Virus record (IMG/VR): IMGVR_UViG_3300009499_000131
Coordinates: 1-31,494 of that record
DNA: 31,494 bases
From: a virus
Direction: 5' to 3' (one strand)
Part shown: positions 1 through 31,494 of the stretch, piece by piece
How positions within the stretch are numbered: position 1 is the first letter of the stretch
How the letters are laid out: every line of letters begins with the position of its first letter
Made by a program: the position numbers and the translations under genes
Notes under the pieces: generated by a model
Databases searched by the model: none
Told to the model about the DNA's origin: nothing
Seen by the model: only the letters and a program-made list of their open reading frames with translations

Positions 1-910
1 AGTTGATTGCCTGATGTTTGCCGTGCAGGGGCACCCGCAGATGTTCGAACTTACTGGTCGGGGTTGTCAGGCAGATTCTCGTGTGCGGGCCATGCTCGCG
101 CGAGGTTTCAAAACGATGCGAAAAATCAATATCGCTGCCGGTCACGCTCAAAGGCGCTTTGACAGCGATAGCCTGCGACTTTAGAACACGCAAGGCCGAG
201 GGTTCCTGCTGAACAGTAATAGCCGGGACACCACGCTTGAAAATGCCCGCTTTCTCTTTTGCGATGCTGTCAATAGTTTCCCCGAGCAGGTTCTGATGGT
301 CAATACTTAAACTGGTTATGCCGATGACTTTGGGCTTAATAACGTTTGTGCTGTCGAGTCTGCCGCCCAAACCGGTCTCAATCACGGCAATATCAACTGC
401 CCTATCGAGAAAATACATAAACGCCAAAGCCGTCATAATCTCGAAGAAAGTGGGAGGGTCGGTCTTTGATATCTTCTCAACCGGAGCGTAAACTCGGTTC
501 AGTAAGCCACACATTTCCGAGTCGCTAATCATTTTTGTATCGACCGTAATCCGCTCGTGCAGGTGTACCACATGGGGTGACGTGTATAGTCCAACTCTAT
601 AGCCGTTCGCTTCGAGCATCCTGGCTAACATCGTGGCTGTTGAGCCTTTTCCTTTTGTGCCGCCTATATGGACTGTATGGATTTTTTTGTGTGGATTGCC
701 CAATAACGACAGCAGTTTTTGCATCCTCTTGAGGTTGAACGTCGTAACGTTATAGCGCAGACGCTTCTGCTTTTCGTAGTCGGTCCTCACAAACAGGTAT
801 TCAAGGGCCTGCTGATAGCTCCTAAAAGCCTTTTTGCTCTTGACCCTGGAAACCTTGTTGGAGGATTTTCTCTTTCGTTTCTTTCCGGTTGTCTTTATTG
901 ATCTTGCCAT
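1..910 (-). CDS. folC: FolC, folylpolyglutamate/dihydrofolate synthase (3' part beyond the window)
   Basis: FolC adds glutamate to folates, and in many bacteria also makes dihydrofolate, using ATP in the cytoplasm. The frame is open from ATG at 910 to the window edge, giving 303 codons. The Mur-ligase-type P-loop GTKGKGST is at residues 84-91, followed by LYTSPHVVHLHERI and the family motif ETGLGGRLDSTN. About 30 basic residues (many K and R) precede the first family-like segment, SYQQALEYL, and are unusual. The C-terminal domain is outside the window. This is a host housekeeping gene and marks the left flank of the inserted element. The upstream neighbour across the insertion is comF in the opposite orientation, so the element lies in the intergenic space between two divergent host genes. 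Identification is firm; host taxonomy is inferred only. Confidence 0.93.
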   Translation of the reverse strand, partial: MARSIKTTGKKRKRKSSNKVSRVKSKKAFRSYQQALEYLFVRTDYEKQKRLRYNVTTFNLKRMQKLLSLLGNPHKKIHTVHIGGTKGKGSTATMLARMLEANGYRVGLYTSPHVVHLHERITVDTKMISDSEMCGLLNRVYAPVEKISKTDPPTFFEIMTALAFMYFLDRAVDIAVIETGLGGRLDSTNVIKPKVIGITSLSIDHQNLLGETIDSIAKEKAGIFKRGVPAITVQQEPSALRVLKSQAIAVKAPLSVTGSDIDFSHRFETSREHGPHTRICLTTPTSKFEHLRVPLHGKHQAIN

Positions 911-1320
911 ACAAATTTAACTATAACAATTATAACGGTCAAAAGCACGATAGTCAAGTCGGAACCCTAAAAAACACCGCGAATATAGCTGGGCAAAGGA
1001 ATATAATACCTTGTAAATAAAGAGGTTACAAAAATTTAACTTTAGATTGTTATCTTTTAAAAATCGTTTTGTATCAGTATTGCTGAATATGTAACCACTT
1101 TTGCTTATAACAAGGGGGTATTCGCCAAGTTTAGCCATTGGCAGGCCGGGTTTCATAGTTTCTCGGTGGTTAATCTGAGTTACTGTCCAATATTGTAGGT
1201 TAATAATGTACATAATCGCCCTTTTTTGCTCTTTAAAATCCATTGTATATCATTGTTTTCTATTGCATATCACCGACTAACGGCAAGTACAACGCAAAGT
1301 ACCTGATTTCGGCAGAGTTT
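911..1320. other. Intergenic gap between folC and integrase, presumed left attachment region
   Basis: No convincing gene is present. A 108-codon minus-strand frame (917-1243) lacks a ribosome binding site and has no recognisable composition or motif. The stretch is A/T-rich. Two copies of ATTG(T/C)ATATCA at 1242-1252 and 1262-1272 lie exactly 20 bp apart, which would put them on the same face of the helix, as expected for integrase or excisionase arm-type sites. At 1284-1302 the motif CAA(A)GTAC occurs twice. The element boundary is probably in the 1240-1310 part because the integrase gene ends at 1321, but no att core can be proved from one sequence. Confidence 0.5.
1284..1300 (+). repeat. 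Left copy of a 17 bp att-like motif
   Basis: CAAGTACAACGCAAAGT matches 14 of 17 positions at 25350-25366 and 14 of 17 at 31295-31311. The ten bases AACGCAAAGT are identical here and next to comF. Its position 20 bp from the end of the integrase gene suits an attachment site. Against this, the other two copies share much longer flanks with each other than with this one. Treat as a candidate only. Confidence 0.3.
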
Positions 1321-2502
1321 TTATGCCGTCTGTTGTTTTGCACGTTTCTCTCCGAATCCTACTAGCTTGCTTATGGCTTCGTCCTCGGCGCCTCTGAGCA
1401 GGTGGGTATAGTAGCGCATAGTGGTCGAAATATTTGCGTGCCTTAGTATTTTTTTTACCACGTGCGGCGGTACACCCTTGTTAGCCAAGTGGCTTGCGAG
1501 CGAATGGCGTAAACTATGAAACTTGATTGTGCCACTATCGTTGGATGCCTCGATACCAGCGTTTTTACAGTCCTTGCGAATCATAATGGCACTGTGCACG
1601 TGAATCTTAAAGACCTTAATGCTCGGCATCCTGTCTTTGACAAGCTCTTTTACCAACTGAGCCGTTTCGGGCGTAATTCGCTGATAAGCTTCGTTGTCGT
1701 TTTTTGTGTCCGTGCCAGGCACTAAAACAGTACGTTTCTCAAAGTTAAAAGAAGTCCGGGTCAGACTTGCAAGCTCATTCTTCCGTAGTCCTGAATCGAA
1801 TGCCAGCTTGTATAATACATATCGCTCGTGTCCGGTCAGTCCGTACATCGTGGAGCCCTTGCGTGTGGCCTCGTATAACGCCTGCAATTCGTTTTCCTCA
1901 AAAGCTCTCTGCTTAGGCACTATATATTTGATTGACTTTATCACCGGAGTTTCTTTTATCCGGCCTTGCTCTTTCAGCCAGTTGGCGAATACTTTAAACG
2001 ATATGATGTAATGTTGCGCGGTATGCTTGCCTAATCCTTCGCTGATTAGAAAATCTCTTATCTTCGTACCATCAACATCACCCCAATACTCAATATCGCA
2101 TCCGTCCATAATTCTCCTGATATTAGCTTCGACCTGTGTAGAATAACCATTATCGGAATTTACCTGCAAATCCCTGATGAAGTCTGCAAGGTGCTCGGTC
2201 AGCGGCCTTGTGCGGTTGGCCTGCTCTGCCCTCAATAGTCCGGCCGCGTATATCTTGTTTCGGAGTTTCGGCTCTTGTGCTCGCACCCATTTGACCAAAC
2301 TTTCTGGTGGGTTAAGTCTCTTTTTAGACCACTCGTTCAATGAGCTTATTTGACTGGCAGTAATATCGGCCACGTCCTGGTCTGTGGTCGATAGTCCCCA
2401 CCTTCGCACAATACCGTTAGGGTCTCGAAATTCCACCCACCACTTTGCGACCTGTTTGGTCTTACCTTTTTTGTTTTTGTATTTGGGTTTGAATAAGCGC
2501 AT
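1321..2502 (-). CDS. int: Tyrosine integrase (phage type)
   Basis: 393 residues, the usual length for a phage integrase with arm-binding, core-binding and catalytic domains. It cuts and joins att sites to insert or excise the element. The N-terminus (residues 5-45, WWVEFRDPNG, WGLSTTDQDVA) looks like an AP2-like arm-binding domain. The core-binding SAM-like region is about 100-180. Catalytic residues are visible: R240 in GLRKNEL, H329 and R332 in FHSLRHS, a His in LRHANISTT and the nucleophile Y365 in MRYYTH. A ribosome binding site (AAAGGTAGGTG) precedes ATG 2502. It is the gene closest to folC, so it probably integrates the element. A structured leader and an AlpA-like gene lie directly upstream, so its expression may be controlled by read-through of that leader. 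Confidence 0.95.
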   Translation of the reverse strand: MRLFKPKYKNKKGKTKQVAKWWVEFRDPNGIVRRWGLSTTDQDVADITASQISSLNEWSKKRLNPPESLVKWVRAQEPKLRNKIYAAGLLRAEQANRTRPLTEHLADFIRDLQVNSDNGYSTQVEANIRRIMDGCDIEYWGDVDGTKIRDFLISEGLGKHTAQHYIISFKVFANWLKEQGRIKETPVIKSIKYIVPKQRAFEENELQALYEATRKGSTMYGLTGHERYVLYKLAFDSGLRKNELASLTRTSFNFEKRTVLVPGTDTKNDNEAYQRITPETAQLVKELVKDRMPSIKVFKIHVHSAIMIRKDCKNAGIEASNDSGTIKFHSLRHSLASHLANKGVPPHVVKKILRHANISTTMRYYTHLLRGAEDEAISKLVGFGEKRAKQQTA

Positions 2503-2529
2503 ACGTCACCTACCTTTCAAAAATAAAAA

Positions 2530-2617
2530 ACCCATCGAGGCTGCAAAACAGGACTGGCCGAAAACGGCCGGAGACTGTACCCCGATGGGTCTAAATTTTT
2601 GATTGTCCTGTTTTGCA
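2530..2617 (-). ncRNA. Structured leader/attenuator between alpA-like gene and int
   Basis: On the minus strand, ACCCATCG (2590-2583) pairs with CGATGGGT (2537-2530), which is followed by TTTTTATTTTT as in an intrinsic terminator. Inside it GGCCG/CGGCC (2569-2565 with 2560-2556) forms a hairpin. A second, 13 bp perfect inverted repeat (2617-2605 with 2554-2542, sequence GCAAAACAGGAC/GTCCTGTTTTGC) overlaps the first. If it forms first, the terminator stem can only form as a pseudoknot. This is the layout of a two-state attenuator between xis and int. It may belong with the reported int-alpA RNA motif, named for the same gene context; I did not compare it with that alignment. Confidence 0.55.
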
Positions 2618-2672
2618 TAATCATATTATACAACACTACCCAAAGAAGGTTCAACTAAAAAATAAAATTATT

Positions 2673-2876
2673 TCATGCTTTTTTATTCTGCCATTCTGCA
2701 CGCCCAGGACATCCCGCTGCAATCCAATCCTTTAATTCCTGAACAGACCATAAAGTACGCCTGCCAAGTCTCCTCGGTAAAGGAACTTTGCCTGAATTGT
2801 GCAGCGAATAGAAAAACGCAGGACTAACACCAAGTATTTTCGCTGCTTCTTTAGCTGATAACAGTAAAGAATCCAT
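2673..2876 (-). CDS. AlpA/excisionase-like HTH protein
   Basis: 67 residues, with the MerR-like HTH_17 pattern LLSAKEAAKILGVSPAFFYSLHNSGKVPLPRRLGRRTLWSVQELKDWI trimmed here to its key parts: AAKILGVS as recognition turn, LPxxxGRRTxW wing and a C-terminal ExxxWI helix. Proteins of this family bind att or promoter DNA and act as excisionases or activate integrase transcription. It lies 170 bp upstream of int in the same direction, separated by the structured leader, which fits an xis-int module. ATG 2876 is preceded by GGAAAG at 9 nt. The last 15 residues are not part of the domain. Confidence 0.82.
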   Translation of the reverse strand: MDSLLLSAKEAAKILGVSPAFFYSLHNSGKVPLPRRLGRRTLWSVQELKDWIAAGCPGRAEWQNKKA

Positions 2877-2892
2877 TCAAACAGCTTTCCAC

Positions 2893-3000
2893 TTACACAA
2901 CCTTTTTTCGCTTGTAATTATGATATCGAGACATAAGCTCATCCAAATATGCAGGATATGCCTTCCGTTCATGCCTCATGCCGCATCCGTAAACTTTCAT
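2893..3000 (-). CDS. Possible 35-residue peptide upstream of the alpA-like gene
   Basis: A short frame from ATG 3000 to TAA 2893, product beginning MKVYGCGMRHERKAYPAYL and ending in KRKKVV. No good ribosome binding site is seen and the frame opens only just upstream of the ATG. It could be a small basic protein or chance. The rest of the 2877-3126 stretch shows no other gene and probably holds the alpA promoter. Confidence 0.2.
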   Translation of the reverse strand: MKVYGCGMRHERKAYPAYLDELMSRYHNYKRKKVV

Positions 3001-3126
3001 TGCACAACCAATTCAGATCATTACAGCCACAACCTTTTTGTACCAAATCTGCTGCCAAGCTCAATGCTTGCGATACACCCCGTCGATAACTACTTTCGCT
3101 GTTCATAATTAAGTTCCTCTCAGTAT

Positions 3127-4500
3127 TTATCGCCTCGTTTCTGTGAATAACCTTTCATCTTCTGTTTCAGAATCTTCCCCTATGTTTTTTCGCAAGTCAC
3201 CAAACTTCACGTATTCTTCAAGGAAAGCCATTTCTGCAATTCCAACAGGGCCCCTTTTATTTTTTGCTATAATCACTTCGGCAATTCCATCCCGTTCGTA
3301 ATTATTGGGCTTTTCACTTCGCCTGTAGTAGTCCTCACGGTGTAGCAACATCACAACATCGGCGTCCTGCTCAAGTGAGCCACTTTCCCTTAAATCGCTC
3401 AATCTTGGTCGGTGTTTTTCTCTTGCCTCGACAGCTCGGTTCAACTGAGACAACGCAATGACCGGAATATGCTCTGCCATTGCGAGGCGTTTCAATCTGC
3501 TGGAAATAGCTGTTATTTCCTGTTGCCTATTTTCTGTCTTACGACTTGTATTCATCAGCTGTAAAAAATCGACAACAACCACATCCACGCCTCGGATTTT
3601 TTTTTGGACCTGGACAAAAGCAACCTGCTTTTCCGGCGTAGTGCCGCCTTCATGCAAAACAATCGGCAGTTTTTTAATTTCAAACGCAGCGGCGTAAATT
3701 TTTTCTAAATCTTCCTGGGTTGGGTTCCCACCTTTAATTACTGTCATATCGACATGACCTACATTACAGCACGCCCGCTCTATAAGAGCCCGATGCGTCA
3801 TCTCCAAACTAAAATAGACAATACTCTTTCCGGCCTGAGCCATCTTCAAAGCAAAATCCAGGGCAAGAGCGGTCTTGCCCATACTCGGCCTGCCGGCAAT
3901 GATAATTAGTTCACCGGGTGAAATGCCTTCGATAATTTTATCAATGTTGCGAAAACCTGTTTCGATTACATCTTCCCTGTTCTGCATCTCACCTGCTATT
4001 TGCGTTGTATGGTCTGCAACATCGAAATATTCATTTTCTTTACTGCCCGGCTCGATTTCCAAAACCAATTCCCGGACCTGTTGAATCTGCTCCTCTAAAC
4101 CGAGTGGTTCGTTAATCACTCTCATAATTTTATAGCTGCAAGTAACAAGCTGCCGATATTTTTGTCTATCACGAACAATGTCGGCATAAAATTTGGCGTT
4201 TGCTGAATGTGGAACACTCCGCATAAGCTTTGCTAAATACTTTACCCCACCTACCCTTTCAAGTTGATCAGCTTTCTTTAGCTCGCTTCGCAGAGTAACC
4301 GCATCAATGCGCACTTTACTCAAATGCAAATTTATCAAGACTTGGTATATCTGCCGGTGTTCTGGCTTATAAAACGCTTCTTCTACGACGACAGGGATTA
4401 TCTCAGGAATACATTCAGGTCCGATGATCATCGAGCCTAAAAGCCCAGCCTCACTTTCCAAAGACCATAAGCGGTCCGCCTTAAGCTTTTCATTTGCCAT
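3127..4500 (-). CDS. dnaB: Replicative DNA helicase, DnaB family
   Basis: 457 residues from ATG 4500 (an in-frame ATG at 4518 is also possible). DnaB forms a hexamer that unwinds DNA 5' to 3' at replication forks. The N-terminal primase-interacting domain (EAGLLGSMI, about residues 15-130) is intact. The RecA-like motor has Walker A GRPSMGKT at 203-210, Walker B VVVVDFLQLM at about 307-316, and the family motifs SQLNR, LSDLRESGSLEQDAD and KNKRGP. Length and motifs are those of a full chromosomal or phage DnaB. The start overlaps the end of the replication-protein gene by 11 bp, so the two are translationally coupled. With an O-like initiator and an embedded origin, the element likely replicates on its own after excision. 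Confidence 0.95.
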   Translation of the reverse strand: MANEKLKADRLWSLESEAGLLGSMIIGPECIPEIIPVVVEEAFYKPEHRQIYQVLINLHLSKVRIDAVTLRSELKKADQLERVGGVKYLAKLMRSVPHSANAKFYADIVRDRQKYRQLVTCSYKIMRVINEPLGLEEQIQQVRELVLEIEPGSKENEYFDVADHTTQIAGEMQNREDVIETGFRNIDKIIEGISPGELIIIAGRPSMGKTALALDFALKMAQAGKSIVYFSLEMTHRALIERACCNVGHVDMTVIKGGNPTQEDLEKIYAAAFEIKKLPIVLHEGGTTPEKQVAFVQVQKKIRGVDVVVVDFLQLMNTSRKTENRQQEITAISSRLKRLAMAEHIPVIALSQLNRAVEAREKHRPRLSDLRESGSLEQDADVVMLLHREDYYRRSEKPNNYERDGIAEVIIAKNKRGPVGIAEMAFLEEYVKFGDLRKNIGEDSETEDERLFTETRR

Positions 4501-5446
4501 GTAACACATCCATTTCATTCAAAAGTCGGTCCCGGGCAGTAAGACCATCAGCATCGCGTTTTATTGGCATTGGCGTATCACCACCGCTGGAAATTTTCTC
4601 CATAGAGAGTTCGAGCTTATCAAACTTCGCCCTCAATTTCTGGGTTGATAAAATATTATTCTGCCATCCACGCCACTGTCCGTTACCAGTCCCTCTATCC
4701 GCTTGGCACCAACGGATAACCGCCTCGATGCGTTCAGGCTTCCGGTGGTCAATGCGAATCATCTTTTCGATATGCACTGCCCATGACTGCAAATTTGGTT
4801 TCCGAAAGTCCGGTTTCCGTTTCCTAATTTCCTGAAATAAAAAAGAGGCAAGTCGGGAATTTTCAGATTTCCGATGTGTTTCTTTATCTGCTTCTGCTTC
4901 TGCTTGGGCTGACATTGGCTGACATTGGCTGATATTTTGCTGACTCATTTGTTCTGTAAGTTCTTTTCTCTCCACCACTTCTGTTTTTGTTTGTGTTTTT
5001 CTGTTTTTTGGCATTGCTGACGGCTGCTGACGGTTGCTGACGGCTGCTGACGCGTTGCTGACATTGGCTGACTTGCTGACATTTTGCTGACTCCTTTGCC
5101 GCCTTTTAGCCTCGCGATTTTGTTCTCGGCGTTTCTCCGGGTCCCGTTTCTGCCGGTATTTCTGGTAGTTGGCAATGAGCCAGCCGCCATCACACTCCAA
5201 CAGTCGGCGGCCTTCATGTTCTTTTGAGCGGCTATAAGGGTCTGGCGAACAGAGCGACTTGATACTCCGCTCAGCGTCCTCTACATTCATCCTGGCAATA
5301 GTTGCCATCCCAGGTATTGAACCTGAAACATGACCTTTGGCGTTGGCGCTCGCCAACATCGTAATCCACATAATTCGGGTTTTGTCATCTTCCGACCAGA
5401 CGCTTGAGGTAATGATTGTACCGAATAATTTTGTAAATCCAGTCAT
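4490..5446 (-). CDS. Phage replication protein, lambda O-like organisation
   Basis: 318 residues from ATG 5446, which overlaps the stop of the resolvase gene as ATGA and has GGAG just upstream; 15 codons further upstream are open but unsupported. Residues 1-95 (FTKLFGTIITSSVW, SIPGMATIARMNVEDAE, SPDPYSR, DGGWLIANYQKYR) match a winged-helix domain common at the start of phage replication proteins. A charged stretch, then a Ser/Gln/Asn-rich linker (about 115-195) follow. A C-terminal domain (FLFQEIRKRKPDF, WAVHIEKMIR, VIRWCQ) probably contacts the helicase. The linker is encoded by repeated GCTGAC-type motifs, just as the lambda origin lies inside gene O. Role as initiator or helicase loader is inferred from domain layout and from dnaB immediately downstream. 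Confidence 0.8.
   Translation of the reverse strand: MTGFTKLFGTIITSSVWSEDDKTRIMWITMLASANAKGHVSGSIPGMATIARMNVEDAERSIKSLCSPDPYSRSKEHEGRRLLECDGGWLIANYQKYRQKRDPEKRREQNREAKRRQRSQQNVSKSANVSNASAAVSNRQQPSAMPKNRKTQTKTEVVERKELTEQMSQQNISQCQPMSAQAEAEADKETHRKSENSRLASFLFQEIRKRKPDFRKPNLQSWAVHIEKMIRIDHRKPERIEAVIRWCQADRGTGNGQWRGWQNNILSTQKLRAKFDKLELSMEKISSGGDTPMPIKRDADGLTARDRLLNEMDVLHGK
4908..5091. repeat. Iteron-like GCTGA(C/T) arrays with T-rich tract, candidate replication origin
   Basis: Twelve copies of GCTGA(C/T) fall in two clusters. Four are at 4908, 4918, 4928 and 4939. Eight are at 5016, 5026, 5036, 5046, 5057, 5067, 5075 and 5086. Most spacings are 10-11 bp, one helical turn. Between the clusters, 4980-5010 is almost pure T with some G, a plausible unwinding element. 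All of it lies in the linker of the O-like gene, as in lambda. The repeats might instead be only a low-complexity protein linker. Confidence 0.6.
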
Positions 5447-5976
5447 TTCAAGCTCTCCACTAATCGTACAGCTTGTTCCCGCTGATACCACACGTTCAGC
5501 CCTATGGCGTCGGCGATATCGCCGCCTTTGTCATCATCGGGACTGTATTCTCGATATGCGGCCGCTACTGCGGCGATGCGATCCGCTTTTGGTATCTGCC
5601 GTGTCCAGTCATTTTCTTTTACCAATAATACCTTCGTATCAATCTGATTTTCAGGCGGCTGCCAGCGAAGCCAGGCAAGCACTTCACGCCACAGGGCCCC
5701 GGTCGCAGCTCCGTGGACCGCCAGGCCGGCGCCACCGCCTTTATGCCGTTTTCCAACCTTGCCACTGGTCCATTCGATTAAAATCGTCTTTGGTTGATGA
5801 AGATTCATTAACTGCCAAAGACTTTGGCACATCGCATCTATCCGAAATTCACTCTGCGCTGTTTGTTTATCCGGCAGCAACAAGCCAGCTCGTATGAGCT
5901 GCTCGGGCGGTTTCATAAGTGCCCAACCTGTTCGAGTTGAGCTTGGATCGAGCGAGAATATCATTTTGTTATTCAT
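5443..5976 (-). CDS. RuvC-like Holliday junction resolvase
   Basis: 177 residues, the length of bacterial RuvC. This RNase H-fold nuclease resolves four-way DNA junctions made in replication and recombination. The four acidic metal ligands are visible: D10 in FSLDPSSTRTGW, E68 in ILIEW, and D153 and D156 in GGDIADAIGL. The HGAATGALWREVLAW helix is also family-like. It lies between a recombination-type protein and the replication genes in one operon, and its stop overlaps the next start as ATGA. It probably processes junctions during element replication or packaging. It is a phage RuvC relative rather than the host ruvC, since ruvA and ruvB are absent. Confidence 0.87.
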   Translation of the reverse strand: MNNKMIFSLDPSSTRTGWALMKPPEQLIRAGLLLPDKQTAQSEFRIDAMCQSLWQLMNLHQPKTILIEWTSGKVGKRHKGGGAGLAVHGAATGALWREVLAWLRWQPPENQIDTKVLLVKENDWTRQIPKADRIAAVAAAYREYSPDDDKGGDIADAIGLNVWYQREQAVRLVESLK

Positions 5977-5990
5977 CGCAAATCAAAATC

Positions 5991-7055
5991 CTAAAATGGA
6001 ATATCGTCTCCACGGAAGAAATTATCGCCGCCGGCACGATCCCGCAAAACCCTAAGACCCGCCCCCAGTATATCATTTGTCAAAGTGGTAACTTTCTTCC
6101 AAGTATCGCAACCAAAAACAAGATGGACCTCCTCTTGCTTCAATTTCTTGTTTTCCTTTGAATCCCCTGGCCAGCGGGAGTTGATCTCGTCACGAATCTG
6201 AGTAAGCAACCGGTTTTTCTCGCTGGCGATATCCTTTTCTTCTTTTTGCTTCCCATCTTGAGCCGGGACCGCGTTATGCTGCTCATCATGTCGGCTAAAA
6301 AATGCCTCCACAGAGGTAACGCCGCTTTTGATGCTCGTTGCAATTCCTCGGAGTGTTGCAAGGTGGTCAAGTGTAATTTCGTCAATTTTGGCAATACTCA
6401 GTAGGTCAAGGATCCGCTGTTCTGCTACGCCCTGGTCCTGAAAGTATTGAAGCATTTCGGTCCGCTGTTGCTTTAATGTCTTGGCACTGCCGGCCGCAGC
6501 TTTCCGGGCAGCTCCATAAATTTCATTGACATAGGCCCTAGGAATAACGCGAAAAACAACGTTGCGGAATGCAATGGATATCGCTGCGTTAGCGGTCGTC
6601 ATAATCATATCGTCACCGAACCGCTTGCCGTCTCGATTCGTGATCCGCCGCTTCGTCTCGTAGGATATCGCAACGTTGGTCTCAAGGTCCCATCCGACCG
6701 CTTGAGCATAAGAGAATTTGTCATCTTCGCCGATCGTCTTAGCTGCAACTCGCAGATTGCCCCAACTTGTCGCTATGATCTCCGCCAGACGTGCGGATGG
6801 GCCCTCGATGATCTTGCCGGCCCTGGGTATAGCATAAATACAAGCGGCCGCAGTCTCCTGGTCCAGCGTTGCCAGTTCAATCGCCCGCTCTTTGGCCTTA
6901 CCGATGCTCCGAGGATAACGCTGGGCCGTTGCAACCTGGATGTCAACGTCACTACCAATAAGCCCTGCAGAAGGTCCAAGCTCATAACCTTCTCGCCTGG
7001 CGGTCACAGGAACCGGTTGATTGTTTTGGCTTTTGTTTTTTTGATTCTCTAACAT
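5991..7055 (-). CDS. Conserved phage DNA-metabolism protein with SSB-like acidic tail
   Basis: 354 residues from ATG 7055, chosen because GAAAGGGG lies 5 nt upstream; a TTG 15 bp earlier is unsupported. Residues about 40-190 (ERAIELATLDQETAAACIYAIPR, GPSARLAEIIATSWGNLR, RRITNRDGKRFGDD, TTANAAISIAFRNVVFRVIP) form a conserved block that I recognise from phage genomes next to recombination and replication genes, but cannot name with certainty. A charged linker follows. The last residues, FFRGDDIPF, copy the DDIPF tip by which SSB recruits repair proteins. A role in single-strand DNA binding or annealing is therefore plausible but inferred. Confidence 0.72.
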   Translation of the reverse strand: MLENQKNKSQNNQPVPVTARREGYELGPSAGLIGSDVDIQVATAQRYPRSIGKAKERAIELATLDQETAAACIYAIPRAGKIIEGPSARLAEIIATSWGNLRVAAKTIGEDDKFSYAQAVGWDLETNVAISYETKRRITNRDGKRFGDDMIMTTANAAISIAFRNVVFRVIPRAYVNEIYGAARKAAAGSAKTLKQQRTEMLQYFQDQGVAEQRILDLLSIAKIDEITLDHLATLRGIATSIKSGVTSVEAFFSRHDEQHNAVPAQDGKQKEEKDIASEKNRLLTQIRDEINSRWPGDSKENKKLKQEEVHLVFGCDTWKKVTTLTNDILGAGLRVLRDRAGGDNFFRGDDIPF

Positions 7056-7099
7056 AGTAACCCCTTTCAAAAAATTGGCCTTTTGCTATAATTTACCAG

Positions 7100-7435
7100 T
7101 CACCTAACCCACCATGTTATCAGATTGTTTTCGTAGATAGGGAAGGCACAACCGCCGCCCTTGCAGCTATAAAGGTTCAATTGACAATTCTTACAGTTTA
7201 TGACTTCTCCTTTCGCCCGTAGTTCGGACATCCGCCTCGCAACCTGTTCAAATTTTAGACCTGTCTTTACGGCGATTTTCTTGCCGGTCGAGCCATTATG
7301 CGACCTCAAGATCCCCATAATCCTTTTACGATGTGATTCTGCCTTGCCTGATTTATGAAATTCCTCTCTGGCCTTAAAACTGCTTATCGGGTCTTTGTTT
7401 TTCGCCACTGGATATGGTAAAAGCTGTTGTTTCAT
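7100..7435 (-). CDS. Small winged-helix phage protein
   Basis: 111 residues. The middle (HRKRIMGILRSHNGSTGKKIA, VKTGLKFEQVARRMSELRAKGEV, about 35-80) has the helix pattern of a winged HTH: a helix, a TG-KIA turn, a recognition helix QVARRMSEL and a wing. Four cysteines near the C-terminus (CKNC, YSC, GGGC) could bind a metal. It begins directly after the stop of the previous small gene (TAA then ATG), within the early operon. Probably a DNA-binding accessory or regulatory protein; the exact role is unknown. Confidence 0.65.
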   Translation of the reverse strand: MKQQLLPYPVAKNKDPISSFKAREEFHKSGKAESHRKRIMGILRSHNGSTGKKIAVKTGLKFEQVARRMSELRAKGEVINCKNCQLNLYSCKGGGCAFPIYENNLITWWVR

Positions 7436-7627
7436 TTAGACAGCCCTCCGCAAATCAACCTGATCTGTGAATCTAACGCGATTGGACGGCTTGCGAGGAA
7501 TTTTTCTCAGCCGCGGAAAGAATTTGTTTGACAAACAATTAGTCAGATGGTAGTTTCTACCGTGTAGTTCGTTCCACCGGCCCCTCTGACCAGGGGCTTT
7601 TTTATTTGGTGCTTTTAGTGCAATCAT
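7436..7627 (-). CDS. Small basic protein of unknown function
   Basis: 63 residues, strongly basic (many R and K), no recognised domain. The start at ATG 7627 is well supported by TGGAGG 7 nt upstream. It overlaps the stop of the preceding 48-codon frame as ATGA and ends directly against the next start, so it is embedded in a tight operon. A motif HGRNYHLTNC could be part of a small DNA-binding fold, but this is not certain. Confidence 0.55.
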   Translation of the reverse strand: MIALKAPNKKAPGQRGRWNELHGRNYHLTNCLSNKFFPRLRKIPRKPSNRVRFTDQVDLRRAV

Positions 7628-7770
7628 CTAACAACCTCCACTTCCGTAAACTTTATCTCGCGGTGTTTTTCGCGCAAAACAGCAAGACGCCGTTCAGCTC
7701 GTAACCGCTTCATTAAGGCTTGCAGCCGGTCAATGCGATAGTCGATTTTTTCTACACTTCTTAATCTCAT
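7624..7770 (-). CDS. Short helical protein (48 residues)
   Basis: ATG 7770 to TGA 7624. The product starts MRLRSVEKIDYRIDRLQALM and continues with heptad-like L and R residues, suggesting a coiled coil. The stop overlaps the next start as ATGA, which supports translation. The ribosome binding site (AGGG, 2 nt from ATG) is poor. Function unknown. Confidence 0.5.
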   Translation of the reverse strand: MRLRSVEKIDYRIDRLQALMKRLRAERRLAVLREKHREIKFTEVEVVR

Positions 7771-7890
7771 TGCCCTAATTTTATATTTCAGGACATATCA
7801 AGTCTGTGAGATTAAAGAAATTTTACGTGAGTGAAACGTGTAAGATGATGGAATGGTTAGAATGGCGAATTTAGAGCATGAGTGTGTTTA

Positions 7891-9015
7891 TTATTTGTCT
7901 GTGTGTTGTCTCTTGATTGGCGAACGCTTCACACTTTTCATCAAGTATCCAGCTCCGATTTTAGCTTCAATAGTACAAGGCACTTTATGTTTCTTAAGTG
8001 CTTTTCTGAGGATCGCAATATACGCACGAGTTGTCTCCTCGGCTTGATTACTTTCGCGTTGTTCAGCAGCCTTGTTCACCTCGCTGAAACTTACGATTTT
8101 AGGCATGTAATTTACAAGCAAATGCAACATCTTAATAGGTCTTCCGGCTGGGAGTTCAAGGTCTTTTTTGTCAAAGAAGGCTTGGTTTGATGCAAATGTG
8201 AATAGGTCCTTTACGTTTCTTTTGCGCTTTTTGGCTTTAGTTGTGCCCGCGGCTAAATCAGCTTTCACCTTCTCGATGGCAACAGTAATCCCGCTTTTCA
8301 TCTTTCTGCTCAAATCGCTTATTGTTAGCCATATAACTCCAGCCATTTGGTCAGCCCAAGTCCTATCGCTATCACCCCTCAAATCAAAGTATATCCTTTC
8401 GTCTATTGCTTCTGTTGATTGAGCATCGTGAATAATCGCAAGCAGAACATAATAGATCATCAACTTTTCGTCTTTATTTAGGTCTCTCGGCTGTGGTTCG
8501 GGTTCGTTTTCGGATATATAAAATTCGAGCAATGCGGATAACTCGGGGTCTGGAAACCAGTTGACAAATTCAGGGATCGGTTTTTTAAATGGGAGCATCC
8601 AATAACCTTCGTTATAATTTTTCTTGTATTGTTTCTTTGGTGTCAACACGGCCACGCCATTTTTTACTGGCACTGCTTTGCCACCTACCATCAAGTATGT
8701 GTCCGCTTTTATCGTACTATAGTTCATCGTTTGGTTAATTCCTTTTCTTTTTTCCTTTCCGAAACTCTTATGCCAAATCATACCTTTTTGCGGGGGCTTT
8801 TTAGTCTTTTTTCTTAATCGAGGTTTTTTTTTGGCGGCTTCCTCAGATTTTTTGAGATGCTTGTTGAGCTGAGAAAAATAGCGCTCACCTTCTTCCATTA
8901 AAGGTTTTATATGGTCACGAAACTTCTTCAAATTTGCTGGCTCGGCAATCATAGAACTCACTTTGTCTTTTGTGTCGGCCAGAAATTCTCTATATTCCTG
9001 TTCGTCCATTATCAA
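7891..9015 (-). CDS. Protein with C-terminal OmpR-type winged helix
   Basis: 374 residues (an ATG at 9009 is an alternative start). The N-terminal third is charged and helical, with a Lys-rich stretch at about 60-75. The middle (residues 90-250, with DTYLMVGGKAVPVKNG and GYWMLPFKKPIPEFVNWF) is not recognised. Residues 299-360 fit the winged-helix effector domain of response regulators: LLVNYMPKIVSFSEV, ETTRAYIAILRKALK and the wing IEAKIGAGYLM, compare the family pattern IxxLRxKL and IxTVRGxGYxL. No receiver domain is present. It could be a transcriptional regulator of the element. The 7771-7890 gap downstream holds no gene. Confidence 0.68.
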   Translation of the reverse strand: MIMDEQEYREFLADTKDKVSSMIAEPANLKKFRDHIKPLMEEGERYFSQLNKHLKKSEEAAKKKPRLRKKTKKPPQKGMIWHKSFGKEKRKGINQTMNYSTIKADTYLMVGGKAVPVKNGVAVLTPKKQYKKNYNEGYWMLPFKKPIPEFVNWFPDPELSALLEFYISENEPEPQPRDLNKDEKLMIYYVLLAIIHDAQSTEAIDERIYFDLRGDSDRTWADQMAGVIWLTISDLSRKMKSGITVAIEKVKADLAAGTTKAKKRKRNVKDLFTFASNQAFFDKKDLELPAGRPIKMLHLLVNYMPKIVSFSEVNKAAEQRESNQAEETTRAYIAILRKALKKHKVPCTIEAKIGAGYLMKSVKRSPIKRQHTDK

Positions 9016-9031
9016 TCATTCAAAAATTTGT

Positions 9032-9724
9032 TTAAGGCACAGAAGCCAGTTTTCGCTTGGACCGCTCCAAGTGCTTGAAGCGTCTGTGGCCGTAAAACCT
9101 CCAGCGATTGCTTAAAACAAACAACGTTATTGGGAATTGCTTCGCCGTTCGCCGCTTCCTCTCTGATATGTCAATCAGTCCAACTTCGATGAGTTGGTCG
9201 ATTCCTCTTGTGAATTTATCGGCTGATATACCACGATTCAAAGCCTCCTCGTAGGTAAAATCAAACTGTCCGTCATTGCTTGCGTTGTGTTTTTCTAAGA
9301 AGATTTCAAAGACCTCGCGAGCAGCATCAGTTCGTAGAGCCTGGTAAGCCGCTGACTTTAATAACACATCTGGTATCTTGCTCATCGTTTTTGTTTTCTG
9401 GGGATTGACGGTCTCAGGCGTCAAAGTTCGGAAAACATCACGAGACCCGACCGATACGCAGGTTGTAACTTTGTACCCGGCTGATAGCATCTTTTGGGAA
9501 TGCTTACTGAGCTCCCAAAACGGGAAACTGACTACCGGGACAATATCACCACTTTTGTCTCTATGCTCCCACGGTAAACCACAAACACTCCAACAGAGCT
9601 CGGCATCTTCAAAAAAACCCTCATAACAATCGTTTATACGAAACAGCAAAATGCTATCAGGATATTTGACTTTGAGCCGCTGGTGTGCCTTCCTCGCAGG
9701 GCTGATTTTTGTTTTCGTAGCCAT
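9032..9724 (-). CDS. MutS domain I fused to a winged-helix domain
   Basis: 230 residues. Residues 14-92 follow the N-terminal mismatch-recognition domain of MutS closely: HQRLKVKYPDSILLFRI, CYEGFFEDAELC, and AGYKVTTCV in place of the family's GYKVAICEQ. In MutS the motif GDFYE stacks its Phe on the mispaired base. Here it reads NDCYE (residues 31-35): Glu35 is kept but the Phe is Cys33. None of the other MutS domains (clamp, ATPase) is present. Residues 130-212 (AREVFEIFLEKHN, YEEALNRGISADKFTRGIDQLIEVGLI, LFVLSNRWRFYG) look like a winged helix as in plasmid or phage replication and regulatory proteins. ATG 9724 has AAGGAG upstream. It may recognise altered or distorted DNA; this is inferred. 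Confidence 0.72.
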   Translation of the reverse strand: MATKTKISPARKAHQRLKVKYPDSILLFRINDCYEGFFEDAELCWSVCGLPWEHRDKSGDIVPVVSFPFWELSKHSQKMLSAGYKVTTCVSVGSRDVFRTLTPETVNPQKTKTMSKIPDVLLKSAAYQALRTDAAREVFEIFLEKHNASNDGQFDFTYEEALNRGISADKFTRGIDQLIEVGLIDISERKRRTAKQFPITLFVLSNRWRFYGHRRFKHLERSKRKLASVP

Positions 9725-9752
9725 ATCAATATTGCTCCTTAATCACAGCACA

Positions 9753-9772
9753 GGGCTAGCCGGAGCCAGCCC
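9753..9772 (-). promoter_or_regulatory. Stable intergenic hairpin with UCCG tetraloop
   Basis: On the minus-strand RNA, GGGCUGGC pairs with GCUAGCCC over 8 bp (one G-U) around a UCCG loop closed by C-G, an exceptionally stable UNCG tetraloop. There is no T-run, so it is not a classical terminator. It sits between two genes of the operon, about 30 nt before the MutS-I gene, and could set mRNA decay or a processing boundary. Confidence 0.45.
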
Positions 9773-9788
9773 CGCGCCTGTTCACTTC

Positions 9789-10241
9789 TCACATATTCTT
9801 TTTCCAAACGAGCAACTCAGCGACAACGCCGGTCATATGGGCCTCTGTGCTGGACAATGAACTGTCTGGATTCTTTGCCTTAGCCATAATCTCAGCTTCG
9901 TATTGGCTTGAAATCTCGTTAGCGAGTTTCTCCGTACCGTGGTCGCCAATGTGATAGCCATATAGGATTGTAAAGGCTAATTTGGTTGTGTAATCTTGGT
10001 TCAACAGCCATTGCTTGACCATACTCTCAGCCACGTCTCCGGGGTCTTCTGAGTCTGATTCTTCTGGCTCGGCTTGCTCTTTAGCTTCCTGCAGAACGCC
10101 AGGCGGATGTTTAAGAGATTCTGCCAGAAAAGAAATCCGCTCTTTGGGCCAACTCTTCAAGATTTTGTTGATTTGGTCTATGTCGGTTTCCTTGGCGGTT
10201 TCCTGCCGTTTAGCTTGATTGTTTGTTTTTACAGATTTCAT
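9789..10241 (-). CDS. Unknown phage early protein
   Basis: 150 residues, acidic in the middle (EQAEPEESDSEDPGD) with a helical second half (AESMVKQWLLNQDYTTKLAFTILYGYHIGDHGTEKLANEIS). No domain recognised. Its ATG overlaps the preceding stop as ATGA and has GGAAAGGGGG upstream, so it is a real, coupled gene. It shares the start MKS(V/D)KT and a charged N-terminal third with the gene just upstream, so the two may act together. Confidence 0.6.
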   Translation of the reverse strand: MKSVKTNNQAKRQETAKETDIDQINKILKSWPKERISFLAESLKHPPGVLQEAKEQAEPEESDSEDPGDVAESMVKQWLLNQDYTTKLAFTILYGYHIGDHGTEKLANEISSQYEAEIMAKAKNPDSSLSSTEAHMTGVVAELLVWKKNM

Positions 10242-10924
10242 ACTGACACCCCCTTTCCCGTGCCGACTCGTTTGAGTTGTTTTGTCAGGGCATTTATCTC
10301 CTCGGTTGTCTTATTGCTGAGATAGTCCATCAAGTTGTCATAAGCCTCTTGCTCTGCTTTCTCTTGTTTGTACTTTACTTCAAGTGCCGGCATTACATCT
10401 CTGAGATACTGAGCGACTACCTTTTGGCGAAGGCTTTTGCTGCATCCTTCAAAAGTTCGATTGATTGTGCCAACAAGATAGGTTTTGGTGTCGTGGGTAG
10501 CCTCCCAGTCCGATTGCGATGGTTCGCCGTTCACAATAAGTTTCAGCACGTCTCGCTGGAATGGTGGACAATAGCAACAACAATCCTCTGTCAGTTGCGA
10601 TACAAGATAATCCACTTTGGCTTGCCCCGTCAAGCTGTCCCGGTGTTTACATTCCTTCAACTTAGCCTCTTCATTTTCGGCTGGTTCTTTTTGCTCCATA
10701 GCTAACCACAAAAACACAGCTAAAGGTGCGTTTTTCTTAAGCCTTGAAAATGGGTATTTCTCTTTGCCTATATCTGCAAGTCCGGCTCTGAGACTTTCCA
10801 TCTCTTCTGAATTGAGACCGCTGAAAAGTTTTTGTACTTGTTCCCTGAATGAATCGTCCTCTGGGTTTTTACCCGGGGCGGACACTTGCCCCTTCTCCGG
10901 TTGTGTGGTCTTGTCTGATTTCAT
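10238..10924 (-). CDS. Unknown phage early protein with cysteine cluster
   Basis: 228 residues. A Cys-rich patch (C115, C116, C117, C119, in EDCCCYCPP) might bind a metal. The C-terminal 70 residues are strongly helical and charged, a likely coiled coil. The ribosome binding site AAAGGGG precedes ATG 10924. It is the first certain gene of the leftward early operon; a compact structured RNA lies immediately upstream in its leader. The opposite-strand genes begin about 240 bp away. Function unknown. Confidence 0.62.
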   Translation of the reverse strand: MKSDKTTQPEKGQVSAPGKNPEDDSFREQVQKLFSGLNSEEMESLRAGLADIGKEKYPFSRLKKNAPLAVFLWLAMEQKEPAENEEAKLKECKHRDSLTGQAKVDYLVSQLTEDCCCYCPPFQRDVLKLIVNGEPSQSDWEATHDTKTYLVGTINRTFEGCSKSLRQKVVAQYLRDVMPALEVKYKQEKAEQEAYDNLMDYLSNKTTEEINALTKQLKRVGTGKGVSV

Positions 10925-10948
10925 AACAATCCCCTTTCGTAAAAAGAT

Positions 10949-11010
10949 GGCCAGGGCTTATGACGCTCAGACGAAGCGCAGCCGTCCTTACGGATAGACT
11001 TACCCTGGCC
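10949..11010 (-). ncRNA. Putative three-way-junction RNA in the early-operon leader
   Basis: On the minus strand, GGCCAGGG (11010-11003) pairs with CCCTGGCC (10956-10949), a perfect 8 bp closing stem. Inside are TCC-GTAA-GGA (10994-10985, GNRA-type loop) and GCGCT/AGCGT (10979-10975 with 10967-10963). The ribosome binding site of the next gene follows within 20 nt. The compact shape suggests a regulatory leader. No known riboswitch class is recognised. Confidence 0.45.
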
Positions 11011-11119
11011 GTGATTGATTGGTTAAACAGAATTGATTCGTCTGATTTCATATCCCCATTATCGGCGCCCGGGTTGGGATTGCAAGAGGAAAAACCAGAA
11101 AAATGAAATATTTTTTTAT

Positions 11120-11148
11120 TTGCCTGTGCCGTGTTGGAAGCCTACAAT
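11120..11148 (+). promoter_or_regulatory. Promoter for the rightward membrane-protein gene
   Basis: TTGCCT (11120-11125), 17 bp, TACAAT (11143-11148). Transcription would start at about 11155, just before the strong ribosome binding site GAAGGAG of the gene at 11167. The -35 hexamer is the same as in the repressor promoter downstream. Confidence 0.6.
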
Positions 11149-11166
11149 ACACTCGAAGGAGATAAG

Positions 11167-11451
11167 ATGAACAGAAAACAAAAAACAGTTCTTTGGCTCG
11201 GAATCATAGCTTTTGTGTTGATGGGGCTTTTCCCACCTTGGTTTTACTCTATCAATGTTCAGGGATTAAAGAGTCGGAGAAATACAGGTTACAAATCCAT
11301 ACTAAGTGCGCCAGAGGCAATAGGGGAAGGGAGATTCCAGGAACTTATTGGGGCAAATATTGACTTTTCTCGCTTAGCTGTCCAGTGGGCTATGGTTGCG
11401 GTGATAACTGGCGGATTTATTGTTAGCTTGAAAAACAGCAGGAAACCCTGA
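11167..11451 (+). CDS. Small two-helix membrane protein
   Basis: 94 residues from ATG 11167 with GAAGGAG 5 nt upstream. Hydrophobic segments at about 8-27 (TVLWLGIIAFVLMGLFPPW) and 70-88 (LAVQWAMVAVITGGFIVSL) are joined by a soluble loop with FSRLAVQW. Small proteins with this pattern occur widely as hypothetical membrane proteins. It is the first gene in the rightward direction, next to the repressor, a common place for genes expressed in the lysogen, such as exclusion or host-benefit proteins. That role is inferred from position only. Confidence 0.72.
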   Translation: MNRKQKTVLWLGIIAFVLMGLFPPWFYSINVQGLKSRRNTGYKSILSAPEAIGEGRFQELIGANIDFSRLAVQWAMVAVITGGFIVSLKNSRKP

Positions 11452-11518
11452 TTGATTTCCAGTTTAACTATTTCACAGTACCTACCCGCCAACTTTCAAT
11501 CAGAGGTAATTTTGTTGC

Positions 11519-11565
11519 TTGCCTGTTTTGCGCCAAAATCTATAATTCGCGTTGATGGCGCAAAA
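11519..11565 (+). promoter_or_regulatory. Repressor promoter with bracketing operator; leaderless start
   Basis: TTGCCT (11519-11524), 16 bp, TATAAT (11541-11546). Transcription would begin about 11553 and the ATG is at 11555, so the mRNA has almost no leader and no ribosome binding site. The 9 bp inverted repeat TTTTGCGCC (11526-11534) and GGCGCAAAA (11557-11565) brackets the -10 box and the start codon, as an autoregulatory operator would. Lambda cI is likewise translated from a leaderless transcript. Confidence 0.62.
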
Positions 11566-11785
11566 GCTGATTAAAAGACGCGTTGATGTGTACTACATCG
11601 GGGGGAAAAACTTCAAGAACCACAGACTAAGGGTGGGCCTTTCGCAGCAAAAGGTTGCGGAACAAATGCTCGTGCTTACAGGGCTTGAAATGCCAAGACA
11701 GCGGATATCGGAATTTGAGAGGAGTTTTGAGTTTTCTGTTGATGCAATAGAGCTGGCGGCAATCAAAAAGATATTAAAAATATGA
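11555..11785 (+). CDS. Small Cro/CI-type HTH repressor
   Basis: 76 residues. Residues about 20-70 have the five-helix lambda-repressor-like pattern: NFKNHRLRVGLSQQKVAEQML as helices 1-2, EMPRQRISEFERS as recognition helix 3 and IELAAIKKIL at the end. There is no C-terminal dimerisation or protease domain, so it is Cro-like in size. It lies at the point where the leftward early operon and the rightward genes diverge. The start is ATG 11555 with no ribosome binding site; a leaderless transcript is predicted. It probably controls the lysogeny decision and its own promoter. Confidence 0.78.
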   Translation: MAQKLIKRRVDVYYIGGKNFKNHRLRVGLSQQKVAEQMLVLTGLEMPRQRISEFERSFEFSVDAIELAAIKKILKI

Positions 11786-11815
11786 GTTTGCGGGATTTTC
11801 GGTGTTAGTATCTAT

Positions 11816-11834
11816 GCGGCCGCGGATCCTGCAG
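11816..11834 (+). repeat. GC-rich repeat, left copy
   Basis: GCGGCCGCGGAT directly followed by CCTGCAG. The same two parts recur at 12469-12490 with GAT inserted between them. The pair delimits the degenerate stretch upstream of the cargo genes. It contains restriction-site-like palindromes (GCGGCCGC, CCTGCAGG) that also occur in cloning linkers; see findings. Confidence 0.6.
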
Positions 11835-11997
11835 GCGATCATCGCTGGCCTTGAGCTCGCAGCGGTACTGACCATCCTGCGGTTGGTCGTCACGGGTACT
11901 GAGCCGGCAACTACTCTCAACCGCCTTTCGGTCAATCACTCCTTTCTTTTCTGATTCCAAAACTCTTAATGCCTCCTGCGCCACGCAAATATTTCGA

Positions 11998-12074
11998 CCA
12001 CCAACAGAACCTTGCCGGAATTGTGCCAAATCCATTTTGCTGTCCGGCTTGGCAAAAACAAGGTTTGTTGGTGG
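11998..12074. repeat. Long imperfect inverted repeat (hairpin)
   Basis: CCACCAACA-G-AACCTTG pairs with CAAGGTT-TGTTGGTGG over 16 bp with one bulged base. Within the loop, GCCGGA/TCCGGC and GCCAA/TTGGC offer competing inner stems. The layout recalls folded recombination sites or a structured RNA, but integron attC boxes (GTTRRRY) are not present. Function unknown. Confidence 0.5.
12027..12051 (+). repeat. 25 bp exact repeat, copy 1 (second copy in the polyvalent gene)
   Basis: Bases 12027-12051 are identical to 15854-15878, near the 3' end of the polyvalent gene, where they encode KPDSKMDL on the minus strand. Here they lie in the loop of the hairpin with no convincing gene around them. A 25 bp match is far beyond chance in 31 kb and marks a past duplication or recombination. 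Confidence 0.75.
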
Positions 12075-12277
12075 TGGCATTGGAGACCATATAAGACGGC
12101 CCAGGAGCTTCGAGGAAGAGTGAAAAAACGGGCGATGCAGAAGCGCCAGGGCAAACAGTACCCTACCCGCGTATCCAAAGGTCATAGAAATTCAAAATCC
12201 AGTAGCAGGCCCCCTGCGAATCAGAGTGGAAATTGAGCCAGAACCGGTGCAAAGCCGAGGTTAAGGAGAAATAAGCA

Positions 12278-12331
12278 ATGAGTCAAGAGATAATTGAGTT
12301 TACGAAAAAGATAAGAAACTTTGTCAGTTGA
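12278..12331 (+). pseudogene. 17-codon gene stub with strong ribosome binding site
   Basis: AAGGAG, 8 nt, ATG 12278; product MSQEIIEFTKKIRNFVS then stop. An open frame without start (12124-12264, ending EIEPEPVQ) stops just before the ribosome binding site, like the end of an upstream operon gene. The stub is probably the 5' remainder of a gene cut off by deletion. The stop overlaps a TTTGTCA/TGACAAA inverted repeat (12320-12335) that could have been the breakpoint. Confidence 0.4.
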
Positions 12332-12468
12332 CAAAATCGTTCAAATAGGCTGTATCTGAGGGATAATCGGATTCCCTACGCCATAATCCCTTGCTTTTAC
12401 AATGCTTATGGATTTAATCTCAATACTTAGTGTTCTACTTAGCTTTTTGGGGCCTTTTTGTGCGCCCC

Positions 12469-12490
12469 GCGGCCGCGGATGATCCTGCAG
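12469..12490 (+). repeat. GC-rich repeat, right copy
   Basis: GCGGCCGCGGAT, GAT, CCTGCAG; the second copy of the motif at 11816-11834. With its flanks it includes the perfect palindrome CCGCGGCCGCGG. It lies 68 bp before the first cargo gene. Confidence 0.6.
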
Positions 12491-12557
12491 ACGTTCAAAA
12501 ATTCTTTTCAGAGGGGTTGGAAAAAAGCCGAATTACATTCAGAAAGTGAGGTAGAAA

Positions 12558-13022
12558 ATGGATATGCCGCTAACCCTTGAACTTAATCAGTCCGCAATCC
12601 AACTTTTCTGGAAGTTCGCACGCATCGAGTATGCACTTAAAGCCACAAAATTTCACTATGGTGACGGTGATGCGAGGCCAAACTGGAACAAGTTCGCTTC
12701 CTCTGTTAGAGGCGTACTTGAAAACGATCCTGCTATTGCCGTGGCCATTAAATACATGAGCGAGAAGCCACCGAAAAAGCAAATTATTCTAAATGACTAC
12801 CTTCAGTGGGAAGACGTGACGCCCAACGCAAGTAAGACTCACGAAATTCTCTCGTGCGTGTTGCGTGTACGAAACAACCTCTTTCATGGTGGCAAGTTCA
12901 ATGGCCGCTGGTTCAAACCAGAGCGAAGCAAAGAGTTGCTTTTGCATAGCTTGAGCATCCTCGATGCGTGTCTCCTCGCATCGCCCCGCGTGAAAGAGGC
13001 CTTCGAGAATGATGATTATTGA
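12558..13022 (+). CDS. HEPN-like protein (Rx4H motif), candidate RNase or toxin
   Basis: 154 residues from ATG 12558 (GAGG 8 nt upstream). The all-helical sequence ends its third long helix with LRVRNNLFHGGKF: R105-N-N-L-F-H110 is the R-X4-H active-site motif of HEPN-domain RNases, and RNNLFHG is the form often seen in Apea-like HEPN proteins. N-terminal helix LNQSAIQLFWKFARIEYALK is typical of the fold. HEPN proteins cut RNA in toxin-antitoxin, CRISPR and abortive-infection systems. No antitoxin gene is adjacent. It is the first of three separately spaced plus-strand cargo genes. Confidence 0.65.
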   Translation: MDMPLTLELNQSAIQLFWKFARIEYALKATKFHYGDGDARPNWNKFASSVRGVLENDPAIAVAIKYMSEKPPKKQIILNDYLQWEDVTPNASKTHEILSCVLRVRNNLFHGGKFNGRWFKPERSKELLLHSLSILDACLLASPRVKEAFENDDY

Positions 13023-13258
13023 AGTTGCACAACCACCCACGCCTCGTCCGCGGTAAAGCCCTTCAGCTTTCAATTTAAGGCTCCTCACAGGCCATTTACA
13101 CGCCGAACTCGTCTTGAGGGGTATCATAAAAGGACTTATTATCGGAGATAAAACGCCAGAGTAGCCATAGTTGACCAAGTTATATCGCATCCGGAAATAG
13201 CCGATATATTGAAAGCGGTAACATTATTTAACCTCCAAGCGACGGAAGAGATTCTATA
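13023..13258. other. Cargo intergenic spacer 1
   Basis: 236 bp with no gene. It contains the 23 bp repeat at 13056-13078 shared with spacer 2. The promoter of the YaaC-like gene is presumed here but no convincing -35/-10 pair is seen. GGAAGAG about 8 nt before ATG 13259 is its likely ribosome binding site. Confidence 0.4.
13056..13078 (+). repeat. Post-gene repeat, copy 1
   Basis: 22 of 23 bases match 14350-14372, with the shared core CAGCTTTCAATTTAA. It lies 33 bp after the stop of the HEPN-like gene; copy 2 lies 17 bp after the stop of the YaaC-like gene, in the same orientation. This suggests that the genes arrived as units with similar 3' flanks. Confidence 0.65.
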
Positions 13259-14332
13259 ATGGGGACTGTAGAAATCAAGCTTGCTCAAAAGCCCTTACGG
13301 CTCCACAAAGCCATTGTGGAGCCAGCCTTCGGAGAGCCAACCATTCTTGCGGGAAACGCCTGGGACTACGTTTCAATGTGGCTTAAAAGAAACAAGAACG
13401 GAAAGCGAGAGGAAGCGCTATATTATTGGGAGCAGGCACGTTGTTTCTTTGAAGCAACGCTACGATTGCCGAATGATTCCGCCTGTCTTACGGCTTACTA
13501 TTGCATGCTCAATGCCACAAAAGCTCTACTTTCAACCAAAGGGAAACCTCTTCCTGGTAAGCACGGCGTAACTGGCAAGCCTTCATCGTCCCGAGTTTCC
13601 CTTGTCGGTGAGCAGATCACCTTCAGCCGAGGTGGCATCCTGGCCGCACTTCGCAACTATCTGCTCGAACCAACTCGAACTGAAAAATACTCAATAAAAG
13701 ACCTTTTCTATAATCTTCCATACATACACCGGGCTTTTAAACTCACATATTCTTCTTCTTCTATACCCGAGTTGTTTGTTCCAGTGGAGAATCCCCGCTT
13801 CGTCAGGAAGAGAAAGTCAGATGAAGCTTGGTTCTGTGTCAACATTGCGAATCCTCGTTATGCAAACCGATACACGCTAAACAACCTACCGAAAGGTTAC
13901 CAACGCGATGACGGGGAAGAAAACGAATTTGTGGTTCGCAGAAAGAGACGTTTCAAATGGTCTCGGTCGACATCACAGAGGAAGCAGAACAAGGCGCGAC
14001 TCATTAACTATCACCAAGCAGTGCGAAAAAGCTTCTGTTACATTCATGCAACCAGAACCTTGTGGTATTTGAAAAAAGCACTTCAGACAAGTAGCGCAAG
14101 CTGTCCAAAGGTAATTCATCGTAGTTCGCTCACCATGACTTTTGCAGCCATGCATCGCCTTAGCGAGTTGGCGCGATATCAGCCAAAGCGTTTTATGAGA
14201 CATTTCGATTTGCAACAGAACTGGTTACTGTGTGAATTTATCCGTATTTCGCCAGAGCAATTCATCGATGAAATTTCATCGGAAATCACCGGGCGCGAGC
14301 TATTGAGCCCAGGGATAAGACCAAAGTCCTGA
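13259..14332 (+). CDS. YaaC-like protein
   Basis: 357 residues. The sequence follows the YaaC-like family: WEQARCFFEATLRLPNDSACLTAYYCMLNATKALL (about 58-92), KHGVTGK, YSIKDLFYNLPYIHRAF, and the C-terminal signature HRLSELARYQP, WLLCEFI, SPEQFIDEISSEITGREL. Members are helical, HEPN-related in fold, with unknown biochemistry; HExxH or nuclease motifs are not seen. In this position, between a HEPN-like and a PIN-like gene on a phage element, a defence or toxin role is plausible. The gene is complete. Family assignment is by recognition of the sequence pattern. Confidence 0.7.
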   Translation: MGTVEIKLAQKPLRLHKAIVEPAFGEPTILAGNAWDYVSMWLKRNKNGKREEALYYWEQARCFFEATLRLPNDSACLTAYYCMLNATKALLSTKGKPLPGKHGVTGKPSSSRVSLVGEQITFSRGGILAALRNYLLEPTRTEKYSIKDLFYNLPYIHRAFKLTYSSSSIPELFVPVENPRFVRKRKSDEAWFCVNIANPRYANRYTLNNLPKGYQRDDGEENEFVVRRKRRFKWSRSTSQRKQNKARLINYHQAVRKSFCYIHATRTLWYLKKALQTSSASCPKVIHRSSLTMTFAAMHRLSELARYQPKRFMRHFDLQQNWLLCEFIRISPEQFIDEISSEITGRELLSPGIRPKS

Positions 14333-14573
14333 AGCGTCGCACGATCCAGAAGCCCATCAGCTTTCAATTTAATCCCCTTCACACAATGCCCACAGTATCT
14401 CCAAACATAGCTCTTATGAGCACCTTCCGCTCGTAGAATCGCCGATATGGGCTTGACCCTACCTCAGATACCCTTCGGCCGCTATTGTCCGTTTTTTCAC
14501 TTATCAGACCCCTGAATCTGGTCGATAATATCTTAAACGTCCCTAATAAATCTTTGTTGTTGAATAGAAGGAG
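14333..14573. other. Cargo intergenic spacer 2
   Basis: 241 bp with no gene. It holds the second copy of the post-gene repeat and otherwise nothing recognisable. The next gene's ribosome binding site AAGGAG (14568-14573) touches its ATG. Confidence 0.4.
14350..14372 (+). repeat. Post-gene repeat, copy 2
   Basis: Second copy of the 23 bp repeat at 13056-13078, one mismatch. Read on the minus strand both copies encode KLKA(E/D)GL, hinting that the repeat may be the 5' end of a broken gene or part of a widespread intergenic family. Confidence 0.65.
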
Positions 14574-15452
14574 ATGAACCTGTCGGAACTGTTGGTCATT
14601 GATAAAAGTATATTTCACAGCCTTTGTGGTTGTGATGAGAAGTTGTGTGCATTTGTCAAAAACTACAATGTTGTTTTGCCAGAAGCCTTGGTTGTTGAAT
14701 GCCTTATAAGCGAGAACCAAGAACCGTCCAAGAATCCAGTAAAGTTATTGAGAGGATTTGACAAGGCAATCAAGGCTGGAGCAAAAATGGGATACTCGTC
14801 ATTAAAACTCTTTCAGGCGGAGATGCAGACTCTTTGCACTGCTAAGTCGGTCGTTGACGAAAGTGCCACAAAATTGTTTAGAAATGGCACTCTTAACACT
14901 GAAGCTGATTTTATTAAACAGGAAGCGGAATATTGCCGTAAGAAATTTGAACCTATCATCGAGAGCTTATTGGAAATCGCAAGAATATTGCACGACAAAC
15001 TTTACAAACGAGATAAATTAGCGGAGGCGCTTCGTAAAGAGAAAGACAGAATACGTCGGTTTGAACAATGGATTCGCGCTACAGATCAAGAAATGAAATA
15101 TCTTATAAGCCACTTCTTCTCGGAACAGATTAGACGTCATGCAGATACCAACTGGTTTCTTTGGCAGATGTCTCGACTTTATTTTGCGTATAGTCTTGAT
15201 TTGATGTTCATAAAAAATCTACCCGGTTCTTGTGTAAAAAAGAATATATCAAATGACTTCTACGATATAGAGCCCGTATTGTATCTCTCACGAGCGGATG
15301 GTTTATTGACAAATGACAAAAAGTTGCAAGTGCCACTGGCGAAGGCAGCGTTTCCAAAAAAAGAGGTGTTAGTCGTGGACACCTCAAAGGATGTTCAGCA
15401 CGTGTTGGACGATATTATTGACATTATCCCAGAGAGCTACAGAATTGAATAG
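14574..15452 (+). CDS. PIN-domain-like nuclease with helical insertion
   Basis: 292 residues. The N-terminus LLVIDKSIFHSLCG and VVLPEALVVECL gives the first PIN strand with D10 and an acidic residue at 37 or 42. The C-terminal part YDIEPVLYLSRADGLLTNDKKLQV supplies the late acidic residues (D231, D242, D248) in the usual PIN order, followed by VLVVDT. About 180 helical residues are inserted between the two halves. PIN proteins are metal-dependent RNases, often toxins. AAGGAG touches ATG 14574 with no spacer, so the true start may be CTG 14580 or TTG 14592, both in frame. It is the last cargo gene, convergent with the polyvalent gene. Confidence 0.62.
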   Translation: MNLSELLVIDKSIFHSLCGCDEKLCAFVKNYNVVLPEALVVECLISENQEPSKNPVKLLRGFDKAIKAGAKMGYSSLKLFQAEMQTLCTAKSVVDESATKLFRNGTLNTEADFIKQEAEYCRKKFEPIIESLLEIARILHDKLYKRDKLAEALRKEKDRIRRFEQWIRATDQEMKYLISHFFSEQIRRHADTNWFLWQMSRLYFAYSLDLMFIKNLPGSCVKKNISNDFYDIEPVLYLSRADGLLTNDKKLQVPLAKAAFPKKEVLVVDTSKDVQHVLDDIIDIIPESYRIE

Positions 15453-15487
15453 AAGCCGGATACGGTGTGCAAACGCGGGGACTTAAA

Positions 15488-15510
15488 GGCGTACGCCTGC
15501 CCCATAGGGG
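15488..15510 (+). terminator. Possible terminator after the PIN-like gene
   Basis: The 10 bp palindrome GGCGTACGCC (15488-15497) is followed by CCCC-ATA-GGGG (15500-15510) and, a few bases later, ATTTTT. Convergent genes end on both sides (15452 and 15722), so a terminator is expected in this 269 bp gap. The hairpins are short. Nothing else is seen in the gap. Confidence 0.3.
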
Positions 15511-15721
15511 GTACATTTTTCGATGAGTTGTGCTTGCTAATGATAGGTTTTTTGTGAACCGGCTTTCAGCCATAATCTGATAGTTCATCGGATTACGCCC
15601 CCCAGAAGCTCTTGCTGTTTCACTACTTACGGAGTTTGCCCTCAAACTTGGCGTGATACTTATGTTTTCGGGCTATATTCGCCCTCATTTTTGTACTTTA
15701 CGCACAGCTCTAATTTCTGCA

Positions 15722-18700
15722 TCATTTGACTGTTTTAATCAGGCCGCCGATCTTTGCATAAATCTGTTTACGTTCATCAATCGTTTTAGCCACCCGCAAT
15801 TTCTTCCAAAACAGAGATATGTATCTATTTCGATTGTTAAGTTTTCTTCTCCTCAAATCCATTTTGCTGTCCGGCTTGATTCTGTCGGATTGATACATCC
15901 GATTCAGAAGCTCCATCTCGCTGTAAAAATCTTCAATGGATTTTTTAGGTGCGTAGGGGTCACGGAGAAACAGAGTTCCAATCAAAGGCCAGTCCTTTGG
16001 CGTTAGTTCTTTCCCCCTGTGCCCTGTGGCTAATTCAGTACTCTTGGCGATCCTGCGATAAATGCCGCCCGAGTAGCTGTTCAAGGCATACTCTATCTGA
16101 GATGGCGATTGCTTGAATATCTTACCTAATGTCTTGGCGAATGCTGTCGTGTAGTCGTTATACTGGTCCTCGGGCATCTTCCCTTCGACCGACCTCGGTA
16201 CTATTGGCCGGTCTGCCCAATCCTTGTTGCGTCTTATGTCCAGGTACGGTCCTATGGCTGCCGGCCAATCGAACAGCGGCTTTATATCGGCTTTGTAAAC
16301 CTCACCGAGAAAGTCTGTTATCTTTCCAGGGTCCACCGTATAGAGAGCATCAATCACGGTCACTGGCATACTTTGGAAGATATGACCCATCAAGAACGGT
16401 ACTGGAATGCGAAGAACATAATCAAGCTCCTTGCCTATTTTGTATTTCGCAACGAACCGGCCTAATAGCGGCACTTGTTTGATTCTCTTAAATACTGGGA
16501 TATGAATATGATTTGCCTTCTCGTAAGCGGGTAATTCTTTGTACCATTTTTCATCTTTGTTCAACCACCAAATACCAACAGCAGGTAATGTCAAAACACT
16601 CAGGCCCCACAACATAGCTGATTTAGGTCTCTCCTGAAATGTGCGATAGACTTTGGACATATCCTGGGCGTTGGCGTTCCAGAAGGTGATCATCGAGTTC
16701 AGCCATCTACCGTACAGTCCCGCTCGGCGGTAGTTGATTGTCTGGTCTGAAGCATACTGAAAGGCGTAAACAATAGCATCCGGTGGTGGCTCACCACCTT
16801 GAGTTTGGTGCTTTGCCATCCAATCTTTTAAGGCCCTCTCAAATTCCTCGATCCGCAGCCCGGATTCAGGTATTCCGAATAAAGCTCGCATCGCATCAAC
16901 GGGGTGTCTGACAGTGCGGATAGCATGACCAGCAACGGTGTTGGTGAGCATATCACCTTTCAGGTGTTGTATGCCGGTCCTGTCCTGTCCCAAGTATCCT
17001 GATATTTGACCACCAATATCTGAAAATCTTTCCGCTGCCTTATTAGCATCTATGCCTAACGCCTTCGCCAGGCCAGTATAGGAAAGGTCTTTTGCCACTC
17101 CTTTCGCAAAAGCTACTGGTCCCCGGGCATATCGTGCCTTTACCGTTGTATCCAAAATGTCCCTGATAGGATTTCTTACCAGACCGAAGGCGGCATGAAT
17201 TCCTGTTGCACCTAACCGGCAAAGTCTGTTAGCTTTTCCCAATATCAGATTGAGCAGTTTTGGTAATTGGAATTGGTCTAAATCCTCAAGGACCCGATAG
17301 AGTTCCGGGGCCACTTGATACCACTGCCTCTTGCCGTCAACTATGACAGAGATGATATGTTCCTTACCGAGAAAAATTGGTGAGTTTCCAAAGACGGTAA
17401 GCATTGCATCGTCAAGATCGCCGGGAACTACATCAATTCCTAAATCAATCAGTTGTTTCTTTAGCTGTTTAGCATCGAATGTAGTAGCTTTCATGGGGGG
17501 CGGCACTCTCTCTATCAGCCCTGCCAGGCCCGGGGTTTTTCGTTCTACTTCCGCTAATGCCCTCGCTATCATTGACTTATGTGCTATTGAAATAAGCCTG
17601 CGGGTTTGCGTTATCATAGACTCAAGCGGGTCCTCGATGGGCCTGCCGGAACCTATGATTTTATAAACTCCCTTACCGCGTTTGATAAGGCCCCGGCCAA
17701 CACCTTTCGGAGTTCGTCTTTTTTCGCCCGGCGCAAATGACCTGAAAAACGGAACGTAAACAGGATTGAGCTCTCTCATTCGCCTGGCGGCTTCTTCTTC
17801 CAGACCACCAGCTTGAACAAGATAACCAAGTACCCTGTGATTCCATTCGGTTAATTCGAGAGCAATTTTCTCCCATTTTAGCGAATGATACTTCTGATAA
17901 ATATACAGGGCGTCTTCATTGTCAAAACCTGATTCCAGCTCTCTCGAATGAAGGGATATCGCCCTGACAGCAACCACATACCTCATAAAGTCTTTAATCT
18001 CATCCGCTACAGGTCTCAGAACTTCCTTTAACGATTTACCGGTTACATTGCCCCATATATCAATGGTATGATCTATCACAAAGGTTCTTGCCCGGGCCCC
18101 TTCTGTCTGTGTCAAGAATCCAAATAGAAAACCGGGGTCCTTGCTGCCAAATTCCAGACTCCTCGATGGTACGTTCTCCTGCAGGGCCCTTTGTATCGGA
18201 GTTGATACATCGGCCCAGGTTGTTGACCACCATAAACTGAAGCGTTCTTTCCAGTTTTTCAGTGGTTTGAGTTTTTGTGCTATCTGAGAATCAAATCTTG
18301 CTTCGGCCCCCTGTTCTTTCCACTGCTCTATCATGTCCTTTGCAGTATGCAGAATATCCGCTATGTCGGCATTGTCTTTTAAGTAGTTGTCCTCAAAGAA
18401 TTTTAACATTCGCGGAGCTTCTTTCTTCAGGTCGATGGCCCCGGTAAGCCAGCCGAAAACAAACTCGGCATAGCCTTCCATCTTATAACCGCCTTCCGGC
18501 CTTTTCTTGCCGTAAGCGGCTTTGCCTAACCGGACCAGCTCCGCGCCAAGACCGTACCAGGCGTGTGACATCTTCTTACTGGCGGTGTCATTGAAATATA
18601 CGTCTATATGATGGCCGACCTCGTGAGTTGCTGTTCGTAGATTATTGACGTTTCGTAACCGTATCCCCCTGGTCCTTTTGTTATACCATCCGGGCTTTTT

Positions 18701-21700
18701 CTTCCTGAATGTCGCTACTCCCTTAATCGAAACACCAAGAGCCTTGCTCAAATAGTTTACTATGTCTCTCTGTGAAATCTTGGCTGGTTTCGTCACACCT
18801 CGTTTTAATGCTATCTTGCGTGGTACTTTGGGTTCTGCTGCAAATCCAACGTCCTCGGGTTTGTCTCGGTGGGCATTATTGTATTCTCTCGCGGTTTCAG
18901 GCGCTGCATCATCGCTCTTTATCGAATTGCCCCTGCCTTTCAAATATACCAAAGCATCTAAGAGCTTGGCCGAACTGAAATCGGCCCGCATCGCTTGTTT
19001 CCATGTTTCAAATTCGCCTACTATTTCTCGTAGTCTTGAATCGCCGAAATATTTCAGGCCCCTGGCTTTAGACTTGGGCACTTCGATATAGGCGCTGTTT
19101 TTACCTGCTTTGAATATTCTGGCCTCGCCCACCTTAAGATGAAAAACGCCCCGGGGATTATCCATCAGATAAGCCACGGCCGCTTCGGGGATCATATTGA
19201 TAGATGTAGGCAGATCGTATGAAGGGTCGTAAGTCTTGGGCAAAAGTAGTCCCTGCCGTCTGCTGCCATCTGCCATCGTGTAATTGATAACTTTCGGCCG
19301 CACCTGTTTTTTGCTATTCTCGCTATCACCCACCAAAACACCCATTGCGGCAATTATGTTGCCGTTGGCGATGTATCGTTCTTCTTTCTGGTCCGTTGGA
19401 ATATTGAAATATTTATCGAGCTTGCCGTAAAAACGCTGTGAGTTTTCAAATTGTGCCAATGAAATAACAACCGACCGGGCAGGATGCGGTATCGCAATTC
19501 TGAGACGGATATTACTTGGGGCCGCTGGATTGATGGCGTATTCTTTCTTACCGAAAGTGTCTATGATTTCCAGGAGAATAAAGGGATTGCCTTCCGCATC
19601 TCTGCGGATTGACCCTAACTTTATTTGAGATAGCATACCCCGTGCTCTCTCATAAGCGGCTACAGTATTTCTCTTTACTTTTCTGCCTTTCCTGTTCAGC
19701 CCGGCTTCATATTCAGACCAGGCAAAATCAACTCTTTCTCTGATAAGACCCATATATGAATTGGGGCTTGATACATTAGCTTTTTCCACTACACTTTGAA
19801 TTTCGTCTTTTATCTCGATAGTGGTCATTGGCCGGCCTTCGAGGACAACGCTCATCTTGTCCAACGCAGCCGGCTCCTGAAAGACGTTGCCTGGCTCACC
19901 TACAAATATGGTCTTTGTCGTTACCTCCTCGGCCTTGTAGTCTTTGTCTGTGCTGATGAGTTCGTTCTGGTCGGTTTTAGTCAGATACTCAATTAGATTA
20001 TCAAACTCAGGCTCAGCCCAATCGTAAAATTCCTGCTGCTGCTCTACGGATAGTAACGCAAGCCTGCCGGTAAATCGCCTTGCTATCTTATCTTCATTCC
20101 AGGGACCGTGATAATTGCCCGTACCCATTGCATCTTCATATTTGCTTACTTCGATATCCAGACCCATTTGTCTTAGAATATCAGGATTTTGGGTGATATA
20201 TTGAGCAACAATGTATTCACCATAGAGATTAAGAATGTCGGGAATTTCTTTTTGCTGATATGCCCCTTTCGTCTTTGCCGAAGTATTGGCATTGAGGGAC
20301 CGCATCTTGTTCTCAAGGATAGCAGCGGGTCTTAACTCTGAGGGCAATGCCGTCATTAAAATCTTGTATTCCGGCTCAACCACCTGGCCTTTGCGATTGA
20401 TACGGCCTAAAATCTGTACGAATTTGTTGATGTCAGCCGCAGGTTGAACAACTATCATTACCCGCTGCTCTTGGTTCCTGAACTTCACAGAAGCGTGTGC
20501 GCTCATTCCCTCAGCGCCTGCCACGTTGACTATTAAAGCGTCCGTATCGCCATAGTTGTAATCGTAAACTATACTTGTCTTATCACGTTCAGCCGAGGAC
20601 CGAAGGGCCAGCTCGTATTTGTCTTTTCCTTTTTTAATCAGTCGCTTATCTCGACCTGTTATCTCTCCAACCTTATAGCCCTCTACCTCAAGCTGGCTGA
20701 TAATCTCGTCAATAGGTGAGCCCGGCAGGTCCAACTCCATTTCTTTTATGTGATTCTCTGTGGCATGGTAGGCATCCTGTAAATCTAAAGGCAAATCGTC
20801 CACTTTCACATATACAACTTCAACATCACCCCAACTATAGACTTTTTGATAACGCAAAGTATTACGCAGCATATTCAGCATGACTTCACGGTAATCAAAG
20901 TCGCTGATAATATCACCAGCATCAAGACCATTCTGTTTAACGTATCGGTCCAGGAATGAGCCCATTGTATTTTCCAAAGCGACAATAGGCCGTTTCCCCG
21001 CCTGTAACGCTTGTATCACCTGGTCCACTGTTTCGTCTATCTTCAAGGCCAACAGCATTTGCTTAATAGCATTATGAGCAACAGCGGCAAAGTTAGTGTG
21101 CCCTATGGTAGTACCAACACTTTTGGTCCTTTTAGCTTGAGCCTTGGCCTCTTTCTTCTTTGGCTCGATTACTGTACCTGCAAATCGTTCGTCAAAAGAA
21201 ATTATCTGCCTGAATACTTCCGTGACTTTATCAGCTCGCTCAGTATCCCTCTCGAGATGTCTCGCATCAATAGTCGTTTCGTATTTCACGCCAGAGAAAT
21301 CTAACTCCGTCCTTATGTACGAATTCGCCCTTGCAAGAGCAGCGGCAATAACTTCCTGGTACGGCTCACCACCGGTTTGGACCGCTTCCAGCATATTGTC
21401 CCTGTCACCATCGAAGGCATCTAAGAGTCCGGTCCGGGCATACAACGTCATAGTCTTGGGGGTCTTTGCGTAAGTAGCGGAACTAAACAATACCCCGGAT
21501 GAATGAGGAATAAGCATTTCTCTGATGTATTCACCCGTCTGACTTTCGCCGGCGGCGTTATGGGATTCATCGAGAATGAGTAGCTGACCTTTAATAAGCT
21601 CTGCGATCTGCATCCTCTGTTTGCGAGTTTCGGTATTGACTTGATGATAAGTCGATAATACCAAATTGTAATCCTTGTCTCTTATCGCCTTATGAATTGC

Positions 21701-24700
21701 CCTGTCCGCGGCTGGCCTACTCCCATGCTTTTTGAATACTACCCTGTTTTTCTGGTCTTTAATATCAACATCAGCGTTCATCATCAGGGGTTTTATCTGG
21801 TCTTCGGTAAGCCCCACGTCAAACAGGTCCCGGAAAAAATCAGTGAATAGATGTTTGCCGGAAGTGAAAAATATCGGCTTCCTGCCGTTCAGTATCTCCC
21901 GCCTAACCAACGCAGCTCCCACCCGGCCCTTGCCAACACCTGTCTGATGGCCTACTATTAGAGCAGAGCCTTTATCAATCCTGTCCAACGCCAATGCCAC
22001 TGAATCAATCTGCGTGGCGGATAAATGTCCCCACATCTCCGTATTTGATTTGTACTGTAGCTGCTCCCGAACGTAATCGTCAATGTCACCTACGCTCTGC
22101 TGTAGTTTTTCTAATGCAGCGGTAACGTGTGGCTCAAGATATGTAGGGATATTTTCGTTTGGTGCGGGTGCTTTTGAGGATGGTTTGTACTTTACTTGAA
22201 GTTTGCCTAACGCAGTAGGTCCCACCATTCCCACAGGCTTACGCTTCTCAGCTCGTTTAACCTCTGGTTTTCGTCTAAGTTCTTCAATAGCGGGTCGCTC
22301 TTTGCGTTCCGCAGCAGCTCTTTCTTCCGCTGCGGGCTCGCGTTCAAATACAGAAGGCTTTGAGACAGGAGATGGTTCTGGTTGTACCTCTCGCTCGCCA
22401 GCAGGAACTCTACTAGGTCCGGATCGTTCCCCGGGTAGTCTTCCAGCAGGCCCTCGTTGAGTAATTCGTTCACCAGCCCCGCCCTCGACCTCTGGTCTCT
22501 CGCCAGCCGGTTCAATCGGCCTGCCAACAGGTCCTCGTATTTCTGCCAATTCTTCGGCGGTCCGTTCTTCAGCTCCACGCCCAATAGCCTCAGCACGTCC
22601 AGGCTCCTCTCCGGTGGTGGTATATGTAGTTTCTGCTGGCTCATTTGCCAAAATCTCCTTCATCATATTATACACTTCCGACCAGCTCTTTGCTCGGAAA
22701 ATTCCTGCTTTTGGACCATAATTTTCAGATTTTTTTCGGCCATGAATCGCTATGATCCTTACAGGCCAAGCGGCTCCCTGTCGGCGGTATAGATCGCCCG
22801 CTACCTCAAAGTCGCCTATCACGTTGTAATGACTGTAAATGTAGTTCCCGAATATCCATTCCGGGGTGGAATATTTACCCATTTTCTTGGGTGCGGCGAT
22901 AATCATTACGGCCCGGCCTTCGTCCCGCATCGCCTTCAAATTCTCCGCCGCTATGATATGCTCGATGTGTGATAGTTTGAATCCGTCAAATCTAACTTCT
23001 TTGTGCTTCCCGAAAGGTGGGTTCATTATCACCGCATCGGATATAGGTTCAAGATATGCTTTGCGGGCGTCGTTTTCAGTTACACTTGCATAACCTTGAG
23101 AACGAAGTATTTCTGCCCTGGTAGGGTCAATCTCATTGACAATGACATTAGCAGGATCAGCCACGATAGTAAGCATACCTGTCCCGGCTGTGGGTTCGTA
23201 CACTACCGTACCCGGGCCAATATGAGCTAATTCGCTTGCGATAAAGGCCAACGGAGCCGGCGTTGAATATGCCTGCCCTTCAATTGATGTTCCTGTTCGG
23301 GCAGTAAGGATCGGTTGGCGATCGTATAATTCCACTAAAGCGTTTATTGTTTCTTCGGAGTACCCTCTGTTTTCTTCTACAATGCCCCTGGCCGCCTTCA
23401 CTATGGCCAGTTCCATCGCTTCCTGTACTTTCTTGTGCGAATATCCTTTTTCGGGCGTTAAGTCAGCTCGTGATACTCCTAACGCATCCGCCACCCATTG
23501 CTTTACCTGCCTATTATCAATTGGTTCCGTTGAAGTCTTTAATCGTTCTGAAAATCTATCGGCAAGGCCAACTACGTTGATATTGTCAACTGTACCTATA
23601 TTAGCTATGGTAGGGGGCTGGGCTTGTCGTCTTCTTGTACGAGCAAGCATCTCACCATCGAGTATCTGAATACGTCTTTCCAATGCCTTTGCCTCTGGCG
23701 TTTCTGGTAGTTCCCAACTTTCTTGAACAATAGTCTGCATAGCATCTAAATCATTTTGCTTAAAAGCAATATCCGCTCGCTTGCTTAAATCTGCTATCTT
23801 AGCTTCTGGTGCTACTTTTACCGCCTCTGGCTTAGTTATTGGCGCAGTGGATCGTACAGGAGGTGGAATGACCCCTGCAGAGGGTTGTTTAGGTATGGTA
23901 GTTGGTGATATTTTAACGGCTGCCCGTTGTGCCGCTCTTATTGGGTGTTTTATCATTTGGCCGATTTCTTTGGATGTTTCTATGACCTCGGCCACTTTGG
24001 TCATTGGCATTTCGATAAACGGTTTTGTTTTCCCAAGACCTGTCTTTAGTGCTTCCACGCCCTTGAGCAATGGCCGGCCAGGTTCCAGACCATACCTAAT
24101 CATCCTCTCAGCGGCTCTTTGTGGTGATTCAACTGCTTCCTGGCCTAACTGATAAAGTGTGTCTCCCTTTATCCCGAGTAATTGAGCCTCTGCGGCAGAG
24201 ACTATTTTATCAATAGCTTGCATTTCCGCTTTTTTGAGGGATGTCAAACTGCTGTATGCAGCAGATTTCGCCGTGCTTTTAGCCATAGCATCAACTTCTC
24301 GGAGCTTACCCGCGAAACGACTATTGCTCGCTTTGACAAGAGCATTGCGTAAACGGCTTGTATATATCGCGGTGTCAACTTCACTGGCAGTTTGAAAAGT
24401 CCCGGCAATCGCACCGACTAAGGCAGCTCTCTTGCCAACGTGCTTTATAACCTCGCCGGGTTCCATATCCTTGCCAAGCACTTCGGCCCCCGCCAGTATT
24501 CCGCCGACACCCAAACCTTTTTCAACTGCCTTAGTTATATTTGCGGCCCGGGCATATCCACGAGGGAACTTTTCCGCTAACTTTGTCAGACCACCCATTT
24601 TCTTAATGGCTTCGGTAGCTTTGGCCACCCTGGGTATCTTGCTAATGGCTGCTCCACCTATACCAACAGCTTTGAAAAGAGTAGGATATATTATGCCCCA

Positions 24701-25303
24701 TTCAATCGCAAGGGTTCCAGTTTCTCCGGCCGCCAACATTAAAGCTGGACCAAAACCGGCAAAATTTTCGGCTTCTTCAACTAATTGTTTTTTGAAATCC
24801 TTGCCACCTAATCGACCTCCAAGAGTTGGATAATATTTCAATGCCCACTTGAGGCGGTCGGGAATTTCCTCGGCCATTCTGTCAGATTCTTCACGAGTAT
24901 ATGGCGTGGTAGGTGATACCATCTCCCTTATGCCTTTGAAGATTTCTGGGATACCAACGTCAACAGGTTTCTTTTTTTCGTGTCCCAACCGCTCCCTCAT
25001 CGTTCTGGTATCGCCCGACTCATCCCACATAGGACCTAACCCTATCCCAGTAGATTTCTGTTGCATCGGTATTGGCTTAGTTAGAGGATATATTTTGCCC
25101 GAAGGAGAGGTGTATTGTTTAAGACCCATTCGGCGATATATTTCAAGGTCAGCTTCGTTGGGTTCGATAAGGTCTTCGGCTGTAGGTGCGGGTTCTTCTT
25201 GGAGTGTAGGCTTTTTTACTCCCGCAAGCTCTTCAAGAGAACGGATGGGAGCTTTGACAATGGAGGTTTTGACGCCAGCAAGCTCTTCCAGGGTTTTTAT
25301 CAT
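15722..25303 (-). CDS. Giant polyvalent protein: DNA methyltransferase, DarB/Sno-like helicase, metallopeptidase, LPD38-like
   Basis: 3193 residues from ATG 25303. Order: N-terminal twin LEELAGVK repeats (5-12, 23-30); Gly/Ala-rich hydrophobic region (about 170-290); adenine-type methyltransferase with EPTAGTG at 703-709 and NPPF at 761-764; low-complexity Glu/Arg/Pro linker (about 890-1020); SF2 helicase of Strawberry-notch/DarB type with GHQTGVGKGR at 1118-1127, DESH at 1245-1248 and QILGRINRKG at 1630-1639; zinc peptidase HEVGHH at 2227-2232 with E2280 as likely third ligand; then about 900 mostly helical residues with an LPD38-like segment from 2871 (FWNANAQDMSKVYRTFQERP). Polyvalent proteins of phages are thought to enter the host with DNA and counter defences; P1 DarB is the classical case. 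It closes the right-arm operon. Confidence 0.88.
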   Translation of the reverse strand: MIKTLEELAGVKTSIVKAPIRSLEELAGVKKPTLQEEPAPTAEDLIEPNEADLEIYRRMGLKQYTSPSGKIYPLTKPIPMQQKSTGIGLGPMWDESGDTRTMRERLGHEKKKPVDVGIPEIFKGIREMVSPTTPYTREESDRMAEEIPDRLKWALKYYPTLGGRLGGKDFKKQLVEEAENFAGFGPALMLAAGETGTLAIEWGIIYPTLFKAVGIGGAAISKIPRVAKATEAIKKMGGLTKLAEKFPRGYARAANITKAVEKGLGVGGILAGAEVLGKDMEPGEVIKHVGKRAALVGAIAGTFQTASEVDTAIYTSRLRNALVKASNSRFAGKLREVDAMAKSTAKSAAYSSLTSLKKAEMQAIDKIVSAAEAQLLGIKGDTLYQLGQEAVESPQRAAERMIRYGLEPGRPLLKGVEALKTGLGKTKPFIEMPMTKVAEVIETSKEIGQMIKHPIRAAQRAAVKISPTTIPKQPSAGVIPPPVRSTAPITKPEAVKVAPEAKIADLSKRADIAFKQNDLDAMQTIVQESWELPETPEAKALERRIQILDGEMLARTRRRQAQPPTIANIGTVDNINVVGLADRFSERLKTSTEPIDNRQVKQWVADALGVSRADLTPEKGYSHKKVQEAMELAIVKAARGIVEENRGYSEETINALVELYDRQPILTARTGTSIEGQAYSTPAPLAFIASELAHIGPGTVVYEPTAGTGMLTIVADPANVIVNEIDPTRAEILRSQGYASVTENDARKAYLEPISDAVIMNPPFGKHKEVRFDGFKLSHIEHIIAAENLKAMRDEGRAVMIIAAPKKMGKYSTPEWIFGNYIYSHYNVIGDFEVAGDLYRRQGAAWPVRIIAIHGRKKSENYGPKAGIFRAKSWSEVYNMMKEILANEPAETTYTTTGEEPGRAEAIGRGAEERTAEELAEIRGPVGRPIEPAGERPEVEGGAGERITQRGPAGRLPGERSGPSRVPAGEREVQPEPSPVSKPSVFEREPAAEERAAAERKERPAIEELRRKPEVKRAEKRKPVGMVGPTALGKLQVKYKPSSKAPAPNENIPTYLEPHVTAALEKLQQSVGDIDDYVREQLQYKSNTEMWGHLSATQIDSVALALDRIDKGSALIVGHQTGVGKGRVGAALVRREILNGRKPIFFTSGKHLFTDFFRDLFDVGLTEDQIKPLMMNADVDIKDQKNRVVFKKHGSRPAADRAIHKAIRDKDYNLVLSTYHQVNTETRKQRMQIAELIKGQLLILDESHNAAGESQTGEYIREMLIPHSSGVLFSSATYAKTPKTMTLYARTGLLDAFDGDRDNMLEAVQTGGEPYQEVIAAALARANSYIRTELDFSGVKYETTIDARHLERDTERADKVTEVFRQIISFDERFAGTVIEPKKKEAKAQAKRTKSVGTTIGHTNFAAVAHNAIKQMLLALKIDETVDQVIQALQAGKRPIVALENTMGSFLDRYVKQNGLDAGDIISDFDYREVMLNMLRNTLRYQKVYSWGDVEVVYVKVDDLPLDLQDAYHATENHIKEMELDLPGSPIDEIISQLEVEGYKVGEITGRDKRLIKKGKDKYELALRSSAERDKTSIVYDYNYGDTDALIVNVAGAEGMSAHASVKFRNQEQRVMIVVQPAADINKFVQILGRINRKGQVVEPEYKILMTALPSELRPAAILENKMRSLNANTSAKTKGAYQQKEIPDILNLYGEYIVAQYITQNPDILRQMGLDIEVSKYEDAMGTGNYHGPWNEDKIARRFTGRLALLSVEQQQEFYDWAEPEFDNLIEYLTKTDQNELISTDKDYKAEEVTTKTIFVGEPGNVFQEPAALDKMSVVLEGRPMTTIEIKDEIQSVVEKANVSSPNSYMGLIRERVDFAWSEYEAGLNRKGRKVKRNTVAAYERARGMLSQIKLGSIRRDAEGNPFILLEIIDTFGKKEYAINPAAPSNIRLRIAIPHPARSVVISLAQFENSQRFYGKLDKYFNIPTDQKEERYIANGNIIAAMGVLVGDSENSKKQVRPKVINYTMADGSRRQGLLLPKTYDPSYDLPTSINMIPEAAVAYLMDNPRGVFHLKVGEARIFKAGKNSAYIEVPKSKARGLKYFGDSRLREIVGEFETWKQAMRADFSSAKLLDALVYLKGRGNSIKSDDAAPETAREYNNAHRDKPEDVGFAAEPKVPRKIALKRGVTKPAKISQRDIVNYLSKALGVSIKGVATFRKKKPGWYNKRTRGIRLRNVNNLRTATHEVGHHIDVYFNDTASKKMSHAWYGLGAELVRLGKAAYGKKRPEGGYKMEGYAEFVFGWLTGAIDLKKEAPRMLKFFEDNYLKDNADIADILHTAKDMIEQWKEQGAEARFDSQIAQKLKPLKNWKERFSLWWSTTWADVSTPIQRALQENVPSRSLEFGSKDPGFLFGFLTQTEGARARTFVIDHTIDIWGNVTGKSLKEVLRPVADEIKDFMRYVVAVRAISLHSRELESGFDNEDALYIYQKYHSLKWEKIALELTEWNHRVLGYLVQAGGLEEEAARRMRELNPVYVPFFRSFAPGEKRRTPKGVGRGLIKRGKGVYKIIGSGRPIEDPLESMITQTRRLISIAHKSMIARALAEVERKTPGLAGLIERVPPPMKATTFDAKQLKKQLIDLGIDVVPGDLDDAMLTVFGNSPIFLGKEHIISVIVDGKRQWYQVAPELYRVLEDLDQFQLPKLLNLILGKANRLCRLGATGIHAAFGLVRNPIRDILDTTVKARYARGPVAFAKGVAKDLSYTGLAKALGIDANKAAERFSDIGGQISGYLGQDRTGIQHLKGDMLTNTVAGHAIRTVRHPVDAMRALFGIPESGLRIEEFERALKDWMAKHQTQGGEPPPDAIVYAFQYASDQTINYRRAGLYGRWLNSMITFWNANAQDMSKVYRTFQERPKSAMLWGLSVLTLPAVGIWWLNKDEKWYKELPAYEKANHIHIPVFKRIKQVPLLGRFVAKYKIGKELDYVLRIPVPFLMGHIFQSMPVTVIDALYTVDPGKITDFLGEVYKADIKPLFDWPAAIGPYLDIRRNKDWADRPIVPRSVEGKMPEDQYNDYTTAFAKTLGKIFKQSPSQIEYALNSYSGGIYRRIAKSTELATGHRGKELTPKDWPLIGTLFLRDPYAPKKSIEDFYSEMELLNRMYQSDRIKPDSKMDLRRRKLNNRNRYISLFWKKLRVAKTIDERKQIYAKIGGLIKTVK
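15854..15878 (+). repeat. 25 bp exact repeat, copy 2
   Basis: Lies in the last 50 codons of the polyvalent gene, encoding KPDSKMDL on the minus strand, and is identical to 12027-12051. This is probably the source copy because it lies in an intact frame. Confidence 0.75.
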
Positions 25304-25307
25304 TTAA

Positions 25308-25386
25308 TGTCGCTCTGGCCAATTTTGGGCATTTATTGACCATTTTACACAAGCACAACACCAAGTCGTTACGTAAGTCCTTTATT
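25308..25386 (-). promoter_or_regulatory. Bipartite site, copy 1, upstream of the polyvalent gene
   Basis: A 24 bp block (25308-25331, 22 of 24 identical) and a 25 bp block (25362-25386, 22 of 25 identical) match blocks at 31253-31276 and 31307-31331. Both pairs are separated by exactly 30 bp. The first block begins 5 bp from ATG 25303 and contains the imperfect palindrome TGGCCAA-TT-TTGGGCA. The second contains GACTT twice, 12 bp apart. It is either a shared promoter/activator region for two minus-strand transcription units or a duplicated recombination site. The rest of the 25304-25439 gap holds no gene. Confidence 0.6.
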
Positions 25387-25439
25387 TGCAAAGACTTTAT
25401 TCAGATTAAGTACCTAATCTTTCGACTTTTTGATCCAAT

Positions 25440-26324
25440 TCATTTAATCGCACCCCTGGCCCTTAGTGCTTCTAATATTTCTATCTGGGTTGCACCTTGA
25501 GTAATGGCACGAGTTACAAGACTTTTGGTGTCGTCATCTAAATTGCGCCAATAGCTATTGAGATACGGCCGGGGTGCTATAGGGGCGGTACGGTTTACTT
25601 CGAGTGTGCCTAACGGTAAATTCTCAAGAGGGGGATTGGATGGACTATAATAACTTTCCGTTTCTCCCCTTCTCGCTGACCTGTATTCGTCCAAACGTGA
25701 TTTATACTGTTCGAGCTGCTCAATATAATATTTTCGCTGATCTTCCCTGCCAGGGATAGGAGAACCAATCGCATCATAAGTTGCTTCCAACGCCCTCTCA
25801 ATTGTGTGCATGATACTGATGATGTCTTTTTCGCCCAGATCATCATCAGCGTCTTTTCTTGCCAATTTTCTACCTTCTGCCTGTGTGATTAGTCCCTCTT
25901 TAACCATCTTCATAATAGGGGAAAGAGTTGCCGGCCTATCCTGGCCGTAGTATTTCGTCCTTGCCTTAGTGAAATCTATATCAGCCCGCATGGCTTCTGT
26001 CTCTAAGGGGTCTCTCAGCATCGGCGCCATTGCCTGGCCCAGCACCCTCTGCGCAAACGGGTCAAGTCCGCTCACTCCGCCCCGGTAGGTCCCTTTCGGA
26101 TTGACCACGTCCCACATCCTCCCCAGGAAGCCCTCCGGCTCTTCCTGGGCCATCAGGGACGAAAAGCCCTGTTCAGGGTCCGCTAAGTATCTCTTCAGAA
26201 CCTCGGTGTTGAAGTTCTCTTTTTTCGATTTACCGATAGCATCGAATATCTGCATCATCGCATCCCGGTTGGCGAATGCGTATGGGTCCGGCCTGGCCGG
26301 CGGTGCGAAATATATATTAGGCAT
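25440..26324 (-). CDS. Virion-like protein of unknown function
   Basis: 294 residues, start ATG 26324 with AAGGAG, which overlaps the stop of the previous gene. N-terminus MPNIYFAPPARPDPYAF is Pro-rich; the middle is helical (AQRVLGQAMAPMLRDPLETEAMRADIDFTKA, DIISIMHTIERALEATYDAIGSP). The C-terminal 45 residues (DDTKSLVTRAITQGATQIEILEALRARGAIK) look like a small helical domain. It lies directly upstream of the polyvalent protein and downstream of another virion-like gene, an order typical of phage genes for internal virion or ejection proteins. Role inferred from position. Confidence 0.55.
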   Translation of the reverse strand: MPNIYFAPPARPDPYAFANRDAMMQIFDAIGKSKKENFNTEVLKRYLADPEQGFSSLMAQEEPEGFLGRMWDVVNPKGTYRGGVSGLDPFAQRVLGQAMAPMLRDPLETEAMRADIDFTKARTKYYGQDRPATLSPIMKMVKEGLITQAEGRKLARKDADDDLGEKDIISIMHTIERALEATYDAIGSPIPGREDQRKYYIEQLEQYKSRLDEYRSARRGETESYYSPSNPPLENLPLGTLEVNRTAPIAPRPYLNSYWRNLDDDTKSLVTRAITQGATQIEILEALRARGAIK

Positions 26325-26336
26325 AGTTTAAGCTCC

Positions 26337-27239
26337 TTAATATCTTGCATACATTGCACCAGCTTGAGGTGTTACAGTACCTACTGTTGGCATTCCTCCT
26401 CCGCCACGAGAAAATATATTACCCCCTCCCCCTAACATCATAGCCATAGCCGCTGGCCCGGCAATCTGGCTGAACGTACTCGGGCCCGTATCACCCGGAT
26501 CGTACATTTGCCTCGTCTCTCCTAATATCGTACCTGCTGCGCCAGCCGGACCCTCCTGCTTATACGGGAACAACAGCGTTTGTAATAGTGCGAGATAATC
26601 CGCCTCATCCTGGGCCGTCTCTATCTGTCTGGGCAGGCCGCCGTATGCCGTCGCCGCCTCCGTTTTTCGCAGTGGTGCTTTTGAGGCGTAGTCGCTGGCC
26701 TCTATCAACGGCCCCGCCGCCCCCGTCTGCCGTTCCCTCTCGCGGTCATAGAGCGCACCTAAGTAGCCCATCCGGTCGGCTGAATACCCCCTCCTGGTAG
26801 CCCCCTCCTGCTTCAAGGCTGGGCTGGAAAAATCACCGTGACCCACTAATTGCAGCCGTCTCCTCAGCTCGTTTATCGCCTCCTCCTCCTCCATCTTCGA
26901 GGCCTCCCGGTATCCCTGGTAGGCCGGTGAGGTCATGGGGTCGTAACCGCCTTCCACCGTCTTTTTAAGCTGGCCTATCCCCGTCGTTATCCCGCTGGGA
27001 ATCCCCTTATTAAGATATTCCTGCAACCACTGCTGCCCCTCCGCTTCGATACCGGTCATACCCGGTATCTTTCGGGTCGGGAACTGTACGTTTTTCTTAG
27101 TGAGGCCTAAAAGAAATTTCCTGGCCTCACTTTGTTCCGGCGAATCAGGAATACTCTGAAAGCCGCCACCGCTATTCTTTGAAGCCAACATAGACCCGCC
27201 CGTTGCTATTGCTGTGGCCCCTATCAATGCCCACGACAT
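26337..27239 (-). CDS. Gly-rich virion-like protein, candidate internal/ejection protein
   Basis: 300 residues. The N-terminus MSWALIGATAIATGGSMLAS is hydrophobic and Gly-rich, followed by SIPDSPEQSEARKFLLGL, helical repeats with many Glu and Arg, and a C-terminal hydrophobic Gly-rich patch (AGPAAMAMMLGGGGNIFSRGGGGMP). This pattern (helical body with hydrophobic Gly/Ala ends) is common in podophage internal virion or DNA-ejection proteins. GAGGTG precedes ATG 27239, which overlaps the cupin-like gene by 16 bp. I do not recognise a named family. Confidence 0.55.
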   Translation of the reverse strand: MSWALIGATAIATGGSMLASKNSGGGFQSIPDSPEQSEARKFLLGLTKKNVQFPTRKIPGMTGIEAEGQQWLQEYLNKGIPSGITTGIGQLKKTVEGGYDPMTSPAYQGYREASKMEEEEAINELRRRLQLVGHGDFSSPALKQEGATRRGYSADRMGYLGALYDRERERQTGAAGPLIEASDYASKAPLRKTEAATAYGGLPRQIETAQDEADYLALLQTLLFPYKQEGPAGAAGTILGETRQMYDPGDTGPSTFSQIAGPAAMAMMLGGGGNIFSRGGGGMPTVGTVTPQAGAMYARY

Positions 27240-27790
27240 ACTGACACCTCGCTTTCTTTTGAAATTAGTCCCTTTTCACCGGTGTCTATTCTAAGAGTTT
27301 TTTTGACCTCTTCAGGCAATTCATCGTATGTTTTTGCTATCACCTCTTCTTCGATTTTTTCCAAATCCGTCTCTTCAGTTGCGTGAACGGTTATCCAGAC
27401 AGTGTCCTCGTGAAAATAACCAATTCGTTTTGTTCCTGCCTGGGTAATGCCGGAACAGGGTGCTTTGATTCTTTCTACACCCTTCTCTGTCAATATAGAA
27501 ACATCACCCTTGAGAACAAAAAAAGGATGCGTTGTTTTGTGCAGTTTGGTCACCACTACCATCCCTTTTAGCCCTGTCATTTCACGAATATAAAGACCAT
27601 CGGCAAAAGTGTGGCGCAGGGGAAAAGCCTCATCGCCGAACTTTGCTCCTGGCACTCTCCCAAGTGCTGATTCCAATTTAAGCATTTTTTTTATGATCTC
27701 TTTGGGAGATGGTACTTTTTCCAGGTCCTCCGCCATTGTGCAAACCCCCTCAACTTTTGCTAATCCGCTAACCAATGTTCCAAGTACCAT
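27224..27790 (-). CDS. Cupin-like phage protein
   Basis: 188 residues. The core THPFFVLKGDVSILTEKGVERIKAP, GITQAGTKRIGYFHEDTVWITVHATEETDLEKIEEE has the short-strand pattern of a cupin barrel, and I know this sequence type as a conserved hypothetical protein near structural genes of tailed phages. Two ATGs each have a good ribosome binding site: 27790 (AGGGGG, 7 nt) and 27736 (AGGGGG, 8 nt, giving MAEDLEKVPSPK). The shorter form lacks a mildly hydrophobic 18-residue lead. Both forms may be made. The function is unknown; HED may be a metal ligand group. Confidence 0.7.
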   Translation of the reverse strand: MVLGTLVSGLAKVEGVCTMAEDLEKVPSPKEIIKKMLKLESALGRVPGAKFGDEAFPLRHTFADGLYIREMTGLKGMVVVTKLHKTTHPFFVLKGDVSILTEKGVERIKAPCSGITQAGTKRIGYFHEDTVWITVHATEETDLEKIEEEVIAKTYDELPEEVKKTLRIDTGEKGLISKESEVSVCRGH

Positions 27791-27814
27791 ATTATTACCC
27801 CCTAAAATAATTTT

Positions 27815-28024
27815 TTAATTGACTTTACAAAGGCCCGCCGCCCCCAAAAAGCGGGAACCACATCCCTGAGATTTGACGGCGGCTTGGACCAAAGAAATCA
27901 CGGCACGCTCTTTGACAAATCGAGACCCGTCTCGATGAACAATCGATTCAGGGCGAATTTTCTCCAAGCCAGAAATGAAATCATCAATGAGCTTGTTCAG
28001 TAGCGGGTCGCTCTCTGCAAGCAT
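27815..28024 (-). CDS. Small unknown protein
   Basis: 69 residues from ATG 28024. AAAGGGG precedes it and the previous stop lies 1 nt before the ATG, so I chose this start over an upstream in-frame ATG at 28099. The product has a helical first half (DPLLNKLIDDFISGLEKIRPESIV) and ends with Gly and Cys residues (GCGSRFLGAAGLC). No family recognised. Confidence 0.55.
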   Translation of the reverse strand: MLAESDPLLNKLIDDFISGLEKIRPESIVHRDGSRFVKERAVISLVQAAVKSQGCGSRFLGAAGLCKVN

Positions 28025-28025
28025 T

Positions 28026-28442
28026 CTATAACCCCTTTCCTTCTCTGCGTTGATTTTCCAACAACCACAAACGCATAGAACCCTCGACATTCGAGGCATC
28101 CTGCATCAAACCGGTAAAGGCCGTGAAGGATATATGACCAGTTTTGTAATACCCACAAACATGCACAATCAATTCAGTCAGCGGTAACAATTTACAAAAC
28201 ACCGAACAGACCGCTTCGCCTAAATCTTTATCGGAACAATTCATCAATGCCTCGCACCGCTGCAGGTATTCTTCATGTGTGGGCTTCAACACTGCGTATA
28301 TCCTGCGGTCTGGATTTGCCGCGACTGCCAATTGACCGGGTTCAGTGTTCTCAAGGTCAGAAACGAAAGGTCCTAACACATCGGGAGGTAACTTGGCGAG
28401 CCGATCTATCACAGCTTCTATGAGTTTACTTTTAACATCCAC
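28026..28442 (-). CDS. Downstream ORF of a probable frameshifted gene pair
   Basis: 138 codons from a possible GTG at 28442, but the frame stays open upstream through GAA GAA, GGT and AAA codons to the A9 run. A -1 shift at 28454-28460 in the 41-codon frame enters exactly this frame, giving a continuous 172-residue protein starting MFTQLRQSIAAVETART. The body is helical (SKLIEAVIDRLAKLPPDVLGPFVSDLENTE, EEYLQRCEALMNCSDKDLGEAVCSVFCKLLPLTELIVHVCGYY). No family recognised. Making it from the GTG alone would need a ribosome binding site that is not clear. Confidence 0.55.
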   Translation of the reverse strand: MDVKSKLIEAVIDRLAKLPPDVLGPFVSDLENTEPGQLAVAANPDRRIYAVLKPTHEEYLQRCEALMNCSDKDLGEAVCSVFCKLLPLTELIVHVCGYYKTGHISFTAFTGLMQDASNVEGSMRLWLLENQRREGKGL

Positions 28443-28543
28443 TTCTTCACCAACTTTTTTTTTACCAGCTCCTGTTTCGCTTTATCGAACACCGTCCTTG
28501 CTGTTTCTACGGCTGCTATGGATTGCCTTAACTGGGTAAACAT
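28418..28543 (-). CDS. Upstream ORF of a probable frameshifted gene pair (41 residues)
   Basis: ATG 28543 to TAG 28418, with GAGG 8 nt upstream and an overlap with the previous stop region. The product starts MFTQLRQSIAAVETARTVFD and ends KKLVKKWMLKVNS. The last codons of the zero frame look like chance sequence, whereas the -1 frame after the slippery run continues into a well-formed protein. Confidence 0.5.
   Translation of the reverse strand: MFTQLRQSIAAVETARTVFDKAKQELVKKKLVKKWMLKVNS
28454..28475 (-). promoter_or_regulatory. dnaX-like -1 slippery site A AAA AAG with upstream AGGAG
   Basis: In the 28543 frame the codons read GTA AAA AAA AAG. The heptamer A AAA AAG is in the correct phase for -1 slippage, as in E. 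coli dnaX, and AGGAG lies 8 nt upstream of it, close to the dnaX stimulator spacing of about 10. After the shift, reading continues GTT GGT GAA into the 28442 frame. A sequencing error in the A9 run would give the same picture. Confidence 0.5.
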
Positions 28544-28743
28544 TCTACTACCTCTTTCTGGGCTTTGGACTTTTGTGCAAGATGTGTAAGCGACCCACGT
28601 ACCTCTAGTTCACAGAATCTAAGTCGCCCATTCACATCCAGATACGGAATGTCATCGCTTTTGACCAGCGCCCTCAAGAATTTCTGCGGTAAACCCAATC
28701 GTATTGCCAGAGATTCTAATGTAATGTAACTATAATCATTCAT
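28528..28743 (-). CDS. Small MerR/excisionase-like HTH protein
   Basis: 71 residues from ATG 28743 (an upstream in-frame start at 28767 is less likely). SYITLESLAIRLGLPQKFLRALVKSDDIPYLDVNGRLRFCELEVRGSL fits the HTH_17 pattern: helix-turn-helix, short wing with G-R-L-R-F, and a C-terminal helix. Such proteins work as recombination directionality factors or regulators. It lies downstream of two recombinases, so it may serve as their accessory factor. The stop overlaps the next start. Confidence 0.6.
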   Translation of the reverse strand: MNDYSYITLESLAIRLGLPQKFLRALVKSDDIPYLDVNGRLRFCELEVRGSLTHLAQKSKAQKEVVECLPS

Positions 28744-28856
28744 CGCATCTGAAAATACGACGGTCAAAAGGGATTGTCAATGACGTGGTAGGATATTGTA
28801 CGATAAAACGCGATAATGTCCTATGTGCTTTCTTAGGTCTTCGTAGATTTGCTGTG

Positions 28857-29141
28857 TTATTGGTATTTCTGCAAATACTCACCTGGCAGCTTGTCGGTAG
28901 GTAGGCTCCATTTTCTCTCGCTTACTTGGAAAAAAGGGTATATCCTCTTTTCCCTCCAACTCCGCATTGTACCACGGGATACACCAAATATGACTGCCCA
29001 TGTCGCCATGGACAAAGGTTTTGACATCCGTGGAGCGGCCAAATCACCTTTCTTTGAAACAATATTTTCCACGCGACTAAGACCAGCTTGTAGGTCCTCC
29101 AACTGCTGATTCATGTCTTTAATGTGTCTTTTTTTGGCCAT
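28857..29141 (-). CDS. HTH protein with coiled-coil start
   Basis: 94 residues. The first 30 (DMNQQLEDLQAGLSRVENIVSKK) form a short coiled coil. Residues 42-80 (LSMATWAVIFGVSRGTMRSWREKRIYPFFQVSERKWSL) make a MerR-like or phage HTH with recognition helix GTMRSWREK. No ribosome binding site is seen before ATG 29141. It lies just after the recombinase pair and may regulate it or bind its recombination sites. Confidence 0.55.
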   Translation of the reverse strand: MAKKRHIKDMNQQLEDLQAGLSRVENIVSKKGDLAAPRMSKPLSMATWAVIFGVSRGTMRSWREKRIYPFFQVSERKWSLPTDKLPGEYLQKYQ

Positions 29142-29213
29142 GATAAAATCGGTAGATTATGGTGTTCATTGATAGTGACATTTTGTACCTAAAAAATAAA
29201 AAATTACCTTCGC

Positions 29214-30101
29214 TCATAAGTCCTTATTATTACTTGCATTTACAGAGGCATTCAATGTCTGCTCTGTATTGTCTTTGGATGCACCACAACCGACCTCTCT
29301 GCGAAACAGCCTAAGACTCTCCGTAATCCCCGTTTTTAGGCTCTTAGCGTAGATTCCCGTGGTCCGATAGTCCTCATGTCCGAGCTGCTCCTTGAGCTGT
29401 TTTAGGTTGCCAGATGAATTTAGGAATAATGTGGCAAAAGTGTGTCTCAGGGAATATGGTTTGAGCTCAGGAAACCCGGCCTTTTGGAAAAGTTGCTTAA
29501 CCATGTAATATAAGCCCTGATAACCCATCGGCTTGCCCCGCGTGTTCAGAAATACAAACTCGTTTTTTCCAGCTGCCCCTCTGGTATCCTCGATATGTTT
29601 TTCCAGTATGGCTCTTAAAATCTCATCAATATCAACGACCCGGGCCTTGTGTCGCTTGCTCTTTTTTATATCGATCTGCGATTTACCTGAGTTGATCCCC
29701 AAATCTTTCACTCTTAAGGTACAGAGTTCCGATGGCCGTAAACCTGCACATAAGAGGATTTCAAAAACCACCCGTTCTCGTGCGCTGCATACCTGCCGGC
29801 ACTTTTCTATCTGTATTTTTGTTAAGTAGTCCGTGGATTCCAAACCCGTCTTATGCCGCCTTTTCTTGTCCTTTGCCTCAAAATCCCCTGCAGCCGCTCG
29901 AAGCAGAATGATCTTAATTATCTGGCCTGACCACAGCTTGCCTGTCTGTGTCCTATGCCCCTCGATGTTTAGCTCGCGGGCTATCTGCCAGGGGCCCAGC
30001 ACCTTCTTGCCTTTGCGTGGTTGGGCTTTGCGAACAATTATCGCGATTACATCCCGCTCACTTTTAAAATGCCCGTATGGTTTTCTACCGACTCTACTCA
30101 T
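29214..30101 (-). CDS. Tyrosine recombinase, downstream member of a tandem pair
   Basis: 295 residues from ATG 30101, which overlaps the stop of the upstream recombinase by 8 bp. Catalytic residues: R122 in GLRPSEL, R219 and H220 in SLRHTFAT (the usual first His of HxxR is Tyr), a His in LGHED and nucleophile Y251 in TTGIYAK. The N-terminal segment (GPWQIARELNIEGHRTQTGKLWSGQIIKIIL) strongly resembles the recognition segment of large serine recombinases rather than a SAM-like core-binding domain. The last 30 residues (Asn/Ser-rich) are extra. It probably acts with the upstream recombinase on a shared site. Confidence 0.85.
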   Translation of the reverse strand: MSRVGRKPYGHFKSERDVIAIIVRKAQPRKGKKVLGPWQIARELNIEGHRTQTGKLWSGQIIKIILLRAAAGDFEAKDKKRRHKTGLESTDYLTKIQIEKCRQVCSARERVVFEILLCAGLRPSELCTLRVKDLGINSGKSQIDIKKSKRHKARVVDIDEILRAILEKHIEDTRGAAGKNEFVFLNTRGKPMGYQGLYYMVKQLFQKAGFPELKPYSLRHTFATLFLNSSGNLKQLKEQLGHEDYRTTGIYAKSLKTGITESLRLFRREVGCGASKDNTEQTLNASVNASNNKDL

Positions 30102-30852
30102 TACTCGGAGCACCCCCTGCTTTTTTGTTTAGGGTCCGGGCGTATATGTGAGTGTCCGCGTTCTCGTACCCTAATTTGTCCTTAACCAGAAACTCGTTGC
30201 CGGTAACATCCAACAAATACATTCCAAATGTATGCCTGAATGTGCGCGGGCTCAGTCTGGTTTTGAGCGTTCCATTTTTACGGTAAAGCCATATCCCCGC
30301 CCCTATCCCAATCACCTTGACCTTGCCATATACAGACTGCCTGGTCATCTTCTTTCTCTGCTCGTTGCGAAACAAAAGACTCTCTAAGCTGTGTCCTCTA
30401 TGGTAAAGCCTTACATATTCACCCAGCCTCTTCTTAAGGTACTCCGATATCCTGATGGTCCGGTCCTTTTGGCCCTTACCATCCACTATCTCAATCTCTA
30501 ATTTACCGTGATACGATGGTAGGCTGCTTAGTCTTAGGTTACAGAGTTCAGAAGCCCTCATCCCCGTCTCTAACAACAGGACAACTATCATCTCGTTTCT
30601 CACCGCCCGGTTCAGGGTCCTGCTCTCTTTGGCCTTGATAAATTTTAGTATCTTGGCTACCTGCTCCAACGATAGATAGTCGGTCGGCTTCAAATACTTT
30701 TTGGGTTTTCTTTTCTTCCGGCACTTGGCCTGGTAATGGGCGTGCCTTCGCTCCTCGGCCATACGGACAACATCTCTGCTCAAAGGATCCTCGCTGTGCC
30801 GCCTGGCATATTCCTGGAGCTGCTGTCTGGTTAATATTTTCTTGCGATTCAT
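30094..30852 (-). CDS. Tyrosine recombinase, upstream member of a tandem pair, atypical active site
   Basis: 252 residues. R99 in GMRASEL, R206 and H207 in TFRHTFG and Y237 in THIYAR are present. The first His of the HxxR motif is Arg and the later His of LGH is Tyr (LGYEN). It may be a weak or structural partner of the downstream enzyme. The N-terminus (about 60 residues, basic) is short for a core-binding domain. It is distinct from the integrase at the left end and shares little sequence with it. Confidence 0.82.
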   Translation of the reverse strand: MNRKKILTRQQLQEYARRHSEDPLSRDVVRMAEERRHAHYQAKCRKKRKPKKYLKPTDYLSLEQVAKILKFIKAKESRTLNRAVRNEMIVVLLLETGMRASELCNLRLSSLPSYHGKLEIEIVDGKGQKDRTIRISEYLKKRLGEYVRLYHRGHSLESLLFRNEQRKKMTRQSVYGKVKVIGIGAGIWLYRKNGTLKTRLSPRTFRHTFGMYLLDVTGNEFLVKDKLGYENADTHIYARTLNKKAGGAPSNE

Positions 30853-30999
30853 AACCTATGCTCTCCTTTCTTTGCCGCCATAATGTAACGCTTTAACTTC
30901 CAAATTGTGCGATATAGTCCTATTATACCCTTTTCAAAATTGCCCTCAAAATTCTGCACTCTAAAGGGTGTTTCGAGACACTCTGTAAAATTAACTGTA

Positions 31000-31230
31000 T
31001 TAGGATGAGACATTTTGTTTCCTGTAATATTTCCTTTGGTTTTCACGGTTGGTTTTTCGGCGGCGTCTCTTAGAGCAATCATCGCAATATCTTTGTCTAT
31101 ACCGCAACCGCTCACAACCACAATCGGGACACTCTCTCAGTAAAAACCGACTCTGCTTTTCAATCCTGTGAGTATTTCTCGGTGTCGCATGGTGCGGCTG
31201 ATTTCCCCAATCGCCAATAAGTTCAATCAT
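31000..31230 (-). CDS. Small zinc-ribbon protein
   Basis: 76 residues from ATG 31230 (AAGGA about 10 nt upstream). RECPDCGCERLRYRQRYCDDCSKRRRRK carries two C-x2-C knuckles (CPDC and CDDC) of a zinc ribbon, followed by a basic tail with NRENQRKYYRKQN. It is the first gene of the right-arm operon, directly behind the bipartite site. Possibly a DNA- or RNA-binding regulator. The 30853-30999 stretch after it holds no clear gene, only a weak overlapping frame ending in the recombinase start. Confidence 0.6.
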   Translation of the reverse strand: MIELIGDWGNQPHHATPRNTHRIEKQSRFLLRECPDCGCERLRYRQRYCDDCSKRRRRKTNRENQRKYYRKQNVSS

Positions 31231-31252
31231 ATTCTTTCATCCTTTTCCCTAT

Positions 31253-31331
31253 TGTCGCTCCGGCTAATTTTGGGCAGTTTAGCTATAGTGACACTAAGAA
31301 AAACGCAAAGTCTTTACCTAAGTCCTTTATT
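31253..31331 (-). promoter_or_regulatory. Bipartite site, copy 2, at the comF junction
   Basis: Blocks 31253-31276 and 31307-31331 match 25308-25331 and 25362-25386 with identical 30 bp spacing. Copy 2 lies 22 bp upstream of the zinc-ribbon gene. On the minus strand the spacer contains GTGTCACTATAG, a possible -10 region. The second block ends only about 30 bp from the comF -10 box, so the element boundary must lie in or next to this site. Confidence 0.55.
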
Positions 31332-31361
31332 GACAACGGTCTTAATCGGTGTTACTGTCTA

Positions 31362-31377
31362 TATAATTGCTGGCGTG
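31362..31377 (+). promoter_or_regulatory. comF -10 box and predicted leaderless start
   Basis: TATAAT at 31362-31367, then 7 nt to GTG 31375. Transcription from this box would begin at or next to the start codon. No ribosome binding site is seen. A TTGACA at 31330 is too far away (26 bp) to be its -35 box. Confidence 0.4.
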
Positions 31378-31494
31378 AATACAACAAAGCCAAAACGAGC
31401 TTTTAACTTTGCTTTGCAGGGCTTAAACCAGCTTCTTTGGCCGGCAGTGTGTATCAATTGCGGCGAAAACATCTGTGAAACAGATAACAACCTG
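31375..31494 (+). CDS. comF: ComF-like phosphoribosyltransferase-family protein (5' part)
   Basis: 40 codons from GTG 31375 to the window edge. LLWPAVCINCGENIC with C26, C29 and C34 fits the N-terminal zinc-binding segment of ComF (LLxPxxCxxCG). ComF helps DNA uptake during competence; its C-terminal PRTase domain lies beyond the window. It is a host gene divergent from folC and marks the right flank. The start is uncertain because no ribosome binding site is seen. The frame is open further upstream to TTG 31330. Confidence 0.75.
   Translation, partial: MNTTKPKRAFNFALQGLNQLLWPAVCINCGENICETDNNL

Follow-up and report, generated by a model that had tools for sequence, protein, structure and literature searches.

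A giant phage-type polyvalent protein in an integrated, capsid-less element of a Phycisphaerae bacterium

Results

Borders and gene content of the element

The window analysed here comprises positions 1 to 31,494 of the IMG/VR record IMGVR_UViG_3300009499_000131. Related Phycisphaerae genomes have folC and comF side by side in divergent orientation, and the genome G249 has an empty folC-comF site to which window positions 1-1187 align at 92% and positions 31342-31494 at 95%. The two alignments overlap by 18 bp at this site, and this overlap is the attachment core. The element spans ~1170-31359 (~30.2 kb), lies wholly within the window and is integrated in a Phycisphaerae bacterium. At the right end, a 39-aa piece for which Pfam gave nothing matches the host comF in both G051 and G249.

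The element encodes an integrase, an excisionase-like protein and a replicative helicase (Table 1), the last being the only ORF above 400 aa besides the giant gene. Short tandem-like GCTGAC repeats (4908-5098) are found in a 333-aa gene beside dnaB, and a small protein encoded at 9032-9724 (minus strand) contains MutS domain I (Pfam E 1e-14) and gives a weak DnaD-like loader match. Between the early and the late blocks, plus-strand genes (12558-15452) encode a YaaC-like protein, weakly similar to HEPN, and another of 292 aa that is PIN nuclease-like by eye; these genes are possibly cargo, and PADLOC gave no match for them. Two more tyrosine recombinases are encoded side by side near attR (29214-30852, minus strand), bringing the number of recombinases in the 30-kb element to three.

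Table 1. Features of the integrated element, ordered by position in the window
Feature	Position	Strand	Evidence
attL core, next to folC	1170..1187	.	alignment to the empty folC-comF site of G249
Tyrosine integrase adjoining attL	1321..2502	-	NCBIfam
HTH_17/AlpA-like excisionase	2673..2876	-	Pfam
DnaB replicative helicase	3127..4518	-	NCBIfam TIGR00665 above cut-off
Giant polyvalent protein gene	15722..25303	-	
C-terminal LPD38 core, residues 2431-3184	15752..18013	-	profile; fold matches
LPD38 Pfam domain, residues 2919-3108	15980..16549	-	Pfam E 3e-28
Zincin-type metallopeptidase domain, residues 2151-2353 (HEVGHH 2227, third ligand Glu 2276)	18245..18853	-	alignment, profile, AlphaFold2
Helicase_C_4 (second half of the ATPase), residues 1530-1776	19976..20716	-	Pfam E 7e-24
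AAA_34 (first half of the Strawberry-notch-type SF2 ATPase), residues 1083-1344	21272..22057	-	Pfam E 7e-21
N6-adenine methyltransferase domain, residues ~620-900 (YSTP, EPTAGTG, NPPF)	22604..23446	-	PHROG 6263 E 8e-13
294-aa late protein, directly upstream of the giant gene	25440..26324	-	51% identity over 122 aa with the protein preceding the G051 giant
300-aa putative ejection/internal virion protein	26337..27239	-	homologue adjoining the giant gene in G050, E 3e-12
Tail fibre adhesin-like protein	27224..27790	-	PHROG 12032, 24280, E 7e-36; VvAW1 gp04 E 5e-22
attR core, next to comF, 2 mismatches vs attL	31342..31359	.	same G249 alignment

We found no relatives of terminase, portal or capsid proteins in the window, and tblastn with all ORFs of ~30 relative loci detected no trace of TerL, portal or capsid genes there. 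Because the empty folC-comF site puts both ends of the element inside the window, this absence is real, as the first-pass annotation had supposed when it spoke of an element with no capsid genes. The same site rules out that the record is cut off and that capsid genes lie outside the window.

A giant protein of four domains in a single frame

The giant gene, for which the first reading gave no strand, runs on the minus strand from 25303 down to 15722 and encodes 3193 aa from its ATG with 0 internal stops, while the chance of 3193 stop-free codons is ~10^-66 given the window's own composition. The frame had been described at first reading as uninterrupted and as carrying five motifs, each of which we find at the residue then given: NPPF 761, GHQTGVGKGR 1118, DESH 1245, QILGRINRKG 1630 and HEVGHH 2227. 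Further motifs are YSTP 679, EPTAGTG 703, NEID 723, SSAT 1274 and EGYAEF 2276, and homologues of the giant protein keep YSTP, EPTAGTG, NPPF, Walker A, DESH, SSAT and the motif-VI arginines. From the N-terminus onwards the domains are an N6-adenine methyltransferase, an SF2 ATPase of the Strawberry-notch type, an HExxH...E zincin and LPD38. The proposed union of a methyltransferase, a Sno-type helicase, a metallopeptidase and LPD38 in one chain is supported by Pfam, PHROG, PDB profiles and the predicted fold. Examined segment by segment, AAA_34, Helicase_C_4 and LPD38 all match Pfam far over the cut-off, whereas the zincin domain has no direct match in a Pfam search but finds PDB zincins by profile.

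A profile of the methyltransferase matched methyltransferases in PDB, including a type I restriction M subunit, and its motifs are invariant. The giant has the TP and NPP(Y/F) motifs of gamma-class N6-adenine methyltransferases and, C-terminal to this domain, a SWI2/SNF2-clade SF2 ATPase composed of AAA_34 and Helicase_C_4, which is of the Strawberry-notch branch and not of the SNF2 family to which the ATPase of DarB belongs. In DarB-like proteins this dyad of methyltransferase and ATPase is nearly always preceded by LPD36 (PMC5512222); in the giant we found neither a Pfam match to LPD36 nor, in residues 540-690, its N-terminal GXG(G/A/S) motif. Furthermore, PADLOC mad2 scores against the methyltransferase region (E 7e-10), the match being limited to the methyltransferase.

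The HExxH motif occurs once in the giant protein (0.06 expected from composition). Close behind the helicase module it is present in 47 of 78 giant homologues against 0.8 expected from composition, a count that takes in homologues related to one another and not independent events. In an alignment of 24 diverse homologues, down to ~20% identity, both HExxH and a Glu 49 residues downstream are invariant, and a profile of the domain matched zincin peptidases in PDB (PPEP-1, E 0.002; ATLF-type, E 0.007). Structure prediction, which had been proposed as a check, gave an AlphaFold2 model (pLDDT 83) with the zincin topology, with an N-terminal helix, three strands and two C-terminal helices carrying the ligands; its Foldseek matches, although of the right kind, are weak and none has E < 0.1. 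With HExxH, the downstream Glu and the modelled fold all present, we assign the domain as a zincin-like metallopeptidase with predicted proteolytic activity. The fold of the LPD38 core that follows it matches viral LPD38 proteins (TM 0.6-0.76), and no solved relative of LPD38 was found by sequence or by fold.

Between the window gene and its closest relative (locus L096 of G051), nonsynonymous divergence is 0.09-0.19 and synonymous divergence 0.6-0.9 in all enzymatic domains and LPD38. Judged by this codon divergence the giant gene is shown to be under purifying selection, although the comparison is one between lineages and gives no date for the loss of late genes. A Pro/Glu/Arg-rich linker (residues ~900-1060, 22124-22606) has a synonymous divergence from L096 of 0.29, compared with 0.6-0.9 in the other aligned regions, which may be an effect of low-complexity alignment.

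Relatives, neighbours and modular make-up

The closest relative, encoded in a Phycisphaerae MAG (G051), is a 3653-aa homologue with 76% identity over 2627 aa; it follows prophage late genes, with the terminase large subunit ~18 kb upstream and an integrase ~6 kb downstream. A second homologue (61% identical) belongs to a locus of G050 with TerL and a portal-type head-tail connector. Single-protein searches of IMG/VR returned no near copies. Relatives of the giant are encoded with virion or packaging genes in G051, in G050 and in the phages BS-TP4 and VvAW1; in the window only the adhesin and ejection-type genes of that setting remain. By position the 294-aa and 300-aa proteins correspond to gp02 and to the ‘DNA ejection’ gp03 of VvAW1, respectively, with no sequence match in either case.

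The sequence AATAAAGGACTTANGTAANGACTT is found twice on the minus strand, at 25363-25386, ~60 nt upstream of the giant start, and at 31308-31331, just inside attR, with no copies expected by chance. It may be a late promoter or a site for a regulator.

In IMG/VR, 123 candidate stretches encode relatives of the dyad; 80 were kept, nearly all in ORFs of 2,500-6,600 aa, and in 26 of the 50 IMG/VR records tested one ORF holds both the dyad and LPD38. Searching with the zincin-LPD38 half gave 36 loci, and several complete ORFs, among them those of L194, L195 and L198, have zincin and LPD38 without the dyad. The reverse case is gp3 of BS-TP4, with dyad and LPD38 but no HExxH. Since zincin-LPD38 is often found without the dyad, the C-terminal half stands as an independent unit, and these gene architectures make the dyad look like optional and exchangeable cargo.

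Comparison with known systems

The phage-type polyvalent proteins described by Iyer et al. (2017, PMC5512222) share with the giant a methylase-helicase dyad, an HExxH zincin MPTase and LPD38, which was described only from phage-type proteins. The giant differs in the Strawberry-notch type of its ATPase, noted there in few instances, and in that LPD36 was not found. Among isolated phages, Vibrio phage VvAW1 has the same gene order (adhesin, ‘DNA ejection’, 295-aa protein, giant), and its 3640-aa gp01 (‘DarB-like antirestriction’) joins zincin (E 8e-32) and the LPD38 core (E 3e-101) in one protein; unlike the window's giant, gp01 has no match to the methyltransferase/Sno profile, and the VvAW1 genome has portal and capsid genes. 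Bacteroides phage BS-TP4 combines the methyltransferase, AAA_34, Helicase_C_4 and LPD38 in the 5391-aa gp3, encoded beside a portal gene, and differs by extra ddrB-ParB and InPase domains in addition to the missing HExxH. Burkholderia phage JC1 gp69 shares the LPD38 core (E 3e-52) and was detected by mass spectrometry with 51 unique peptides in CsCl-purified virions (PMC9144972). JC1 gp69 and Bcep22 gp75 are each the last gene of the virion module, whereas their 4515-aa size, HepA/SNF2-type ATPase and lack of a match to the window zincin profile set them apart.

Phage P1 carries DarB in the virion head, from which the protein is believed to enter the cell; the system to which it belongs guards P1 DNA against type I restriction (PMC9024508). 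Like the giant, DarB has a methyltransferase followed by an SF2 ATPase; its ATPase is of SNF2 type, and it has neither zincin nor LPD38. The full-length comparison of the giant with P1 DarB was not significant by BLASTP, and hhalign aligns the methyltransferase only. These results, together with the different ATPase family, rule out P1 DarB as a direct ancestor and, with LPD36 not found, place the giant outside the DarB family proper. The resemblance to DarB drawn in the first-pass annotation is accordingly partial: it holds, distantly and by profile, for the methyltransferase, but not for the ATPase, the zincin or LPD38. By analogy, the giant would work like DarB without being a member of the DarB family proper.

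Discussion

Here we describe a giant protein whose domain content places it among the phage-type polyvalent proteins (Iyer et al. 2017, PMC5512222): at least two unrelated effector/enzymatic domains are united in one polypeptide with the phage-only marker domain LPD38, and the class first proposed for it is upheld. Carriage in a virion, likewise proposed at first reading, is supported by homology, by synteny and by mass spectrometry published for a phage protein that has the LPD38 core in common with the giant. The giant probably travels inside the virus particle and enters the cell together with the phage DNA, which it would defend against restriction by the host. As a whole, we consider it likely that we are dealing with an injected anti-restriction polyvalent protein, encoded by the last late-operon gene of a short-tailed temperate phage of Phycisphaerae. 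In the mechanism that we propose, the giant and the two small upstream proteins would be packed as an ejection cassette and exit with the DNA. Packaging and translocation would be the task of the LPD38 core, which is hydrophobic and mostly helical, and the zincin would cut the chain and free the cargo. As DarB does for P1, the methyltransferase-translocase dyad would then act in cis, marking or guarding the entering DNA against restriction by the host.

Having no terminase, portal or capsid genes, the element cannot make its own particles, and it is most likely a prophage that has lost most of its late operon and is now defective. Its attachment cores, integrase, excisionase-like and replication genes are all intact, and exactly the packaging/capsid block is missing while the adhesin, the ejection-type proteins and the giant are kept, which would also suit a phage satellite that borrows a helper's heads and brings along its own adhesin and ejection cassette, anti-restriction giant included. 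We regard such a satellite as less likely than a defective prophage and, taken by itself, as rather improbable, because ~400 genomes of the class and IMG/VR yielded no second element of the same make-up, because the cassette that is kept is larger than is usual in a satellite, and because plain late-operon loss accounts for the same facts. The inability to make particles and the mad2 score of the methyltransferase region could further be read as signs of a defence protein that the host has domesticated against other phages; with a mad2 match that covers the methyltransferase only, an LPD38 domain described as phage-only (PMC5512222), adhesin and ejection-type genes as neighbours and intact att sites, there is very little to commend this reading.

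We found no support for the earlier suggestion that the zincin cleaves host proteins. An effector that cuts host proteins after injection is one possibility listed by Iyer et al. (PMC5512222), and the domain is related to known peptidases by its PDB profile matches; we think this role unlikely, given that the zincin remains next to LPD38 in proteins without the dyad, which fits the processing of its own chain. Zincin autoprocessing has been proposed before, an example being P1 DdrB, which has a C-terminal zincin and is cut before packaging (PMC5512222). Because the zincin stays beside the LPD38 core, often in proteins that have no effector domain, self-processing of the giant is the better guess.

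The methyltransferase-helicase-zincin combination, called notable at first reading, is not novel, and the class of phage polyvalent proteins is already known; what is new is an otherwise undescribed member from Phycisphaerae. If the satellite reading were true, the particles of a helper phage would be re-equipped with the element's own injected protein. A precisely bounded element without capsid genes makes the choice between defective prophage and satellite testable. Why such an element keeps an intact ejection cassette is the more interesting question. Taken together, these results place the phage polyvalent-protein strategy in Phycisphaerae and suggest a simple layout in which a zincin-LPD38 C-terminal carrier, recurring alone, is joined to cargo that lies upstream and can be exchanged, in this case the methyltransferase-translocase dyad. 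Should the zincin free this cargo once it has been injected, phages would have in LPD38 proteins a general vehicle for protein delivery.

Follow-up and report, generated by a model that had tools for sequence, protein, structure and literature searches.

Two overlapping frames on the minus strand, of 41 and 138 codons, meet at a run of nine A residues near the right end of IMG/VR record IMGVR_UViG_3300009499_000131 (31,494 nt, the whole of which is called the window below). The best reading of this junction, which we hold tentatively and with somewhat less than even confidence, is that it comprises two separate, overlapping and probably coupled genes. We infer that the second gene is initiated at GTG 28442 and that translation of the 41-codon frame yields a product in its own right, a 41-residue peptide. 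The features on which the argument turns are as follows.

28418-28543, minus strand: 41-codon ORF, with its ATG at 28543 and its stop at 28418-28420
28026-28442, minus strand: 138-codon ORF, with a GTG start and its stop at 28026
28455-28463, minus strand: run of nine A (T9 on the plus strand), read GTA AAA AAA AAG in the 41-codon frame
28454-28460, minus strand: heptamer A_AAA_AAG in the 41-codon frame, with A_AAA_AAA one codon before it
28469-28473, minus strand: AGGAG, 8 nt 5' of A_AAA_AAG, a possible upstream stimulator or merely Gln-Glu codons
28447-28451, minus strand: GGTGA, 4 nt before GTG 28442, a candidate Shine-Dalgarno (SD) sequence for an independent start

A sequence-only reading of this DNA had proposed a programmed -1 frameshift here, and its description of the anatomy stands: the frames, the heptamer and the SD-like word are all present, and a codon signal is found on both sides of the run. 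The two ORFs overlap by 25 nt, the second lies in the -1 frame of the first, and the reading's GTA AAA AAA AAG, from which a -1 slip enters the frame of the 138-codon ORF, is exact. A slippery heptamer of the X_XXY_YYZ pattern is thus present in the zero frame at the junction. The -1 frame is open from 28481 down to the stop at 28026, and a -1 change at the run gives 30 + 142 = 172 codons without a stop, which bears out the predicted fusion length of 172 residues. Such a change could join the frames within a span of about 64 nt, bounded by the TAA of the -1 frame at 28484 and the stop of the 0 frame. AGGAG lies where it had been placed, and its 8-nt spacing is inside the 6-17 nt that PMC4066793, as excerpted, gives as effective for an upstream SD-like stimulator. 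The 41-codon ORF has an SD-like AGAGGT ahead of its ATG. What is unsupported is the word programmed, since there is no specific 3' structure among those folded, no conserved site (no close homologue having been found), and a plausible start that belongs to the second frame itself.

Coding on both sides of the run, with the frame changing at or near it, is supported by a log-odds codon score whose training set was 14 of the element's ORFs and included no part of the ORF pair. The first 26 codons, before the run, score 7.55 bits in the 41-codon frame, like typical coding windows of the element; this value is reached by 0.19% of shifted windows, both kinds of comparison window being drawn from the training ORFs themselves. 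The 138-codon frame scores 27.7 bits, and the alternative frames in the two segments range from -11 to +0.8 bits. The best frame-change point coincides with the run, at codon 25-30, and not with the GTG; shifting it there costs only 1-3 bits. The codons GTT GGT GAA GAA, which separate the run from the GTG, have a score of +3.9 bits in the -1 frame, above that of the other frame's first four.

GTG 28442 has the surroundings of a start codon, in that a candidate ribosome-binding site precedes it and the upstream frame's stop lies 22-24 nt downstream of it. The duplex of GGTGA with the 16S tail has a strength of -9.4 kcal/mol, which falls within the range of the element's other starts and is equalled at 5.2% of 6230 internal codon positions; relative to this GTG, GGTG keeps the register that it has where the ORF at 26337-27239 starts. 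The conserved domain of the 138-residue protein lies wholly after the GTG, so the product initiated there would be complete for that domain. An upstream extension of the 138-codon frame was considered and rejected, as there is no ATG, GTG or TTG between TAA 28484 and GTG 28442. Overlaps are common in this element: with start choices made mechanically, those between neighbouring listed ORFs measure 29, 49, 4, 16, 16, 20 and 4 nt. If the two frames are separate genes, both would belong to an operon that adjoins the integrases of an element integrated in a sediment planctomycete, and the 138-residue protein would initiate alone at GTG 28442 with GGTGA as its ribosome-binding site. Ribosomes ending the 41-codon frame 24 nt further on would aid initiation at the GTG (translational coupling). 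The nine A residues would lie in the overlap by composition (Val-Lys-Lys-Lys), and some fused protein may leak through them, though not as a designed route.

How unusual is the run? Because several neighbouring ORFs of the element overlap, and because the locus was picked for these very features, the chance figures for a nine-A run plus an SD-like word at the junction are post hoc and suggestive rather than conclusive proof: codon shuffles put the probability of such a run within the 64-nt joining span at about 0.5% and the observed rate puts it at 0.9%, and the background of an SD-like word 7-19 nt upstream is 2.1% for one of five or six bases (AGGAG, GGAGG or AGGGAG) and 12% for one of four. 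Strong in-frame heptamers occupy 16 of 7069 codon positions in the 14 coding ORFs of the element; four of the 16 are A_AAA_AAG, all inside uninterrupted ORFs. There are three nine-A runs on this coding strand, where codon shuffling predicts 1.6 (P = 0.23), and the other two sit in uninterrupted frames, one at 3597-3605 within the DnaB-like frame and one at 8824-8832 within the 7891-9015 frame.

Folding of the region 3' of the site gave z scores of -1.25, 1.12 and -0.22 in three folds, none of which stands out, and a strong local 3' stem was considered and rejected. A branched hairpin 3' of the site fits the rules in the excerpted part of PMC4066793, yet so do 33 of 60 background positions. In a survey of nine relatives of the host, rather than of the host genome itself, tRNA-Lys(CUU) was confirmed by pattern scan and ARAGORN in six genomes, including the two nearest (G001 and G002), whose folC is 92% identical. 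The same two methods found none in G003, a complete chromosome, and CUU-like strings in G004 and G005 were unconfirmed; of 7 loci checked for tRNA-Lys(UUU), all 7 had it confirmed. Most host relatives tested thus have two lysine tRNAs, and reliance on a tRNA-Lys(UUU) as sole, weak reader of AAG, as in E. coli, is not what they show. The likeness to E. coli dnaX that had been drawn holds for the heptamer and the SD-like word, and is weakened by the finding of tRNA-Lys(CUU) in genomes close to the host's. What is excerpted from PMC5009743 attributes E. coli dnaX slippage to that sole tRNA-Lys, reports that Thermus thermophilus, with two lysine tRNAs, slips by RNA polymerase at nine Ts, and names nine A or T as a run length that makes bacterial RNA polymerase slip efficiently. 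The coding run here is of that length. By analogy, the CUU tRNA would weaken slipping at AAG and leave slipping at A_AAA_AAA possible, and RNA polymerase would be the better slippage mechanism.

The conserved domain, recognizable by the string LYAVLKPT, occupies the first 70 or so residues of the 138-residue protein. The protein matches 0 profile families (Pfam at E 0.1, PHROGs at E 0.01) and no relative of it was found in the sets viral_contigs, phages, genome_contigs and plasmids, from which the records closest to that of the window may be missing. Scanning viral_contigs with profiles A2, A3 and A5 returned pattern matches and no confirmed relative, an exact pattern across the junction with run length left free had 0 matches in viral_contigs, and the A5 profile had 0 in a phylum sample of 392 genomes. 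Among 161 genomes of one order, that of a planctomycete matched by the left end of the window (described below), the fused query matched in 5 and the profile, at E <= 0.01, in 10; the weak profile matches L095 (which contains stops) and L096 were dropped before relatives were counted, and 10 places in 8 of the 161 genomes were kept, all remote. A sample of the class matched in 7 of 397 genomes, every one already among the order's relatives. Of five relatives, four are 43-49% identical across 39-60 residues and the fifth is 33% identical across 100, and the relatives have in common, whole or in part, the motif E-x-TE-x-GQ...NPDR-x-LYAVLKPT-x-EE-x-L-x-RI. We find this small family, to which neither Pfam nor PHROGs gives a name, in planctomycetes of Sedimentisphaerales type, where its members lie in prophages (L082, L083, L084, L085 and L086).

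It had been suggested that homologues be compared for the A-run and both frames, and that an uninterrupted frame with no slippery run would speak against a frameshift. All 10 related ORFs are single ORFs of that form, and a run of at least eight A is present in 0 of the 10, yet they share the domain and not the N-terminus and so are not decisive. Their N-termini differ from one another, none shares the 41-codon part, so that none tests it, and the searches gave no homologue for the 41-residue peptide. Six of the 10 start at a 4-nt overlap with the upstream ORF's stop (GTGA in four, TTGA in one, ATGA in one); tests on two of the six (L084 and L085) showed that the upstream gene is Mu Gam-like and differs from the upstream gene here. 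Across the three genomes tested for it, the Mu Gam-like neighbour is upstream in L084 and L085 and downstream in L082, and only the L085 match passes the curated Pfam score. An AlphaFold model built from the sequence of the 138-residue protein alone (mean pLDDT 57, pTM 0.36) was too poor for a fold search, and a search of the literature on planctomycete frameshifting and Sedimentisphaerales prophages gave no title treating this locus.

The surrounding DNA is that of an integrated element. A folC-like gene at the left end of the window is 92% identical to its counterparts in two planctomycete MAGs and has a Pfam match to the Mur ligase middle domain. The other titled matches are nearly all to Planctomycetota, many of them Phycisphaerae or Sedimentisphaerales. 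Positions 1-1187 and 31342-31494 match, at 92-95%, adjoining and slightly overlapping DNA of L003, which contains the empty site, and a 9-bp core, GTTACTGTC, is shared (window 1179-1187 and 31351-31359). With both host junctions in the window, the element is a complete integrated one of 30.2 kb beside folC. Among the ORFs of 1188-31341 scanned in PHROGs, matches to capsid, portal and large terminase are absent, and IMG/VR lists the record as a virus; the element, which encodes DnaB, DnaD-like and RuvC-like proteins and integrases, may be a satellite, or else an integrative element of non-virion type. At 29214-31121 (minus strand) a 90-residue ORF is arrayed in tandem with two tyrosine recombinases (overlaps of 4 and 20 nt), and a third integrase is at the other end of the element, at 1321-2502. 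Elsewhere, a minus-strand ORF of 3193 residues at 15722-25303, with DNA methyltransferase-like, strawberry-notch helicase-like and LPD38 regions, is a large polyvalent protein whose close relatives are absent from viral_contigs. The 230-residue protein at 9032-9724 (minus strand) matches MutS domain I (E 1e-14) and no further MutS domain, and a YaaC-like protein on the opposite strand (13259-14332, plus; Pfam E 5e-45), with no PADLOC match, is probable cargo. The ORFs nearest the junction are the following.

28528-28743, minus strand: 71-residue helix-turn-helix-like protein, ATG at 28743, overlapping the 41-codon ORF by 16 nt
28857-29141, minus strand: 94-residue protein, DNA-binding-like by eye, 55% identical to L098:1207-1548
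27815-28024, minus strand: 69-codon ORF directly downstream of the 138-codon ORF, with no PHROG match

The 71-residue protein matches HTH_17 at E 0.009, under the curated cut-off, and is 48% identical to L098:1642-1833; the profile of the 94-residue protein has matches in 7 of 161 genomes. L107-L113, seven loci with synteny of this helix-turn-helix pair, contain no relative of the 138-residue protein at tblastn E 0.05, and there is none among the ORFs of L098. The neighbour at 26337-27239 has no relatives in viral_contigs or phages.

Coupled genes are favoured by a domain that is complete from the GTG, by a well-placed GGTGA of -9.4 kcal/mol, by the 4-nt start/stop overlaps of 6 of 10 relatives, by the frequency of overlaps in this element, and by the occurrence of the other nine-A runs within uninterrupted frames. 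They sit less easily with the -1-frame coding signal between the run and the GTG, whose best change point is at the run by 1-3 bits, with a 41-residue peptide that has no homologue found and an overlap of 25 nt where relatives have 4, and with a nine-A run in exactly this span, a coincidence of 0.5-0.9% before allowing for the places examined. In the slippage reading, RNA polymerase adding one A, or a -1 ribosomal slip on A_AAA_AAA or A_AAA_AAG, would yield a 172-residue fusion beside the 41-residue product. The run is in the exact frame and the coding signal switches frame there, AGGAG is at an effective distance by the excerpted rule of PMC4066793, and a run of nine slips RNA polymerase efficiently, as in T. 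thermophilus dnaX (excerpt of PMC5009743). We nevertheless regard slippage as rather unlikely, given that no specific 3' stem stands out (z = -0.22) and the hairpin rules suit 33 of 60 background positions as well, that tRNA-Lys(CUU) in close host relatives disfavours a slip on AAG (though not on A_AAA_AAA), and that the site is conserved in no homologue found while two further nine-A runs lie in uninterrupted frames. Within it, slippage by RNA polymerase is somewhat likelier than a dnaX-type ribosomal slip. The full proposal that this planctomycete element slips on its nine A residues, by RNA polymerase aided or replaced by the ribosome behind AGGAG, and so makes two products of a previously unnamed domain family, one a peptide of 41 residues and the other a fusion of 172, is more doubtful still.

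Alternatively, there may be one 172-codon gene with a one-base difference in the run, whether an indel mutation, a contingency (phase-variable) run or an assembly miscount. Homopolymers are prone to both indels and miscounts, and the shifted-frame coding signal continues across the run; the excerpted text of PMC3711429 also says that a singleton frame transition, where the gene is not an orphan, is likely to be an indel or a sequencing error. We consider this reading rather unlikely as well: the two other nine-A runs lie in uninterrupted frames, and the first is within a spanning DnaB-like match, so the assembly coped with that length there. In the same excerpt, unclustered frame transitions may come from errors, from pseudogenes or overlapping genes that are orphans, or from programmed frameshifts in orphan genes, and coupling and recoding are not mutually exclusive; going by that text, our ORF pair is of this ambiguous kind. 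If slippage were true, the junction would be a case of RNA-polymerase or ribosomal recoding from Planctomycetota, in an operon beside mobile-element integrases. If it is false, the junction shows how A-runs in overlaps mimic programmed frameshifts, and that a host's lysine tRNA set is worth checking before dnaX is invoked.

E. coli dnaX, in which the SD-like word is spaced by 10 nt, shares with this junction an in-frame A_AAA_AAG and an upstream SD-like purine word (at 8 nt here). It differs in that close relatives of the present host have a CUU lysine tRNA, no specific 3' stem-loop stands out at the site, and conservation of the site is unsupported (0 of 10 remote relatives with at least eight A, none with the N-terminal part). 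The E. coli shift, moreover, ends one codon later (PMC5009743, in excerpt), whereas here it would lengthen 41 codons to 172. T. thermophilus dnaX is alike in its run of nine and in the two lysine tRNAs of most host relatives tested; there, however, the single ORF encodes the long product and slippage truncates it (same excerpt), whereas here slippage would join two frames. The LYAVLKPT proteins of transposable prophages from the same bacterial order share the motif ExTExGQ...NPDRxLYAVLKPTxEExLxRI, and have membrane-like (by eye) or helix-turn-helix N-termini, several of them adjoining Mu Gam-like genes; the 138-residue protein instead has a short charged N-terminus and a C-terminal extension of about 70 residues, and follows helix-turn-helix-like genes. 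Coupled overlapping genes of prokaryotes and phages resemble the pair in their short overlap, non-ATG start near the upstream stop and operon context, and differ in that the overlap here is 25 nt instead of 4 nt and has the nine-A run inside it.
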